Positions 1 through 64,000 of a stretch of DNA of 64,000 bases are shown piece by piece. Below the pieces are notes generated by a model that saw only the letters and a program-made list of their open reading frames with translations, was not told where the DNA came from and did no database searches. The stretch is taken from contig NZ_JAYDCJ010000003.1 of NCBI RefSeq assembly GCF_034555935.1, forward strand, positions 1,426,001 through 1,490,000, in the 5' to 3' direction. The stretch's first letter is position 1; the number at the start of each line of letters is the position of its first letter. Source of the DNA: Marinobacter qingdaonensis (GTDB taxonomy: Bacteria; Pseudomonadota; Gammaproteobacteria; Pseudomonadales; Oleiphilaceae). The position numbers were made by a program, and so were the translations under genes.

Positions 1-605
1 TTTTCCCGGGCGATCACGTCCTTCTCGGTGCGCACGCAGTAGAGCAGGGCGGCCGGTGCCGAAGCGCCAGCCGCGGTCAGGGTTTCCAGCATGCTCAGGA
101 TCGGGGTGATGCCGCTGCCCCCGGCCAGGAACAGCAGTGGCGTTGCCTGGGCCGGCAACTGAAAGTCGCCAAAGGCCTCGCCCAGACCGATCACCGCGCC
201 GGTTTCCAGCTCATCGTGAATCCAGTTGGTGACCCGGCCGCCAGGCAGGCGCTTGATGGTCAGAGTGATCCGGCCCTGGGCGTGCCAGAGCGCCGGCGAG
301 CTCGACAGGCTGAAGGTGCGCTGGTGCCTGACTCCATCGATCTCGGTACAGATGTTTACATGCTGTCCCGCCTCGAAGCCGGACCAGTGCCGGGCCGGTT
401 TCAGAACCAGAGTTCGGGTGTCTGCCGTTTCCTGCAGGATCCGTTCAACCCTGGCCGGTGTGTACTCTTGTACCCACATGGGATTGAGCTGTTCCAGCAG
501 CGGGTCAAAAAAGGCAGCCGGGTCTTCCCGGTTGAAAAGCTGCTTGCCAAGCCACTGGAGCGCTCGTTTCTGGGGTGCTTTGTGCTCGTGTTGTCTTGCT
601 AACAT
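1..605 (-). CDS. Ferredoxin reductase (FAD/NAD-binding), partial
   Basis: Open at the left window edge; 201 residues are visible from an ATG at 605. It reads as a flavin-dependent ferredoxin-NAD(P)H reductase. The FAD-binding motif RTFSLSS is at residues 96-102 and the nucleotide-binding motif GGSGITP at 162-168; the C-terminal part, which may include a 2Fe-2S domain, lies outside. Proteins of this type pass electrons to membrane fatty-acid desaturases, and in many gammaproteobacteria they sit beside a FabR/DesT-type repressor, as here. The gene is divergent from the regulator at 797, with a shared control region carrying TGTACA-type motifs. Family assignment is firm; the desaturase link is inferred from context. 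Confidence 0.85.
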   Translation of the reverse strand, partial: MLARQHEHKAPQKRALQWLGKQLFNREDPAAFFDPLLEQLNPMWVQEYTPARVERILQETADTRTLVLKPARHWSGFEAGQHVNICTEIDGVRHQRTFSLSSSPALWHAQGRITLTIKRLPGGRVTNWIHDELETGAVIGLGEAFGDFQLPAQATPLLFLAGGSGITPILSMLETLTAAGASAPAALLYCVRTEKDVIARE

Positions 606-636
606 GGTGTTTCTCCACTCAGTCAGCTGTACTCAT

Positions 637-672
637 GTGTACAGTTGTTCACTAATGTGTACGACTGTACAC
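637..672. promoter_or_regulatory. Candidate FabR/DesT-type operators (ferredoxin reductase side)
   Basis: Two adjacent GTGTACA-containing elements lie just upstream of the ferredoxin reductase start: GTGTACAGTTGTTCA at 637-651, and an inverted repeat GTGTAC-N4-GTACAC at 657-672. FabR and DesT operators are of this GTACA-centred kind. A third element is at 748-764 on the regulator side. Their position between the divergent genes suggests control by the product of the gene at 797; this is inference from motif and location. Confidence 0.55.
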
Positions 673-747
673 ATGGACGTTGTTGGCGACAATCGGGTCC
701 GGTGCATTGGCGCAATATGACAATAAATAGGTACTCAGGGTTTTTGG

Positions 748-764
748 AATGTGTACACTTGTTG
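748..764. promoter_or_regulatory. Candidate FabR/DesT-type operator (regulator side)
   Basis: AATGTGTACACTTGTTG at 748-764 contains a TGTACACTTGTT core like known FabR sites. It begins about 50 bp upstream of the TetR-family start codon at 797, where it could mediate autoregulation. Confidence 0.5.
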
Positions 765-796
765 TCCTGGAGTAACCGAGTGGAAGAGCACAGGGT

Positions 797-1429
797 ATGG
801 CGGATCACCGATCACGACGAAAGCCGGGGGAAACCCGGGAGAAGCTGATGAACGCGGCGCTTGAGCTGGTGGGCAAGGGTCGGCATTTCGCCAGTCTCGG
901 TATTCGTGAGGTGACCCGGCAGGCCGGGGTGGTGCCGACCTCCTTCTATCGGCACTTCCGCAACATGGACGATCTGGGCCTGCAACTGGTGGACGAATTG
1001 GGCCTGGTGCTGCGGCGCATGATGCGTGAGGCCCGGGCCAGTGCCCTGCAGGCGGACAAACTGATCGAGGAGTCGGTGGGGATCTTCACCGCCCATGCCC
1101 AGGCCAATCGCAATTTCTTTATGTTCATGGCCCAGGGGCTGGCGGGTGAGAGTCGGGCGGTGCAGGACGGCATCCGCAGCGAGATGCGTTTCTTTGCCAG
1201 TGAGCTGGCCAACGACCTGCGGCGATTACGGCTGGCGGACCACCTGAGTGACGCCGACCTGGACATGACCTGCGACCTGGTGGTGCGGAGTGTGGCGTTC
1301 AGCCTGACCGACCTGCTTGGGGTGTCGGCGGACGACGACTACCAGATCGACCAGATCAGGAAGCGGACCACCCGCTTCCTGCAACTGATCTTTGTGGGCG
1401 CGGCCAATTGGGAGAGCCCCCGGGGTTAA
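797..1429 (+). CDS. fabR: TetR-family regulator, FabR/DesT type
   Basis: A 210-residue TetR-family repressor. The N-terminal helix-turn-helix covers residues 15-60 and contains FASLGIREVTRQAG followed by PTSFYRHF and then DLGLQLVDE. This pattern is shared with E. coli FabR and Pseudomonas DesT, which sense the unsaturated/saturated acyl-CoA or acyl-ACP balance and repress fatty-acid desaturation genes. The C-terminal ligand and dimerisation domain is of normal length. It is divergent from a ferredoxin reductase gene with candidate operators between them, so it probably controls that gene and itself. FabR and DesT cannot be separated from sequence alone. Confidence 0.8.
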   Translation: MADHRSRRKPGETREKLMNAALELVGKGRHFASLGIREVTRQAGVVPTSFYRHFRNMDDLGLQLVDELGLVLRRMMREARASALQADKLIEESVGIFTAHAQANRNFFMFMAQGLAGESRAVQDGIRSEMRFFASELANDLRRLRLADHLSDADLDMTCDLVVRSVAFSLTDLLGVSADDDYQIDQIRKRTTRFLQLIFVGAANWESPRG

Positions 1430-1468
1430 GTGCTCCCTTACGGGCAACCCGGGGCAAGAGTGCCGGGG

Positions 1469-2917
1469 TCAGGCCTCGGCGCCCTTGGCGGCGCTTTTCC
1501 GCCGCCGCGGCTTCTTGGGCTGCGGCGGAATCACCAGGGCTTCCAGTTCATCCAGGGCCTCGCCGGTGTACACCGCCAGTTTCTGCATGCTGGGCAGGGT
1601 GTCGCGGCAGCCGGTGAAGCCGAAGTTCAGGGAACCGTCGTAACTCAGGCAGGTGATGTTCAGGGCGCCACCGTGGGCAATCAGCGACACCGGGTACATG
1701 GCTTCCAGTTTGGCGCCCTCGTAGTAGAGGGTGCGCTGGGGGCCAGGTACGTTGGAAATGGTGACGTTGAACACCGGCCGCATGCGACCACCCAGGCCCG
1801 ACATCAGCTGGAGGATGTACGGCGACATCAGCAGCATGGTGTATTGGGTCAGGGCACTCTTGGGCAGCTTCTGCAGGTGTTCCTTGGCCCGCCGGGTGGA
1901 GGCCTTGATCTCCTGCAACCGGTTCAGCGGGTCATCGACGTTGGTGGCCAGGGAGGCAATCATGAAGCTGATCTGGGTGCCGGTGCCTTGGTCATCCGAC
2001 GGCCGGATGTTGACGGGTATGCCCGCCGTCATGGCGGTTTTCGGCAGGTCATCCTGCTCCAGCAGGAACCGGCGCAGGGCGGTGCCGCACAGGTACAGCA
2101 CAATGTCGTTCAGGGAACCGCCGGTGGCGCCGGCCAGGGCCTTGATGCGATCGAGCTGGTAATGCTGGGTGGCGAACCGGCGCTGGCCGGTGACCCGGTG
2201 GTTGATCTTGGACACGGGGCCGACGAAGGGCGCGGTCAGCCCGTCTTCCGGATGGCGAACCGAGTGCACCAGGCGACTGCCGGCCTGCCACAGGCGCGGG
2301 GCCATGTCGGCCTGCAGTTTAAGCGCGTCCTTGGCCTGAGCCAGGGCGGCCGTGATGCTGGCCTCGGCGTCAGTCTTGCTGCTACGACGACGCTCCGGTT
2401 TGACCGACCAGGGCGGTGGCATGTCGCGTTTGTCCGGGTCGGTGGTCAGCACCCGTTGCATCAACCGAACCCCGCTGATGCCGTCGATCAGCGAGTGGTG
2501 CATCTTGGTGTACAGGGCAAACCGGTTGTTCTCCAGGCCCTCGATCACATGGCATTCCCACAGCGGTCGGTCAAAGTCCAGCGGGTTGGAGTGCAGGCGG
2601 GACACCAGCACCCCCAGTTCCCGCTCACCGCCGGGCCGCGGCAACGCCGAGTGGCGTACGTGATAATCCAGGTCAATGGTCTTGTCGACCTTCCAGCCCG
2701 GGGCGACCAGGCGACCGAGTAATCCAGACCAGGCCAGTTTGTAATTCCATGGCGGGGCCACTTCGCCGGTTTGTTTCATCCTATCGACGAGGTCGCGCAG
2801 AAAGGTTTCGGGAGCGCCTTCTGGCAGTGAGAAGATTTGCAGATTCCCGACGTGCATCGGGGTATCTTCAGATTCCACCGCCAGCCATGAGGCATCCAAT
2901 GTTCCCAGGCGTTTCAT
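1469..2917 (-). CDS. Wax ester synthase / diacylglycerol acyltransferase (WS/DGAT)
   Basis: A 482-residue bifunctional acyltransferase that esterifies fatty alcohols or diacylglycerol with acyl-CoA, giving storage wax esters or triacylglycerol at the inner membrane. The catalytic HHxxxDG motif is intact (HHSLIDG, residues 140-146), the PLW motif is at 118-120, and an ND-type motif (GGSLNDIVL) is near residue 275. The C-terminal half has the expected NVPGP motif. Length matches the family (about 450-500 aa). The start is preceded by AAGGAATG. The basic, lysine/arginine-rich C-terminus is slightly unusual. It fits the hydrocarbon-degrading lifestyle suggested by alkB at 58505. Confidence 0.93.
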   Translation of the reverse strand: MKRLGTLDASWLAVESEDTPMHVGNLQIFSLPEGAPETFLRDLVDRMKQTGEVAPPWNYKLAWSGLLGRLVAPGWKVDKTIDLDYHVRHSALPRPGGERELGVLVSRLHSNPLDFDRPLWECHVIEGLENNRFALYTKMHHSLIDGISGVRLMQRVLTTDPDKRDMPPPWSVKPERRRSSKTDAEASITAALAQAKDALKLQADMAPRLWQAGSRLVHSVRHPEDGLTAPFVGPVSKINHRVTGQRRFATQHYQLDRIKALAGATGGSLNDIVLYLCGTALRRFLLEQDDLPKTAMTAGIPVNIRPSDDQGTGTQISFMIASLATNVDDPLNRLQEIKASTRRAKEHLQKLPKSALTQYTMLLMSPYILQLMSGLGGRMRPVFNVTISNVPGPQRTLYYEGAKLEAMYPVSLIAHGGALNITCLSYDGSLNFGFTGCRDTLPSMQKLAVYTGEALDELEALVIPPQPKKPRRRKSAAKGAEA

Positions 2918-3116
2918 TCCTTGTTGTACTCCACGAGTGTATGAGTTTTTTACTTGCTGCTTGCAAGTATACTGAATATACAGATCGGTTCACGAACAAC
3001 GAGCCGGGAAAGTTCCCTTTTCTGTGACATTTCTCGTCCGACTTCCGTTCAGTATCCACACCCGCGCCGAGTGACTATGCTTTTCAAAAAACAATCACGA
3101 TGGGTGGAGCCGGGCG
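2918..3116. other. Divergent intergenic region, WS/DGAT and lrgA-like genes
   Basis: About 200 bp between two divergent genes. It is more AT-rich than its surroundings near 2945-2995 and contains a short inverted repeat CTTGC-TGCTT-GCAAG, plus repeated TATAC/ATATAC elements that could be -10 boxes. No specific operator is recognised. Confidence 0.4.
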
Positions 3117-3503
3117 ATGCAGTTTCTCAATGGAATAACGCTCCTGCTGGTGTACCAGCTGGTGGGTGAGGTGACCGTTCGGTTGGCCGGGGTGCCGATA
3201 CCGGGACCGGTGCTCGGCATGGTGATGCTGTTCCTGACTCTGTGGATTCGCGGCCACACCCCAGAGCCGATCGAGCAGGCATCCTCGGCGCTGCTGGCGC
3301 ATCTGTCCCTGCTGTTCGTACCGGCCGGCGTGGGCATGATGGCGCACTTCAGCCGCATTGCCGACGAGTGGGTGCCGATCACCCTGGCGCTGCTGCTCAG
3401 CACCGTGATCACCATGATTGCCACCGCGTTGATCATGCAACTGACCAGCCGCTGGCTGGCGCGCCCGCCTGGCCAAGGCGGATCCGAGGGGGGCGAGTCA
3501 TGA
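3117..3503 (+). CDS. CidA/LrgA family membrane protein
   Basis: A 128-residue inner-membrane protein with about four hydrophobic segments and the PIPGPVLGMV motif typical of the CidA/LrgA family. The family was described as holin-like and is also linked to pyruvate or small-metabolite transport with an LrgB partner. The start has a GGAG site eight bases upstream. Its stop overlaps the start of the lrgB gene (ATGA-type overlap at 3500-3503), so the two are translationally coupled. No LysR-type CidR regulator lies next to it. Confidence 0.85.
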   Translation: MQFLNGITLLLVYQLVGEVTVRLAGVPIPGPVLGMVMLFLTLWIRGHTPEPIEQASSALLAHLSLLFVPAGVGMMAHFSRIADEWVPITLALLLSTVITMIATALIMQLTSRWLARPPGQGGSEGGES

Positions 3504-4231
3504 CCGAACCGGGTCTGAAAGACATCTGGGTTTACCTCGCGACCTCACCGCTGCTGGGCCTGACCATTACCCTGGTGGCCTATGGGCTGGCGTACCGGCT
3601 GTATCTGCGCGCCCAGTCCAATCCGCTGATGAACCCCGTGGTCACCTCGGTGGCCTTGCTTATTGCCCTGCTGCTGGTGACCGGCACCTCCTACGACGAC
3701 TATTTCGAGGGCGGCCAGTTTGTCCACTTCCTGCTCGGGCCGGCCACCGTCGCCCTGGCGGTGCCTCTGTACCAGCAGTTCTCCCGGCTGCGCCAGCTCT
3801 GGCTGCCGGTGTCCATCGCCCTGGTGTGCGGGGTGCTGATTGCCGCCGGCAGCTCCATCGGCCTGGCCTGGCTGCTGGGAGGCTCCCCCGAAATCCAGAT
3901 GTCCCTGGCACCGAAATCGGCGACCGCGCCGGTGGCCATGGGCATCTCCGAGAAGATTGGCGGCCTGCCGTCACTGACCGCGGTGCTGACGGTGGCGACC
4001 GGAATCACCGGGGCGGTGCTGGGCACCAAGCTGTTCGAGTGGATCCGGGTCAAGGACGACGCCGCCAAGGGCATCGCCATGGGCGTGGCCGCCCACGGCA
4101 TTGGCACCGCGCGGGCGTTTCAGGTCAGTTCCCAGATGGGAGCCTTCTCCGGGCTGGCCATGGCGCTGTCGGCTTTTGCCACGGCACTGGTCGTGCCCTG
4201 GCTGGTGGACTGGATGCAGGCGTGGCTTTGA
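3500..4231 (+). CDS. LrgB/CidB family membrane protein
   Basis: A 243-residue polytopic membrane protein. The start chosen is the ATG that overlaps the upstream stop codon; an in-frame opening further upstream would read through the lrgA-like gene and is rejected. LrgB signatures include LLGPATVALAVPLY near residue 75, LAPKSATAPVAMGI near 135 and AAHGIGTARAF near 195. With its partner it is likely to form a two-component inner-membrane transporter or a cell-lysis-related complex; which applies here cannot be decided. Confidence 0.88.
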   Translation: MTEPGLKDIWVYLATSPLLGLTITLVAYGLAYRLYLRAQSNPLMNPVVTSVALLIALLLVTGTSYDDYFEGGQFVHFLLGPATVALAVPLYQQFSRLRQLWLPVSIALVCGVLIAAGSSIGLAWLLGGSPEIQMSLAPKSATAPVAMGISEKIGGLPSLTAVLTVATGITGAVLGTKLFEWIRVKDDAAKGIAMGVAAHGIGTARAFQVSSQMGAFSGLAMALSAFATALVVPWLVDWMQAWL

Positions 4232-4247
4232 AGCAACGGACCGGTGT

Positions 4248-7112
4248 TTAGCTGTGGAGTGAGGCGTGGAACCTGAAGGCTTGGCCAATCTGCTCCCGAA
4301 TCTGCTTGTCATCCCAAGGCTTGGTCAGGAATTTATAGATAGACCCTTCGTTAATGGCCTCAGTCACTGATTTAAGATCGGTGTATCCGGATAGGATGAT
4401 GCGCACGGTATTCGGGTAGATCGCCTTCACTCGACTGAAGAACTCGGTGCCGGACATTTCAGGCATTCTCTGGTCAGAGATGATGACCTGAACCTCATTG
4501 GCGGCAAGTAAGGAGAAGGCTTCCTGAACGCTGGTGGTCGACAGAATCTGATAACCATCCCGTCGGAACACCCGGACCAAGGCCCGGAGAATATTGCTTT
4601 CATCGTCGAGTAACAGAAGGGTTTTCCCCGACGCTTCTTCAGCATTCGGCGTCTTGGTATCTCTGAGGTGCTGCTGGTTTGCGACCATAAATTCTTTAAG
4701 CTGCGTAAACGGCATCGGTCTGGAGAACAAGAAACCCTGCAGCAGGTCGCAACCATGTCGGCGCAGAAAAGCAGCGTGGGCATCGGTTTCGACACCTTCG
4801 GCCACCACGTCCAGGCGAAGGTGGTGTGCCATGGAAATGACACCCTGGGTAATCGCGGCATCGCTGCGATCACGAATGACGTCTTTGATGAACGACCGAT
4901 CGATTTTGATCTTATCAGCCGGAAACAGCTTGAGGTAGCTCAGACTTGAGAATCCGGTCCCAAAATCATCGATGACAATGCGCACGCCCAGACCTTTGAG
5001 ATCGTTGAGTGTCGAGATTACTTGATCGGCGTCGTAGAGGACCGCAGATTCAACGATTTCCAGTTCGAGGTTTTCCGGCGCAAGGCCCGATTGCACCAAT
5101 GCGTCGCGAACTGTGTCTGCGAACCCCGCTTTTCTGAGCTGAGTCGGGGACACGTTTACGGAGACTGAGCATTCTTTGTAGCCCGAGGCGTGCAGCGCCA
5201 CAATATCGCGACAGGCTTGCTTCAACACTGCGGCGCCCAGTTCGATGATTTGTCCAGTTTCTTCGGCCAGCGGGACGAAATCGCCCGGGGGCATGATGCC
5301 TTTGGTGGGATGTTCCCAGCGGACGAGGGCCTCTATGCTTCTGGTTTGTCCTGTGCGGGCATCTATCAGGGGCTGGTAAAACACCTGGATCTGGCTGGTT
5401 TCGATTGCCTCCTGTAACTCATTGCGCAGTCGGATCCGATAGTGGGCCCTGGTGTCCAAAGCCGTGCTGAACCACTGATAATTATTGCGCCCAAGCTCTT
5501 TCGCATGGTGCATGGCCAGATTCGCCTGTTTGATCAGGTCTTGGGGAGTTTCAACGGTGTTGTCAGTCGTTATGATTCCGATGCTTACAGTGAGGTGAAT
5601 GATCTCGTCGATAATTCGGTAGGGCATAGACAGTTTCCGGGTTACCTCCTCCACAACGGAAACTACATCGTTAGCGTGAGCCAAATCTGGAAGTAGAACG
5701 GCAAACTCGTCACCGTTAATGCGTGCGACCGTATCCCGCTCCCGGATCTGTCCACAGAGGCGAGACGCAACTTCAATGAGTACTTGGTCGCCGATACGGT
5801 GTCCCAGTGACTCGTTGATCAGTTTGAATCCATCGATACCTATGTACAGTAACCCGAGGACCCTGCCATACCTGACAGCGACCTGGGCGCCTTGGACCAG
5901 TCGGTCTTCAAGCAGTGCCCGGTTCGGCAGATTGGTGAGAACATCATGACTGGCGTTATACGCCAATTGATTCTCGATAGCTTTGTGGTCGGAAATGTCG
6001 TTCTGGATTCCGATATAGTGGGTAACTCGGTTAGAGTCGTCGCGAACAGGGGACAAATAAAGGTTGTTCCAAAACGGTGTGCCATCCTTCTTGAGGTTTT
6101 TGATAACCACCGATGCCTCACTTTGAGAGGTCAGCGCGGCCCGGATCTCTCTAAGAGCCCCGCTGTTACTTGGGTCATCAATATCCCCTTGCAGAAATCG
6201 ACAGTTGCGGCCGATAACTTCGCTCTGCTCGTATCCCGTCATTTTCTCGAACGTTGAATTAACGTACACCAGTGGGAGATCCGGTTCCTGGGCGTCGCAG
6301 ATGGTAATGCCGTTAAAGCTTGATTCGATGCATCGGCGCAGCAAATTCAGACGGTTGGTGTCCTCGACCTGCTTGGTCACGTCCGTAATCATCATCAGAT
6401 CAAGCTGGGTTCCGCCAAGAACGATTTCTTCGGAGAGAACCTCCACGAACATCTCGCGCCCTGTTCTTGAACGGTGGTGTTCCAGAGAACGGCCTTCACG
6501 AAGCGTCAGGCTCTGCTGTGCTTCCAGGGCATAGTTATGCCCGACACGAAGGTCCACCAGTGACAGGGATCCCGTTTCCTGAGCTGGCACACCATACAGG
6601 GACAAGGCCGACTGGTTCATTGCCACGAGCCGGCCCGAATCCGGTGCTACCAGGCACATTGGCGCTGGATTGTGCTCGAACAGGATGCGGTAGTGCTTTT
6701 CACTGTTGGCCAATCGCTCATTGGCAACGGAGCGGTCGATGGCGTAGCGGATGCTCCGGACTAACGTGTGACCGTCCAGTTTGCCTTTGACCAGATAATC
6801 GGCTGCGCCCAGGGAAACGGCGCGGGCGTCCAGTTCGTTATCGCCCTGACCGGTCAACAGGATAAACGGTGTGGCAATTTTTTGATCCTGCGCTTGCTGG
6901 ATGAGATCCAGCCCCGAGTCTGCGCCAATCCGAAAATCCACCAGCACGACGTCAAAGGTCCGAGTCTCCAGGACTGACAGGGCGCCAGCCAGGGTTTCCT
7001 CCCAGGTGAGCTCTGTCCGGACATAGGCCGCGTCCTCGAGAATGTCCCGGGTAATGAGGTAATCGTCCTCATCGTCTTCAATCAGTAGGATGCGCAGTGT
7101 TGGTTCGGTCAT
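4248..7112 (-). CDS. REC-PAS-LOV-GGDEF-EAL-REC signalling protein
   Basis: A 954-residue cytoplasmic protein. Domains in order: N-terminal receiver (acceptor Asp in LVDFRIG), PAS (about 135-255), LOV-type PAS (about 262-380), GGDEF, EAL, and a C-terminal receiver (acceptor in ISDQRMP, then KPWDD). The LOV domain has the flavin-adduct motif GRNCRFLQG; its Cys304 codon is at 6201-6203, followed by KKDGTPFWNN and IGIQNDIS. The cyclase motif is NGDEF rather than GGDEF, so its activity is uncertain. The EAL domain keeps EAL, NVSP, DDFGTGFSSL, KIDRSF and EGVET, so c-di-GMP phosphodiesterase activity is likely. The ATG at 7112 is chosen because it lies just past the upstream stop; an overlapping start at 7157 is possible. 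It is the last gene of the nine-gene operon. Confidence 0.9.
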   Translation of the reverse strand: MTEPTLRILLIEDDEDDYLITRDILEDAAYVRTELTWEETLAGALSVLETRTFDVVLVDFRIGADSGLDLIQQAQDQKIATPFILLTGQGDNELDARAVSLGAADYLVKGKLDGHTLVRSIRYAIDRSVANERLANSEKHYRILFEHNPAPMCLVAPDSGRLVAMNQSALSLYGVPAQETGSLSLVDLRVGHNYALEAQQSLTLREGRSLEHHRSRTGREMFVEVLSEEIVLGGTQLDLMMITDVTKQVEDTNRLNLLRRCIESSFNGITICDAQEPDLPLVYVNSTFEKMTGYEQSEVIGRNCRFLQGDIDDPSNSGALREIRAALTSQSEASVVIKNLKKDGTPFWNNLYLSPVRDDSNRVTHYIGIQNDISDHKAIENQLAYNASHDVLTNLPNRALLEDRLVQGAQVAVRYGRVLGLLYIGIDGFKLINESLGHRIGDQVLIEVASRLCGQIRERDTVARINGDEFAVLLPDLAHANDVVSVVEEVTRKLSMPYRIIDEIIHLTVSIGIITTDNTVETPQDLIKQANLAMHHAKELGRNNYQWFSTALDTRAHYRIRLRNELQEAIETSQIQVFYQPLIDARTGQTRSIEALVRWEHPTKGIMPPGDFVPLAEETGQIIELGAAVLKQACRDIVALHASGYKECSVSVNVSPTQLRKAGFADTVRDALVQSGLAPENLELEIVESAVLYDADQVISTLNDLKGLGVRIVIDDFGTGFSSLSYLKLFPADKIKIDRSFIKDVIRDRSDAAITQGVISMAHHLRLDVVAEGVETDAHAAFLRRHGCDLLQGFLFSRPMPFTQLKEFMVANQQHLRDTKTPNAEEASGKTLLLLDDESNILRALVRVFRRDGYQILSTTSVQEAFSLLAANEVQVIISDQRMPEMSGTEFFSRVKAIYPNTVRIILSGYTDLKSVTEAINEGSIYKFLTKPWDDKQIREQIGQAFRFHASLHS

Positions 7113-7117
7113 GGTGC

Positions 7118-7573
7118 TCAGGATTCCGTGTCGCTCAACCGGCTCTGACTCATCCACAGTCGCTTGAGTGATGCGACGATGTCAGTCAGCTCGGTGTACT
7201 TCGTGGGTTTTACAATGTAGGAGTTGGCGCCATGGCGGCGGCAGAATGCAGCATCGTCCGCGTTGCTGGAGGTTGTCATGACCACCACTACTAAATGACG
7301 CAGCCTGGGATCAGATTTGATTTCCTGTAGGGCTTTTCTGCCATCTTTTAGAGGCATATTCAGGTCTAGCAGGATCAAATCGGGGGCCTTATCATCTGGA
7401 GTGCAGCTGGTTTCAGATACCCGGTCAAGCAATGCCATCAGCTCAACCCCATTGTGCGCAAAACTCAGGCTGCACTCAGGGAAGCTTTCTTCGAACGCCT
7501 CGCGGATCAGCATGCGATCATCGGGGTCGTCCTCGGCAACAAGAATGTGAGGTGTCCTACCTACCTTATGCAT
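7118..7573 (-). CDS. Single-domain response regulator (Rcp1-like)
   Basis: A 151-residue stand-alone receiver domain of the Rcp1-like class that typically pairs with PAS or phytochrome-type kinases. The acidic pocket is AEDDPDD (residues 13-19), the phospho-acceptor is Asp70 in LLDLNMP, and the conserved Lys is in VKPTK. There is no output domain, so it is a phosphotransfer intermediate or acts by protein contact. Its start overlaps the end of the membrane kinase gene by 8 bp, which makes that kinase the likely partner. Confidence 0.9.
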   Translation of the reverse strand: MHKVGRTPHILVAEDDPDDRMLIREAFEESFPECSLSFAHNGVELMALLDRVSETSCTPDDKAPDLILLDLNMPLKDGRKALQEIKSDPRLRHLVVVVMTTSSNADDAAFCRRHGANSYIVKPTKYTELTDIVASLKRLWMSQSRLSDTES

Positions 7574-10466
7574 CGACGAGTTGGCCTTCCGTGGAGTGTT
7601 GCCTGAAACGAACTCGGAAGCTGGTGCCTAGACCGGGTTCGCTGTTTACGGTGATGTCCGCGCCATGGCGGTCCAGTATTTTTTTAACGATCGCCATCCC
7701 GATGCCGGTACCGGAATAACTGGCCCTGCTGTGCAGTCGCTGGAACGGATGGAAGAGCTTGTCGGCATAGCGGATATCGAAACCGATACCATCGTCCTCA
7801 ACCACCAATGTCCAACCACTGGTGTCGACATCCTCAGCAAAAACCCTAACGTGTGCCGGCTTTTCAGGTTCGTGGAATTTAATCGCATTGCTCAGCAGGT
7901 TCTGAAATACCTGGCGGATTTGAGTTGCGTCACCGGTGATCTTGGGTAATGCGTCAACTTGGATGACGGCTTTTTCCCTCGAGATGGCCGTCTCCAGATC
8001 CTGCAGGACTTCCTCCAGAATCGAGCTGGTGTCGCACAGCACCATGGGCTGGCCCCGCGTCGCGACTCTCGAATAGAGCAGCAAATCCTCAATCAGGCGC
8101 TGCATGCGTGCCGCCGCAGATTGCATGCGTTGCAGATAGTCTTGCTCACGTGTTCCGAATTGATCGGATTTGGTCAGCAGACGGTCTGAAAAGGTTTGGA
8201 TTTTTCGCAGCGGTTCCTGAAGGTCGTGGGACGCCACGAATGCGAAGTCCTCAAGCTCGCGATTGCTGCGCTCCAACTCGGACATCGCTGCCGCGAGGCG
8301 CTGTTCGGCTTCTTTGCGGTCATTGATTCGGCGGTAATAAACTGTAAGCCCTTCTTCGGACGGATAGGCGCTTACCTCTAGCCAGTGGTTCAGGGGGGCG
8401 TAATAGGCTTCAAATGATACCGATTCCCCCGTTGTCACCGCAAAACGATAGTTTTTATCAAATGTGCTACCGATGGCGTCGGGAAAAGCTGTCCAGATTG
8501 ATTTTCCAAGGAGCTGATCTCTGGGGGCCTGCAACAGTTCCTCAGATTTGCTGTTGACATAAGTGAAGCGCCATTGGTGGTCTAAGGTGAAAACAGCGTC
8601 CGTAATGCTCTCGAAAATGGTGGCGAGGCGATCTGCGAGCAGTCGGACTTGCTTTGTGGCCTCGTGGCTTGCGGTCATGTCCCGGCCGACGCAAAACAGT
8701 GTTTGATCAAGCTCTGACCAAGCCGCTGTCCATGAAATTATGACTGACTGACCGTCTTTGCGTACAAAACGAGTGCTAAAGTCGGTGGACACAGAGTCGT
8801 CACCAGCAACCAATTGATAGAACCTTGTCTCCGTTGTTTCTATGTCCTCGGTCGCCATCAGCTCAGTATATTTTCGACCAATTACCTCAGCCGGAGAATA
8901 GCCAAGGACGCTATGACACGCGGGGTTTACAGCCGTAATTACTCCTTCTGCCGAGAGCGAAGCAAGAATATCCCGAGAGAACTGCATAGTTCGATCATTG
9001 GTGAATCGGAGTTTTTGCTCTTTTTCGAAGAGGTTGCTCAGTGTTTCATTGAGTTGTGCCAACCCTTCCGCACGCTCATCGGATTGCCTGAAGAAAAGGT
9101 AGCTGAGCAGGAGCAGGAAGCTTACTGCAAGCCCGGTAAATAAGCTGGTCGGTGGAAAATAGACGTCGCCCGGGGTCATTGGCTTTCGCGGAGCATAAAT
9201 TTCAATTAGCCAATCCCCGCCGTCCATTGTCTGTGAGGCAAGCGGCAATGCCATGTCCGAAGAGATATTGGGCGAAGTGTCGAAAACAACCGAATGCTCG
9301 AATGAGAGTCTGAAATCCAGAGAGTGTGTGTTACTCACCCATGCCTTATCGAACAGTTTTTTAAAGTCGAAGACGGCCAGTATGCTGGGCGTATGAGCAG
9401 AGTCATTGTCCAAAGGAATTGCCAACGCCAAGTGATAGTTCCCAAACGCGTCAAAATAGGGCGGGCTCATCCGTTGTGACCCAGTACTAACAGCGTTGTT
9501 CAGCCAGCGGAACATCACCGGGTTAGAGAAGAGCGGGTTGAGACCAGATTGAGAATCAGAATCTCTGGGTTTGGCAAAACGGGTTTGGAAATTGGGCTCA
9601 AGCAACGCAAGGTAGGTAATATCCGGATAGTCTCGGAGATAGGTTTGGACCTCCTGTTGCCAAAGATGCTCTAAATCATTGCCTTCCAACATCGCCCAAC
9701 GTCCTGCCAAGCGATTTATCAGAAGCGTGCGGTCTTCATAGGCGTGTTCGTATGATTGATGAACCTCATTAGCGAGGATTTCAGCCCGTTCGAGAAGGTT
9801 GCGACTTTGTTCAATACGAAGAGTGTGCCAACTGAGGGTGGCAACGCCGACGCCCAACAAACTCAGTGTTAGAAGGGATGGAAAATAATCCGTGACGTTT
9901 AATTTATATAAATGGGGAAGAAAGGGAAGCAGGATGCCAGTCAAGATGAGCAGAAGACTTGCCAGAATAGTTGCCTCAGGAGTACTGCCAAGTGTAAACA
10001 TGGCCAAGTCGTCGTACGCCCGGGAGAGTAGCGAGAGGAATCCCAGGCTTACAACAATCGCTGCTGAACAAATACTGGCGTATCGGCTATGAGTGGTATT
10101 CACCGCACGCAGAGTGCTGATAGCAATAAGCAGAATTGCCACCATGAATAAGGGGTTTGCCGGGTTAATGCTTTCCAGGTGATCGAGGTTTATGAGCGAC
10201 GTAAGGCAAAATAGACTGGCCACCAGTGCCGTTGTGCCAGCGAAAAGTTTGGATAGCGTCCTTTTTCTCTTGAGCAGCGAAATTATCGAGCCAGATAGCA
10301 ATAGACCAAGAAGGCATCCGCTCACCCGCATTGGAAGCCGCCCGAGAGGTGTCGCATCGTGTTGGATGTAATCGTAAAGTGCGGCTGCACTGACCAAGCC
10401 CAGCGCAACGGCGAGTGTGAGCGCGTAACAGTACCAAACTTCTGGGCGTTTCAATGCCTTAAACAT
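7566..10466 (-). CDS. Membrane sensor histidine kinase with two PAS domains
   Basis: A 966-residue hybrid-free histidine kinase. The first 205 residues contain about six to seven hydrophobic segments. An extracytoplasmic sensor region follows (about 215-435, CHASE-like in layout but not confidently matched), then one more membrane helix (about 438-460). Cytoplasmic PAS domains lie near 490-600 and 620-720. The HisKA motif FVASHDLQEPLRK has His747, and the HATPase has N-box NLLSNAIKF, DDGIGF and GTGIGMAIV. The kinase core is of the bacteriophytochrome-like class that uses small stand-alone receivers, matching the overlapping gene downstream. The start overlaps the upstream gene by 8 bp. Confidence 0.88.
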   Translation of the reverse strand: MFKALKRPEVWYCYALTLAVALGLVSAAALYDYIQHDATPLGRLPMRVSGCLLGLLLSGSIISLLKRKRTLSKLFAGTTALVASLFCLTSLINLDHLESINPANPLFMVAILLIAISTLRAVNTTHSRYASICSAAIVVSLGFLSLLSRAYDDLAMFTLGSTPEATILASLLLILTGILLPFLPHLYKLNVTDYFPSLLTLSLLGVGVATLSWHTLRIEQSRNLLERAEILANEVHQSYEHAYEDRTLLINRLAGRWAMLEGNDLEHLWQQEVQTYLRDYPDITYLALLEPNFQTRFAKPRDSDSQSGLNPLFSNPVMFRWLNNAVSTGSQRMSPPYFDAFGNYHLALAIPLDNDSAHTPSILAVFDFKKLFDKAWVSNTHSLDFRLSFEHSVVFDTSPNISSDMALPLASQTMDGGDWLIEIYAPRKPMTPGDVYFPPTSLFTGLAVSFLLLLSYLFFRQSDERAEGLAQLNETLSNLFEKEQKLRFTNDRTMQFSRDILASLSAEGVITAVNPACHSVLGYSPAEVIGRKYTELMATEDIETTETRFYQLVAGDDSVSTDFSTRFVRKDGQSVIISWTAAWSELDQTLFCVGRDMTASHEATKQVRLLADRLATIFESITDAVFTLDHQWRFTYVNSKSEELLQAPRDQLLGKSIWTAFPDAIGSTFDKNYRFAVTTGESVSFEAYYAPLNHWLEVSAYPSEEGLTVYYRRINDRKEAEQRLAAAMSELERSNRELEDFAFVASHDLQEPLRKIQTFSDRLLTKSDQFGTREQDYLQRMQSAAARMQRLIEDLLLYSRVATRGQPMVLCDTSSILEEVLQDLETAISREKAVIQVDALPKITGDATQIRQVFQNLLSNAIKFHEPEKPAHVRVFAEDVDTSGWTLVVEDDGIGFDIRYADKLFHPFQRLHSRASYSGTGIGMAIVKKILDRHGADITVNSEPGLGTSFRVRFRQHSTEGQLVDA

Positions 10467-12705
10467 CCAGCACCTGTGGTCCTAACAGTCTGAGTATTTC
10501 CTCGGCCGTGGTGAGGCCATCCCGCAGCTTTTCCAGGGCATCATCCAGAAGCGTGTTCATACCGTGTTCTTTGGCCAACGATTCGATCTGGATCGCGCTC
10601 GCGCCCCCGGTAATTGCCGCCCGCAGTTTTTCGTTCATGGTGAGGACTTCATGAATGGCAACCCGACCGCTGTAGCCGTTGTGGCATTTTTCGCAGCCCC
10701 TGCCTTTGAAAAACGTGAACTCGCAGTCTTTGAACTCGCCCCCCAATTGCCTCAATACGTCCGTGGGCCGCTCGCTCTCTATGCGGCAGAACCTGCAGAT
10801 TCGTCGAACCAGACGTTGGGCGATGATCGCCTCCAGCGCGGAAGCCAGAACAAACGGTTTTAGTCCCAGATCTAGCAGCCTTGCCACGGTGGCCGCTGCA
10901 GAGCTGGTGTGCAGCGTGGAGTAAACCAGGTGACCGGTCATGGCGGCGTGAAAGGCGACATCGGCGGTTTCTTCGTCGCGGATTTCACCCAGCAAAATGA
11001 CGTCAGGGTCCTGACGGAGAATTGCTCTGAGTACACTGGCGAAATCCAGGCCGATGCGGTCTTTCACGGGGACCTGTCCGGCCATGTCAACATGAAACTC
11101 GACAGGGTCTTCAATGGTGACGTAGTTTCGCTCCGGCGAGGCGTTGTGCTGGAGCAGGGCGTACAGAGTTGTGGTTTTGCCACTGCCGGTGGGGCCGGTA
11201 GCGAGAATGATTCCTTGCGGTTTGGCGACGACGTGTTTGAGCCGGCTCAGGTTATGGTCGGACAAACCCATGTCTTCCAGGGACTGCGCGGCAGACTGAC
11301 GCTCCAGAACCCGCATGACGACTTTCTCTCCGTTTATGGTCGGCAGGGTCGAAATGCGAAGGTCCACGATACGCATGGGCGTTTTTACTGTGATCCGGCC
11401 ATCCTGAGGCCGACGTCGTTCAGTGATATCCAGTTCCGCCATGACCTTGATGCGAGACACCACTGACATGAGCAGGCTGGTCGGGATTTGGATTTTGTCC
11501 TGTAACACCCCGTCAATGCGATACCGGACCACCAGGGATTTTGTTCTCGGGTGAATATGGATATCGCTGGCTCCAAGGCGCAGCGCTTCCAGAACGATGG
11601 CATTCACCAGACGAATAGCGGGAGGCTCCTCCGAGCTACCCAGCAACTGTTCCAGAGACTCTTGGTCGGTGTCCTCGTCGAGAATGATCTCGATACCCTC
11701 GAATGGATCGTCGTTGCCAACCTTGGTGGCAAAGTCATCGAGGTTGCTGGTCTCGCCAAAGGTCTCCGCGAGTTTGGCCTGCATTTGGGCGGTTTCACAC
11801 AGCACCGGATGAATGGTGTAACCGGTAATGAAGCCCAATTCGTCGATCAAATTGATGTCCATGGGGTCGACCATGGCCAATCGCAACCGCTGTCCACTTA
11901 CCCGCAGAGGCAATACCAGTTGGCGAGTACAAACGCTTTGTGGCACAAGTGATAGCAACGATGGATCGGGCTGAAGCTCGCGTAGATCGATTTCTTCAAA
12001 CATCATCTCATCGCGAAGCAGCGCAAAGACTTTCTTAAAATCCACCCACTCGTGTTTCAGCAGCTGTCTTACCACCGGAGTTTTCTGACTTTGCATTTCG
12101 CGATGCAGTTGCTGGATCTGTTGTGAGTTCAACCAGCCTTTTTTGTGCAGCAAGATCGCCAACTGGCTTCGGTTGGTTGCTGTTAATTTGCTGATTGTTT
12201 CGAGATCTTTGGTTTGCTTCTGCGTTTGTGCTTCCAGTGCCTTGGTGCGCTGGACCAGCTCGTGCTGCTCTAAAGCCAAGGCAATGGTCAGGCGCAGGTC
12301 GTCATCGTTCCACGGTTTGAGGATGAACCGGTAAACGGCCCCATCTTTGATCGACCCCATCACCGCGTCGGTGTTGGCGTGCCCGGTGAGCATGATGCGC
12401 ATGGTTTGCGGCCACAGTTTGCGCACTTCCTGCAGAAGTTCGCTCCCGGTCATTCCGGGCATTTTGAAGTCGGTCATGATCAGCTCAACCGGCTTCTGCG
12501 CCAGAATCTGCAGAGCCTCCTCACCACTGGATGCAAACAGAAGCTCATAATTTTCTTGCTGGAACACCCGCCTCAGGGAGGCAAGGATGTGAGGCTCATC
12601 ATCGACCAGCAGCATGCGATAGGGGGACTTTTTTTCGACGGTTTTCGGCGGCTCCGGCGAATCGGCGGTTTTGCCGTGGAACAAAGATGCGTAGCGTTTC
12701 GTCAT
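10459..12705 (-). CDS. Receiver domain fused to GspE/PilB-type secretion ATPase
   Basis: A 748-residue fusion. Residues 30-150 are a receiver with acceptor Asp79 (MTDFKMP) and KPWNDD near 130. A short helical linker leads to a GspE/PilB N-terminal-like domain (about 175-320), then the AAA-type ATPase (about 360-740). Walker A is GPTGSGKTTT at 504-513, the Asp box contains DIHIHP, Walker B is VILLGEIRDEE near 569-579, the His box is STLHT, and a tetracysteine zinc site uses Cys637, Cys640, Cys671 and Cys674. All catalytic motifs are intact. Usual GspE/PilB proteins have no receiver. No pilin, secretin or inner-membrane platform gene is next to it. It begins one base after the upstream stop codon. 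Confidence 0.92.
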   Translation of the reverse strand: MTKRYASLFHGKTADSPEPPKTVEKKSPYRMLLVDDEPHILASLRRVFQQENYELLFASSGEEALQILAQKPVELIMTDFKMPGMTGSELLQEVRKLWPQTMRIMLTGHANTDAVMGSIKDGAVYRFILKPWNDDDLRLTIALALEQHELVQRTKALEAQTQKQTKDLETISKLTATNRSQLAILLHKKGWLNSQQIQQLHREMQSQKTPVVRQLLKHEWVDFKKVFALLRDEMMFEEIDLRELQPDPSLLSLVPQSVCTRQLVLPLRVSGQRLRLAMVDPMDINLIDELGFITGYTIHPVLCETAQMQAKLAETFGETSNLDDFATKVGNDDPFEGIEIILDEDTDQESLEQLLGSSEEPPAIRLVNAIVLEALRLGASDIHIHPRTKSLVVRYRIDGVLQDKIQIPTSLLMSVVSRIKVMAELDITERRRPQDGRITVKTPMRIVDLRISTLPTINGEKVVMRVLERQSAAQSLEDMGLSDHNLSRLKHVVAKPQGIILATGPTGSGKTTTLYALLQHNASPERNYVTIEDPVEFHVDMAGQVPVKDRIGLDFASVLRAILRQDPDVILLGEIRDEETADVAFHAAMTGHLVYSTLHTSSAAATVARLLDLGLKPFVLASALEAIIAQRLVRRICRFCRIESERPTDVLRQLGGEFKDCEFTFFKGRGCEKCHNGYSGRVAIHEVLTMNEKLRAAITGGASAIQIESLAKEHGMNTLLDDALEKLRDGLTTAEEILRLLGPQVLDV

Positions 12706-13860
12706 TCAGGACCCCGTGGCGCCAGAAACGGTCATCGTAAACCGGCTTCCGATGTGTTCTTTGCTTTCAACTATGATCTCTCCGCCATGCGCCTGAGCGG
12801 CGTCTCTGGCTACGGTCAGTCCCAGCCCCGTCCCGGATCCGACCGGACGCGTTGTAAAGAAGGCATCGAAGATCTGATCCAGGTTGGCATCCGGAATGCC
12901 GCAACCGTTGTCTTGAACGATTACATGGATGCCCAAACTGTCCTCCTTGGTTTTCACCAGAATTTGGCCTTCGCGGAGGCCCGATTCTGTGGTTTTGATG
13001 GCGTGGGCTGCGTTGTCCAACAGGTTGAAAAAAGCCTGGGACAGCTTCGCCGGGTAGCCGGGAATATCCTGGACGTCGTCCAGTTGTGCCTGGATGTTGA
13101 GCTCGGAGCCGTGCGCGGTTTGGGCCATGTGGATGGCGCTGCGCAGCAGCGCATTGATATTGCACCGGGAATGATTGTCCTGATCAATATTGGAGAACGT
13201 TTTCAGGTCAGAAACGATGCTGGCAATTCGGCTGGTGCCGTTGAGTGATTCGGCGATCAAGTCTTTGAAGTCGCGGAGAAGTTCGCTGTTATGTCGGGTT
13301 TCGGGCAGGGCACCCTCAAGTTCGGAGACATACTCTCCGGCAGCCCGAAGGTTACTACTGATAAATCCGATCGGGTTGTTGATTTCATGGGCAATCCCGG
13401 CGGCCAGGTGCCCGACCGACCGGGATCGTGCCGTTTCATAGAGTTTCTGACGGGTTTTATCGATGATGGCAACCTGCTGCTCCACCTGTTCCTGGAGCTG
13501 GTCCGACAGTTGCCGGTATTTTGCCTCGGAGGCGGTGAGCGCCTCGTTTTGTCGTTGCAGTTCGGCGTAGCTCGCATGGGTGACATCATGGTGCATATTG
13601 GCGGCCAGTCGATACTTGGCGACAAAAAAAAGAAAAAAAGAAACCAGCTCTGCGGCGTGCGTGCGTATGTCCTGGGAGTCACCTCCCGACAACCAGGCGA
13701 TGGCCTCCAGATTGAACTCGATTGGCGAGGTGTGTGGCCTGGGGTGGTCGAGAATCTTGAAGGGGTGGCCGCAAAGAGCTCCCAGCGTTTTCTCTAAACG
13801 GTCGAGTTGTTCCTTTGAAAGTAGGTCGCTGAGATTTGGATCGTCGTCGAATTTCAGCAT
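12706..13860 (-). CDS. Soluble histidine kinase
   Basis: A 384-residue cytoplasmic kinase with no membrane segment. Residues 1-100 form an unrecognised input domain, 100-145 are a coiled coil, and the HisKA motif GHLAAGIAHEINNP places the phospho-His at 158. The HATPase has NLLDNAAHAI, DNGCGIP and the TRPVGSGTGLGL lid. This kinase class often serves receivers encoded beside it. Its start overlaps the GTPase gene by 7 bp. The N-terminal domain could be the docking or sensing site for the GTPase, but that is a guess from gene order. Confidence 0.88.
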   Translation of the reverse strand: MLKFDDDPNLSDLLSKEQLDRLEKTLGALCGHPFKILDHPRPHTSPIEFNLEAIAWLSGGDSQDIRTHAAELVSFFLFFVAKYRLAANMHHDVTHASYAELQRQNEALTASEAKYRQLSDQLQEQVEQQVAIIDKTRQKLYETARSRSVGHLAAGIAHEINNPIGFISSNLRAAGEYVSELEGALPETRHNSELLRDFKDLIAESLNGTSRIASIVSDLKTFSNIDQDNHSRCNINALLRSAIHMAQTAHGSELNIQAQLDDVQDIPGYPAKLSQAFFNLLDNAAHAIKTTESGLREGQILVKTKEDSLGIHVIVQDNGCGIPDANLDQIFDAFFTTRPVGSGTGLGLTVARDAAQAHGGEIIVESKEHIGSRFTMTVSGATGS

Positions 13861-14522
13861 AGGGAACCGACACCTACCCGACTGAGTCCATTGATGAATT
13901 CCGCCCGACCAATGCCGTGTTGGCGCTCGAGGTCGAACTGTTGGTCTATCACGGAATAGAGCCGATCCAAAAGACAGCTAAAGGTTTCGACGACGCCCTT
14001 ACCATTCAACGCCGATGCCATAATTGGAGGTGCCCAGGGCGTTTCTGCCCAAATGTCATGCAGTTCGGTTTCATCGACTACGCCGGGAAGGTCACGCTTG
14101 TTGAACTGAATGACCAAGGGCAGGCTTTCGATGTCGATCCCGACTTTTTCCAGATTCTCCTCCAGGTTCCCAAACGCAACGGCATTGTTGTCGACTTGGG
14201 ACGGCTGCGAGTCGGCTACAAAAACCACGCCATCGGCCCGGGATAGAACCGCTTTTCTGGTGCTGTCATGCTGAACCTGTCCAGGTACAGTGAACAGTTT
14301 CAGTCTTAGGTTGAGTCCGGAGGAGCATCGCAAGCCAATGGGGAGCATGTCGAAGAACAACGTTCGGTCGTCGCGGGTTTCGAGCACCATGAGCTCGCCT
14401 TTTCGCTCCGGGTTGAGCAAGGTGTGCAGCTGCATCAGATTCGTGGTTTTTCCACTGAGAGCGGGACCGTAAAAAACCAGCTTGAGCGTCAACTTGTTCT
14501 CGTCAGGACTGAACTCGGACAT
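13854..14522 (-). CDS. MglA-like small GTPase
   Basis: A 222-residue Ras-like bacterial GTPase. The P-loop is GPALSGKTTN at residues 19-28, the switch II region reads TVPGQ at 78-82 (the MglA-type replacement of the usual DxxG), and the base-specificity motif NKRD is at 141-144. In Myxococcus, MglA sets cell polarity and directs the type IV pilus motors. Here the GTPase gene lies two genes upstream of a PilB/GspE-type ATPase. No roadblock (MglB-like) activating partner is encoded in the operon. It is about 25 residues longer than typical MglA, with the extra length at the C-terminus. Confidence 0.88.
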   Translation of the reverse strand: MSEFSPDENKLTLKLVFYGPALSGKTTNLMQLHTLLNPERKGELMVLETRDDRTLFFDMLPIGLRCSSGLNLRLKLFTVPGQVQHDSTRKAVLSRADGVVFVADSQPSQVDNNAVAFGNLEENLEKVGIDIESLPLVIQFNKRDLPGVVDETELHDIWAETPWAPPIMASALNGKGVVETFSCLLDRLYSVIDQQFDLERQHGIGRAEFINGLSRVGVGSLC

Positions 14523-14536
14523 GGGAATCCTTTTCG

Positions 14537-15064
14537 CTACCGGTCGTTTCCAATGAGTACAGAGCCATCGGCGTCCCGCTGGACCCTCGTAATGCCCGGG
14601 TGTTCATGCTCCAGTCGCAGTAACTCCTCCTCCCTGGCTTTGATTTGAGCCTTTTGGCTGTTGTTCTCTTCGCGTAACCGACGGTTTTCCCGGGTCAGTT
14701 GGTATAGGTCAATGGCCGATTGGATAGCCGCAATGACTTCATAATCGTCCCAGGGTTTCGACAGATAACGGTACACTTCAGCCTGGTTGATGGCTTTGAT
14801 CATTGAGTTCCGGTCACCGTAAGCGCTGAGTACCAGTCGGATAGCGTCGGGCTGGCGCTGCTTGGCAAATTGCAGGTAGGTGACTCCATCGGCAGTTGGC
14901 ATTTGATAGTCAGAGATTATGACCGCGAACTCATGCTCCAAAAGACCGCCCAGGGCACTCTCGACGTTGTCGAATGCATGGATTTCCCAGTCCTGCGCCC
15001 GAAGTAGCCGACGCAATGCGTTGAGGATGTTGGGTTCGTCGTCGACTAACTGAATCTTGATCAT
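14537..15064 (-). CDS. Response regulator with C-terminal coiled coil
   Basis: A 175-residue receiver with acceptor Asp52 in ISDYQMP and the KPWDDY motif near residue 107. It continues into a charged helical segment (about 118-155) predicted to form a coiled coil, then a short tail. There is no recognised output domain. The KPW-x-D motif is shared with three other receivers in the operon, which implies a common set of kinases. Its start overlaps the upstream gene by 4 bp, and the GTPase gene begins 14 bp downstream of its stop. Confidence 0.87.
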   Translation of the reverse strand: MIKIQLVDDEPNILNALRRLLRAQDWEIHAFDNVESALGGLLEHEFAVIISDYQMPTADGVTYLQFAKQRQPDAIRLVLSAYGDRNSMIKAINQAEVYRYLSKPWDDYEVIAAIQSAIDLYQLTRENRRLREENNSQKAQIKAREEELLRLEHEHPGITRVQRDADGSVLIGNDR

Positions 15065-16431
15065 TGCTGTGGCTCCGTTTCCTTTTCGTTTCGGTACACG
15101 TACAAGGTGTACCGATGGCCATTGGGCTCGACCTTCTCGAAGGTTGCCAGCTTGTCTATCAGTGAGGCCGTCAGTTGCTTTCCTTCGTTGAGCAACAGCA
15201 TACCTGAGGCAGAGTAGAGGTTTCGGGCCAGCGTCATTCCGGGTTCAAGGCGGAGGACGTCGAGCCTTTCGATTGCGGGGTCATGCTTTTCCACGTCGGG
15301 GGCCAGTGTCCGTAACATTTCCAGAAATTTGTCCGCCAATTCCGGGTCGTACAAGCGGCCCTGATAGCGTGCGATGAGTTTCATGGCATCGTCCCGGCAC
15401 ACCTTCCGGTCAAGCACCAGCCCGAGCTGCATCTCTTCGAAATCCACGGCCAGCTTAAGAATGCGTGCGCCCAACGGAATTTGGTCTGCCTCGAGCCCGT
15501 CAGGATGACCATAGCCGTACCATTTTTCCTGGTGGTGGCGGATTATCCGTGCGGTTTCCCTAAGGGGTTCCAACGGCAACAGCAGTTGTTCCCCTGTGAC
15601 CGGGTATTTTTGATACTCGAGCCGTTGGTTTTTCTTGAGTAGTTCTGATGGCGTCTCGAAGAGCTCATCGGGCCAGGTAAGTTTTCCCAGGTTGTACAGT
15701 GCCGCCGCCATGGCCAGATTCTGAGCTAGATCTCTGTCCAGGCTCAGATAGTCTGAAAACGCCTTAATCAGTGCGATCACTCTGGTATTCGGCAGCCGGC
15801 TTGCAGGCAGGCGCCTGTTGATCAGTGAAGCAAACACTTCGGTTGCGGTGACGTAGCTTGATCGTAACTCAGTACAGGCCAGGTCCAGCATGTCAGCCGT
15901 TTGTTTCAATTCTGCTGTTCGTTTTTGAACGCGATCTTCCAGAGAGGCATTAAGCTCCTTAAGCTCCTGGTTTTGCTTGCGGGTGAGCTTTTCCAGAGCC
16001 CGTCGGCGCCGCTCTGAATACTGAAATGCCAGTGCTTGGCGAATGATCAAACGAAGCTCGTCGTCCTCCCAGGGCTTTTTTATATACCGGTAGAGCTGAC
16101 CCTCATTGATGGCTTTGATGGTGGACGTAATATCGGTGTAGCCGGTGAGAAGTATGCGAATGCACCACGGGTAATGCCTCTTGATATGGGCGAGTAACGT
16201 GGGACCGTCCATGCCCGGCATGCGCGCATCGGATATAACCAGATCGATGCGCTGCTTGGCCATCAGGTCAAGTGCCTCTTCGCCTGAGCATGCGGTCTCA
16301 ACCTGGTAAGGTTCGTTTCGGAGGCTGCGCCGCAGACTTCGGAGGATATTCTCCTCGTCGTCTACCAATAACAGTCGAACCTTGGGGAGAACCCGCTCTA
16401 CCAGGCTTTCCTCTGGAATCGGAGTGTTCAT
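15061..16431 (-). CDS. Receiver plus degenerate HD-GYP domain protein
   Basis: A 456-residue RpfG-like protein. The receiver has Asp68 (ISDARMP) and KPWEDD near residue 120; a coiled coil (about 138-180) leads to an HD-GYP-like region (about 195-365) and a C-terminal extension. The metal-binding HD pair is replaced by Tyr246-Asn247 (ALYNLGK, normally HDIGK), and the GYP loop reads GYGHPDGL after RHHQEKW. The c-di-GMP phosphodiesterase activity of canonical HD-GYP proteins is therefore unlikely; it may bind c-di-GMP or act as a scaffold. It overlaps both neighbouring genes by 4 bp. Confidence 0.85.
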   Translation of the reverse strand: MNTPIPEESLVERVLPKVRLLLVDDEENILRSLRRSLRNEPYQVETACSGEEALDLMAKQRIDLVISDARMPGMDGPTLLAHIKRHYPWCIRILLTGYTDITSTIKAINEGQLYRYIKKPWEDDELRLIIRQALAFQYSERRRRALEKLTRKQNQELKELNASLEDRVQKRTAELKQTADMLDLACTELRSSYVTATEVFASLINRRLPASRLPNTRVIALIKAFSDYLSLDRDLAQNLAMAAALYNLGKLTWPDELFETPSELLKKNQRLEYQKYPVTGEQLLLPLEPLRETARIIRHHQEKWYGYGHPDGLEADQIPLGARILKLAVDFEEMQLGLVLDRKVCRDDAMKLIARYQGRLYDPELADKFLEMLRTLAPDVEKHDPAIERLDVLRLEPGMTLARNLYSASGMLLLNEGKQLTASLIDKLATFEKVEPNGHRYTLYVYRNEKETEPQQ

Positions 16432-17288
16432 GCGTCGACTACGTCGTCACTCGATTTAGGGTGCAGTAAAGGCAATTTGATCCGGAAACAGGTGCCCTGG
16501 CCTTGAGTGCTTTCTACCAGCAGTTCTCCCTCGTGCTTTTCGATGATGTTAAAGGACAAGGAGAGCCCCAACCCCGTACCTTTGCCAACTGGCTTGGTGG
16601 TAAAGAACGGTTCGAAAACTCGGTTGAGGTGCTCTGGGGCAATCCCCTTGCCGTTGTCCTCAATTTCGATGACCGCGAAATTGCCTTGGCAGCGGGTTCG
16701 AATGGTGATCGTTCCAAAGCCTTCGATCGCGTGCGCTGCGTTCACCAGCAAATTCATCACCACCTGATTGACCTGGGAAATGATGCATTCCACGTCTGGC
16801 AGGTCACCAAAGTCCCGGATGACCTCTGCCTTGTATTTCAGTTCGTTATTAACCAGGTTGAGCGTGGTCTCGATACCACGGTGGATATCCGCCGGCTTGA
16901 ACTCTTCTTCCTCGATGTGGGAAAAGTCCCGCATCGCGGCAATGATGGTTTTCACCCGTTCAATGCCTTCCTTGGACTCCACGAGCAACGCCTTCAAGTC
17001 ATCACGAAGGAATTCATAATCAATATTGTGTTTGATGGTTTTCAGGTCTTCGAGTGACTCAGCGCGCCCCACGGCCTCTGTTAGTCGAAAGAGATCGCTA
17101 AGGTAGCTGTCGAGACTTTGGAGGTTTGAATAGACATACCCCACCGGATTATTGATTTCATGCGCGACGCCAGCGGCAAGCTGACCAATGGCCGCAAGCT
17201 TTTCGGACTGCAACAATTGCCGGTTGGCCTGCTCCAATTGCGCCTGGAGTGCATTCTGTTCCGAATCAAACACTGGGGAATTTGACAT
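16428..17288 (-). CDS. Soluble histidine kinase (first gene of the signalling operon)
   Basis: A 286-residue cytoplasmic kinase: a short coiled coil (about 8-30), the HisKA motif AAGVAHEINNP with His43, then a HATPase with NLLVNAAHAI, DNGKGIAP and TKPVGKGTGLGL. There is no sensor domain, so it presumably receives its input from a partner protein. The ATG at 17288 is preferred because GGGAGG lies about 11 bases upstream; a GTG at 17300 is directly behind that site and is less likely. It shows clear similarity to the second soluble kinase at 12706, suggesting a duplication. Confidence 0.87.
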   Translation of the reverse strand: MSNSPVFDSEQNALQAQLEQANRQLLQSEKLAAIGQLAAGVAHEINNPVGYVYSNLQSLDSYLSDLFRLTEAVGRAESLEDLKTIKHNIDYEFLRDDLKALLVESKEGIERVKTIIAAMRDFSHIEEEEFKPADIHRGIETTLNLVNNELKYKAEVIRDFGDLPDVECIISQVNQVVMNLLVNAAHAIEGFGTITIRTRCQGNFAVIEIEDNGKGIAPEHLNRVFEPFFTTKPVGKGTGLGLSLSFNIIEKHEGELLVESTQGQGTCFRIKLPLLHPKSSDDVVDA

Positions 17289-17561
17289 AGTGTGGGCCAC
17301 CTCCCTGGCGTGGTGCTGAAGTATCTAAGCTTGTCGCGGTGTGGCGGTGTCACAAAAGCAGAAGAATTCAGCGAGGATTATAGATCCATGGTAGTCATCT
17401 TTATGTAATATTTAGTATACATATTAATGGTATTTGTAGCGTGATTATGGAGAAATAAGGCGGCATTTGAAATGATGGGTTCGATGCCATCGAGTTAAAA
17501 AAGGCTCTGTGGGGCACGGGGTATTGTGCGCCACGTCACATAACCGTTCTGTCAACCTAGT
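17289..17561. promoter_or_regulatory. AT-rich leader of the nine-gene signalling operon
   Basis: This gap between spoVR (3' end) and the operon contains the most AT-rich stretch of the region, about 17380-17460, with several TATA/ATAT-like elements suitable as minus-strand promoters. I do not recognise a specific operator. No convincing rho-independent terminator for the operon's upstream side is visible. Confidence 0.45.
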
Positions 17562-19127
17562 TCAGTCATCATCCTCTTGCAAGGAGAGGCGGGGGCAGTG
17601 GTATTCCTCCACCACCGTGCCTTCGTCGACGCTCTCCAGGTGCACGTCAAAACCCCATAGCCGGTGCACGTGGCGCAGCACTTCCTCGGTTTCGTCGCCC
17701 AGCGGCACCCGGTCCACGGGCACGTGGCGCAGGGTCAGTGAGCGGTCGCCGCGCACGTCGACATTCCAGACCTGGATGTTCGGCTCGCGATAACTGAGGT
17801 TGTACTGGCGTGCCAGTTTTTCCCGCAGGATGCGGTAGCCGGGGTCGTCGTGGATGGCGGTGACCCGGTACACGTCCTCCTGGTCGTCGTTCTGGATCGA
17901 GAACAGCTTCAGGTCGCGCATGACCTTGGGTGACAGGAACTGCTGGATGAAGCTTTCGTCCTTGAAGTTCTTCATGGCGAAATGCAGGGTTTCCAGCCAG
18001 TCGGTGCCAGCGATGTCCGGGAACCACTCCCGGTCCTCGTCGGTGGGGGCTTCGCAGATACGTCGCAGGTCGGTAAAGATCGAGAAGCCCAGGGTGTAGG
18101 GGTTGAGTCCGGAGTACCAGGGGCTGTTGAACGGCGGCTGGTACACCACGGCGGTGTGGCTCTGCAGGAACTCGAGCATGAAGCCGTCGTTGACCAGGCC
18201 TTTCTCGTACATGTCGTGCAGCAGGGTGTAGTGCCAGAAGGTGGCCCAGCCCTCGTTCATGACCTGGGTCTGGCGCTGGGGGTAGAAGTACTGACCCAGC
18301 TTGCGCACGATGCGCACGATCTCCCGCTGCCAGGTCTCCAGCAGTGGCGCATTCTTTTCAATGAAGTACAGGATGTTTTCCTGGGGCTCTTCCGGAAAAC
18401 GCTTGTGCGCCTTTTCCTCGTCGCCATCGCCGTCCAGGATCGGGATGGTGCGCCAGAGGTCGTTGATGCGGCGCTGCTGGTATTCCTCCCGCTCCTGCTG
18501 TCGCCGCTGTTCCTCCACCGCGGAAATGGGCGCCGGCCGTTTGTACCGGTCCACGCCGTAGTTCATCAGGGCGTGACAGGAGTCGAGGATCTGCTCCACC
18601 GCGTCCACGCCGTAGCGCTCCTCGCACTCGGCCACGTAATTGCGGGCAAACACCAGGTAGTCGATGATCGCGCTGGCGTCGGTCCAGGTCCGGAACAGGT
18701 AATTGCCCTTGAAGAAGGAATTGTGGCCGTAGCAGGCGTGGGCGATGACCAGCGCCTGCATCGGCAGGGTGTTCTCCTCCATCAGGTAGGCGATGCAGGG
18801 GTTGGAGTTGATGACGATCTCGTAGGCCAGGCCCATCTGCCCGCGCTGGTAGCCTTTGGAGGTGCTCAGGAATTGCTTACCGAAGGACCAGTGGTGGTAA
18901 CCCACCGGCATGCCCACCGAGCTGTAGGCGTCCATCATCTGCTCGGCGCTGATCACTTCGATCTGGTTCGGGTAGGTGTCCAGGCGAAACCCGGCCGCGC
19001 ACTTGGCGATCTCCTCGTCGTACTTGCAGATCAGGTCGAAGGTCCATTCCGAACTGGTGGATATGGGCTCGCGCTTGCCCGCGCGCCCGTTGTCCGGCAC
19101 GTCGGGCCGATCCATCATGTCGGTCAT
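17562..19127 (-). CDS. spoVR: SpoVR family protein
   Basis: A 521-residue member of the SpoVR/YcgB family, named after a Bacillus sporulation gene but widespread in non-sporulating proteobacteria. Family features include the [10 protein letters not shown] segment in the middle and [16 protein letters not shown] near residue 130, where conserved His and Glu residues suggest metal binding. Its biochemical activity is unknown. It is the third gene of prkA-yeaH-spoVR, and its start overlaps the yeaH stop by 4 bp. The operon is usually induced in stationary phase or nutrient stress. Confidence 0.92.
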
Positions 19128-20419
19128 GCGGCTTTCCTCTCAAACAGCTGGCGGAATACCGGATAGATTTCCCCGGGGTCGGCGATCTGCTGCATCGCAA
19201 AACTCTGCGGGTAGCGCTCCATGATCTTTTCGTACTCGTACCACAGCATCTGGTGATCCTGCGGCGTGATCTCGATGTAGGCGTAGTACTGCACTAGCGG
19301 CAGCAGGCTGTCGGCCAGGATCTTGCTGCACACCGGGGAGTCGTCGTTCCAGTTGTCGCCATCGGACGCCTGGGCGGCGTAGATGTTCCACTCCGACGGC
19401 GGGTAGCGGGATTCGACGATTTTCTTCATGAGTTTCAGGGCACTGGAGACAATGGTGCCGCCGGTCTCGCGGGAGTAGAAGAATTCTTCCTCGTCCACTT
19501 CCTTGGCGCTGGTGTGGTGGCGGATGAAGACCACGTCGATCTTCTTGTAGTTCTTCTTCAGGAACAGGTAGAGCAGGATGAAGAAGCGCTTGGCGATGTC
19601 CTTGTGCATCTGGGTCATCGACCCGGACACGTCCATCAGGCAGAACATCACGGCGCTGGTGGCCGGTTGCGGATGCTTCAGGTGCTGCCGGTACCTGAGG
19701 TCGATCTCATCAATGAAGGGAATGCGCCGGACGTTGGCCTTGAGGCGGGCGATTTCCTCTTCCAGGACCTGGATCTGGTCCTCGTGACTGAACGCCGGGT
19801 CCAGATCCTCCGGCGCCGATCGCAGGGCCGCCAGTTGTTCCTCCAGGTCCCGGATCTTCTTCTTGCGGGCGCCGCCCAGGCCCAGCCGGCGGGCGTGGGC
19901 GCCGCGCAGGGAGCGGACCACGTCGAGCTTGGCCGGCACGCCCTGGGTGGTAAACCCGGAGCGCACGTACTTGAAGGAGTCGGTGTCCTTGAGTTTCTTG
20001 CGGGCGAGGTTGGGCAGCTCCAGATCATCAAACAGGAAATCCAGGAACTCTTCCTGGGTGATCTGGAAGGCGAATTCGTCCATGCCTTCGCCGTCCGGAC
20101 TGGCCCGGCCGGAGCCCTGGCCGCCACCACCGCCGCCCTCGGGCTTGGGGATGGTGTCTCCGGCCACAAACTCCTGGTTGCCCGGGTGCACCACCTCCCG
20201 TCGGCCGCCCTGGCCGTGGTGGAAGATGGGCTCCTCGATGTCCCGGGCCGGGATGCTGACGTTTTCGCCGCGTTCGATGTCGGTAATCGAGCGCCGCTGC
20301 ACCGCATCCGCCACCGCTTTCTTGATGTGGTGGCGGTAACGGCGCAGGAACCGTTCCCGGTTCACCGCGCTCTTGTTTTTCCCGTTCAGTCGCCGGTCGA
20401 CTACGTGGGTCATTCCCAT
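19124..20419 (-). CDS. yeaH: YeaH/DUF444 family protein
   Basis: A 431-residue DUF444 protein. The C-terminal half has a von Willebrand-A-like fold with the MIDAS-type motif DVSGSMT. A highly charged, Gly-rich region (about 85-110) follows the N-terminal part. It is always found with PrkA and often SpoVR; in E. coli, YeaG and YeaH act together in survival under sustained nitrogen starvation. It lies 33 bp downstream of prkA and overlaps spoVR. Function beyond partnership with PrkA is not known. Confidence 0.92.
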
Positions 20420-20452
20420 AGCGTTACTCCAGTTCAGCGCATGGTCACTGAC

Positions 20453-22375
20453 TTAGTGAGACTTACGAACACGCAGGTACCATTCTGCGAGCAGACGTAC
20501 CTGTTTCTCCGTGTAGCCTCGGTCGACCATGCGTTCGACGAACTGCTTGTGCTTCTTCTGGTCTTCCTGACTCGCCTTCGGGTTGAAGGAAATAACCGGC
20601 AACAGGTCCTCGGTGTTCGAGAACATCTTCTTCTCGATCACGCTGCGCAGCTTCTCGTAGCTGAGCCAGGACGGGTTGCGCCCCTGATTGTTGGCCCGGG
20701 CCCGCAACACGAAATTGACCACCTCGTTGCGGAAGTCTTTCGGGTTGCTGATGCCGGCCGGCTTCTCAATTTTCTCGAGCTCATCGTTGATGGAGGAGCG
20801 GTCGAGAATCTCGCCAGTCTCCGGATCCCGGTATTCCTGATCCTGAATCCAGAAGTCGGCATAGGTCACGTAGCGGTCGAACAGGTTCTGGCCGTACTCG
20901 CTGTAGCTCTCCAGATACGCGGTCTGGATTTCCTTGCCGATGAACTGGACGTAGTGCGGTGCCAGGAATTCCTTGATGAACCGCAGGTACTTCTCGTGGG
21001 TTTCCGCCGGGTACTGTTCCTGCTCGATCTGCTTCTCGATCACGTACAGCAGGTGCACCGGGTTGGCCGCCACTTCCGAGGTGTCGAAGTTGAACACCTT
21101 GGACAGGATCTTGAACGCAAACCGGGTCGACAGGCCGTCCATGCCCTCGTTCACGCCGGCGGCGTCGCGGTACTCCTGGATCGACTTGGCCTTGGGATCG
21201 GTGTCCTTGATGTTCTGGCCGTCGTAGACCCGCATCTTCGAGAAGATACTGGAGTTTTCCGGTTCCTTGATCCGGGACAGCACCGAGAACTGGGCCAGCA
21301 TGTCGAGGGTGTCCGGGGCGCAGGGCGCGCCGGCCAGGGAGCTGCTCTTCAGCAGCTTCTTGTAGATCTGGATTTCCTCGGTGACCCGGACGCAGTAGGG
21401 CACCTTGACGATGTAGACCCGGTCCAGGAAGGCCTCGTTGTGCTTGTTGTTGCGGAAGGTCTGCCACTCGGACTCGTTGGAGTGGGCCAGGATGATGCCG
21501 TCAAAGGGCACCGAACCCATGCCCTCGGTGGTGTTGTAGTTGCCTTCCTGGGTCGCGGTCAGCAGCGGGTGCAGGACCTTGATCGGCGCCTTGAACATCT
21601 CCACGAATTCCATCAGCCCCTGGTTGGCTTTGCACAGGCCGCCGCTGAAGCTGTAGGCGTCCGGGTCATCCTGGGAAAAATCTTCCAGCATGCGGATGTT
21701 GACCTTGCCCACCAGGGCCGAGATGTCCTGGTTGTTGTCGTCGCCCGGTTCGGTCTTGGACACACCGACCTGGTCGAGGACCGAGGGGTATTTCTTCACC
21801 ACCCGGAACTGGCCGATGTCGCCGCCAAATTCGTGCAGGCGCTTGACCGCCCAGGGCGACATGATGCTGGTCAGGTACCGGGCCGGGATGCCGTATTCCT
21901 CTTCCAGGATGTGGGCGTCCTCGGCGGGGTCGAACAGGCCGAGCGGGGATTCGTTCACCGGTGAGCCCTTGATGGCGTAGAAGGGCACCTTCTGCATCAG
22001 GGATTTGAGCTTTTCGGCCAGGGAGGATTTACCGCCACCGACCGGGCCCAGCAGGTACAGGATCTGTTTCTTCTCCTCCAGGCCCTGGGCGGCGTGGCGG
22101 AAGAAGGACACGATGTTTTCCACCGCGTCTTCCATGCCGTAGAACTCGGAGAATTCCGGGTATCGCTTGATCACCTTGTTGGAGAAGATGCGTGACAGGC
22201 GGGGGTCACGAGAGGTATCAACCAGTTCCGGCTCGCCAATAGCAATCAGCATTCGTTCCGCGGCCGTGGCGTAGGCCGTGGGGTCCTGTTTGCAGATCTC
22301 CAGGTATTCCTCCAGGGTAAATTCTTCTTCCTGGGTACTCTCATACCGGTTCTTGAAGTGCTGCATGATGGTCAT
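20453..22375 (-). CDS. prkA: PrkA family serine protein kinase (YeaG)
   Basis: A 640-residue PrkA/YeaG protein. An AAA-type nucleotide-binding domain fills the N-terminal two thirds, with P-loop GPVGGGKSSL near residue 110 and a Walker B-like segment; the C-terminal region is the PrkA domain. Described members have protein-kinase and/or AAA protease-like activity and act in general stress and stationary-phase responses. Length matches the family. It is the first gene of the operon, with about 395 bp of non-coding DNA upstream. Confidence 0.95.
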   Translation of the reverse strand: MTIMQHFKNRYESTQEEEFTLEEYLEICKQDPTAYATAAERMLIAIGEPELVDTSRDPRLSRIFSNKVIKRYPEFSEFYGMEDAVENIVSFFRHAAQGLEEKKQILYLLGPVGGGKSSLAEKLKSLMQKVPFYAIKGSPVNESPLGLFDPAEDAHILEEEYGIPARYLTSIMSPWAVKRLHEFGGDIGQFRVVKKYPSVLDQVGVSKTEPGDDNNQDISALVGKVNIRMLEDFSQDDPDAYSFSGGLCKANQGLMEFVEMFKAPIKVLHPLLTATQEGNYNTTEGMGSVPFDGIILAHSNESEWQTFRNNKHNEAFLDRVYIVKVPYCVRVTEEIQIYKKLLKSSSLAGAPCAPDTLDMLAQFSVLSRIKEPENSSIFSKMRVYDGQNIKDTDPKAKSIQEYRDAAGVNEGMDGLSTRFAFKILSKVFNFDTSEVAANPVHLLYVIEKQIEQEQYPAETHEKYLRFIKEFLAPHYVQFIGKEIQTAYLESYSEYGQNLFDRYVTYADFWIQDQEYRDPETGEILDRSSINDELEKIEKPAGISNPKDFRNEVVNFVLRARANNQGRNPSWLSYEKLRSVIEKKMFSNTEDLLPVISFNPKASQEDQKKHKQFVERMVDRGYTEKQVRLLAEWYLRVRKSH

Positions 22376-22637
22376 AGATGGCCCCTCGCTTGCTCTCTAA
22401 TAGTCAGTGCTCAGTTCACGCAATATCCCCGTTGCATCGGTTCCGCCTGGTGGGGCGGTCTGTTTAGTTATGGGTGGAAGGAATGGATACTTGCGAGCCG
22501 CCCGGCAAATACTCGGCTGAGGCCACCCGCTTAATTTGAGCTTAGTCCACGCTCAAAAAATAGGACAGTGGGGAAGTACTTATGTTCATTAAATTGTGAT
22601 ATTGGCGGGGCGGCTTCGGGTCTGGGGGGGCTGGAGC
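22376..22637. other. prkA upstream region
   Basis: About 260 bp with no supported gene. It should carry the prkA promoter on the minus strand; the AT-rich part near 22555-22605 is the best place. I see no clear operator. It borders the large hairpin at 22638-22716. Confidence 0.4.
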
Positions 22638-22716
22638 GTGTGGGGTCTCTCTCAGAACCGTTTGTGGAACTCGCTGTGCTCAGACAGCACAAACGGTTCT
22701 GAGAGAGACCCCACAC
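22638..22716. repeat. Long hairpin, short-loop family (copy 1)
   Basis: A perfect 29-bp inverted repeat: left arm 22638-22666, right arm 22688-22716. The 21-nt loop (22667-22687) contains AACTCGCTGTGCTCAGACAG. The loop recurs in the hairpins at 59690 and 59886 although the stems are unrelated. It sits about 55 bp past the tpm stop codon, so it may terminate tpm transcription, but there is no T-run at its base on the minus strand. Confidence 0.85.
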
Positions 22717-22770
22717 ACTCCGAGTCTGGCCTGGGGCGCCATTACCGGATCGCGCCCCGGCAGAGGGGGG

Positions 22771-23424
22771 TTAACGTTTGGTTAAACGGAAGACGCTTTC
22801 GGTGGCGCCGGCCAGGCCTTTGCGTTTGGTGAACGGGTGGTCCTTGGCCAGGGTGTTGGTGAGGATGTGCTCGATGTCGTAATCCTCGCCGTAGAGCTCG
22901 CGGACTTCGTCGTCCGACACGTTGAACGGCGGGCCCTTGATTTCAGTGTCGTAGTCCAGAGTAATCAGCAGGATCCGGGTGCCGTCCGGGATGATGGCGG
23001 TGAGGTGCTCAACGTAGCCCTTGCGCATGCGCGGGGGCAGGGCGATGAGGGCGGCGCGGTCGTAGACCAGGCGGATGTGCTTGAGGTCGGCGGGGACCAG
23101 CTGGAAAAAATCGCCGCACCAGAGCTGCAGGTCGTCGTGTTTGAAGGTGGTGAACGGCTCGCCCGGGTGCACCTTGGCTTTTTCGCCGCCTTCCTCGAAG
23201 AAGTCCTTGCAGGCGACCTCGCTGAGTTCGACCCCGATCACCGGGTGACCGCGGTCGTGCAGCCACCACATGTCGTGGGCCTTGCCGCACAGGGGCACGA
23301 ACACGGCGCCGGTGCCTTTGCCGGCCAGTTCCGGCCAGTGGTCGTGCAGGTACTGATTCACGGTGCCTTCGTGAAAGCCGATTTCCTTGTTGGCCCAGCG
23401 TTCGTGCCAGAACTGGTGCTCCAT
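22771..23424 (-). CDS. tpm: Thiopurine S-methyltransferase
   Basis: A 217-residue SAM-dependent methyltransferase of the TPMT family; bacterial members methylate thiopurines and detoxify selenite and tellurite by methylation. Diagnostic features are FWHERWANKEIGFHEG at the N-terminus, VPLCGKAHDMWWL (SAM-binding loop) near residue 45, GVELSE, and DRAALIALPPRMR near 125. Length equals the family norm. It is divergent from the dehydrogenase at 23501. Confidence 0.95.
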   Translation of the reverse strand: MEHQFWHERWANKEIGFHEGTVNQYLHDHWPELAGKGTGAVFVPLCGKAHDMWWLHDRGHPVIGVELSEVACKDFFEEGGEKAKVHPGEPFTTFKHDDLQLWCGDFFQLVPADLKHIRLVYDRAALIALPPRMRKGYVEHLTAIIPDGTRILLITLDYDTEIKGPPFNVSDDEVRELYGEDYDIEHILTNTLAKDHPFTKRKGLAGATESVFRLTKR

Positions 23425-23500
23425 GGTGTTTCACCCCGCAGATTTGGACGTTTGATTCAGTCTACCCTAATCTTTGCCTGTCTTGATTCAGGAGAACACT

Positions 23501-24445
23501 ATGAAAGCAGTATTTCTCGATGCCAACACCCTGGGCGACGACGTCGACCTGGCGTCCATCAAAGCGGTCACCGGCGACCTGGTGCAATACGGCAAGACCG
23601 CCCCGGCGCAGGTGCTGGAGCGGATCCAGGGGTTCGATACGGTCATCGTCAACAAGGTGGTGCTGACCCGGGAGCATTTCGAAGCCTGTCCCGAGCTGAA
23701 AACCATTGCCGTGGTGGCCACGGGCATCAACAACATCGACAAGGCGGCGGCCAGGGAACACGGCATTCAGGTGCTGAACGTCACCAACTACGGCCGCTCC
23801 ACGGTGGCCCAGCACACCATGGCGCTGATTCTGGCGCTGGCGACCCGGCTGCTGGACTACGACCGGGACGTGCGTGCCGGGCGTTGGGGCAAGAGCGACA
23901 TGTTCTGCCTGATGGACCACCCGATCATGGAACTGGAAGGCCGGACCCTGGGTATTTTCGGCTACGGCGATCTGGGTCGGGGCGTGATCGAACGGGCCGA
24001 GGCCTTCGGCATGAAGGTGCTGCTGGGGGCCCGTCCGGGCCAGGCCGCCGGCGAGGTCGACGGCTACCCGCGCGTGCCCCTGGACGAGCTGCTGCCGCAG
24101 GTGGATGTGCTGTCGCTGCATTGCCTGCTGACCGATGACACCCGCAACATGATCGGCGCCAGCGAGCTGAAGCGCATGAAAAACGACGCCCTGCTGATCA
24201 ACACCAGCCGCGGCGGCCTGGTGGACGAGCAGGCGCTGGCCGACGCTTTGCGCGCCGGTGAGATCGGCGGCGCCGGCTTCGACGTACTGACTGAAGAACC
24301 GCCCCGCACTGGCAACCCGCTGCTGGCGGACGACATTCCCAACCTGATCATCACCCCGCACTCGGCCTGGGCCAGTCGCGAGGCGCGGCAGCGCATAGTC
24401 GAGATCACCGCCGAGAACCTGGCGGGAGTGGCGTCGGGGGCCTGA
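23501..24445 (+). CDS. D-2-hydroxyacid dehydrogenase
   Basis: A 314-residue NAD-dependent dehydrogenase close to glycerate dehydrogenase/hydroxypyruvate reductase. The Rossmann motif is GIFGYGDLG near residue 150, and the catalytic triad residues appear as Arg in NTSRGG, Glu in TEEPP and His in TPHSAW. The ATG at 23501 is preferred since AGGAG precedes it by six bases. The exact substrate (hydroxypyruvate, glyoxylate or another 2-oxoacid) cannot be read from sequence. Confidence 0.85.
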   Translation: MKAVFLDANTLGDDVDLASIKAVTGDLVQYGKTAPAQVLERIQGFDTVIVNKVVLTREHFEACPELKTIAVVATGINNIDKAAAREHGIQVLNVTNYGRSTVAQHTMALILALATRLLDYDRDVRAGRWGKSDMFCLMDHPIMELEGRTLGIFGYGDLGRGVIERAEAFGMKVLLGARPGQAAGEVDGYPRVPLDELLPQVDVLSLHCLLTDDTRNMIGASELKRMKNDALLINTSRGGLVDEQALADALRAGEIGGAGFDVLTEEPPRTGNPLLADDIPNLIITPHSAWASREARQRIVEITAENLAGVASGA

Positions 24446-24568
24446 GTGGCCCGGGTTGTCCACGGGGCCTGAGGCGCCGCTTCGCAAATGCGGCGCAATC
24501 AACCATACTCTGGTGGGTGGGGTTATCTGCCTGATAACCTGAAAAAAACTCCGGACACAGGATGCTCA

Positions 24569-25930
24569 GTGGCTTCTTTCCAATTCAAAGAACGGCTGCA
24601 GTCGGCCGAAGACTGGATTCTGGCGAATCCCAACCCGCCCAGTAGCTGGCCATGGACCTGGCTCTACAAGGCGGGGCGCTCGGTCTACGCGCTGGCCCGG
24701 GACGTGATCAGTGGTCAGTTGACCCTGCACGCCATGAGCCTGGTGTACACCACGCTGCTGAGCATCGTGCCGCTGCTGGCCCTGAGCTTTTCGGTGCTCA
24801 AGGCCCTGGGCGTGCACCAGCGCATGGAGCCTTTTCTGTTCCAGTTCTTCCAGCCCATGGGGCCTCAGGGCGTTGAGCTGGCGGAGCAGATTCTCGGTTT
24901 CGTCGACAATATGAAAGTCGGGGTGCTGGGCTCCGTGGGCCTGGCCCTGCTGGTGTATACGGTGGTCTCCCTGCTGCAGAAGATCGAGCGTTCGTTCAAC
25001 ATGATCTGGCGGGTGCCGGACATGCGCTCCATGGCCCAGCGCTTCAGCAACTACCTCAGTGTCATCATGGTCGGGCCGCTGCTGATGGTGTCGGCCATCG
25101 GCGTCAGTGCCACCATCTTTTCCTCCACCTTCGTGCAGACCCTGATCGAGATCGAGCCCTTCGGCTCGCTGATCCTGGTGGTCAGCCGATTCACGCCGTT
25201 CTTCCTGGTGGTGGGCGCGTTCACCTTTGTCTACATCTTCATGCCCAACACCCGGGTGAAACTGCGCTACGCCTTCATCGGCGGCCTGGTGGCCGGGGTG
25301 TCCTGGCAGGCCGCGGGCATGCTGTTTGCCTCGTTTGTCGCCGGCTCGGCAAAGTACGCGGCGATCTACTCCAGCTTCGCCATCGGCATCATCCTGCTGA
25401 TCTGGACCTACCTGAACTGGATGATCCTGCTGCTCGGCGCCAGCCTGGCGTTCTACCTGCAAAATCCCGGCTCGGTGGCGAAGCGGCGGCGGGTCCGCAT
25501 GGCGCCGGAGTTGCAGGAAAAAGTGGCGCTGGCGCTGATGTGGAAGGTGGCCAAGCCGTTCAGCGAGGGCCAGCCGGCGCCCCAGCAGGAAGTGCTGGAG
25601 CATCAGCTGCGGGTGCCGGGTGAGGTGACCCGGGGCGTCAGTGACAAGATGATTCGTGCCGGTCTGCTGTCCCTGGCTGGCCGCCAGGGTGACCAGCTGG
25701 TGCCCGGACGAAGCCTGGACACCATTAGCCTGGCGGATGTGCTGCGGGTGGTTCGCCGGGACGAGGATCGGGTGGTGGATCGGCTGCCGGTGGAGCTGCC
25801 GTTCGATCTGCTGCACGGCTCCGAAGATCGGCTGTCGCAGTCCTTTGCCGAGTTGCTGAAAACCGGCAAGACCGTTCAGCAGACCCTGGAAGAAGTGGAC
25901 GGTGAGGCGGCCTCACACCCGGGTGGCTGA
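24569..25930 (+). CDS. YihY/UPF0761 family inner membrane protein
   Basis: A 453-residue protein with about six membrane helices in residues 30-300, including the family motif GGLVAGVSWQAAG and a soluble C-terminal domain of about 150 residues that looks winged-helix-like. The family was once annotated as BrkB or ribonuclease BN; neither function applies reliably. The GTG start at 24569 is chosen because AGGA lies seven bases upstream and family members begin near here; an ATG at 24488 would add 27 atypical residues. Its end overlaps the convergent HDOD gene by 18 bp. Confidence 0.82.
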   Translation: MASFQFKERLQSAEDWILANPNPPSSWPWTWLYKAGRSVYALARDVISGQLTLHAMSLVYTTLLSIVPLLALSFSVLKALGVHQRMEPFLFQFFQPMGPQGVELAEQILGFVDNMKVGVLGSVGLALLVYTVVSLLQKIERSFNMIWRVPDMRSMAQRFSNYLSVIMVGPLLMVSAIGVSATIFSSTFVQTLIEIEPFGSLILVVSRFTPFFLVVGAFTFVYIFMPNTRVKLRYAFIGGLVAGVSWQAAGMLFASFVAGSAKYAAIYSSFAIGIILLIWTYLNWMILLLGASLAFYLQNPGSVAKRRRVRMAPELQEKVALALMWKVAKPFSEGQPAPQQEVLEHQLRVPGEVTRGVSDKMIRAGLLSLAGRQGDQLVPGRSLDTISLADVLRVVRRDEDRVVDRLPVELPFDLLHGSEDRLSQSFAELLKTGKTVQQTLEEVDGEAASHPGG

Positions 25931-26968
25931 GCGGCCGCCCTCACGCAGCATGGTGGCCAGGGTGGCCCGTACCGCACCAATCTGATTGGGCTCCAGGCGC
26001 ACGACTTTCGGCAGGTCTTCCTCGGCCAGGCTGGGTTGGTTGGCGTGCCGGAGAACTTCACGAGTGCCAAGGACCATACCGTCGTTGAGCGGTGTCTTGG
26101 CTTGTTCTGGGGCCGGGCGTTCGGCGGCGAGTAACAATGCATGGTAAGTGGGCGGTAAATGCCACACATTGGCAAGCAATTGGCTGGCTGACCACTGGTG
26201 GCGGGCCAGAGCCTGACGGATCAAAGCCGGATTGGGGTCTGTGTTGAGCCGCGCCCGACCGATACGGTGCAATTCGCGATAGATAGTTATGTAGGACAGG
26301 GCCGGCAGCAGGCCGGACATGAAGTGGGTGCCTGGGTCTGCTCCCTGACTTTTGGCAATGAGTTCCGAAGCTCGGGCGCAGGTTAGCCCCCAACGCCAGA
26401 CCCTCTGCGCAAACAGCGCTTCGCGGCTGTTCCGTGCTGCCATCATCGGCCGCATGATCGCTGCGGCCACTACATTTCTGATTCCGTCGATTCCCAGCAT
26501 GAAGACGGCCTGATCCACCGAATCAATGGTTTGTTCGCCATGGCGAAAATAGGGGCTGTTGGCGACCTGTAGTAGCTGGTCGGTCAAGGCCGGATCGCCC
26601 AGGATGATCTCGGTAATGTGCTGGCGATCGGCTTTGGGGTCTGACAGGGCCCGCATCAACATTGGCAGGCTGAAAGGCTTGCGAGGTAGCTCGTCCAGGT
26701 TTCCAGTCTGCAATCGATTGTTGAGTTCGTCCAGGACTTGAGATTCGGTTGAGGAGGGCTCCGTCATGAACTTGTCTGGTTCTGAGTCCAGGAGCCAGCA
26801 AAACATCTGCTCTTCAAGTTCGTCCGCGAGCTCGGCAATCTCCCCGGTTAATTCCTGAACGGGGTCGTCACTCACCGGATTCAGCAGGCGGGTTTCCGGC
26901 AAATCTGCCGGCGGTGGGGGGGTGGCGGTTGAAAAAAAGCCTTTAATCCAGGAAAGAAAGCCTGGCAT
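25913..26968 (-). CDS. HDOD domain protein
   Basis: A 351-residue protein with an HDOD domain in residues 95-300 (FSLPMLMRALSDP, ILGDPALTDQLLQVANSPYF). HDOD proteins resemble HD phosphohydrolases but lack their catalytic residues and act as signalling adaptors, often linked to c-di-GMP or chemotaxis. The N-terminal 90 residues are acidic and low in complexity, with no clear domain. It is a single gene, convergent with YihY. Target unknown. Confidence 0.82.
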   Translation of the reverse strand: MPGFLSWIKGFFSTATPPPPADLPETRLLNPVSDDPVQELTGEIAELADELEEQMFCWLLDSEPDKFMTEPSSTESQVLDELNNRLQTGNLDELPRKPFSLPMLMRALSDPKADRQHITEIILGDPALTDQLLQVANSPYFRHGEQTIDSVDQAVFMLGIDGIRNVVAAAIMRPMMAARNSREALFAQRVWRWGLTCARASELIAKSQGADPGTHFMSGLLPALSYITIYRELHRIGRARLNTDPNPALIRQALARHQWSASQLLANVWHLPPTYHALLLAAERPAPEQAKTPLNDGMVLGTREVLRHANQPSLAEEDLPKVVRLEPNQIGAVRATLATMLREGGRSATRV

Positions 26969-27120
26969 CCATTGCCTCCGCGTCGATCAGTCGATATGGA
27001 TCTCCATCTTTCAGCGCAGTATAGCCGGCGTCCACGGTGCTTGCACGGTCGTTTGTCTGTACTTTCGTGGCAGCCGCCGGGCTTTACCAAGGCTCTTTCC
27101 GGCCGCTGTTCCCCTTGCGG

Positions 27121-28350
27121 TCAGGCCAGGGCCTGGCCAAAAACAAACACCAGCTGGCAGAAACCGGCACCCATGCCGAGGAAGGCACCCACCAGGATCA
27201 GCTTGATCTCATCTTCCTGGAAGCAGGGTCGGAGCAGGTCCTGGAACTCCTCGGAGGATAGCGCAATCATCCGCTCCACCATGATCGACTCCACCGCCCG
27301 GGCCCGGTCCTGCTCGAACACCGGGTTGTTGAACGAGGTTTGCGAGATCTCGATGGCTTTTTCCCCGACCTGGTTTTTCAGGGTGGCGAAGCCGGTGGCG
27401 CCGAAGGCCATCTGGGTCAGCGCCTTGCCCATGCCCGCGGTCTCGTCCACCAGGGGCTTGATGTGTTTTTTCACCATGTTGCGGGCGCGGTTGCCCTTGG
27501 GGCCGTTGAGGATGGCGTTGATGATGTTGCCGACGGTGAGAATTTCGTGGGTGACGATGTGGCAGAACGACTCCGCCACCGCCGGCTGGCGTTTCAGGAA
27601 CAGGCCCTGGAGTCGAATCGGACCGATGCGCTTTTCCACCAGCGGCCGGAAGATCACGTTCAGGGCGATCCAGTTGGTGGCCCAGCCCACCAGCAGGCCG
27701 AAGAAGGGCAGTACCCACCAGGCCTGGTAGAAGTACCAGACGCTCATCTGGATCAGGCCGAACAGGAAGCCGAAGTAAAGGCCGGAGTTGACGATGAAGC
27801 GGAACTCCACCTCGCCGCACTCCAGGAAGATGCGGTTCAGCAAGCGTTTGTCGCTGGCCAGGCGGTCGATGACCATGCCTTTGATGTCGAGCAGGTCTTC
27901 GATGTTGCTGGAGATGTCGTCCACCAGGTTGTCCACCAGCTGCGGGGTGGACTTGCGGACCCGGTCGTACACCATCTTGCGGGCCGAGGCCGGCAGGTTT
28001 TCCCAAAAGGTGGGGTATTCCCGCAGCATCATTTCGTCGACGTACTCTTCGATGCGGGGCTCGACCGAGTGGATGATGTGGGTGGCCAGGACCTTGGGAT
28101 CGATCTGCTCGAAGATTTCCCGCACGGTGCCGATTTTGGAGATGGTGGCGTCAACGCTGATGGCCGCCATTTTCGGGGCCTTGGACGGGATGATGCCCTG
28201 CCAGCCCAGCAGCGGTGGTTTGCCGATGAATTCCAGCGGGTAGAAGGTCATCTTGATGGCGAGCCAGTTGGTGGTCCAGCCAATCAGGGCAGCGATGACG
28301 GGAATGCTGAGGTATTGCCAGAATTCGGGGGTGGTGAACAAGCTAGTCAT
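27121..28350 (-). CDS. DUF445 family membrane protein
   Basis: A 409-residue DUF445 (YheB/YjiN-like) protein. A membrane-embedded motif occurs twice, GWTTNWLAIK near residue 24 and GWATNWIALN near 225, suggesting internal duplication. The regions between are helical and amphipathic, and a final hydrophobic helix lies at the C-terminus. No biochemical function is established. It lies downstream of rsmE and bioA on the same strand, but a long hairpin (28387-28487) separates it from them. Confidence 0.83.
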   Translation of the reverse strand: MTSLFTTPEFWQYLSIPVIAALIGWTTNWLAIKMTFYPLEFIGKPPLLGWQGIIPSKAPKMAAISVDATISKIGTVREIFEQIDPKVLATHIIHSVEPRIEEYVDEMMLREYPTFWENLPASARKMVYDRVRKSTPQLVDNLVDDISSNIEDLLDIKGMVIDRLASDKRLLNRIFLECGEVEFRFIVNSGLYFGFLFGLIQMSVWYFYQAWWVLPFFGLLVGWATNWIALNVIFRPLVEKRIGPIRLQGLFLKRQPAVAESFCHIVTHEILTVGNIINAILNGPKGNRARNMVKKHIKPLVDETAGMGKALTQMAFGATGFATLKNQVGEKAIEISQTSFNNPVFEQDRARAVESIMVERMIALSSEEFQDLLRPCFQEDEIKLILVGAFLGMGAGFCQLVFVFGQALA

Positions 28351-28386
28351 CCGCTACTCGCACTCTTTTTTGTAGTGTGAAGGAGC

Positions 28387-28487
28387 GCATGCGGCAGGGT
28401 TTTCCAAAACACGCTGTGAATACCTCCCTGTACGCTCGGCTCCGCCATCCATGGCTCCGCACGGTTTTGGAAAACCCTGCCGCATGC
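28387..28487. repeat. Long hairpin, long-loop family (copy 2)
   Basis: A perfect 24-bp inverted repeat: left arm 28387-28410, right arm 28464-28487. The 53-nt loop (28411-28463) contains GTGAATACCTCCCTGTACGC and GGCTCCGCCATCCATGGC. The reverse complement of this loop aligns closely with the loop of the hairpin at 43105-43206, while the stems differ. It sits in the gap between rsmE (3' side) and DUF445 (5' side). Confidence 0.85.
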
Positions 28488-28599
28488 CCTCCCAGGCCAC
28501 CGCTTTATAGTCGGCGGCAAGTTCGAGACACAGATAATGTTGGCCGCGGTCTGCAGTGTCAATGACTTAGCTGCCAGTGTATCACTGGCGTTACAGTCG

Positions 28600-29340
28600 T
28601 CAGTCGGTGGTGCCGATGTCGCCCCAGAGCCATTGGCACAGGGCCATGGCCGCCACGGGCGCGGTTTCGGTGCGTAGCACGCGGGGCCCGAGGGCGACCG
28701 GCAGAAAGCCCTCCTGTTCGGCCAGGGCGATTTCATCGGCGGACAGGCCGCCTTCCGGGCCGATCATCAGAGCCACTCGGGACGGCGTGTTGAGGCTTTG
28801 CAGCGAGCGTTCCGTGCGGTGGTGCAGGACCAGTCGGGCGTCGCAGTCGCGGCTGTGTTCCAGCCACTGCGCCACCGTCATCACCGGCAGGATCTCCGGC
28901 ACGCGGGCCCGGCCGCACTGCTCGGCGGCGCTGATGGCCACCGACTGCCAGTGGCGCAGGCGTTTGTCCTCGCGGTCGCCCTTGAGTTTGACGTCGCAGC
29001 GATCGGTGGTCAGAGGCACGATGCGGGTCACGCCCATTTCCACCGCTTTCTGCACCGCGTAGTCCATGCGATCGCCCTTGGACAGGGTCTGGCCGAGCAC
29101 GATTTCCAGCGGTGATTCGGTGGGATTGGGTTCGGGCGTGCCGACGTCCACCTGCACGTGTTTTTTGCCGGCCGCGGTGATGGTGGCCGGGTAGTCCTGG
29201 CCGTCGCCGTTGAACAGGCGCAGCTCCTGGCCTGGCTGCATGCGCAGCACCCGTCCCACGTGCTGGGCGGCGTTGTCGTCCAGCTCGGCGGTCACGCCCG
29301 CGCTCAGGGGTGAGTCGGTGTAGATTCGGGGGATGCGCAT
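28600..29340 (-). CDS. rsmE: 16S rRNA (uracil-1498-N3)-methyltransferase
   Basis: A 246-residue RsmE of the SPOUT superfamily, which methylates U1498 in 16S rRNA of the 30S subunit. It has the N-terminal PUA-like domain (HVGRVLRMQPGQ) and a C-terminal knot with LMIGPEGGLSADEIALA and LGPRVLRTETA. Length is standard. It starts 14 bp after the bioA stop codon, so the two may be cotranscribed. Confidence 0.95.
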   Translation of the reverse strand: MRIPRIYTDSPLSAGVTAELDDNAAQHVGRVLRMQPGQELRLFNGDGQDYPATITAAGKKHVQVDVGTPEPNPTESPLEIVLGQTLSKGDRMDYAVQKAVEMGVTRIVPLTTDRCDVKLKGDREDKRLRHWQSVAISAAEQCGRARVPEILPVMTVAQWLEHSRDCDARLVLHHRTERSLQSLNTPSRVALMIGPEGGLSADEIALAEQEGFLPVALGPRVLRTETAPVAAMALCQWLWGDIGTTD

Positions 29341-29354
29341 GCGGGGGTTCCTGG

Positions 29355-30704
29355 TCAGTCCCTTGTGGCGATATCGATGCCTTCGGTCGCCACCTGGGCC
29401 AGATGACGAATCTGGTCTTCGTTGATGACGTACGGCGGCATGAAGTAAACCACATTACCCAGGGGGCGAAGCAAGGCTTCCCGGGTCAGCGAATGCTGAT
29501 ACACCCGGATGCCGCGGCGTTCCTGCCAGGGGAAGGCGGTCTTGCTGGCCTTGTCCTTGACCATTTCCACCGCCAGGGTCATGCCGTGCTGGCGGATGTC
29601 GCCCACGTGCGGATGGTCGGCCAGGTGCGCCACAGACTCCGCCATGCAGGCGGACAGCCGGCGGTTGTTCTCGATCACGTTGTCGTCCCGGAAGATGTCC
29701 AGGGTGGCCAGGGCCACGGCGCAGCCGATCGGGTTGCCGGTGTAGCTGTGGGAGTGCAGGAACGCCTTCAGGGTCTCGTAGTCGTCGTAGAAGGCGTTGT
29801 AGACGTTGTCGGTGGTCAGCACCACCGACAGCGGCAGGTAACCGGCGGTCAGGCCCTTGGACAGGCACATGAAGTCCGGGGTGATGCCTGACTGCTCGCA
29901 GGCGAACAGGGTGCCGGTGCGGCCGAAGCCGACGGCGATTTCATCGGCAATCAGGTGCACGCCATAGCGGTCGCAGGCTTCCCGCAGTTTGGTGTGGTAG
30001 ATCGGGTGGTGCATGCGCATGCCGCCGGCGCACTGGATCAGCGGCTCCACCACCACGGCGCAGATTTCCTCGTGTTTCTCGGCCAGCAGCTTCTCCATGG
30101 CCTCGAACTGACGCAGGGCGTAGGCTTCGTCGGTTTCCCCGGCTTCCTTGTTGAAGGCGTCCGGGGAGGGCGCGGTCAGTACTTCCATCAGCAGCGGCTG
30201 GTAGGTGTCCTTGTACAGGGCGACGTCGCCCAGGGCCAGCGCCCCCAGGGTCTCGCCGTGGTAGCTGTTGCTGAGATTGACGAAGTTCTTCTTGCCGGGC
30301 CGACCGTGGTTCTTCCAGTAGTGGAAGCTCATCTTCAGCGCCGCCTCGACCGCCGAGGAGCCGTTGTCGGCGTAGAAGCACTTGTTCAGGCCATCGGGGG
30401 TCACCTCGATCAGGCGCTCGGACAGGTTCACCACCGGCTCGTGGGTAAAGCCGGCCAGGATCACGTGTTCCAGCTGGCTGACCTGGTCCGCGATGGCGGC
30501 GTTGATGCGCGGGTTGGCGTGGCCGAACAGATTGACCCACCAGGAGCTGACCGCGTCGATGTAGCGGTTGTTCTCGAAGTCCTCCAGCCACACGCCCTGG
30601 CCCCGTTTGATCGGCACCAGGGGCAGGGTTTCGTGGTCTTTCATCTGGGTGCAGGGGTGCCACACGGATTTGAGGCCGCGGGCGACGAGGTCGGCATTGC
30701 GCAT
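29355..30704 (-). CDS. bioA: Adenosylmethionine-8-amino-7-oxononanoate transaminase
   Basis: A 449-residue class III aminotransferase of biotin synthesis, converting KAPA to DAPA with SAM as amino donor. The diagnostic segment VWHPCTQMKDHE is at residues 14-25, SWWVNLFGHANPRIN near 50, the PLP-binding lysine in CLSKGLTAGYLPLS near 280, and HSHSYTGNPIGCA follows. The ATG at 30704 is chosen for GGAG eight bases upstream and the match to BioA N-termini. A candidate BirA operator lies 41-73 bp upstream. Other bio genes are not in the window. Confidence 0.95.
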   Translation of the reverse strand: MRNADLVARGLKSVWHPCTQMKDHETLPLVPIKRGQGVWLEDFENNRYIDAVSSWWVNLFGHANPRINAAIADQVSQLEHVILAGFTHEPVVNLSERLIEVTPDGLNKCFYADNGSSAVEAALKMSFHYWKNHGRPGKKNFVNLSNSYHGETLGALALGDVALYKDTYQPLLMEVLTAPSPDAFNKEAGETDEAYALRQFEAMEKLLAEKHEEICAVVVEPLIQCAGGMRMHHPIYHTKLREACDRYGVHLIADEIAVGFGRTGTLFACEQSGITPDFMCLSKGLTAGYLPLSVVLTTDNVYNAFYDDYETLKAFLHSHSYTGNPIGCAVALATLDIFRDDNVIENNRRLSACMAESVAHLADHPHVGDIRQHGMTLAVEMVKDKASKTAFPWQERRGIRVYQHSLTREALLRPLGNVVYFMPPYVINEDQIRHLAQVATEGIDIATRD

Positions 30705-30744
30705 GGTGAAACTCCGTTCGGACTGTCTGGTTCGCATGGGTCGG

Positions 30745-30776
30745 CTGTTAACCTGAGCGGATATTACAGTTAACAG
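30745..30776. promoter_or_regulatory. Candidate BirA (biotin repressor) operator
   Basis: An inverted repeat CTGTTAACC-N14-AGTTAACAG at 30745-30753 and 30768-30776. Bacterial BirA boxes follow TTGTAAACC-N14/15-GGTTTACAA, so both half-site sequence and spacing fit. It lies 41 bp upstream of bioA, where repressor binding would block the bioA promoter. Confidence 0.62.
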
Positions 30777-30874
30777 CGCCGCCTGACCACCTTGCCAAAG
30801 GCGTATGACCAGCCGGCCAATGCGTGGACCGTCCACGGGCCAGACAATGGTTCCAACGTCTGAAGGAGACCACT

Positions 30875-31363
30875 ATGGAACTGGAATTGCGACACCCCTA
30901 CGAAGCCGGGCTGACCGACGTGCTGTCCACGTTTTTCAACCGGGATCGCATCCTGGAAAAGAACGCCATGCTGGGCGCGCGCAACGTGCGCGTGGCGGAG
31001 CTGGTCCGGGACGAGGCCTCAGCCAAACTGGTGATTGAACGGGAAGTCACCAGCTCATCGGAAGTGCCGGCCATGCTGGCCAGCTTTCATCGGGAGTGGA
31101 ATGAAGTGCGTCAGGAAGAGCACTGGTTCCGCAAGAGCGACGACGAGTGGCACTGCGAGTTTCGCGTGCGGATCGAGGGCGTACCGGCCAAGATCCAGGG
31201 CATGATGAAGCTGCAGGGCGACGACCGGGCCTGCACCAACCTGGTCAGCCTGAACGTGCGCTGCGATTTGCCGCTGCTGGGCAAGAAAGTGGCCAAGTTC
31301 CTGGCCAAGGATTCCCGGCTGAAGATCGAGGACGAGTACGCGGCCACCCGGCGCCTGCTCTAA
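30875..31363 (+). CDS. DUF2505-like (START/SRPBCC fold) protein
   Basis: A 162-residue protein that begins MELELRHPYEAG and looks like a small START/SRPBCC-type hydrophobic-pocket protein of the DUF2505 group. There is no signal peptide. The ATG at 30875 has AAGGAG seven bases upstream and is preferred over an upstream in-frame start at 30824. Its neighbours give no functional clue. A similar SRPBCC protein of another subfamily is possible. Confidence 0.6.
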   Translation: MELELRHPYEAGLTDVLSTFFNRDRILEKNAMLGARNVRVAELVRDEASAKLVIEREVTSSSEVPAMLASFHREWNEVRQEEHWFRKSDDEWHCEFRVRIEGVPAKIQGMMKLQGDDRACTNLVSLNVRCDLPLLGKKVAKFLAKDSRLKIEDEYAATRRLL

Positions 31364-31371
31364 CCCGCCCC

Positions 31372-31399
31372 AAAAAAAAGCCCCACCGAAGGGTGGGGC
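31372..31399 (-). terminator. Rho-independent terminator of the amino-acid ABC operon
   Basis: GCCCCACC-GAAG-GGTGGGGC hairpin at 31380-31399 followed, on the minus strand, by eight T residues (31379-31372). It lies 21 bp past the ATPase gene stop. It has no T-run on the plus strand, so it serves mainly the minus-strand operon, though the plus-strand DUF2505-like gene also ends here. Confidence 0.85.
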
Positions 31400-31420
31400 C
31401 TTGGCCGGAGGGCGCGAGCG

Positions 31421-32167
31421 TCAGTGCGCCAGCACCCGTGACAGGAACGCTTGGGTGCGTTCGTTCTGCGGGTTGTCGAACACGTCGTCCGGCTTGCCCT
31501 GTTCCACGATCTGGCCCTCGTGGATGTAGATCACCCGGTCCGCCACTTCCCGGGCGAAGCCCATCTCGTGGGTGACCACCATCATGGTCATGCCTTCTTT
31601 CGCCAGCTCGCGCATGACGTCCAGCACTTCCCCGATCATTTCCGGGTCCAGGGCCGAGGTCGGCTCGTCGAACAGCATCAGCCGCGGTTCCATGGCCAGG
31701 GCGCGGGCGATGGCCACCCGCTGCTGCTGGCCGCCGGACAGCTGGCTCGGGTACTTGTCGGCCTGGTTGCCGATGCCAACCCGGTTCAGCAGTCGCTCGG
31801 CGGTGGCGTTGGCCACGGTGTCCGAGGTGCTCTTGACCTTCTTCGGCGCCAGCATGATGTTCTTGCGCACGGTCAGGTGCGGGAACAGGTTGAACTGCTG
31901 GAACACCATGCCCACTTCCTTGCGGATCTCGGCCAGGGACCTGGGGTTACCGCTCTTCGGCGCCAACGGGTGACCGTCCACCTTGAGGTGCCCAGATTCG
32001 AACTCTTCCAGACCGTTGACGCAGCGGATCAGGGTGGACTTGCCGGAGCCACTGGCGCCGATGATCACCACCACTTCGCCCTTGGCGACGGTCAGGTCGA
32101 TGTCTTTCAGGACATGCAGGTTGCCGAAGTACTTGTTCATGCCCTTCATTTCTACGATATCAGTCAT
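31421..32167 (-). CDS. Polar amino-acid ABC transporter ATP-binding protein
   Basis: A 248-residue ATPase of the GlnQ/HisP class. Walker A is GASGSGKST, signature LSGGQQQR, Walker [14 protein letters not shown], and the switch His is in VVTHEMGFA. It energises import by the permease encoded upstream. The ATG at 32167 has AAGGAA upstream and matches family N-termini; an earlier in-frame start at 32200 would overlap the permease gene. Substrate class: glutamine/glutamate or related polar amino acids. Confidence 0.93.
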
Positions 32168-32180
32168 GATCAGCTTTCCT

Positions 32181-32852
32181 TCAGACAGAGGCCAGTCCAC
32201 GCCGCTCGATGAAGCGGAGGATCAGGGACAGCGACAGGGTGATGGCGAGATACAGGATCGCGACCACGAAATACACCTCGAACGCCGTGAAGGTATTGGC
32301 AATGTAGATCTGCCCCTGGCGGACAAGTTCGCCGACACCGATGACCGAGAACAGCGAGGTGTCCTTGATGCTGACGATGGCCTGGTTGCCCAGGGGCGGA
32401 ATCATGCGGCGGAAGGCCTGGGGCCAGATGATGGACCAGAAGGTCTGGGTCCGGGACAGGCCGAGGGACAGGCCGGCTTCGGTCTGGCCCTTGTCGATGG
32501 ACTGGACGCCACCGCGTACCACCTCTGAAATGTAGGCGCCGGAGTTGAGGGCGATGGCGGCAATGCCTGCGGTCAGTGGCTCAATGGGGCCGCCGATCAG
32601 GTCCGGCAGACCGTAGAAGATGAACAGCACCTGCACCAGGATGGGCGTGCCGCGGAAGATCTCGATGTAGGCGGTCGCCGGCCAGCGCAGGTACCACTTC
32701 TTGTTGATGCTCAACAGGCCAAACACGATGCCGAGGGCGAAGCCGATCAACAGGCCGCCGAAGGAAATCAGCAGGGTGTAGGGAATGCCCTTGAGCAGGA
32801 AAGGGATGGAGTCGATGGCCGCTTGCCAGTCGAACTGAAACTGAAATTCCAC
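32181..32852 (-). CDS. Polar amino-acid ABC transporter permease
   Basis: A 223-residue inner-membrane permease of the HisM/GlnP class with about five helices. The EAA loop is [24 protein letters not shown] near residues 142-165, which contacts the ATPase. [12 protein letters not shown] near 65 is a family hallmark. Only one permease gene is present, so a homodimer is expected. It follows the binding-protein gene by 91 bp and precedes the ATPase gene. Confidence 0.93.
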
Positions 32853-32888
32853 AGTGAGAATCTCCGAAGGGGGTTGCAGTCAGGGATG

Positions 32889-32910
32889 GCCGGGGCGGTG
32901 TCGCCCCGGC
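32889..32910 (-). other. Intercistronic hairpin, binding protein to permease
   Basis: A perfect 9-bp GC-rich stem GCCGGGGCG / CGCCCCGGC with a 4-nt loop and no T-run. Such hairpins between a binding-protein gene and the downstream permease often stabilise the upstream mRNA, so that the binding protein is made in excess. That role is inferred. Confidence 0.55.
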
Positions 32911-32943
32911 GCAGGGAATCAGACCCGATGGGCCTGGCTGCCC

Positions 32944-33702
32944 TTACATGCCGTCAGGCATCGGGCCGAACCACTTCTCGTAAATGGTCTTGTAGGTGCC
33001 ATCTTCCTTCATGGAGGCGAGGGCGGCGTTCACTTCGTCGACCCACTCACTGCCTGCCTTGAGGGCGATGCCGTACTGCTGACCTTCGTATAGCGGGCCC
33101 ACGGTCATGACCTTGCCGTCGCCCTTGGTGCGGGCGAAGTAGCCGACGTTGGGGGCGTCGTAGAAGACCGCGTCGATGGCGCGGGACATCAGGGCCATGT
33201 ACATGTCGGAGCTGCCCGGGTACGGGGTAACGCCGTCGTCCTGCTCCAGGTTGCCCACCAGGTAGTCGTAGCTGGTGGAGCCGATCTTGGTGCCGATCTT
33301 CTTGCCTTCCAGATCGCTGAATTCCTTGACGTCCTCGTTGCCCTGGCGCACCAGGATACGCAGACCGGAGTCGTAGTACGGGTCAGAGAAATCGACGATT
33401 TCTTCCCGCTCTTCGGTGATGGTGATGCCGGCGATGGCGATGTCGACGTTGCCGGTCTGCAGGGCCGGGATAATGCCGTTGAAATCCATGGTGTTGAGGT
33501 CGTACTCAAAACCCGCCCGCTCGGCAACTTCGGCGATGATTTCCATGTCGAAACCGATCATCTCGCCGGTTTCCTGGTCCATCATTTCAAACGGAACAAA
33601 GCTCGGGTCGGTGACCACGCGCAGGGTCTCTGCGCTGACGGTACCTGCGGCAACGGTGAGGGCCAGACTGGCGCCAATCGTTTTCAGCCATTTCGTGCTC
33701 AT
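32944..33702 (-). CDS. Polar amino-acid ABC transporter substrate-binding protein
   Basis: A 252-residue periplasmic protein with a Sec signal peptide (about residues 1-24, ending TVSA). It is of the GlnH/HisJ type: VVTDPSFVPFEM, GFDMEIIAEVAERAG, and ITITEEREEIVDFSDPYY, whose Arg binds the amino-acid carboxylate. It is the first gene of the three-gene uptake operon. GlnH is the nearest named relative, but glutamate or other polar amino acids are possible. Confidence 0.93.
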   Translation of the reverse strand: MSTKWLKTIGASLALTVAAGTVSAETLRVVTDPSFVPFEMMDQETGEMIGFDMEIIAEVAERAGFEYDLNTMDFNGIIPALQTGNVDIAIAGITITEEREEIVDFSDPYYDSGLRILVRQGNEDVKEFSDLEGKKIGTKIGSTSYDYLVGNLEQDDGVTPYPGSSDMYMALMSRAIDAVFYDAPNVGYFARTKGDGKVMTVGPLYEGQQYGIALKAGSEWVDEVNAALASMKEDGTYKTIYEKWFGPMPDGM

Positions 33703-33900
33703 GCTTTCTCCTTTTGCTTTTTTTGTGCTCCGTCCACCCGGTAAGGCAGGCCGAAAATCGCTGCTGGTGACCGCAATTTCCGGGGAGCGTTAATGGAACT
33801 GCATCTCGTACACTTTAGACTAATGCCAAAGGAATTTCAGAAAATCAAACGGTTGGCGACGTTGGGCGGGCGAAAAAGAGGGCCTTGAGGGGACAGGGAG

Positions 33901-33928
33901 CACGGTCAGGGCGGACGCCCTGACCGTG
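33901..33928 (-). terminator. Hairpin downstream of metF
   Basis: A 13-bp perfect stem CACGGTCAGGGCG / CGCCCTGACCGTG with a minimal loop, 9 bp past the metF stop. On the minus strand a T-run appears only about 20 nt further on, so it is not a textbook terminator. It may terminate or protect the 3' end of the SAM-cycle operon. Confidence 0.55.
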
Positions 33929-33937
33929 GCGCGGCGA

Positions 33938-34807
33938 TCAGAAGGAGATTTTTTCCCGCTCGCTGATGCCGAGGTTTTTCCAGATGTTCAGGCTGGGTTG
34001 GGCCTGGTTCAGGGTGTAGAAGTGCAACCCGGGCGCGCCCGCCTTGAGCAGCTTTTCACACATCTCCGTGACCACTTCCTCGCCGAACTTGCGGATGCTG
34101 TTGGTGTCGTCACCGTAAGCTTCCAGCTGCTTGCGGATCCAGCGTGGGATTTCCGCGCCGCACATGTCGGAGAACCGGACCAGGCTGGAGAAATTGACGA
34201 TGGGCATGATGCCCGGCACCACCGGAATGGTGACGTCCATTTTTTCCAGCCGGTCGATGAAGTAGAAGTAGCTGTCCGCGTTGAAGAAGTACTGCGTGAT
34301 GGCGCTGTTGGCGCCGGCCTTCACCTTGCGGGCAAAGTTCTGCAGATCGTCTTCGGCGTTGCGGGCCTGGGGATGAAACTCCGGGTAGGCCGCCACTTCC
34401 AGGTTGAAGGTGTCGCCGCTGTGCTCGCGGATGAACTCCACCAGCTCGTTGGCGTAGCGCAGCTCACCGGCCGCCCCCATGCCTGAGGGCATGTCGCCCC
34501 GCAGGGCGACGATCCGGTTGATGCCGTTTTCCTTGTACACGTCCAGCAGCTCACCGATTTCCTGTCGGGTGCCACCGACGCAGGACAGGTGCGGGGCCGT
34601 CGAGATGCCCTGCTTGTGCAGGTTTAGTACCGTCTCGATGGTGCGGTCCCGGGTGGAACCGCCGGCCCCGAAGGTGACCGAGAAGAAATCCGGGTTCACC
34701 TCGGCCAGCTGGTTACGCACGGTCTGCAGCTTGTCCTTGCCCTGGTCGGTCTTGGGCGGGAAGAACTCGAAGCTGAACCGGCGCTTGAACTGTTTCTGGC
34801 TTTGCAT
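33938..34807 (-). CDS. metF: 5,10-methylenetetrahydrofolate reductase
   Basis: A 289-residue flavoprotein that reduces methylene-THF to methyl-THF for methionine synthesis. MetF signatures: FEFFPPKTDQG, SVTFGAGGSTRD, ALRGDMP, and GANSAITQYFFN. Length is standard. It is the third gene of metK-ahcY-metF, starting 12 bp after ahcY. The operon covers SAM formation, SAH removal and methyl supply. Confidence 0.95.
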   Translation of the reverse strand: MQSQKQFKRRFSFEFFPPKTDQGKDKLQTVRNQLAEVNPDFFSVTFGAGGSTRDRTIETVLNLHKQGISTAPHLSCVGGTRQEIGELLDVYKENGINRIVALRGDMPSGMGAAGELRYANELVEFIREHSGDTFNLEVAAYPEFHPQARNAEDDLQNFARKVKAGANSAITQYFFNADSYFYFIDRLEKMDVTIPVVPGIMPIVNFSSLVRFSDMCGAEIPRWIRKQLEAYGDDTNSIRKFGEEVVTEMCEKLLKAGAPGLHFYTLNQAQPSLNIWKNLGISEREKISF

Positions 34808-34819
34808 GGTCTGGTCCGA

Positions 34820-36214
34820 TCAGTACTTGTAGCTTTCCGGCTTGTACGGGCCTTCGACCGGTACACCGATGTATTTGGCCTGCTCCGGGGTCATCTTGGT
34901 GATCACGCCACCGAAGCCTTCGACCATGGCACGGGCCACTTCCTCGTCCAGGTGCTTGGGCAGAACCTGCACGTACACGCCTTTCTCCCGGGCATCTTCC
35001 GGCAGGTCGGCGAACTTGCGCTCGTACAGGTAGATCTGGGCCAGCACCTGGTTGGCGAAGGAGCCGTCCATGATCCGCGACGGGTGACCGGTGGCGTTGC
35101 CCAGGTTCACCAGGCGGCCTTCGGACAGCAGGATCAGGTGGTCGTTGGTGGCCTTGTCCCGGTACACCACGTGCACCTGCGGTTTGACCTCATCCCACTC
35201 CCAGTTCTTGCGCATGTAGGCGGTGTCGATCTCGTTGTCGAAGTGACCGATGTTGCACACCACGGCGCCGGACTTCAGGGCCTTGAGCATGTGCGCGTCG
35301 CACACGTTCATGTTGCCGGTGGTGGTCACCAGCAGGTCGGTGTTCTGCAGCAGGGCCTTGTCGACGCCGGCTTCGGTGCCGGTGTTGACGCCGTCCAGAT
35401 ACGGGGACACCACTTCAAAGCCGTCCATGCAGGCCTGCATGGCACAGATCGGGTCGGCTTCGGTGACTTTCACGATCATGCCTTCCTGACGCAGGGACGC
35501 GGCGGAGCCCTTGCCCACATCGCCGTAGCCGATCACCAGGGCTTTCTTGCCCGACAGCAGGTGGTCGGTGGCGCGCTTGATGGCGTCGTTCAGGCTGTGG
35601 CGACAACCGTACTTGTTGTCGTTCTTGGATTTGGTGACCGCGTCGTTGACGTTGATCGCCGGCACTTTCAGGGTGCCTTCGCGCAGCATTTCCTGCAGGC
35701 GGTGCACGCCGGTGGTGGTTTCCTCGGTCACGCCGTGGCACTTGGCCAGGATTTCCGGGTATTTCTCATGGAGCAGGGCGGTCAGGTCGCCGCCGTCGTC
35801 CAGGATCATGTTCGGCTCCCAGCCGTCCACGTCAGCACCCACGGTGCGCTCCAGGCACCAGTCGTACTCCTCGTCGGTTTCGCCTTTCCAGGCGAAGACC
35901 GGAATGCCCTGGGCGGCGATGGCCGCAGCGGCCTGGTCCTGGGTCGAGAAGATGTTGCAGGACGACCAGCGCACGTTGGCACCCAGCTCCACCAGGGTCT
36001 CGATCAGCACCGCGGTCTGGATGGTCATGTGGATGCAGCCCATGATGTTGGCGCCTTTCAGCGGCTGCTCGGCCTTGTACTTGTCGCGCAGGGCGATCAG
36101 GGCCGGCATTTCGCCTTCGGCGATGTTGATTTCCTTGCGGCCCCAGCCGGCCAGGGAAATGTCACGGACTTTGTAGTCGTCAAAGTTGTTCAGCTGTTCT
36201 GCGGGAGTGCTCAT
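34820..36214 (-). CDS. ahcY: S-adenosylhomocysteine hydrolase
   Basis: A 464-residue cytosolic enzyme that splits S-adenosylhomocysteine into adenosine and homocysteine using bound NAD. Motifs include [16 protein letters not shown], the NAD-binding [13 protein letters not shown], and [10 protein letters not shown]. It ends with the family's conserved KPESYKY tail, whose Lys and Tyr complete the NAD site of the partner subunit. It follows metK in the operon; a 7-bp hairpin (36244-36268) lies between them. Confidence 0.97.
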
Positions 36215-36243
36215 GGTGTTCTCCTGTCAGTTGAGTCTGGTTT

Positions 36244-36268
36244 GGGCGTAGGCCAGAGACATACGCCC
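36244..36268 (-). other. Intercistronic hairpin between metK and ahcY
   Basis: A 7-bp stem GGGCGTA / TACGCCC with an 11-nt loop. It is too short and does not match the SAH-riboswitch layout as far as I can judge, so I call it only an intercistronic hairpin. Confidence 0.45.
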
Positions 36269-36277
36269 GAAAACGGC

Positions 36278-37468
36278 TTAGATGCCAGCGGCGTCCTTCA
36301 GGGCGGCGGCGCGATCGGTCTTCTCCCACGGGAACGCGGTAAAGGTCTTGCCGCCCACGGTCATCTCGTACGGGTCACGGCCGAAGTGGCCGTAGGCTGC
36401 GGTGGCCCGGTACATCGGGTGCAGCAGGTCGAGCATGTTGGTGATCGCGTACGGACGCAGGTCGAAGTGCTCGCGCACCAGCTGGATGATCTTGTCGTCG
36501 CTGATCTTGCCGGTGCCGAAGGTGTTCAGGGAGATGGAGGTGGGCTGGGCCACGCCGATGGCGTAGGACACCTGGATCTCACACTTGTCAGCCAGGCCAG
36601 CGGCCACGATGTTCTTGGCGACGTAGCGGCCGGCGTAGGCGGCGGAACGGTCAACCTTGGACGGGTCCTTGCCGGAGAACGCGCCGCCACCGTGACGGGC
36701 CATGCCGCCGTAGGTGTCCACGATGATTTTGCGGCCGGTCAGGCCACAGTCGCCCACCGGGCCACCGATCACGAACTTGCCGGTCGGGTTGATGTGGAAC
36801 TGGGTGTCCTTGTGCAGCAGTTCGGCCGGCAGGGTGTGCTTGACCACCAGCTCCATCACCGCTTCCTGCAGGTCGGCCTGGCTGACGTCCTCGTCGTGCT
36901 GGGTGGACAGCACCACCGCGTCGATGCCGGCGACCCGGCCGTTTTCATAACGGCAGGTGACCTGGCTCTTGGCGTCCGGGCGCAGCCAGGGCAGCAGGCC
37001 GCTCTTGCGGGCTTCGGCCTGACGCTCCACCAGGCGGTGGGCGAAGGTGATCGGTGCGGGCATGAGCACGTCGGTCTCGTTGCTGGCGTAGCCGAACATC
37101 AGGCCCTGGTCGCCGGCGCCCTGGTCTTCCGGCTTCTTGCGGTCGACGCCCTGGGCGATGTCTACCGACTGCTTGCCGATGATGTTGATGACGCCACAGG
37201 TGTCGCCGTCGTAGCCGACTTTGGAGGAGGTGTAGCCGATGTCCTTGATCACCCCCCGGACCAGGTCTTCCAGATCCACCCAGGCGCTGGTGGTGATCTC
37301 ACCGCCGACAATGGCGACGCCGGTTTTTACCATGGTTTCACAGGCAACCCGGGCGTGCGGGTCGTCGGTCAGGATGGCGTCCAGCACCGCGTCGGAAATC
37401 TGGTCGGCCAGTTTGTCCGGATGGCCTTCGGAAACCGACTCGGAAGTGAAGATGCTGTAGTCAGACAT
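36278..37468 (-). CDS. metK: S-adenosylmethionine synthetase
   Basis: A 396-residue SAM synthetase, forming SAM from methionine and ATP. Signatures: [13 protein letters not shown] at the N-terminus, [12 protein letters not shown] in the middle, and [16 protein letters not shown] (phosphate-binding loop) near residue 260. It is the first gene of metK-ahcY-metF; a 20-bp palindrome that I assign to SahR lies about 113 bp upstream of its start. Confidence 0.97.
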
Positions 37469-37580
37469 AAAGCTGCTCCTCTGTGAGCGTTCTCGAATAC
37501 GTGCCGGTGGGTGTCGTGTCGACGGCTTCCGGCGATTGTTTTAATGCGCGTGTCAGGTGTACGTATAATTACCTGCACCT

Positions 37581-37600
37581 ATATCAAAGTTTTTTGATAT
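37581..37600. promoter_or_regulatory. Candidate SahR operator upstream of metK
   Basis: ATATCAAA-GTTT-TTTGATAT, an 8-bp inverted repeat with a 4-bp centre. It is nearly identical to the palindrome at 38666-38685 and lies between the 3' end of sahR and metK. Repression by SahR with release by S-adenosylhomocysteine fits the genes controlled. Confidence 0.75.
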
Positions 37601-37621
37601 GTCCCTGTATCCAGCGCCGAC

Positions 37622-38656
37622 TCAGGCCGGCACCGTGGTTTTCCAGAATTCCCGGACCTGCACCTGGAAGCCGTTGCGCAGGCCAATAAACAGTTGCTCG
37701 CCAGCGATCAGGCCGGCTTCGGCGGCCCAGGCGGTCAGCTCTTCCGGCTCAAAGCCAAGCCACAGGTCGCCGCAGTTGGCCTTGGCCCAGTCCTGGTCGT
37801 GGCTGCACAGCTCACTGATCACCAGGCAGCCGCCGTTGTTCATCAACGCGGCCGCGTCCAGAAAGATGTCCGCCGGACTGGGTACGTGGTGCAGCACCAT
37901 GTTCGCCACCACCAGGTCAAAGGCGTCGCCCCGGGCCAGCAGGGTGTCGGTGACCCCTTCAATCAGATCGACGTTGTTCAGGCGCTGGTCGATGCAGGTG
38001 CGGGTCGCCTTGGCCAGCATGTCGCGGCTGTTGTCCAGGGCCACCACGTGCTCGGACAGCTCCGACAGCACCGGCAGGAACGCGCCTTCACCCGGGCCAA
38101 TTTCCAGCGAGGTCTGCCAGGCCTGGCGGTCGGCGCGCTTGCGCAGCAGCTCCGCCACTGGCTCGGCGTACAGGTCGAAGGCGGCAATCAACTCCTGCTG
38201 CTCCCGGAACTGCTCGGCGTGCCGGGCGAAAAACGCCTGGGACTGATCGGCCCGCTGGGTTCGGATGGCCTCGATCTTCTCCTGCAGGTGAGCCGGCAGC
38301 GCCACCTTGTCCACGGTTTCGAAGATCTGGCGGATGGTCAGGTCCGTCAGTTTGTCGCTATCCAGGTGCAGCGGGCGCCGGTAGAAAATGGCGTTGCCTT
38401 CACGCTGGGGCTCCAGCAGGCCGGCCTTGTGCATCACCTTCAGGTGGTGGCTCATGCCGGATTGGCGCATATCGAACAGCTGGCTTAGCTCCAGCACGCC
38501 GAAGGTGTCGCGCCGCAGCACGCGCAGAATTTCCAGACGCAGCGGATCCCCGCTCGCTTTGAAGATCGGGGCGAGGGCGTCCACCGAGGACGTGTGCTGC
38601 GCGTGCGGGTTCATGGCTGTCATGGGTGGCAAGTGTAGGAGGAGTTGGGTGGTCAT
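37622..38656 (-). CDS. sahR: ArsR-family regulator fused to SAM-dependent methyltransferase (SahR)
   Basis: A 344-residue fusion. Residues 25-115 form an ArsR-type winged helix (DPLRLEILRVL, DMRQSGMSHHLKVMHKAGL); residues 160-340 form a methyltransferase-like domain (LEIGPGEGAFLPVL, ALDNSRDML, NMVLHHVPSPADI). SahR proteins use such a fold to sense S-adenosylhomocysteine and control SAM-cycle genes. It sits beside metK-ahcY-metF and has a matching palindrome upstream of itself and of metK. Alternative starts at 38623 and 38614 are closer to family N-termini; none has a clear ribosome-binding site. Confidence 0.87.
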   Translation of the reverse strand: MTTQLLLHLPPMTAMNPHAQHTSSVDALAPIFKASGDPLRLEILRVLRRDTFGVLELSQLFDMRQSGMSHHLKVMHKAGLLEPQREGNAIFYRRPLHLDSDKLTDLTIRQIFETVDKVALPAHLQEKIEAIRTQRADQSQAFFARHAEQFREQQELIAAFDLYAEPVAELLRKRADRQAWQTSLEIGPGEGAFLPVLSELSEHVVALDNSRDMLAKATRTCIDQRLNNVDLIEGVTDTLLARGDAFDLVVANMVLHHVPSPADIFLDAAALMNNGGCLVISELCSHDQDWAKANCGDLWLGFEPEELTAWAAEAGLIAGEQLFIGLRNGFQVQVREFWKTTVPA

Positions 38657-38665
38657 TCAATAGCC

Positions 38666-38685
38666 ATATCAAAAAATTTTGATAT
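38666..38685. promoter_or_regulatory. Candidate SahR operator between sahR and tkt
   Basis: ATATCAAAAAATTTTGATAT, with 9-bp arms ATATCAAAA / TTTTGATAT. It lies 10 bp upstream of the longest sahR reading frame and 163 bp before tkt. Autoregulation of sahR is likely; an effect on tkt is possible. Confidence 0.75.
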
Positions 38686-38847
38686 AGATTTGGCATTATG
38701 GGGCATTGGCCCGTTTCGGAAATCCACAGGCGGGGTTTTCGAGGATTCCGCCATGCCGATTTGCCCCGGCACACAGTAATCGGCGAAAATACGCGCCTCT
38801 TTTTTAAGCAGTCCGAATCCTTTCCGTTAAATACTGGAGAAACGTCA

Positions 38848-40848
38848 ATGCCGTCTCGTAAAGATCTCGCCAACGCCATTCGCGCGCTGAGCATGGATGC
38901 GGTTCAGAAAGCCAAGTCCGGCCACCCGGGTGCGCCCATGGGTATGGCGGATATCGCCGAGGTGCTGTGGAACGATTACCTGAGCCACAACCCGGCCAAC
39001 CCTCAGTGGGCCAACCGTGACCGCTTCGTGCTGTCCAACGGTCATGGCTCCATGCTGCAGTACTCGCTGCTGCACCTGAGCGGTTACGACGTTTCCATTG
39101 ACGACATCAAGAATTTCCGGCAACTGCACTCCAAGACCCCGGGCCACCCGGAATACGGCTACACCCCGGGCGTTGAGACCACCACTGGCCCGCTGGGCCA
39201 GGGCATCGCCAACGCGGTGGGGTTCGCCCTGGCTGAGAAGTCCCTGGCGGCTCAGTTCAACCGCCCGGGTCACGAGATTGTTGACCACTACACCTACGCC
39301 TTCCTGGGCGACGGCTGCCTGATGGAAGGCATCTCCCACGAAGTGGCGTCCCTGGCCGGTACCCTGGGCCTGGGCAAACTGATCTTCTTCTACGACGACA
39401 ACGGCATCTCCATCGACGGTGAAGTGGAAGGCTGGTTCACCGACAACACCCCGCAGCGGTTCGAGTCCTACGGCTGGCAGGTCATCCCGGCCGTGGACGG
39501 CCACGACGCCGACGCCATCCGCGCCGCCATCGAGGCCGGCCGTGCCAACACCGAGCAGCCGACTTTGATCTGCTGCAAGACCGTGATCGGCTTCGGTTCC
39601 CCGAACAAGCAGGGCAAAGAAAGCTGCCACGGCGCCCCGCTGGGTGAGGACGAAATCGCCCTGACCCGCGAACAGCTGGGCTGGGAGCACGGCGCCTTTG
39701 AAATCCCGTCCGAGATCGCCGCCGCCTGGAACGCCCGCGAGAAGGGCCAGGCCGCCCAGTCCGAGTGGGAGCAGAAGTTCGCCGCTTACGAGCAGGCCGA
39801 GCCCGAGCTGGCGGCCGAGTTCAAGCGCCGCATGGCCGGCGACCTGCCAGCCGATTTCGCCGAGAAGGCACAGGCCTACATCCAGGAGTGCCAGGACAAG
39901 GCCGAGACCATCGCCAGCCGCAAGGCGTCCCAGAACACCTTGAACGCCTACGGTCCGCTGCTGCCGGAACTGATGGGCGGCTCCGCTGACCTGGCCGGCT
40001 CCAACCTGACCATCTGGGGTGGCACCAAGGGCCTGACCAAGGAAGACGCCAGCGGCAACTACATCTTCTACGGCGTGCGCGAATTCGGCATGGCCGCAAT
40101 CATGAACGGCATCGCCCTGCACGGTGGTTTCGTGCCGTACGGCGCGACCTTCCTGATCTTCATGGAATACTGCCGCAACGCCGTGCGTATGGCGGCGCTG
40201 ATGAAGCAGCGCTCCATCTTCGTGTTCACCCACGACTCCATCGGCCTGGGTGAAGACGGCCCGACCCACCAGCCGATCGAGCAGCTGGCCAGCCTGCGCA
40301 CCACCCCGAACATGAGCACCTGGCGCCCGGCCGACACCGTGGAATCCGCGGTGGCCTGGAAAGCGGCGCTGGAGCGCACCGACGGCCCGACCGCCATGGT
40401 GTTCTCCCGCCAAGGCCTGCCGGCCCAGGCCCGCGATGCCCAGCAGCTGGCTGACGTGTCCAAGGGTGGCTACATCCTGTCCGACAGCGACGGCAGCCCG
40501 GAATTGATCCTGATCGCCACCGGCTCCGAAGTCGGCCTGGCTCAGGACGCCGCCGCCAAGCTGCGCGAACAGGGCAAGCAGGTGCGTGTGGTGTCCATGC
40601 CGTCCACCGACGTGTTCGACGCCCAGAGCGCCGAGTACAAGCAGCAGGTGCTGCCGCTGGAAGTCACCAACCGCATCGCCATCGAAGCCGGCATTGCTGA
40701 TTACTGGTACAAGTACGTGGGCCTGGACGGCCGCGTGGTTGGCATGACCACCTTCGGTGAGTCGGCGCCGGCGGGCGAGCTGTTCAAGGAATTCGGCTTC
40801 ACCGTGGACAACGTCCTGGAAGTGGCTGGCGAGCTGCTGGAAGCCTGA
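38848..40848 (+). CDS. tkt: Transketolase
   Basis: A 666-residue thiamine-diphosphate enzyme of the pentose phosphate pathway. Signatures: [21 protein letters not shown] at the N-terminus, the ThDP/Mg site [12 protein letters not shown] near residue 155, and [12 protein letters not shown] near 470. The start at 38848 has GGAG eight bases upstream; a longer in-frame extension to 38698 is untypical. It is the first gene of tkt-epd-pgk-fba. Confidence 0.96.
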
Positions 40849-41879
40849 TGACCAAGACCGCGCCGTTTCGCATTGCCATCAACGGGTACGGCCGCATCGG
40901 CCAGTGCGTGCTGCGTGCGCTCTATGAAAACGGGTTTCGCGACCACCTGCAGGTGGTCGCGATTAACGAACTGTCGGACATCGACACCATCGCCCACCTG
41001 ACCCGCTACGACTCCACCCACGGCCGGTTCCGCGGCGAGATCGAAGTGCGGGGCCAGGACCTGATCGTAAACGGCGACCGGATCCGGGTGCTGCGCCACT
41101 CCGAACCCGCCGATCTGCCCTGGGACCTGCTCGATGTGGATCTGGTGCTGGAATGCTCCGGCGCCTATTCTGACCGGGCCACGGCCGAGCGCCACCTGCG
41201 CGCCGGGGCCAAGCGTCTGCTGTTCTCGCAGCCGGCGGAATCCAACGTTGATCGCACCGTGGTGTTCGGCATCAACGAGGACCAGATCACCGCGGCGGAT
41301 CGCATCGTGGCCGCCGGTTCCTGCACCACCAACTGCCTGGTGCCGGTGATCAAAGTGCTGGACGACGCCTTCGGGGTCGACCACGGCAGCACCACCACCA
41401 TCCACGCGGCGATGAACGACCAGCCGGTCATCGATGCCTATCACCACCAGGATCTGCGCCGTACACGCAGCGCCCTGCACAACATCGTCCCGGTGGAAAC
41501 CGGCCTGGCCCGTGGCATCGAGCGGCTGCTGCCGCACATGGAAGGCCGGTTCAGCTCGGTGGCCATGCGGGTGCCGACCCTGAACGTGTCCGCCATCGAC
41601 ATGGTGGTGAACGTGCGCCAGCGCACCGACGTGGAAGCCGTGAACCAGTTGCTGGAGCGGACCGCCCAGGGGCCGCTCAAGGGCATCCTGGGTTACACCG
41701 ATGAACTGCTGGCCAGTTCCGATTTCAACCACGACGCCCACTCCGGCGTGGTTGACGGCGGCCAGACCCGGGTCACCGGCGGCACCATGGTAAAAGTGCT
41801 GTGCTGGTTCGATAACGAGTGGGGCTTTGCGAACCGAATGCTCGACGTCAGCAAAAGCTGGTTAACCCAACATTCCTAA
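40848..41879 (+). CDS. epd: Erythrose-4-phosphate dehydrogenase (GAPDH family)
   Basis: A 343-residue member of the glyceraldehyde-3-phosphate dehydrogenase family. NAD-binding motif INGYGRIG, catalytic Cys in SCTTNC, and the Epd-type MNDQPVIDAYHH in place of the GAPDH sequence. Epd supplies 4-phosphoerythronate for pyridoxal phosphate synthesis. The tkt stop and epd start share one base (TGATG), so they are translationally coupled. A GAPDH role cannot be fully excluded, but the order tkt-epd-pgk supports Epd. Confidence 0.88.
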   Translation: MTKTAPFRIAINGYGRIGQCVLRALYENGFRDHLQVVAINELSDIDTIAHLTRYDSTHGRFRGEIEVRGQDLIVNGDRIRVLRHSEPADLPWDLLDVDLVLECSGAYSDRATAERHLRAGAKRLLFSQPAESNVDRTVVFGINEDQITAADRIVAAGSCTTNCLVPVIKVLDDAFGVDHGSTTTIHAAMNDQPVIDAYHHQDLRRTRSALHNIVPVETGLARGIERLLPHMEGRFSSVAMRVPTLNVSAIDMVVNVRQRTDVEAVNQLLERTAQGPLKGILGYTDELLASSDFNHDAHSGVVDGGQTRVTGGTMVKVLCWFDNEWGFANRMLDVSKSWLTQHS

Positions 41880-41908
41880 TCTGAAACTTTGTTGAAGGGA
41901 CCAACCTT

Positions 41909-43072
41909 ATGGCCATCAAGAAAATGACCGACCTCAACCTCGCCGGCAAGCGGGTGCTGATCCGCGAAGACCTGAACGTGCCGGTCAAAGACGGCAAAGT
42001 GGCGAGCGACGCCCGCATCCGCGCCTCGTTGCCCACCATCAAGGCCGCCATGGAGGCTGGTGCCAAGGTCATGCTGATGTCCCACCTGGGCCGCCCGGAA
42101 GAAGGCGTGTACGACGAGGCCTCATCCATGAAGCCGGTGGCGGACCACCTGACCGGCGTGCTCGGCCAGGAGGTCAAGCTGGTCAAGGATTACCTGAACG
42201 GCGTCGACGTCGCCGACGGCGAAGTGGTGCTGTTCGAGAACGTCCGCTTCAACAAGGGTGAAAAGAAAGACGACGAAGCCCTGGCCAAGCAGTACGCGGC
42301 CCTGTGCGACGTCTATGTGATGGACGCCTTCGGCACTGCCCACCGTGCCCAGGCTTCCACCCACGGTGTCGCCAAGTTTGCGCCCGAGGCCTGTGCCGGA
42401 CCGCTGCTGGCGGCCGAGCTGGAAGCCCTGGAAAAGGCCCTGGATAACCCGGCCAAGCCGGTGGTGGCCATCGTCGGTGGCTCCAAGGTCTCCACCAAGC
42501 TGGACGTATTGAACGCCCTGGAAAAGGTGTGCGACCAGATCATCGTCGGTGGCGGCATCGCCAACACCTTCCTGGCCGCCGCCGGTAACCCGGTGGGCAA
42601 GTCCCTGTGCGAGCACGACCTGATCGACACCGCCAAGGACATCGCCGCCCGCGTGGACATCCCGCTGCCAGTCGACGTCGTGGTGGCCAGCGAATTCGCC
42701 GAAACCGCCACCGCCACCACCAAGAACATCAATGAGGTCACCGAAGACGACATGATCCTCGACGTGGGCCCGGTCACCGCCGGCCGCTTCGCCAAGGTGC
42801 TGAAAGAGGCCAAGACCATCCTGTGGAACGGCCCGGTTGGCGTCTTCGAATTCGACCAGTTCGGCGACGGCACCAAGGCCCTGGCCAACGCCATCGCCCA
42901 CAGCGACGCCTTCTCCCTGGCCGGTGGTGGTGACACCGTGGCGGCCGTTGACAAATACGGCGTAGCTGACAAGGTTTCGTACATTTCCACCGGCGGCGGT
43001 GCCTTCCTGGAATTCGTGGAAGGCAAGACCCTGCCGGCAGTCGCTGTACTGGAAGCGCGCGGCGCCGAATAA
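41909..43072 (+). CDS. pgk: Phosphoglycerate kinase
   Basis: A 387-residue glycolytic/gluconeogenic kinase transferring phosphate between 1,3-bisphosphoglycerate and ADP. Signatures: [36 protein letters not shown], and the nucleotide loop GGGDTVAAV near the C-terminus. Length is standard. Thirty bases after epd; a long hairpin separates it from fba. Confidence 0.97.
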
Positions 43073-43104
43073 AGCTGGCGCCAGACAAGAAGAAAAGATC
43101 GCAA

Positions 43105-43206
43105 GGTGCCGGGCCAGGCTGTCCGGAACTGTGCGCAGCATGGATGCTGCGCCCAAGCCTACAGGGAAGTATTCACGGCGGGTTCCGGACAGCCTGGCCC
43201 GGCGCC
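43105..43206. repeat. Long hairpin, long-loop family (copy 3)
   Basis: A 25-bp inverted repeat with one mismatch: left arm 43105-43129, right arm 43182-43206. The 52-nt loop (43130-43181) contains CATGGATG, CCTACAGGGAAG and TATTCACGGC, matching the reverse complement of the loop at 28411-28463. It starts 33 bp after the pgk stop, within what should be one operon, so it may act as a partial terminator or processing site before fba. Confidence 0.85.
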
Positions 43207-43271
43207 GCAGCCACCCAAAGGCTGCGAAGAATTGAACCGACTCATAAACGTCTAAACCAAGGAGACGACCC

Positions 43272-44336
43272 ATGGCCCTGATTTCGATGCGGCAACTTCT
43301 GGACCACGCCGCCGAGCATGGTTACGGTGTGCCAGCCTTTAACGTCAACAACCTGGAACAGATGCGCGCCATCATGGAAGCCGCCGACAAGACCGATTCC
43401 CCGGTCATCGTCCAGGCCTCCGCCGGTGCCCGGAAATACGCCGGTGCCCCGTTCCTGCGTCACCTGATCCTCGCCGCCGTTGAAGAATTCCCCCACATCC
43501 CGGTGGTCATGCACCAGGATCACGGCACCAGCCCGGCCGTGTGCCAGCGCTCCATCCAGCTGGGTTTCAGCTCGGTCATGATGGACGGCTCCCTGGGTGA
43601 AGACGGCAAGACCCCGACCGAGTACGAGTACAACGTCGACGTCACCCGTCGCACCGTGGAAATGGCCCACGCCTGTGGCGTGTCCGTGGAAGGCGAACTG
43701 GGTTGCCTGGGTTCCCTGGAAACCGGCCAGGCCGGTGAAGAGGACGGCATCGGTGCCGAAGGCACCCTGGACCACAGCCAGATGCTGACCGACCCGGAAG
43801 AGGCGGCCGACTTCGTCAAGAAGACCCACGTGGACGCCCTGGCCATCGCCATCGGCACCAGCCACGGCGCCTACAAGTTCACCCGTCCGCCCACCGGCGA
43901 CATCCTGGCCATTGACCAGATCAAGGCCATCCACGCCCGCATCCCGGACACCCACCTGGTCATGCACGGCTCCAGTTCCGTGCCCCAGGAATGGCTGAAG
44001 ATCATCAACGAGTACGGTGGTGAGATTCCGGAAACCTACGGCGTGCCGGTTGAGGAAATCGTCGAAGGCATCAAGCACGGCGTGCGCAAGGTCAACATCG
44101 ACACCGACCTGCGTCTGGCCAGCACCGGTGCAGTGCGTCGCTTCCTGGCCGAGAACCGGGCCGAGTTCGACCCGCGCAAATTCCTGAAGGAAACCATGAA
44201 GGCCATGACCGAGGTCTGCGTGGACCGGTACGAAGCCTTCGGCACCGCCGGCAACGCCAGCAAGATCAAGCCGATGAACCTGGAGCGTATGTTCGAGCGC
44301 TACGCCTCCGGCGAGCTCGATCCGAAGGTCAAATAA
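43272..44336 (+). CDS. fba: Class II fructose-bisphosphate aldolase
   Basis: A 354-residue zinc-dependent aldolase of the Calvin-cycle-like subtype. Zn ligands and active-site residues appear in [10 protein letters not shown] (His), VEGELGCLG (Glu), and VMHGSSSVP (His); [12 protein letters not shown] binds substrate phosphate. The start has AAGGAG eight bases upstream. It is the last gene of the tkt operon and ends at a clear terminator. Confidence 0.96.
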
Positions 44337-44348
44337 GCCCAGTCGAGC

Positions 44349-45542
44349 TTAAGAGACCGGCGTTTGATAGGCCTCCGCATCGCGGAGGCCTTTTTCGTTG
44401 TGGCGCCAGGCCGCGAGGAATATGGCCAGCCCCAGGGTCGCGGTCAGGGCGCCCACGTAGCCGGTGGAGGACCAGCCGAGCCCGGCGGTGATCGCCATGC
44501 CGGCCAGCCAGGGCCCGAGGGCGTTGGCCAGGTTGAAAGCGGCGTGGTGCGAGGCCGCGGCCAGGTTCTGGGCGCCGTGGGCGACATCCATCAGGTGGGT
44601 CTGCAGTGCCGGTCCCAGTGCCCCCATCATGGCCACCAGGAAACAGGCCAGCAACAGCACCGGCAGCGAGCCGGTGGTGGACGGAAACGCCAACAGAACG
44701 CAGGCGCTCAGCAGCAGGATCACGCCCACCGCCCGGAAACCCAGGCGATCGAACATCCAGCCGCCGACCAGATTGCCGACAAAGCCACCGAGACCAAACA
44801 CCGCCAGCGCGATGGGAATCCAGTACGCGGCGACCTGGGTCACCTCCAGCAGCGTCGGTGCCAGGTAACTGAACACCGCGAACATCCCGGAAAAACCGAC
44901 GGCGCCGATGGCCAGGGCAAACCAGATGCCGGCCCGGTTAAAGGCCCGGATTTCGCTCAGGGAACCCTGCCGTTGCTCGTGCGGGTCCGATGGCAGCACC
45001 GCGATCACCATGGTCAGCGTGACCACCGAGACCAGTCCGACGAACGCGTACACGTAGCGCCAGTCCAGCGACTGCCCGAGCCAGGCGGCCAGTGGATTGC
45101 CCAGCAGCAGCGCCAGGGTCAGCCCCATCATCACCTTGCTCACCGCCTTGGCCCGCTGATTGGCGGGCACCAGAGAGGCCGCCACCAGGGCGGCAACCCC
45201 GAAATAGGCACCGTGCGGCAGACCGGCCACGAAACGGGCGATCATCACCCCGGTGTAACCGTCGGCCAGGGCGCTGGCCAGATTGCCGACCGCGTAAAAG
45301 GCCATCAGCCCGATCAGCAACTGCCGGCGCAGGAAGCGGGCGCCGATGATCGCCAGCAGGGGCGCGCCGACCACCACCCCGAGTGCGTAGGCGCTGATCA
45401 GGTGCCCCACCTCGGGCTCGGTCACGCCCAGGTCCTGGGACACGTTGGGCATCAGGCCCATGATGGCAAATTCGCCGGTGCCGATGGCGAAACCGCCAAG
45501 GGCCAAAGCGAATTCGATCAGGAAAATCTGCACTCGGGTCAT
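44349..45542 (-). CDS. MFS transporter, AraJ/sugar-efflux type
   Basis: A 397-residue transporter with 12 predicted helices. FAIGTGEFAIMGLMPNVSQDLGV at the N-terminus is typical of the AraJ/YdhP-like drug or sugar efflux subfamily; GLPHGAYFGVAALVAA is the family's second hallmark. The ATG at 45542 is used. A TTG at 45557 with GGAG upstream is a good alternative, and a start at 45638 looks too long. Substrate unknown. Confidence 0.83.
   Translation of the reverse strand: MTRVQIFLIEFALALGGFAIGTGEFAIMGLMPNVSQDLGVTEPEVGHLISAYALGVVVGAPLLAIIGARFLRRQLLIGLMAFYAVGNLASALADGYTGVMIARFVAGLPHGAYFGVAALVAASLVPANQRAKAVSKVMMGLTLALLLGNPLAAWLGQSLDWRYVYAFVGLVSVVTLTMVIAVLPSDPHEQRQGSLSEIRAFNRAGIWFALAIGAVGFSGMFAVFSYLAPTLLEVTQVAAYWIPIALAVFGLGGFVGNLVGGWMFDRLGFRAVGVILLLSACVLLAFPSTTGSLPVLLLACFLVAMMGALGPALQTHLMDVAHGAQNLAAASHHAAFNLANALGPWLAGMAITAGLGWSSTGYVGALTATLGLAIFLAAWRHNEKGLRDAEAYQTPVS
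44370..44395 (+). terminator. Rho-independent terminator of fba
   Basis: GGCCTCCGC-N3-GCGGAGGCC hairpin (44370-44390) followed by TTTTT. It lies inside the 3' coding end of the convergent MFS gene, so the terminator sequence is also translated on the minus strand. Confidence 0.88.
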
Positions 45543-45768
45543 CGGCGTGCTGGTCAAAGGAACTCCAAAATTCAGGGCGTTAGGGCGAAACCTGTTATGT
45601 TCGCCCGAATCGCCGGGCATGGGTATAAGGGCAACCACTGCGATCGCGGCCAGGTTTCGGTGGCCGCCGGAGTAAAACCACCGCTTGTATTTCCGCCAAC
45701 AGCGACAACTATAGGTTTTAGAGAACCGGTATCAGGGTTCAACCGTTGATCAGGTTTTGGGGAACAAC

Positions 45769-46740
45769 ATGGACTTCAAGGACTATTACGCCGCCCTCGG
45801 TGTGAGTGAGTCTGCCTCCCCCGAGGACATCAAGAAGGCGTACCGCAAGCTGGCCCGGAAATACCACCCGGACGTCAGTAAAGAAGACAAGGCCGCAGAC
45901 AAATTCAAGGACATCGGCGAGGCCTACGAGGTCCTGAAGGACCCGGAAAAGCGGGCCGAATACGATCAGATCCGCAAATACGGCGCCCGGACCGACGGCT
46001 CCTTCCAGCCGCCACCGGGCTGGCAGAGCGCCTCCGGGTTCGGGGGCGGCGGCTATACCGAGGCCGACGCCCGGCAATTCAGCGACTTTTTCGAGGAGAT
46101 TTTCGGTGGCGGCCATCGCGCCGGCGGCCAGGGCCGTGGCGGCTTTGGCGGTTTCGGGCAGAGCATGCGCATGCGCGGTGAAGACGTGCACGCCCGGCTC
46201 GCGCTGTTCCTGGAAGAGGTGTTCCACGGCTGTGAAAAACAGGTGTCCTTCACCGTGCACGAGCCGGACAAGCAGGGCCGCATCCGGGAGCGGCAGAAGA
46301 CCCTGAATGTGAAAATTCCGGCTGGCATGCGCGAGGGGCAGCATCTGCGTCTCAAGGGCCAGGGCTCGCCCGGCTATGGCGGCGGCGAGCCCGGCGACCT
46401 GTTGCTGGAAATCGAGCTGGCGCCACACCCGGTGTTCACGGTGGAAGGTCGGGATGTGCTGGTCACCGTGCCCATTGCGCCCTGGGAGGCGGCCATGGGC
46501 GCCAGTGTGACCGTGCCCACCGTCGGCGCCAAGGTGAACGTCAAGGTGCCAAAGGGCTCCTCCAGTGGCCGCAAGCTGCGCCTGAAAGGCAAGGGGCTGC
46601 CCGGTAAGCACCCTGGCGACCAGATCGTGGTGCTGCAGATCGTTATGCCGGAGCAGCACAGCAAAGAGGCGGAAGGGCTGTACGAGCAGTTGGCCGAAGC
46701 GGAGAAACACTTCAATCCACGCAGCAGGCTGCATGTGTAA
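45769..46740 (+). CDS. cbpA: DnaJ-like curved-DNA-binding co-chaperone CbpA
   Basis: A 323-residue co-chaperone for DnaK that also binds curved DNA. J domain at residues 1-66 with the HPD motif (KYHPDVSKE), a Gly/Phe-rich linker (about 80-130), and two C-terminal substrate-binding domains; the zinc domain of DnaJ is missing, as in CbpA. The ATG at 45769 follows TTTTGGGGAAC. It is followed 15 bp later by cbpM. Confidence 0.93.
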
Positions 46741-46755
46741 GCAGGGAGTGACACC

Positions 46756-47115
46756 ATGGCGGGGAACAAATCGGTAGTGACCATCGATGTTGCGGAATCC
46801 AGGGCGACCTTCTCGCTCAGGGAGCTGTGCGAGCGGGGCGAGTGCCACGCCGAGCTGGTGCTGAAGATGGTGAGCTACGGCATCATCGAGCCGATCGAGC
46901 AGGCCCCGTCGGCACCGGAGCAGAACTGGGAATTCGATCTGGAGGCGCTGCTACGGCTGCGCAAGGCCATGCGCCTGCAGCGGGATCTGAAGATCAACCT
47001 GCCGGGCCTGGCCGTCTCCCTGGAGTTGCTGGATCAGGTCGATGCCATGCACCGGGATATCTTGCGACTGCGCCAGCAGCTTGCGCAACTGTCACGGGGG
47101 CTGGGCGACGAGTAG
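46756..47115 (+). CDS. cbpM: Chaperone modulator CbpM
   Basis: A 119-residue MerR-like modulator that binds the J domain of CbpA and inhibits its activity. Features: FSLRELCERGECHAELVLKMVSYGIIEP followed by a coiled-coil C-terminus (LELLDQVDAMHRDILRLRQQL). It follows cbpA in the usual order. Confidence 0.9.
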   Translation: MAGNKSVVTIDVAESRATFSLRELCERGECHAELVLKMVSYGIIEPIEQAPSAPEQNWEFDLEALLRLRKAMRLQRDLKINLPGLAVSLELLDQVDAMHRDILRLRQQLAQLSRGLGDE

Positions 47116-47147
47116 ACGGCCAGAGTCATCGCCTTAGTGGCGGCCGA

Positions 47148-47321
47148 TCACTTGCCATCGGACAGATTCTGGATCTCCCGGTAGATCTTGTCGGCTTCTT
47201 CCATCAGGTCACCGTGGGTCCGCAGATCGCCGTTGCGCTGGGCGTGCAGGGCTTTCTCCAGTTTTTCCTCGTAGGCTTTCTGAAGTTTTTTCTTGGGGTC
47301 GGCTTTGAACAGTCCAAACAT
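47148..47321 (-). CDS. Small DUF6435 (Lacal_2735-like) family protein
   Basis: A 57-residue protein starting MFGLFKADPKKKLQKAYEE, then HAQRNGDLRTHGDLMEEADKI; Lys-rich and helical throughout, ending LSDGK. The opening MFGLFK-DP-KKL and the QRNGD motif are the signature of the DUF6435/Lacal_2735 group of small conserved proteins of unknown function. The ATG at 47321 has an AGGG-type site upstream. It is convergent with cbpM, with 32 bp between stops. Confidence 0.82.
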   Translation of the reverse strand: MFGLFKADPKKKLQKAYEEKLEKALHAQRNGDLRTHGDLMEEADKIYREIQNLSDGK

Positions 47322-47546
47322 ACCCTGTCCTCATTGGCTAAATGTCTGAAGAATTACGGGGTCGGCGGGCAATAGTTCACCACGGCCCGCGAACCTCTGC
47401 AATGTCCACCCATGACCTGCAACAAAAGCCTACACAAAAACGCCCGCCCCATGGCTCACGTTTTGCTACAACTGGTCGTTACCCAAGGCAACGGACGCCC
47501 TAAAAGAATGAAGGACAGCACCGCATAACACGTTGACGGAGTCATT
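47322..47546. other. Intergenic region upstream of the chemoreceptor gene
   Basis: About 225 bp between divergent genes. I see no clear FliA-type promoter and no repeat. Confidence 0.3.
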
Positions 47547-49487
47547 ATGTCCGCACCCTTTATCAAACAGCTGGTCACAAGCCGGCTGCTGAGACCGGTT
47601 TTCCTGATCCTGGTTGTTGCCGGTCTGGTGCAGGTGGTGGTCAGCCAGTGGCTGATCTCGAATCAGGTCGAGCGCCTGGTGGACACGGCCGGATCGGCCC
47701 TGGAAGCCAGCAGCAATCAGGTCAGCGAATCCTTCGGTGAGACCCGGGAGGACGTCCGCGGGCGCCTGCAGGCCATGCGGGAGAAGACCATCGATGAACT
47801 CGCCAACGAGCTGACGGTGCAGCAGACCGAACAGCAGGAGCGGGTGGCCAGCAACGTGCGCACGGCGGTCATGGCCGAGGCCCAGGGTCTGGCCAATGTG
47901 CTGGCGGCGGTGGCGGCGCCGTTGATCTGGGACCGGGACATCCCGCGGCTGACCGACCTGGTGGAACTGGCCGATGCCCGGGAATCGGTGCTGTTCGCCA
48001 TCTACTACGACCAGTACGGCGAGCGCATGACCCGGTACGTTGATCGAACCGACGACCGGGTTCGCACCCTGATGGAGCAGGGTGAGGGCCGCGGTGCTGC
48101 AAATCGGGTCCTCGACGCCGCCAGTCGCGACCCCAACGTGGTCATCATCACCGCGGACATCAAGCCCCAGGGCTCGGCCATCGGCCAGCTCAAGCTCGGG
48201 CTGTCGCTCGAGGGCATCAACCGGGATCTGGCCCAGCTGGAGCAGGAATTCAGCGCCACCATTGCCGGCAGCATCGATGCCTCTCGCCAGACCCTCGACG
48301 CCGCAACCGAGCAGGTCAACCAGCGCCTGCAGCAACAGCTGGCGGATATGGACGCCACCACCCAGGCGCGCATCCAGAGCACCGTTGAGTCCCTGAACCG
48401 GGAAGCGGCCAGCCTGTCCGCGGACCTGTCGCTGCTGACCATCGGCTCGGTGCTGGTGCTGATTCTGCTGGTTGCTGCCGTGCTCGGCGGCGGCCTGCTG
48501 CCCCGGGTGTTGCGCCTGAGTTCGGCGATCTGGGGGATTGCCGATGGCGAGGCCGACCTGACCCGCCGGGTCTCGCTGAAGGGCAAGGACGAGCTGACCG
48601 AGATGGCCCGGGGCATGAACCAGTTCATCGCCCGCATCCAGGAGCTGGTGTCCGATGTCAAAGCGTCGGCGGAAACCGCCGCCGGTCAGGCCCGGGAGCA
48701 GGGCGAAGTGAGTCGGGATGCGGTCTCGGCGGTGAACCACCAGCAACAGGAGGTGGCCGAGGTGTCGGACACCATGGCGGCCATGTCCCAGAGCATCTCC
48801 GAGGTGGCCGACAGTATCCAGGAAGTGGCCGGTTCGGTGCAGACCATCGGTGCCGAGAGCGAGGCGACCGCGGGCATCTCCCGGGATGTCCGGGACCGGC
48901 TGGCCGCGGTGGTGCGCAACGTCGAGCAGGCGGTGTCGGCGGTCAATGAACTCAACACCCAGAGCACGGAAATCACCTCGGTGCTGTCGGTGATTGGCGC
49001 CATCGCCGAGCAGACCAATCTGCTCGCCCTCAACGCCGCCATCGAGGCGGCCCGGGCCGGCGAGTCCGGACGCGGTTTTGCCGTGGTCGCCGATGAGGTG
49101 CGCACGCTGGCCAGCCGGACCCAGGAATCCACCACGGAGATCGAAGCCATCATCGAGCGCCTGCAGCGGGGCAGCCGGCAGGCGGTGTCGGTCATCGACC
49201 AGGTGTCCGGGCAGGTGGCCGAGTCTTCCACGGAATTCCAGAAGGCCGATGCCCATTTCGAGCAGATCAACCGGTTGTTGGGGGATTTGCAGGAGCGGGC
49301 GCTGACCATCTCCTCGGTGGCCGAGGAAGAAGGCCGCCACGCCGGCAAGGTCAGTGTCAGTGTCGAGGGCATTGCCCGCTCGTCGGAAACCACGGTGGAC
49401 GCCATCCATCGCTCCGACACCGCCAGCCACCGGATCGGTGAGCTGCTGGCGGCGCTTCAGGCCAAGGCGTCGCAGTTCCGGGTCTGA
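47547..49487 (+). CDS. Methyl-accepting chemotaxis protein
   Basis: A 646-residue receptor. A membrane helix at about 15-38, an extracytoplasmic sensing region of roughly 260 residues with helical segments and no recognised ligand fold, a second membrane helix at about 295-325, a HAMP domain (about 330-385), and the signalling domain. The highly conserved hairpin tip is present: [20 protein letters not shown] and [12 protein letters not shown]. Ligand unknown. Confidence 0.93.
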
Positions 49488-49514
49488 CCCACGGCAGGCT
49501 CCGGTTCGGGCGGC

Positions 49515-50480
49515 TCAGTCGAGCAGCCGGGCCCGGGCTTGCTGGTATTCGTCACTCAGTCGCTGCACCAGGGCCTGGACCGTCAGGACGTCGTGAATCT
49601 GGCTGACGCCCTGGCCCGCCGACCACACCGTCTTCCAGGCCTTGGCCTCGTCGTCCACCGGTTTCAGCTTTTCTCCGTAATCGATGTCGCCGGCCTGGTG
49701 CAGTTTGTCCATCGGGTAGCCAGCCGCTTCCAGGCTCTGGCGCATGAAGCTGGCGGGTATCCCGGACACCGCCGGGGTGTGGATGATGTCGGCGGACACG
49801 GCCTCAATGATCATGTTGCGGTAGGCGTCGTCGGCCTGGGACTCTTCGGTGTTGATGAAGCGGGTGCCCACGTAGGCCAGGTCGGCGCCGAGGGCCTCGG
49901 CGGCCAGAAGGTCCTCGCCGTGGGACAGGCCGCCGGCCAGCAGGATGAGGCCATCGAAGACCTCGCGGATCTCATGCACCAGCACGAACGGGTTGATGGT
50001 GCCGGCGTGACCACCGGCACCGGCGGCGACGGCAATGATGCCATCGACCCCGGCCTCGGCCGCCTTGCGGGCGTGCTTCTGGTTGGTGACGTCGTGAAAC
50101 ACCAGGCCACCGTAACCATGGACCGCGTCCACCACCTGGCTGGCCGCACCGAGGGAGGTGATCACGATGGGCACCTCATGCTTCACGCACAGCTCCAGGT
50201 CCGCCTGCCAGCGCGGGTTGGTCCGGTGCACGATCAGGTTCACCGCGTAGGGCGCCAGGGTCGACTCCGGCTGGTCCTGGCGCAGGCGCGCCAGTTCCGT
50301 GTTCATCTGCACCAGCCAGGCCTCAAAGCCCTCGCTGGTGCGCTGGTTCAGGGCCGGAAAACTGCCGATCACCCCTTCCCGGCAACAGGCCAGGGCCAGC
50401 TCCGGACCGGAGATCAGAAACATCGGCGCCGCCACCAGGGGCAGACGGAGGTTGCGGGAGAGATGTGCAGGTAAGGCCAT
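49515..50480 (-). CDS. Nitronate monooxygenase-like flavin oxidoreductase
   Basis: A 321-residue FMN-dependent TIM-barrel enzyme of the 2-nitropropane dioxygenase/NMO family, which oxidises nitronates. It begins LRLPLVAAPMFLISGPELALACCREGVIGSFPALN, a family hallmark, and has GAGGHAGTINPFVL with the FMN-binding glycine-rich region and LAGGLSHGEDLLAAEALGAD. Substrate in vivo is uncertain. Confidence 0.9.
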   Translation of the reverse strand: MALPAHLSRNLRLPLVAAPMFLISGPELALACCREGVIGSFPALNQRTSEGFEAWLVQMNTELARLRQDQPESTLAPYAVNLIVHRTNPRWQADLELCVKHEVPIVITSLGAASQVVDAVHGYGGLVFHDVTNQKHARKAAEAGVDGIIAVAAGAGGHAGTINPFVLVHEIREVFDGLILLAGGLSHGEDLLAAEALGADLAYVGTRFINTEESQADDAYRNMIIEAVSADIIHTPAVSGIPASFMRQSLEAAGYPMDKLHQAGDIDYGEKLKPVDDEAKAWKTVWSAGQGVSQIHDVLTVQALVQRLSDEYQQARARLLD

Positions 50481-50600
50481 GAGTTTTCCTTAATTTTTGT
50501 TGGAACTTTTTTAAGATATAAAGGATCTTAGCTTGCCTTGGCGGCCCTGAGAACGGTCGCCGGTTACCAAAAATCCGTCAACAACGAGAAGGAGCCCGCA

Positions 50601-51323
50601 ATGGGTGAAGCCAAACGTCGCAAGGAAACCGGTGCCCCGGCACCCCGCAAAGCCAGCAAAAAGCCCCTGTACCTGGGCGCGGCTTTACTGGTCCTGGCGG
50701 CCGTCGTCTTGGGACTGTTCTTTCTCACCGCCCAGCCGGAACCCACGTCCGATGAGTTGCCGGTTGCCGGCGCCAACGCCGAGCCGTTCCCGGCCGAACT
50801 GGACCAGTACGGTGTGTCTGTTGGTCCCGAGGACGCCCCGGTGGTGGTGCGCGAATTCGCCGATTACCAGTGCCCGGCCTGCGGCCGGTTCTCCGACGCC
50901 AGCCAGCAGCTGAAGCAGCAGTATGTGGATGCCGGCAAGGTGCGTTTCGTCTTTTTCGATCTGCCACTGCAGCAACACCAGAACGCCATGCCCGCGGCCA
51001 TGGCAGCACGCTGTGCCGGGGACCAGGGCGGCTACTGGGCCATGCACGATCAACTGTTCGATGCCCAGAGCGAGTGGAGCAGCTCCGGTGACGCGACCGC
51101 CACCTTCACCCGCTACGCCGGTGACCTGGGCCTGGACGAGCGCCGGTTCCAGCGTTGCATGACCACCGAGCTGCACCGAGAAGACGTCGAGCAGAGCCGC
51201 CGCATTGCCATGCAACTGCGGGTGACCAGCACGCCCACGGTGCTGGTGGACAACATCCGCCTGACCCGCCCCGGCTGGGGCCAGCTGTCCGCCGTGGTGG
51301 AGCGGGAACTGGCGAGCGAGTAA
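50601..51323 (+). CDS. Membrane-anchored DsbA-like thioredoxin protein
   Basis: A 240-residue thiol-disulfide protein. A basic N-terminus and one membrane helix (about 22-44) anchor it to the inner membrane facing the periplasm. The thioredoxin domain has the active site CPAC (residues 91-94) and a cis-Pro loop TSTPTVLVDN. The start at 50601 has AAGGAG seven bases upstream and the opening MGEAKRRK. Of the DsbA/DsbG thioredoxin_4 group; oxidase or isomerase role cannot be told. Confidence 0.85.
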   Translation: MGEAKRRKETGAPAPRKASKKPLYLGAALLVLAAVVLGLFFLTAQPEPTSDELPVAGANAEPFPAELDQYGVSVGPEDAPVVVREFADYQCPACGRFSDASQQLKQQYVDAGKVRFVFFDLPLQQHQNAMPAAMAARCAGDQGGYWAMHDQLFDAQSEWSSSGDATATFTRYAGDLGLDERRFQRCMTTELHREDVEQSRRIAMQLRVTSTPTVLVDNIRLTRPGWGQLSAVVERELASE

Positions 51324-51463
51324 CGGCGCGCGGACGGCCCGATCCGGCTACACTTGATTGCACGCCAGAGTTGGTTAAAATTTGCGCCCTCCCTGGCTTC
51401 GGTCAGTGAACGAACAGACCAACCCATGCTCCGGATTTACGGTCCGGCCCGCAGGAGAAATGA

Positions 51464-52483
51464 ATGAGCAATGATGTTGTTGTCTGCGCGCTGTACAAGT
51501 TCGCAGTCCTGAACGATTACCAGTCCCTTCGCCAGCCCCTGCTGGACCTGATGCTGGAACAGGATGTGCACGGCACCCTGCTGCTGGCGCGCGAGGGCAT
51601 CAATGGCACCATCGCCGGCAGCCGCGACGGTATCGACGCGGTCAAGGCCTGGATCGGTGCCGACGCCCGGTTCGAGGGCATCGACTACAAAGAGTCCTTT
51701 GTGGACATCCAGCCCTTCAAGCGCACCAAAGTGAAGCTCAAGAAGGAAATCGTCACCATGGGCGTGGACGGTGTCGACCCCAAGCGCATCGTGGGTACCT
51801 ACGTCGAGCCGAAGGACTGGAACCAGCTGATTTCCGATCCGGACGTAGTGCTGGTGGACACCCGCAACCAGTACGAGGTGGAAATCGGCACCTTCCAGAA
51901 CGCCGTTAATCCGGCCACCGACACCTTTCGGGAGTTCCCGGACTACGTGAAGCAGAACCTGGACCCCGTCAAGCACAAGAAGGTGGCGATGTTCTGCACC
52001 GGCGGTATCCGCTGCGAGAAGTCCACGGCCTACCTGAAGGAACAGGGCTTCGAGGAGGTCTACCACCTCAAGGGCGGCATCCTGAAATACCTGGAGGACG
52101 TACCCCAGGAAAACAGTCTGTGGCACGGAGAGTGCTTCGTATTTGATGACCGGGTCACGGTGAACCATCAACTGGAGCGGGGCGAGTACGACCAGTGCCA
52201 CGCCTGTCGGCGCCCGATTACCGAGGCCGACAAGGAGCGCCCGGAGTACGAGCAGGGGGTCAGCTGCCACCAGTGCATCGATTCCCTGACCGAGGAACAG
52301 AAAGCCCGGTTCGCCGAACGGGAACGCCAGATGCGTTTGGCGCAGGAGCGGGGCGAGGCCCACGTCGGTGGCGAAGCGGCGCGCATCATTGCCGAGCGCA
52401 AGGCCCGGAAAAAGGCCGAGCGCGAGCAACAGGCCCAAAAAAGTCTGGCCGGCGAAAGGTCCCGGAACACCCAGGGCGCCTGA
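51464..52483 (+). CDS. trhO: tRNA uridine(34) hydroxylase TrhO
   Basis: A 339-residue rhodanese-domain protein (YceA family) that hydroxylates U34 in tRNA, a step to 5-methoxy- or carboxymethoxyuridine. N-terminal acylphosphatase-like fold ([10 protein letters not shown]), rhodanese domain with the catalytic Cys in [12 protein letters not shown], and a C-terminal CxxC pair (CHACRRP, CHQC). AGGAG lies upstream of the ATG. Confidence 0.94.
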
Positions 52484-52504
52484 GCCGGCTCACAGGGAGA
52501 CGTT

Positions 52505-53239
52505 ATGCAGCTCAGAAACGCAGTGGCCGTGGCGCTGATTGGCGTCTCGCCCCTGGCCCAGGCCAGTGGTGAGGATGACAAGGTGGGTGCGGAATTCGAG
52601 TTGGGGGTCCTGGTGACGTCCGGCAACACCGAGGAAACCAACTTCAACAGCCGCTTTGCCATCACCCAGGAGTCCCGGCGCTGGCGCAACACCGGCGAAC
52701 TCAGCGCTCGGCACACCGAGGCCGAGGATGAGACCACCGCCGAGCAGTACAAGGCCGAAGGGGAAACCAACTACAAGCTGGACGAGCGCCAGTACTGGTT
52801 CCTGCGCGGGGCCTGGGAGGATGACCGGTTCTCTGGCTACGCCTTCGAGTCATCGTTGACCACCGGTTACGGTAATCGCCTGTGGGAGTCAGGGGAGAAA
52901 TCCTTCTGGAGCGTTTCCGCCGGTCTCGGTTACCGGTACAACCGGTTCGACGAGCCCGATGAGAACGGCGAAGAGGCGGAAGATTCGGCCATTGCCCGTT
53001 TCGCCACCCAGCTCGATTACGCCATTTCCGACCGGGCCCTATTCCGCCAGAAGCTAAGCACGGAAGTGGGCCTGGAAGACAACAACACCATCAGCGAGTC
53101 GGAGACGGCGTTGCAGGCCAACGTGGTCGGCAACCTGTCGATGAAGACTGCGTTCCGGGTCAAGCATGTCTCCGATCCGCCGGTAACCAAAGAGCGGACC
53201 GACACTGAGACCGCCCTTACCCTGCTGTACACCTTCTGA
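52505..53239 (+). CDS. DUF481 outer membrane protein
   Basis: A 244-residue protein with a signal peptide (about 1-21) and a DUF481 beta-barrel: the LGVLVTSGNTEETN motif near residue 35, alternating aromatic strands, and a terminal Phe typical of outer membrane proteins. Function unknown, though related to YdiY of E. coli. It starts 21 bp after trhO. Confidence 0.87.
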   Translation: MQLRNAVAVALIGVSPLAQASGEDDKVGAEFELGVLVTSGNTEETNFNSRFAITQESRRWRNTGELSARHTEAEDETTAEQYKAEGETNYKLDERQYWFLRGAWEDDRFSGYAFESSLTTGYGNRLWESGEKSFWSVSAGLGYRYNRFDEPDENGEEAEDSAIARFATQLDYAISDRALFRQKLSTEVGLEDNNTISESETALQANVVGNLSMKTAFRVKHVSDPPVTKERTDTETALTLLYTF

Positions 53240-54187
53240 TCAGACGTTGTTTCTCAGCCCCAACTCGTCCGGGTAGGGCGTCAGGTACTGTTGGGCGCTG
53301 AGATAATCCACCGGTTCCCGGCGCTGGGCCATACGCAGCAGCGTCATCGGGACCACCAGCGGCACCTCGCCGCGCCGGTACGCCTCCATCTGCTCAATCA
53401 GGACCTTGCGGTCCTCCTCGCCCAGGGCCTCCCGCAGGTAGCCCATCAGGTGCTGCATGGCGTTCATGTGCGAGCCCCGGCTCACTTTCTTGGCCATGGC
53501 TTCCATGAACAGCTCGATGTAGCGCTCGGCGATGGGCGCCAGCGGCTCTGATTTCAGGTCCGCCAGCATGGGGCCCAGCTGACGATAGATCTTCTCGCAG
53601 TGGGCCAGCAGCTGGAATTTGTGACGGGTGTGGAACTGGATGAGGGCCTTGGCGCTCAGGTTGTCGCCGGCCACGTTCTGCATCCAGTCGTCGTAGGCGA
53701 AGACCCGTTCGATGAAGTTCTCCCGGATCATGTCGTCGTTGAGGCGCCCCTCTTCCTCCACCGGCATCAGCGGGTAGGTCCGGATCAGCGCTTCGGCGAA
53801 CATGCCCCGGCCATCGCGCCGGGTCACCTGGCCGCCTTCGTTGTGGACCTTGATGCGCTCCATGCCGCAGCTCGGGGACTTGGCCATCAGGATGTAGCCG
53901 CGCAGATCGGCCAGGGTCGGCATCACCGAATCGATGAAATTCTGCATGGCGTCGGTGTGATCGGCGCTGCCCTTGGTTTCAATCAGGCGCAGGCCATCGG
54001 CATACTCGCGCAGGTGAATGGCGGGGCGGGGCACGCCCAGCCCGGCTTCCAGTTCGGGGCAGATGGAGCGGAAGTCGAAGTGCTTGGACAGCACCTTGGT
54101 GCAGTAACGGGAGTGTTTGTGGCCGCCATCGTGGCGGACTTCCTTGCCCAACAGACAGGTGCTGATGCCGACGGGAATCTGGGTCAC
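53240..54187 (-). CDS. DUF523-DUF1722 protein (YbgA-like)
   Basis: A 315-residue protein. Residues 1-150 are a DUF523 domain (ISTCLLGKEVRHDGGHK, AKSPSCGMERI), with conserved Cys residues; residues 185-305 are DUF1722/YbgA (LIQFHTRHKFQLLAHC). The GTG start at 54187 is used since GGAGAG lies seven bases upstream and no ATG is in frame nearby. Function not established; relatives are often encoded beside photolyase genes, but no photolyase is here. Confidence 0.85.
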   Translation of the reverse strand: MTQIPVGISTCLLGKEVRHDGGHKHSRYCTKVLSKHFDFRSICPELEAGLGVPRPAIHLREYADGLRLIETKGSADHTDAMQNFIDSVMPTLADLRGYILMAKSPSCGMERIKVHNEGGQVTRRDGRGMFAEALIRTYPLMPVEEEGRLNDDMIRENFIERVFAYDDWMQNVAGDNLSAKALIQFHTRHKFQLLAHCEKIYRQLGPMLADLKSEPLAPIAERYIELFMEAMAKKVSRGSHMNAMQHLMGYLREALGEEDRKVLIEQMEAYRRGEVPLVVPMTLLRMAQRREPVDYLSAQQYLTPYPDELGLRNNV

Positions 54188-54267
54188 GTAATCTCTCCGA
54201 ATCTGAAAAACCGCCTCTGATTTACGTGATTTCAGTCTAAACCGATCAGGCGCCCGGGGTGAACCGG

Positions 54268-56505
54268 TCAGTGGTCCCAGGGCCGGTGTTTCTTCTTCTC
54301 CACCAGGGCCAGGGTGCTGGCGTAGATACCGCGCACGTCCCGGGCGAACTGCTCGACCGAGAAGTCCTCGGCAAACTCCAGGGCCTGCCCGGACAGGGTC
54401 TGGCGCAGGTCGTCCTCGACCAGCAGGCGCTCGACCGCCGCCACCCACAGTTCCTGCTTTTCCGGGGTCTTGAAACCGTTGAAGCCGTCCCGAACCACAT
54501 CGTCGATCCCGCTGGAGCGCACTGCCACTACCGGCAGGCCCGCGGCCATGGCTTCCAGGATCACCATGCCCTGGGTTTCCGACTTGGAGGCAAACAGGAA
54601 GGCATCCCCCAGGTGATACCAGAGCGCCATCTCTTCCGGCGGCACTGCGCCCACCAGGGTGAAGTGCTGTTGCAGCCCGAGATCGTCGATCTTCTGCTGC
54701 AGCCGGTCGCGCTGGTGGCCGTCGCCGATCATCAGGAAGCGGAAGGGCACGTCGGTCTGGCGGCGCAGGGCCTCGATGGCCTCGATCATGAAATCGATGT
54801 TCTTCTCGTTGGACAGCCGGGAGACGCTGACGAACACCCGCTCGTCGGTCAGCCCCAGCTCGTCCCGCAGGCGCTCGACGTCAGCCTCGGCCACTTGCTG
54901 GAAGCGCTGGTACTCGATGCCGGTGGGCTGGACGTAGGTCGGGGTTTTGACCCCGATCATGCGCAGGTATTCCTCGGTCGAGTAGGTGGGCACGATCACG
55001 CCGTCACACTTGTTGGCAAAGCGCTTGATCAGGGCGTGGGAGATCAGGTTGCGGAACAGCATGCCGGGCAGGGGCACGAAGTGGGCGTAATGCTCCAGCC
55101 GGGTGTGGTAGGTGTAGATGGCCGGCACCTTCAGGGTGCGGGCCAGGAACAGCCCCAGGGAGCCGAGCCAGAACGGATGGTGTAGGTGGATGATGTCGGG
55201 CTTGAAGGTCCGGACCGCCTGACGAATGCGGGCCAGGAAGATGTTGGCCAGGCGGAACTCGCGCTTCTCGCCCATGGCCAGCAGTGACGGCACCCGCAGC
55301 ACCAGCTCTTCGTAATCCGGCTGATCCTTGTAGCGCGGCGCGACAATCAGCAAGGCATCGCCCAGGCTCTCCAGGCCCCGACGCAGGCGTTCGATGGAAA
55401 TCGGCACGCCGCCAATGAACGGCAGGTAGTTGTTGGTGAACATCACTACCCGCAGCTTCTTCTCCAGCCAGGGCGACGGGTCCAGATCGTAATCCGGGTA
55501 ATAGTCCCGGCCGATGAAAATGGTGGTGTAGAGCTTGATGGTGATGGCCAGCAGCACCGCCAGAATCAGGATGAAGTTCAGGTAGCCGGAGTAGATCAGT
55601 GAGTAGATGAAGAACCACAGGCTCTCCAGCTGCTTCAGCACCGGGTGCTGGCCCACTTCCAGCGGCTCCAGGGTGTGGCTGACGGTGCCGTCGGCGGCGA
55701 CCTTCACCCGCACGAAGTGGTAGAAGCTGGTGTCGTTGTTGAGCACCAGCCCGCCGGCGCCGCCGGTGGTGATGAAGGTGGTCCCGCTCTCGACCGTCTC
55801 GGAGTACAGCGACAGGTTGGCGGAGAACACCAGGTCGATGCCGTGGCGCTGGATCTCCTGCATCAGGGCCCGGCGGAACTCCGGCGGCTGCAGGTAATCG
55901 TCGCGCTGGTCGAACGGCGCATTCTGGTCCGGCTCCACCGGCGGGTGGCCCAGGAACAGGATGCGGGCCTTGGAGCTGTCCTGGCTGAGCAGGTCGTTGA
56001 GCCAGCGGATCTGCCACTGCCAGGGGGTCTTGCCGGTGCTGTCCAGGAAGATCAGCCGGCTGTTGCCGGCCAGGATGCTGAAGAAGTGCGGGCCGAAGTG
56101 GTCGTAGAAGCGGAAGCTGCCGAAGTCCTCGTACTCGTGGGCACCGAAGGTCAGCAGGTAGGGAATCTCCAGGTGGCTCAGGCTGCCATACAGCGCCCGG
56201 TACTTGTCCTCGCCGCCGCCGCTGACCGCATTGCCGGCGGACACCATGAAATCCAGGCCCGAGGCGTTGAGCTCGGGCACGATGCGCTCCTCGAAGATGC
56301 CGATGGAATTGTTGATGTTGCCGACCACGGCAAAGCTGATCGGCTCGTCGGCCGGAAGGCTGCGCTGGATGCGCTCGACCTGGTCGGTGTGCAGCCCCTT
56401 GTAGTCTTCCATGAACAGGTTCAGGTAGGTCTTGTAGCCGATCAGCATCAGCACGACCAGCACGCACAGATAGAACAGCAGCTTCAGCGGATTGCGGAAG
56501 ATCAT
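54268..56505 (-). CDS. Degenerate metallophosphoesterase fused to GT4 glycosyltransferase
   Basis: A 745-residue membrane protein. Helix 1 at 8-26, a calcineurin-like phosphoesterase fold (about 55-290), helix 2 at about 305-332, then a cytoplasmic family-4 glycosyltransferase (about 350-740; FTNNYLPFIGGVPISIERL, SRLSNEKNIDF, SETQGMVILEAMAAGLP). The phosphoesterase metal motifs are changed: GN in place of GD at 62-63 and 91-92, GAHE (121-124) for GNHE, SANLSLY (228-234) for the final GHxH motif. That domain is probably inactive, perhaps binding. Its start overlaps the upstream gene by 4 bp. GT target unknown; likely an envelope lipid or polysaccharide. Confidence 0.85.
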   Translation of the reverse strand: MIFRNPLKLLFYLCVLVVLMLIGYKTYLNLFMEDYKGLHTDQVERIQRSLPADEPISFAVVGNINNSIGIFEERIVPELNASGLDFMVSAGNAVSGGGEDKYRALYGSLSHLEIPYLLTFGAHEYEDFGSFRFYDHFGPHFFSILAGNSRLIFLDSTGKTPWQWQIRWLNDLLSQDSSKARILFLGHPPVEPDQNAPFDQRDDYLQPPEFRRALMQEIQRHGIDLVFSANLSLYSETVESGTTFITTGGAGGLVLNNDTSFYHFVRVKVAADGTVSHTLEPLEVGQHPVLKQLESLWFFIYSLIYSGYLNFILILAVLLAITIKLYTTIFIGRDYYPDYDLDPSPWLEKKLRVVMFTNNYLPFIGGVPISIERLRRGLESLGDALLIVAPRYKDQPDYEELVLRVPSLLAMGEKREFRLANIFLARIRQAVRTFKPDIIHLHHPFWLGSLGLFLARTLKVPAIYTYHTRLEHYAHFVPLPGMLFRNLISHALIKRFANKCDGVIVPTYSTEEYLRMIGVKTPTYVQPTGIEYQRFQQVAEADVERLRDELGLTDERVFVSVSRLSNEKNIDFMIEAIEALRRQTDVPFRFLMIGDGHQRDRLQQKIDDLGLQQHFTLVGAVPPEEMALWYHLGDAFLFASKSETQGMVILEAMAAGLPVVAVRSSGIDDVVRDGFNGFKTPEKQELWVAAVERLLVEDDLRQTLSGQALEFAEDFSVEQFARDVRGIYASTLALVEKKKHRPWDH

Positions 56506-57560
56506 TCCGGGTACCTGCGTTCTTTCATGAGTTCCCTCTGCAATACGAACAGGCCAATGATCATGCCCAGGTAGATGGTCAGCAGGCGCCAGCTCACCGT
56601 CACCAGCACCAGGTGATTGCCTGACAGAATATCCCGAAAGAAGCTGCCAAAGACACCTTCGGAAATGCCCGAGGCGCCCGGCGTTGGCGCGAAGTACATG
56701 ACGAAGGTGGTGACCACCAGCAGCCCCAGGGAAACCAGGTAGTCGATGTCGTAACCCAGGCTGACCATAAGAAGCGCCGGGAAGCTGAACAGGCTGAGCA
56801 GGAACAGGGCGGTGAACAGTACGGACAAGAGCACGAACAGCGGCCGGCCCTTGATGTAATCACCAAAACTGTCGGAGAACCGCAGCATCTCGCGCCGGGC
56901 CTTGAACTGCCAGCGCCGGTGGCGGGCGTCGCTGATCAGGTGCAGGCGCCGGAGCATGACCAGAAGCTGGGTCAGTGGCGCGATCAGCCAGTGGGTGCGG
57001 AACAGCAGGATGGCGAAAAAGGTCAGGTACAGGCCGATGAACACCGCCAGTGCCACGCCGATGCTGCCGGTCACGCTGTGATCCTTCAGGGCCTGGAGCG
57101 TCAGCAGGAACACCGGCGTCAGGGTGAAGATGAACAGCACCGCCAGCACGGTGCGGATGGTGGTGGCGGCGGTGGCCCGGCCCATGGGCACACCGTGGCG
57201 ATGCAGGTACCATATCTGGGCAAAGCCGCCGCCGGTGGCCATGGGCGTCACGTTAGAGAAAAACAGGTTGATGAACACCAGGCGGAGCAGCACCCGGAAC
57301 GGCAACCGGTGCCCGAGTGCCCGCAGGGTGAAATGCAGCCGGAGGCCATCGGAGGCGAAATACACCAGCAGCAGGGCGCCGGCCAGGAGCAGGGTAGACG
57401 GGGCAACCAGGCGGGGGTCGAAGGTCAGGCTGCGGCCGGCGAACTGGTCGTACACCGTGTACAGCCCCGCCGCGGTCAGGGCCATGAAGATCAGACTGAA
57501 AACGGTGAGGCGCCGCCAGGAAGTCCGTTTCGTGTAGTCGCTGTCAGTAGAGTCGGTCAT
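56502..57560 (-). CDS. UPF0104/LPG-synthase-type membrane protein
   Basis: A 352-residue polytopic protein with about eight helices, of the UPF0104/lysylphosphatidylglycerol synthase transmembrane (flippase-like) family. FINLFFSNVTPMATGGGFAQIWYL near residue 95 and TPGASGISEGVFGSFF near 280 are family hallmarks. It is cotranscribed with the glycosyltransferase fusion (4-bp overlap), suggesting that the pair makes and moves a glycolipid; this is inferred. Confidence 0.85.
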   Translation of the reverse strand: MTDSTDSDYTKRTSWRRLTVFSLIFMALTAAGLYTVYDQFAGRSLTFDPRLVAPSTLLLAGALLLVYFASDGLRLHFTLRALGHRLPFRVLLRLVFINLFFSNVTPMATGGGFAQIWYLHRHGVPMGRATAATTIRTVLAVLFIFTLTPVFLLTLQALKDHSVTGSIGVALAVFIGLYLTFFAILLFRTHWLIAPLTQLLVMLRRLHLISDARHRRWQFKARREMLRFSDSFGDYIKGRPLFVLLSVLFTALFLLSLFSFPALLMVSLGYDIDYLVSLGLLVVTTFVMYFAPTPGASGISEGVFGSFFRDILSGNHLVLVTVSWRLLTIYLGMIIGLFVLQRELMKERRYPE

Positions 57561-57631
57561 GGGCTGCCCGTCAGGTTAAGCAGCCAGTTTACAGGAGGTT
57601 AGGCGAGGTTTGTCCAGTCTGGCCCGGGCCC

Positions 57632-58291
57632 TCAGGAGGTCAGCGCCTGCCGGATGAGGGCCTTCTGGTGTTCGGCAAAGTCCCGGATCAGGGCCTGTGC
57701 CGCGGCCGCATCGCGGGCCAGCACCGCCTCGGGCAGCCGGGTGAAAAACTGGCTGGTCTGGGCCAGGCCGCGGCGGTACCGGTCCGCGCTCAGGTAATAG
57801 GCGCGGCTGACTGCCGGCTTGAAGTTGGACAGGGCCTCGGTCAGGTAGGGGTTATTCACCACCTCGCAACAGGTTTCCATCACCCCGAAACTGGCCTCGA
57901 CAATGGCAGTGATGTCGGTCTCGGGCTGCTGCACCCGCGTCACCACGCTGGCCACGGCGGTCAGCATGCGCTCCCGGTCCGGCTCCTGCCAGCGCTCGCA
58001 CAGCCGGCTGACCAGCATCATCAGCAGGTGCATGTAGACGTCGTACAGTTCCGAGGCATGCTCGGCGTCGAGCCGGGTGGCGCAGGCGCTCTTGCGCGGG
58101 GTGATCTCCACCAGATGCCAGCGCTCCAGGGTAAACAGCGCCTCCTTCACCGAGGCCCGGCTCACCTTCAACTGGGTGGCCAGGGTCGCTTCTTGAATGC
58201 GCTCCCCCGGACGGATCTGACCGGTCATGATCCGCTCCGCCAGGTAGTTGGCAATCTGCTCCGCCAGGGTATTGGGCACCTGAAAATCCAT
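57632..58291 (-). CDS. GntR/FCD-family transcriptional regulator
   Basis: A 219-residue repressor: N-terminal winged helix (LAERIMTGQIRPGERIQEATLATQLKVSRASVKEAL, about 14-50) and an all-helical FCD ligand domain. The start at 58291 gives the standard GntR N-terminus; the same frame stays open upstream but reads the alkB control region. It is divergent from alkB, and an ATTGT-N3-ACAAT palindrome sits inside the alkB promoter, so alkB is its likely target. Inducer unknown. Confidence 0.88.
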   Translation of the reverse strand: MDFQVPNTLAEQIANYLAERIMTGQIRPGERIQEATLATQLKVSRASVKEALFTLERWHLVEITPRKSACATRLDAEHASELYDVYMHLLMMLVSRLCERWQEPDRERMLTAVASVVTRVQQPETDITAIVEASFGVMETCCEVVNNPYLTEALSNFKPAVSRAYYLSADRYRRGLAQTSQFFTRLPEAVLARDAAAAQALIRDFAEHQKALIRQALTS

Positions 58292-58417
58292 GGGGGTCTC
58301 TGCGTTGTTTCCGTTACGTCCTGAGGCCCAGCTTATCACAGGCCTGCGATGACAAAGCCACAAGCGCCTGAGTTGCCGACGTTTTTGGTGGCTGATCAAA
58401 AAAACTGCGATTCCGTG

Positions 58418-58447
58418 TTGACGACTGCTAAATTGTAGGACAATAAT
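58418..58447 (+). promoter_or_regulatory. Candidate alkB promoter with GntR operator
   Basis: A -35 TTGACG (58418-58423) and -10 AATAAT (58442-58447) are 18 bp apart. The palindrome ATTGT-AGG-ACAAT (58432-58444) lies between and overlaps the -10 element; FCD-type GntR operators have this TTGT-N3-ACAA form. Binding there would block alkB transcription. Confidence 0.65.
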
Positions 58448-58504
58448 GCAGTTGTGGATAGGCGATTGCTTGCCATCAACAACAACGTCGCAGGAGAGAG
58501 TGTT

Positions 58505-59644
58505 ATGAGTACCCGCCAACTTATGGTCAGCCGGGAGGCCACGCGCAGAAGGATTCTGCTGACCCTGAAAAAATACAGCTACCTGATCGCCATGGTGCCC
58601 CTGGCCCTGCCGCCGCTGCTGCTGGCCGCCGGTCAGGCCACGGACCTGGTGAATCTGTTCGCCTGGGGCGTGCCGGTGGTGGTGTTCGGAATCATTCCCG
58701 TGCTCGATCTGCTGCTGGGTAAAGACGCCCTGAATCCGGACGAAGAAGCCGACGTGCCCCAGATGAACAGCGAAGCCTTCTATCGCTTCATCACCCTGGG
58801 CTGGGTGGCCGGCTTCGCGGCTCTGCTGGTGTGGAGCATGCTGCAGCTGGCGTCGGGTATGTTTTCGGTCGCCGGTGGCATTGGCTGGATCTTCTCCGTC
58901 GGCATCGTCGGCGGCCTGGGCATCAACGTGGCCCACGAACTGATTCACAAGGACGGCAAACTGGAAACCCGCGCCGGGGGCTTCCTGCTGTCACTGGTGT
59001 GCTACGCCGGCTTCAAGGTCGAGCACCTGCGTGGTCACCACGTGCACGTGTCCACGCCTGAAGACGCGTCTTCGTCCCGCTACAACCAGTCCCTGTACAA
59101 CTTCTTGCCCCAGGCCTACCTGCGTAACTTCCTGAACGCCTGGAAACTGGAAGCCCAGCGCCTGGAGCGTAAAGGCCAGAAGGCCTTCAGCTGGCGCAAC
59201 GAATTGATCTGGTGGTACAGCGTCAGCGCGCTGGCCCTGGCCGGCTTCACCCTGGCGTTCGGCTGGCTGGGCGCGGTGTTCTTCCTGGCCCAGAGCTTCA
59301 TCGCCTTCACCCTGCTGGAAATCGTCAACTACCTGGAGCACTACGGTCTGCACCGCCGCAAGCTGGACAACGGCCGCTACGAGCGCACCACACCGGAGCA
59401 CAGCTGGAACAGCAACTACTTCCTGACCAACGTGTTCCTGTTCCACCTCCAGCGCCACAGCGACCACCACGCCTACGCCAAGCGCCGCTACCAGGTGCTT
59501 CGGCACCACGAGGTCGCGCCGCAGCTGCCGGCCGGTTACGCCACCATGATCGTTCTGGCGACCATCCCGCCACTGTGGAAGCGCATCATGAATCCCCGGG
59601 TTGAGGCTTATTACCGGGGGGAGGAGCATCAGCTGGCTTCCTGA
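58505..59644 (+). CDS. alkB: Alkane 1-monooxygenase
   Basis: A 379-residue integral-membrane non-haem di-iron enzyme that hydroxylates the terminal carbon of medium-chain n-alkanes. All His motifs are present: HELIH (144-148), HLRGHH (174-179), LEHYGLH (277-283) and LQRHSDHHAY (315-324); Trp54 sits in the helix that limits substrate length. About six helices. The ATG at 58505 follows AGGAGAG. Rubredoxin partners are not in the window. Confidence 0.97.
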   Translation: MSTRQLMVSREATRRRILLTLKKYSYLIAMVPLALPPLLLAAGQATDLVNLFAWGVPVVVFGIIPVLDLLLGKDALNPDEEADVPQMNSEAFYRFITLGWVAGFAALLVWSMLQLASGMFSVAGGIGWIFSVGIVGGLGINVAHELIHKDGKLETRAGGFLLSLVCYAGFKVEHLRGHHVHVSTPEDASSSRYNQSLYNFLPQAYLRNFLNAWKLEAQRLERKGQKAFSWRNELIWWYSVSALALAGFTLAFGWLGAVFFLAQSFIAFTLLEIVNYLEHYGLHRRKLDNGRYERTTPEHSWNSNYFLTNVFLFHLQRHSDHHAYAKRRYQVLRHHEVAPQLPAGYATMIVLATIPPLWKRIMNPRVEAYYRGEEHQLAS

Positions 59645-59689
59645 TTTTGGTGGTTGGCTTTGGTTTTTTTGGACTTGGGGGGCGGTGGC

Positions 59690-59771
59690 GACCGGGGGTA
59701 TTTTTCTCCAGAACCATCGCCAACTCGCTTCGCTCAGACAGCGATGGTTCTTCCGAAAAACACCCCCGATC
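59690..59771. repeat. Long hairpin, short-loop family (copy 4)
   Basis: A 31-nt inverted repeat with about 26 paired positions: arms 59690-59720 and 59741-59771. Its 20-nt loop CAACTCGCTTCGCTCAGACA matches those at 22667 and, in reverse orientation, 59918. It begins 45 bp after the alkB stop. Confidence 0.82.
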
Positions 59772-59885
59772 CCCACTTGTTACCGAAGTAAGGGGCGTTT
59801 GAGAAAAAGAAAAGAGCTAAAGAAAAAAGCCAAAGAATAAAAAATAGCTTTGTAGTGGTTTAACAATGGAAGTATGACGGTGGGG

Positions 59886-59968
59886 GTATGGGGGGTGGTT
59901 TCTGCAGGGAAAACCGGGTGTCCGAGCGCAGCGAGTTCCGGTTTCCCGGAAGAAACTACCCCCCATGC
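59886..59968. repeat. Long hairpin, short-loop family (copy 5)
   Basis: An inverted repeat of about 31 nt with a few mismatches and one bulge: arms 59886-59917 and 59938-59968. The loop GTGTCCGAGCGCAGCGAGTT is the reverse complement of the AACTCGCT-GCTC-GACA type seen at 22667 and 59721. It lies 114 bp beyond copy 4, upstream of gloA. Confidence 0.82.
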
Positions 59969-59977
59969 CGCCGCCAG

Positions 59978-60019
59978 CCCCCAAGCCTGCCTCGCCAACC
60001 CCCAAGCCTGCCCCACCAG
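59978..60019 (+). repeat. 21-bp tandem duplication
   Basis: Two adjacent 21-bp units, both starting CCCCCAAGCCTGCC, at 59978-59998 and 59999-60019; they differ at about three positions. Non-coding, between hairpin copy 5 and gloA. An open frame runs through it but the gloA start lies further on. Confidence 0.65.
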
Positions 60020-60117
60020 AAACCAGCACCAAGGCCGACGAAAGCTCACCCTTGAAATCCCTTTGCAACGCACGCAGGTATAACCTTTACATCCTGCGAG
60101 CAAAGAAGGGAAAAACC

Positions 60118-60660
60118 ATGCCCAAGCATTTCGAACAGGCCGCCGGCCTCTACGAAGATCCGGTCCCGGAAACCGAAGGTTTCGTCTTCAACCAGACCAT
60201 GATGCGGATCAAGGACCCAGAGCGCTCCATGGATTTCTACACCCGGGTGATGGGCATGCGTCTGGTGCGCAAGCTGGACTTCCCGGAGATGAAGTTTTCG
60301 CTCTACTTCCTGGGCTACCTGGACGACCGCCAGGCCAATCAGGTGCCATCCGACGACGATTACCGCACCACCTTTACCTTTGGCCGCGAGGCCATGCTCG
60401 AGCTGACCCACAACTGGGGCACCGAGGACGACAAGGACTTCGCCTACCACAACGGCAACGACCAGCCCCAGGGCTTTGGTCACATCGGCATTGCCGTGCC
60501 GGATGTCTACGCCGCCTGCGAGCGTTTTGAGCATCTCGGGGTCGAGTTTGTGAAGAAGCCGGACGACGGCAAGATGAAAGGCCTGGCCTTTATCAAGGAT
60601 CCGGACGGCTACTGGATCGAGATCCTGCAGCCGAACATGATGCAGCAGCAGGCCAAGTAA
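60118..60660 (+). CDS. gloA: Lactoylglutathione lyase (glyoxalase I)
   Basis: A 180-residue metalloenzyme converting the hemithioacetal of methylglyoxal and glutathione to S-lactoylglutathione. [24 protein letters not shown] near the N-terminus and [21 protein letters not shown], and [12 protein letters not shown] carry the His and Glu metal ligands. Slightly long, like the zinc type of eukaryotes and pseudomonads. ATG at 60118 with AAGGG upstream. Confidence 0.94.
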
Positions 60661-60670
60661 CCCGGCCTGC

Positions 60671-61627
60671 TCATTTTCCGGTATCGGCCTCAGTGCCGGT
60701 ACCGGGCTTCCCGCCATACCGCGAGGCCACGATCACGGCCGCCGTCAGGATCAGTGCCCCGGCAATGCCGATCGGGCCCAGTATCTCTCCCAGGAACACC
60801 CAGGCCAGCAGGGCCACGAACAGCGGTTCGAGCGTCACGATGATGCTCGAGAGCGTCGCCGGTGTGGTCTGCATGCCGCTGAAGAAACTGATGTAGCCGA
60901 TGCAGGTGGGCACCACGCCGATGTAGGTGACCATCAGCCAGTGCTGCACGCCAAGCGTCTTCAAACCTTCGAAACCGCCGGACAGCCACACCACCGGGAA
61001 CAGGATGAGCGCGGCGGTGAAGAAGCAGATGAACGCCGTAGTGAACACCGGTGTGCCCGCCGAGCTGTAGCGGCTGGTGAGGGTGAAGCCGGTGTACATC
61101 ATGGCCGCGAGCAGAGCGATCAGGATGCCCGCCAGGCGCAGGGTGCCGGTGGTGTCCATGTCGCTGAGCACCAGCATGGCGGTGCCGACGATGGCGGCGA
61201 TCAGTGACAGGACGGTCAGCAGGCCCGGTTTCTCGCCCAGCAGTGGCGCGGCGAGCAGGGCGACGAACACCGGCGGCAGGCACAGGGCAATCAGGGTGGC
61301 GATGCCGGCGCCGGTCAGGTCCACGGCCAGCAGATAGCTGCCCTGGTAGAGCGCCTGGAACAGGCCGAGCGCGGCCAGGGGCACCAGGGCCTTGCGGCTC
61401 AGGTGGCGCAGCGAGCTGCCAGGTACCGGCTGGCCGGGATTGGCCCGTTGCAGACGGCGTTGCTCCCGCCGCATCAGCAGCCAGAAGAACGGCAGGGCGA
61501 CCACCAGGCGCAGGAAGCCCAGGGTAATGGCTTCCAGTTCCGTGCCGGTGAACAGGAATTTGGCAACAATGCCCGTGGTCGCCCACAGCATGGCCGCCAA
61601 GGCGATCAGCAGTGCACCTCGAATCAT
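60671..61627 (-). CDS. EamA/DMT family transporter
   Basis: A 318-residue transporter with ten helices in two EamA repeats (LATTGIVAKFL near the N-terminus and SFFSGMQTTPATLSSIIVTLEPLFVALLAWVFLGE in the second repeat). Substrate unknown; relatives export amino acids or metabolites. Its start overlaps the stop codon of a possible lutC fragment by 4 bp. Confidence 0.88.
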   Translation of the reverse strand: MIRGALLIALAAMLWATTGIVAKFLFTGTELEAITLGFLRLVVALPFFWLLMRREQRRLQRANPGQPVPGSSLRHLSRKALVPLAALGLFQALYQGSYLLAVDLTGAGIATLIALCLPPVFVALLAAPLLGEKPGLLTVLSLIAAIVGTAMLVLSDMDTTGTLRLAGILIALLAAMMYTGFTLTSRYSSAGTPVFTTAFICFFTAALILFPVVWLSGGFEGLKTLGVQHWLMVTYIGVVPTCIGYISFFSGMQTTPATLSSIIVTLEPLFVALLAWVFLGEILGPIGIAGALILTAAVIVASRYGGKPGTGTEADTGK

Positions 61628-61720
61628 TCAATAACCAACACAATCAGCTGTTTGGGGCCGCGAACGACATCAGCCAGGGATTGCTCAATGTCGGCGGTTT
61701 TGGATCGCCCGGAGACTAGC
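61624..61720 (-). pseudogene. Possible C-terminal remnant of a LutC/LUD-domain protein
   Basis: The reading frame ending at 61624 closes with SGRSKTADIEQSLADVVRGP, close to the C-terminal signature of LutC/YkgG lactate-utilisation proteins (SGPS-TADIE-L-GVHGP). The upstream part of the frame (to 61890) is not recognisable. It looks like the 3' stub of a decayed gene left ahead of the EamA gene. Confidence 0.5.
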
Positions 61721-61905
61721 AGGGCATGGGGGGGCACGCCAGTGTTCCGGCTCGGCCCCATCCGTTTCGAGGGCAATGGTGTAAATCTGGCAGGCCCGAC
61801 TGGTGTTATTTCGCCGGTGAGGGTGGGCGTTGGGTCGGAGGTGGGCGCTTTACTGGCAGGGGAGGTAACACCGGCAGTGGTTTGAGCCACTGCCGGAGGC
61901 TACGC

Positions 61906-62175
61906 TTACTTCACGGTCAGGCGGTCGGCGTTCTTCTCGACGGTGCGAGCGCCAATGCCTTTTACCTGGGCCAGATCGGCCGGGGCCTGGAAGGGACCGT
62001 TGGCTTCGCGGTAGGCGACAATGGCTTCGGCCTTGCTCTGGCCAACGCCGGTCAGTTCCGCCAGGGTGGCCACATCCGCGGTGTTGATGTTGATGGCGAC
62101 CGGTTCGGCGTGAGCAAAGCCGGTGAACAGGCTGATCAACAGAACGAGGGTGGCAATAAAGGGAGTGCGTTTCAT
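61906..62175 (-). CDS. ComEA-like helix-hairpin-helix protein
   Basis: An 89-residue secreted protein: signal peptide (residues 1-23, cleaved after AHA) and a ComEA-type helix-hairpin-helix DNA-binding domain (ININTADVATLAELTGVGQSKAEAIVAYREANG). It may bind DNA in the periplasm for uptake. The ATG at 62175 gives a normal signal peptide; an upstream start at 62229 would add 18 odd residues. AGGAA lies upstream. Confidence 0.9.
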   Translation of the reverse strand: MKRTPFIATLVLLISLFTGFAHAEPVAININTADVATLAELTGVGQSKAEAIVAYREANGPFQAPADLAQVKGIGARTVEKNADRLTVK

Positions 62176-62331
62176 GAGGGTGAGTTCCTGATGCTGAGTT
62201 ATCGTCGTTTTTGTGGTGTCGGGACGCAACCAGCTGGAACGAGTGCACGGACAGGATCACGCTCCTTGTGACCCCGGTCTCCGTGGCTGACCCCTGCCTG
62301 ATCCTTCAGGCCATGCACTCATCCTAAGCGC

Positions 62332-62433
62332 GTCTTCCTTGCAGTCATCCTTGTACGCCCAATTCCTTCGGGCAACTCCAATCCCTGGAGTGTCGTCCTT
62401 GCGCCAACGATCCATGCTGGCCTGTCATCCCTG
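62332..62433 (-). repeat. Spaced GTC-N-TCC-YTG direct repeats
   Basis: Four near-identical 10-mers: GTCTTCCTTG (62332), GTCATCCTTG (62344), GTCGTCCTTG (62392) and GTCATCCCTG (62424). They lie 155-260 bp upstream of the ComEA-like gene. Possibly binding sites; unrecognised. Confidence 0.4.
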
Positions 62434-62539
62434 ACAACTCTCATTCTAGTCGGCACCCGTCGGCGCAACACCGGAGATTCGCGCCATCGTGTGTGCGACA
62501 TTTCCTACGCCGCTGTGAGTGGTGATCGGGCGCTAAAAC

Positions 62540-62553
62540 TGAATTTAAATTCA
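62540..62553. other. 14-bp palindrome
   Basis: TGAATTTAAATTCA is a perfect palindrome in an otherwise gene-free stretch between the ComEA-like gene and urtA (62176-62928). No gene is supported in this stretch of about 750 bp; besides this palindrome it holds direct repeats and urtA control elements. Confidence 0.4.
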
Positions 62554-62724
62554 ATACTTGCGCGGGGTTTGGCGTCGAATTCTGGCGCACCAGGACAGGG
62601 CGGGCGACCCCGATCGGGGCGCCTGAACAAGTATCTATTTTGAATGTAATTTAACCAGGTCTTCGGCAGCGGGAAATGGTAGATCTATGAAATAAAAAGA
62701 TTTATGGATTTCGCGTCGGGCCCA

Positions 62725-62773
62725 GTGCACTAAGCCGGGGCGAACGTGCACCAGCTGTCCATGTTTTGGTGCA
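62725..62773 (+). promoter_or_regulatory. Candidate NtrC-type enhancer cluster
   Basis: Three GTGCAC-type half sites at 62725-62730, 62746-62751 and (as GGTGCA) 62768-62773, spaced 21-22 bp, i.e. two helical turns. NtrC sites contain TGCAC / GTGCA half sites, but usual internal spacing is smaller. They lie 80-128 bp upstream of the candidate sigma-54 promoter. Confidence 0.45.
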
Positions 62774-62852
62774 TTGAAATGGGGCGCTGGGTGGGGCAGT
62801 GCGCTCCCTTTGGTTGGTCAAGTTGTTGAAATGGCGGGAAATGCCGGGGAGC

Positions 62853-62868
62853 TGGAACGGCTGATGCA
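62853..62868 (+). promoter_or_regulatory. Candidate sigma-54 promoter of urtA
   Basis: TGGAACGGCTGATGCA fits TGGCACG-N4-TTGCA at 10 of 12 defined positions, with the invariant GG (-24) and GC (-12) correctly spaced. It lies about 60 bp upstream of the urtA start. Urea uptake under nitrogen limitation is commonly sigma-54/NtrC controlled. Confidence 0.6.
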
Positions 62869-62928
62869 CAGCAGAGGTGCGTTTAAGACGATCTGCACAA
62901 CATCTCCGATAATGAAAAGGATGACGAA

Positions 62929-64000
62929 ATGAGCATCAAGAAACACGTGAAGCTGGGCCTCTCTGCACTCGCCCTGTCCATCTCCTTTAACTCCGTTGCC
63001 GCCGAAGACCCGATCAAGGTCGGTATCCTGCACTCCCTGTCCGGCACCATGGCGATCAGTGAATCCACCCTGAAAGACACCATGCTGATGCTGATCGAAA
63101 AGCAGAACGAAGCCGGCGGTGTATTGGGCCGTCAGCTTGAGCCGGTGGTGGTCGACCCCGCTTCCAACTGGCCGCTGTTTGCCGAGAAGGCCCGCGAACT
63201 GCTGGCGAAAGAAGAAGTGGACGTGATCTTCGGCAACTGGACCTCCGTGTCCCGTAAGTCCGTACTGCCGGTGGTGGAAGAATTGAACGGCCTGTTGTTC
63301 TACCCGGTCCAGTACGAAGGTGAAGAATCCTCCGAGAACGTGTTCTACACCGGCGCCGCGCCCAACCAGCAGGCGATCCCGGCGGTGGACTACCTGATGA
63401 ACGACATCGGCGTTGAGCGCTGGGTCCTGGCCGGCACCGACTACGTCTACCCGCGCACCACCAACAAGATCCTCGAGACCTACCTCAAGGACAAGGGCGT
63501 GGCCGCTGACGACATCATGATCAACTACACCCCGTTTGGTCACTCCAACTGGCAGGCCATCGTCTCCGACATCAAGAAGTTCGGCAGCGCCGGCAAGAAG
63601 ACCGCCGTGGTCTCCACCATCAACGGCGACGCCAACGTGCCGTTCTACCGCGAGCTGGGTAACCAGGGCATCGACGCCGCCGACATCCCGGTCGTTGCCT
63701 TCTCCGTGGGTGAGCAGGAGCTGTCCGGCATCGACACCGGCCCGCTGGTCGGCCACCTCGCGGCCTGGAACTACTTCATGAGCGTGGACACTGACGCCAA
63801 CTACGACTTCATCGATGCCTGGGTTGAGTACACCGGCAACGAAGACGCCGTCACCAACGACCCGATGGAAGCCCACTACATCGGCTTCAACATGTACATC
63901 GAAGCGGTCAAGAAAGCCGGTACTGCCGACGTGGACGCGGTGAAAGACGCCATCATCGGCGTGAGCGTACCGAACCTGACCGGCGGCTACGCCACCATGA
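62929..64000 (+). CDS. urtA: Urea ABC transporter substrate-binding protein, partial
   Basis: 357 residues are visible; the gene continues past the window. Signal peptide at about 1-25, then the UrtA-type opening IKVGILHSLSGTMAISES and features specific to urea/short-chain-amide binders: GGVLGRQLEPVVVDPASNWPLFAEKAREL, WTSVSRKSVLPVVEE, LFYPVQYEGEE and PNQQAIPAVDYL. Further urt genes are expected downstream. Confidence 0.95.
   Translation, partial: MSIKKHVKLGLSALALSISFNSVAAEDPIKVGILHSLSGTMAISESTLKDTMLMLIEKQNEAGGVLGRQLEPVVVDPASNWPLFAEKARELLAKEEVDVIFGNWTSVSRKSVLPVVEELNGLLFYPVQYEGEESSENVFYTGAAPNQQAIPAVDYLMNDIGVERWVLAGTDYVYPRTTNKILETYLKDKGVAADDIMINYTPFGHSNWQAIVSDIKKFGSAGKKTAVVSTINGDANVPFYRELGNQGIDAADIPVVAFSVGEQELSGIDTGPLVGHLAAWNYFMSVDTDANYDFIDAWVEYTGNEDAVTNDPMEAHYIGFNMYIEAVKKAGTADVDAVKDAIIGVSVPNLTGGYATM

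Follow-up and report, generated by a model that had tools for sequence, protein, structure and literature searches.

Nine consecutive open reading frames on the minus strand, between positions 4248 and 17300, form a compact operon in Marinobacter qingdaonensis, within the 64,000-nt stretch of DNA that was analysed as a whole (the window). The features of the locus are the following, with the evidence for each in brackets.

4248..7157, minus strand: P1, receiver-PAS-LOV-GGDEF-EAL-receiver protein (KPWDD), with a GTG start at 7157 or an ATG start at 7112 (Pfam, motifs)
7118..7573, minus strand: P2, stand-alone receiver without KPW (Pfam, receiver tree)
7566..10466, minus strand: P3, histidine kinase whose N-terminus is hydrophobic, with PAS domains (Pfam)
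10459..12705, minus strand: P4, receiver (KPWND), degenerate MshEN domain and T2SSE-family (PilB/GspE-like) ATPase (Pfam, NCBIfam, PDB matches, alignment, tree)
12706..13860, minus strand: P5, cytosolic histidine kinase whose N-terminal domain is short (Pfam)
13854..14522, minus strand: P6, MglA-type small GTPase, Group 1-like, with GPALSGKT, a DRT arginine finger, TVPGQ and NKRD (PDB matches, motifs)
14537..15064, minus strand: P7, stand-alone receiver (KPWDD) with a C-terminal tail (Pfam, receiver tree)
15061..16431, minus strand: P8, 456 aa, receiver (KPWED) and degenerate HD-GYP domain, NosR family (Pfam HD_5; NF053512)
16428..17300, minus strand: P9, cytosolic histidine kinase (HisKA and HATPase), NosK-like by position and HEINN motif, with a GTG start at 17300 or an ATG start at 17288 (Pfam)
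4248..17300, no strand: low-GC block of the same extent as the operon (GC 53.7% against 62.5% elsewhere in the window)

The inter-gene gaps, in the order of transcription, are -4, -4, +14, -7, 0, -8, -8 and -40 bp. An ATG start of P1 at 7112 would turn the last of these into +5 bp, and with that start the overlaps of at most 8 bp and spacings of at most 14 bp claimed in the first-pass annotation agree with the measured gaps. Its domain inventory is likewise borne out by Pfam: three histidine kinases (P3, P5 and P9), six receivers spread over five proteins (two in P1 and one each in P2, P4, P7 and P8), an ATPase with its own receiver, which belongs to the T2SSE family and has the receiver at its N-terminus together with an MshEN domain, and a LOV-GGDEF-EAL protein, P1, which is PAS-GGDEF-EAL by Pfam and carries the motif NCRFLQ. 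A block of 53.7% GC amid surroundings of 62.5% indicates that the nine genes were probably acquired as a single unit. The gene set is widely conserved and apparently undescribed.

The nine genes keep the same order in 9/10 Marinobacter relatives, while a three-gene core, consisting of the MglA GTPase, a histidine kinase and the receiver-PilB-type ATPase, is spread more widely than the nine-gene set. The best 80 named loci of at least 537 confirmed stretches were compared, these 80 being mostly from beta- and gammaproteobacteria. In all 80, MglA is followed within 0.9 kb downstream by a kinase resembling P5 or P9, and P4 lies within 3 kb of MglA in 78, the two misses being cut by contig ends. 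The P4 match extends to at least residue 740 in 68 of these 78 loci and stops at contig ends in the other 10. A P4-specific query and a full-length MglA match pick out the identical 7 of 369 class genomes. The linkage of the genes, on which their earlier reading as a single system depended, thus recurs in related and distant genomes, and this joint presence and the single compositional block further support that reading. It is barely credible that unrelated signaling genes have come to share a transcript by chance; only the core triad is fixed and the outer genes differ among lineages, as this would predict, but the order kept in Marinobacter, the joint presence, the private receiver clade described below and the uniform composition speak against it, and the conserved linkage has largely refuted it already.

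The T2SSE domain of P4 (PF00437) is full, at 431 bits against a cut-off of 24.9, and the Walker A lysine is present. P4 was rejected as a PilB (TIGR02538, 566.6 bits), a GspE (TIGR02533, 538.8 bits) and a TfpB (NF053534, 423.5 bits), each score lying under the curated cut-off (675.65, 630.25 and 850, respectively). In a tree, the P4 family forms one clade (24 rows, support 97/100) apart from the PilB, GspE, TfpB and MshE-like ATPases of the same genome. The DD, Asp, Thr and Lys of the receiver, the Walker A Lys and four cysteines are invariant in 10/10 aligned P4 proteins, and the active-site residues of P4 are, by alignment, intact. The receiver aspartate of the P4 encoded here is D79. The MshEN domain is different: receptors of c-di-GMP have a consensus of two (R/K/L)LGxx... 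motifs, as given in parts of PMC5013675 and PMC11731258, and in the ten-row alignment, inspected by eye, P4 proteins have QLA for RLG in nine rows and RIA in the tenth, and the second motif is without LG. Imperfect motifs may still be tolerated for binding, according to a passage of PMC5013675. It is quite unlikely that P4 drives or gates, in place of a type IVa pilus, some other type IV filament or a type II secretion system. Its GspE score (538.8) comes near its PilB score (566.6) and GspE is also encoded in this genome; nevertheless, the PilB model matches P4 from residue 182 onward, with the N-domain included, whereas the GspE model matches only from residue 255, and the top PDB matches of P4 are PilB.

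Pfam finds in P6 only Arf, just above its cut-off, so that its identity as MglA, claimed previously, is based on sequence matches to PDB chains named MglA (E 6e-43 to 7e-41). P6 has the P-loop, the arginine beside the G2 threonine, TVPGQ and NKxD that define Group 1 in PMC4316618. These residues are conserved across loci: the P-loop Lys in 97/98 rows, the arginine finger in 97/97, the G3 Gln in 98/98 and the G4 Asp in 97/97. The roadblock partner MglB, searched for as Robl_LC7, gave 0 matches in this genome (control: matches in 3/14), and other module genomes have none in 53/66 and at least one anywhere in 13/66, at least one genome seemingly being counted twice. Coupling to MglB is usual rather than universal (390/449 MglA-family members, as tallied in PMC4316618), and an MglA without MglB raises the question of its GTPase-activating protein.

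A KPW-x-D motif said to be common to four receivers is found in P1, P4, P7 and P8. In a sample of 80 of the 81 receivers listed in this genome, the weakest being left out, KPWxD occurs in 4/80; all four are within the operon and form a single clade. Under random placement, the chance that all four would land among the six receivers of the operon is 15/C(80,4), or ~1e-5. Since the KPW receivers form a private clade, it is plausible that common kinases serve them. The remaining stand-alone receiver, P2, is presumably Rcp-like. As for the kinases, P3 is, we assume, similar to phytochrome-type kinases, the N-terminal domain of P5 may be a truncated GAF, and P9 scores 323.6 bits against NCBIfam T2SS_HK, under its cut-off of 450.

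P1 contains NCRFLQ with its reactive cysteine, which we take to be the motif of LOV photoreceptors. The LOV cysteine is present in 17/18 Marinobacter rows (some genomes counted twice) and in 6/20 rows elsewhere. Light as the defining input is not supported by these counts; the LOV domain looks like a Marinobacter add-on. Redox sensing had also been proposed and is not supported, no evidence for it having been found.

P8 has an HD-GYP-like output domain that was overlooked in the first reading. P8 passes the NosR family model NF053512 (530.5 bits, cut-off 400). As an active HD-GYP phosphodiesterase it was rejected, the HD dyad being replaced by Y246-N247. This allows the suggestion that P9 and P8 are a NosK-NosR nitric-oxide branch and that the main role of the operon is to control biofilms by way of a FIST (NosP) sensor. 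As described in part of PMC12570481, the HD-GYP of Burkholderia NosR is degenerate, like that of P8, and NosK is a kinase with a HEINN motif and without predicted membrane regions. The suggestion is nevertheless highly improbable, as the operon lacks a FIST gene, and FIST is found in 29/37 Marinobacter genomes, in 9/11 of those with the module, and is absent from 5/6 other module genomes. P9 and P8 thus resemble the NosP-NosK-NosR system, including the degenerate HD-GYP, but without the sensor; outside Marinobacter, moreover, the top HD-GYP match of each locus keeps the H in 45/60 rows and the D in 41/60.

No pilus or secretion structural genes adjoin the operon, as claimed before: none was seen among nine flanking open reading frames scanned (3/9 without a Pfam match), nor among ten neighbor-family representatives scanned (45 clusters listed). 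Separate PilB, PilT-family, GspE and TfpB proteins over their cut-offs are encoded in this genome. PilB is over its cut-off in 45/50 module-bearing genomes and in 252/369 (68%) of the class sample, a comparison that is indirect and confounded by kinship, and the five module genomes without it are all titled MAG. Among 36 other Marinobacter genomes, MglA is found in 10 and PilB over cut-off in 33, indicating that genomes can have pilus genes without the module. Named records of M. salarius and M. nauticus contain the GTPase. The link of the module to the pilus, and its aiming or gating of a pilus motor, are inferred.

With a probability of roughly one half (about 0.48), the operon is a control module, complete in itself, for an accessory motor of a type IVa pilus encoded elsewhere, in which kinases and MglA gate and place the motor. 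The cytosolic kinases P5 and P9 would phosphorylate the KPW receivers, among them the receiver that is part of P4, and phosphorylation would release or block the motor. GTP-bound P6, an orphan MglA, would place the motor or its partners at a cell pole, much as SgmX is recruited by MglA-GTP to activate polar pili (PMC7668184, in part). P4 would act on the inner-membrane platform of the pilus, comparable to TfpB beside PilB in Acinetobacter baylyi, a second extension motor according to PMC8213720. In Marinobacter, P3, P2 and P1 would add a second layer, a PAS kinase in the membrane and a c-di-GMP enzyme capable of responding to blue light, by which local c-di-GMP and motor state could shift together. 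It is unlikely that P4 is instead a signaling output, in which case this PilB-like ATPase would report or relay a state, perhaps to enzymes of exopolysaccharide or c-di-GMP, and MglA and the receivers would form the switch. A dedicated platform gene was not seen nearby, the cluster is strongly c-di-GMP flavored, and Myxococcus PilB itself takes part in exopolysaccharide regulation (PMC5544727, in part); however, the ATPase motifs and four cysteines invariant in all ten aligned P4 proteins fit a working motor.

The proposed motor control module can be compared with several known systems. The MglA-SgmX/Frz/RomR system of Myxococcus xanthus likewise has a Group 1-type MglA with an arginine finger, and receivers and a kinase system that act on polarity (PMC7668184, PMC4316618). 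Here, in contrast, MglB is absent from the genome, the motor-type ATPase has a receiver fused to it, and kinase and ATPase share an operon with the GTPase, whereas M. xanthus mglA is distant from the genes for its response-regulator partners (PMC4316618). Actinobacterial conservons (Cvn, AGPS) also combine a histidine kinase and an MglA-family GTPase in an operon (PMC13343842), but have their own roadblock protein and CvnC, a Group 2 GTPase and, according to PMC4316618, no response regulator, whereas the present operon has receivers and an ATPase. Its assignment as a conservon was rejected, the CvnB roadblock being missing and Robl_LC7 absent from both the genome and the operon domains. TfpB of A. 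baylyi is similarly an extra PilB-like ATPase alongside a canonical PilB (PMC8213720); P4 differs in scoring under the TfpB cut-off (423.5 against 850) and bearing a receiver, and the genome has a separate TfpB too. In Pseudomonas Pil-Chp and the cyanobacterial PATAN-receiver proteins, receivers recruit or bind PilB and so set pilus position (PMC10519157). The receiver is separate there, whereas here one is built into the ATPase, and the likely kinases appear to be simple cytosolic enzymes and not CheA-type. The broader proposal is more doubtful, namely, that these proteins represent a novel class of filament motor that can be steered, in which phosphorylation of the receiver within the PilB-type ATPase switches it and an MglA lacking MglB positions it, carried as one cassette across beta-, gamma- and some deltaproteobacteria with clade-specific senses (in Marinobacter, blue light and c-di-GMP).

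What is known of how pilus motors are told where and when to act comes mostly from multi-gene systems, Frz-MglA and Pil-Chp among them. In the present operon, a GTPase and a kinase adjoin a motor-type ATPase that has its phospho-switch built in, and the kinase-to-motor path could therefore be reconstituted with purified components. The gene set suggests a direct bacterial route to steer or gate a pilus.

The operon lies in a 3.99 Mb assembly, beside a SpoVR-DUF444-PrkA gene group that is an ordinary trio:

17300-4248, minus strand: P9-P1 operon, nine genes, junctions of -40 to +14 bp
17562-22375, on the same strand: SpoVR, DUF444 and PrkA, three consecutive genes upstream of the operon

All of the domains that the first-pass annotation listed for the operon are present, and P8 adds an arrangement absent from that list, a receiver joined to an HD-GYP-like domain with Y-N in place of the HD dyad and a NosR-family score of 530.5 bits (cut-off 400). 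In P1, a receiver-PAS-LOV-GGDEF-EAL-receiver protein (gene 4248-7157), the GGDEF motif reads NGDEF at residues 481-485, which may alter cyclase activity; the first position is S in 18/19 Marinobacter rows, some genomes being represented twice. The histidine kinase P5 begins with a short domain (predicted structure, pLDDT ~86) weakly similar to a truncated GAF, and KH domains top its non-significant Foldseek list.

The GTPase, P6, carries the MglA Group 1 signature, judged by the motifs given in PMC4316618. A roadblock match was found neither in its own genome nor in 53 of 66 other module genomes. P4, the receiver-MshEN-ATPase protein, has receiver and ATPase residues that are invariant in 10 aligned members, and its MshEN motif is degenerate. 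P4 scores below the cut-offs of PilB, GspE and TfpB, and 24 P4 rows form one clade separate from the PilB, GspE, TfpB and MshE-like proteins of its own genome, in a tree whose deeper joins are poorly supported and whose long branches are flagged. PMC5013675 mentions MshEN domains fused to receivers, so an earlier listing of the fusion itself is possible. No paper on this module was found by titles and abstract openings, in a literature coverage that excludes most subscription journals, and a term search for receiver or MglA found nothing in PMC11656802, a review on the cofactors of PilB from 2024.

When 80 of the genome's 81 receiver matches were compared, the KPW motif occurred in four, all belonging to the operon and forming a clade with local support of 0.965 (quick tree, midpoint root). 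This confinement to one clade supports, at the level of sequence, the earlier proposal that common kinases would serve these receivers. The LOV cysteine is present in 17/18 Marinobacter rows versus 6/20 elsewhere, which makes blue light a local input at most, and no sign of redox sensing was found.

The proposed linkage is borne out, with all nine genes matched in order in 9/10 Marinobacter relatives and the core linked in distant genomes. P8 is missing from the remaining relative, and the kinase P3 is weakly conserved in its N-terminal half. The GTPase occurs in 10/36 other Marinobacter genomes and in 0/21 genomes from other families of the same order. P8 orthologues (at least 546 bits) are found in 10/37 Marinobacter genomes, each of which also has the GTPase; an eleventh genome with the GTPase has no such orthologue, and weaker relatives (314 and 228 bits) occur in two GTPase-negative genomes.

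The operon has a GC content of 53.7% (individual genes, 51.4-55.5%), versus 59.0-67.0% in measured flanking genes and 62.5% in the remainder of the window, and the edges of this low-GC block are those of the operon at 1-kb resolution. Module GC differs by no more than 2 points from the fetched flanks in ten Marinobacter relatives, and the genes that flank the operon in this window (SpoVR, DUF444, LrgB, the TetR gene and ORF 1430) occur in 0/16 Marinobacter loci (fetched stretches, some with short flanks). Given the block, the relatives' matching flanks and the different neighbours, the simplest inference is that the operon entered the M. qingdaonensis genome as one piece. Separately, the canonical PilB locus of this genome (L002, C3:1921835-1925992) has a GC of 49.3%, versus 62.3-65.1% in six other loci there, which suggests that its main pilus genes were also exchanged.

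A GTPase scan of species-representative genomes confirmed at least 537 stretches as GTPase relatives, and the best 80, ranked by similarity to the GTPase of locus L043, were taken. All 80 have a kinase resembling P5 or P9 on the same strand, no more than 0.9 kb downstream, and in 78 P4 lies within 3 kb, its match extending to residue 740 in 68 and stopped by a contig end in 10. The two loci without P4 are also broken by a contig end, one retaining the P4 receiver; in L063 an additional receiver gene separates kinase from P4. These best loci include Methylomonas, Hahella, Sulfuricella, Pseudothauera, Pseudomonas indica, Noviherbaspirillum, Desulfogranum and one MAG named Polarisedimenticolaceae. 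At least 48 of the 80 have a P7-like receiver directly upstream, and at least 49 have a P8-like protein no further than 1.2 kb upstream, both lower bounds set by contig ends. Other neighbours recur as well: PAS-GGDEF-EAL-receiver proteins in 24 loci, an HDOD protein in 22 and, in 17, a 273-aa receiver protein whose PAS match falls below cut-off.

A P4-specific query matched 7/369 class genomes, and the identical seven carry a GTPase match that is full-length and scores more than 260 bits. Weaker GTPase matches occur in four more: G089 and G233 have distant MglA relatives and no P4, and G392 (L047 3716-6242) matches P7 and P8 over most of their length and MglA and the receiver-ATPase only as fragments, its core seemingly having decayed together. 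The fourth, G093 (L137 2367-14600), has a diverged MglA near a different PilB-like ATPase and a PilT-like one, which adjoin NosK/NosR-like genes and a receiver resembling the C-terminal one of P1, as if the same signalling kit were paired with a different motor set.

The link to pili is drawn from the ATPase family, the MglA precedent and the association of the module with PilB, which exceeds its cut-off in 45/50 module genomes (hand-picked from 71 non-Marinobacter loci) versus 252/369 of the class sample, a comparison confounded by kinship; control genomes gave 0/14. Against a pilus motor count the lack of any pilus gene found linked to the module and the absence of the module from most PilB-bearing Marinobacter genomes. 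The gene set, intact active-site residues, linkage and receivers private to the operon are observed. Of the readings considered, the likeliest is a motor accessory to the type IVa pilus, which phosphorylation would switch and MglA would place. Phosphoryl groups would flow from the module kinases to the receivers and switch the motor, the GTPase would place it, and the type IVa pilus would be its target.
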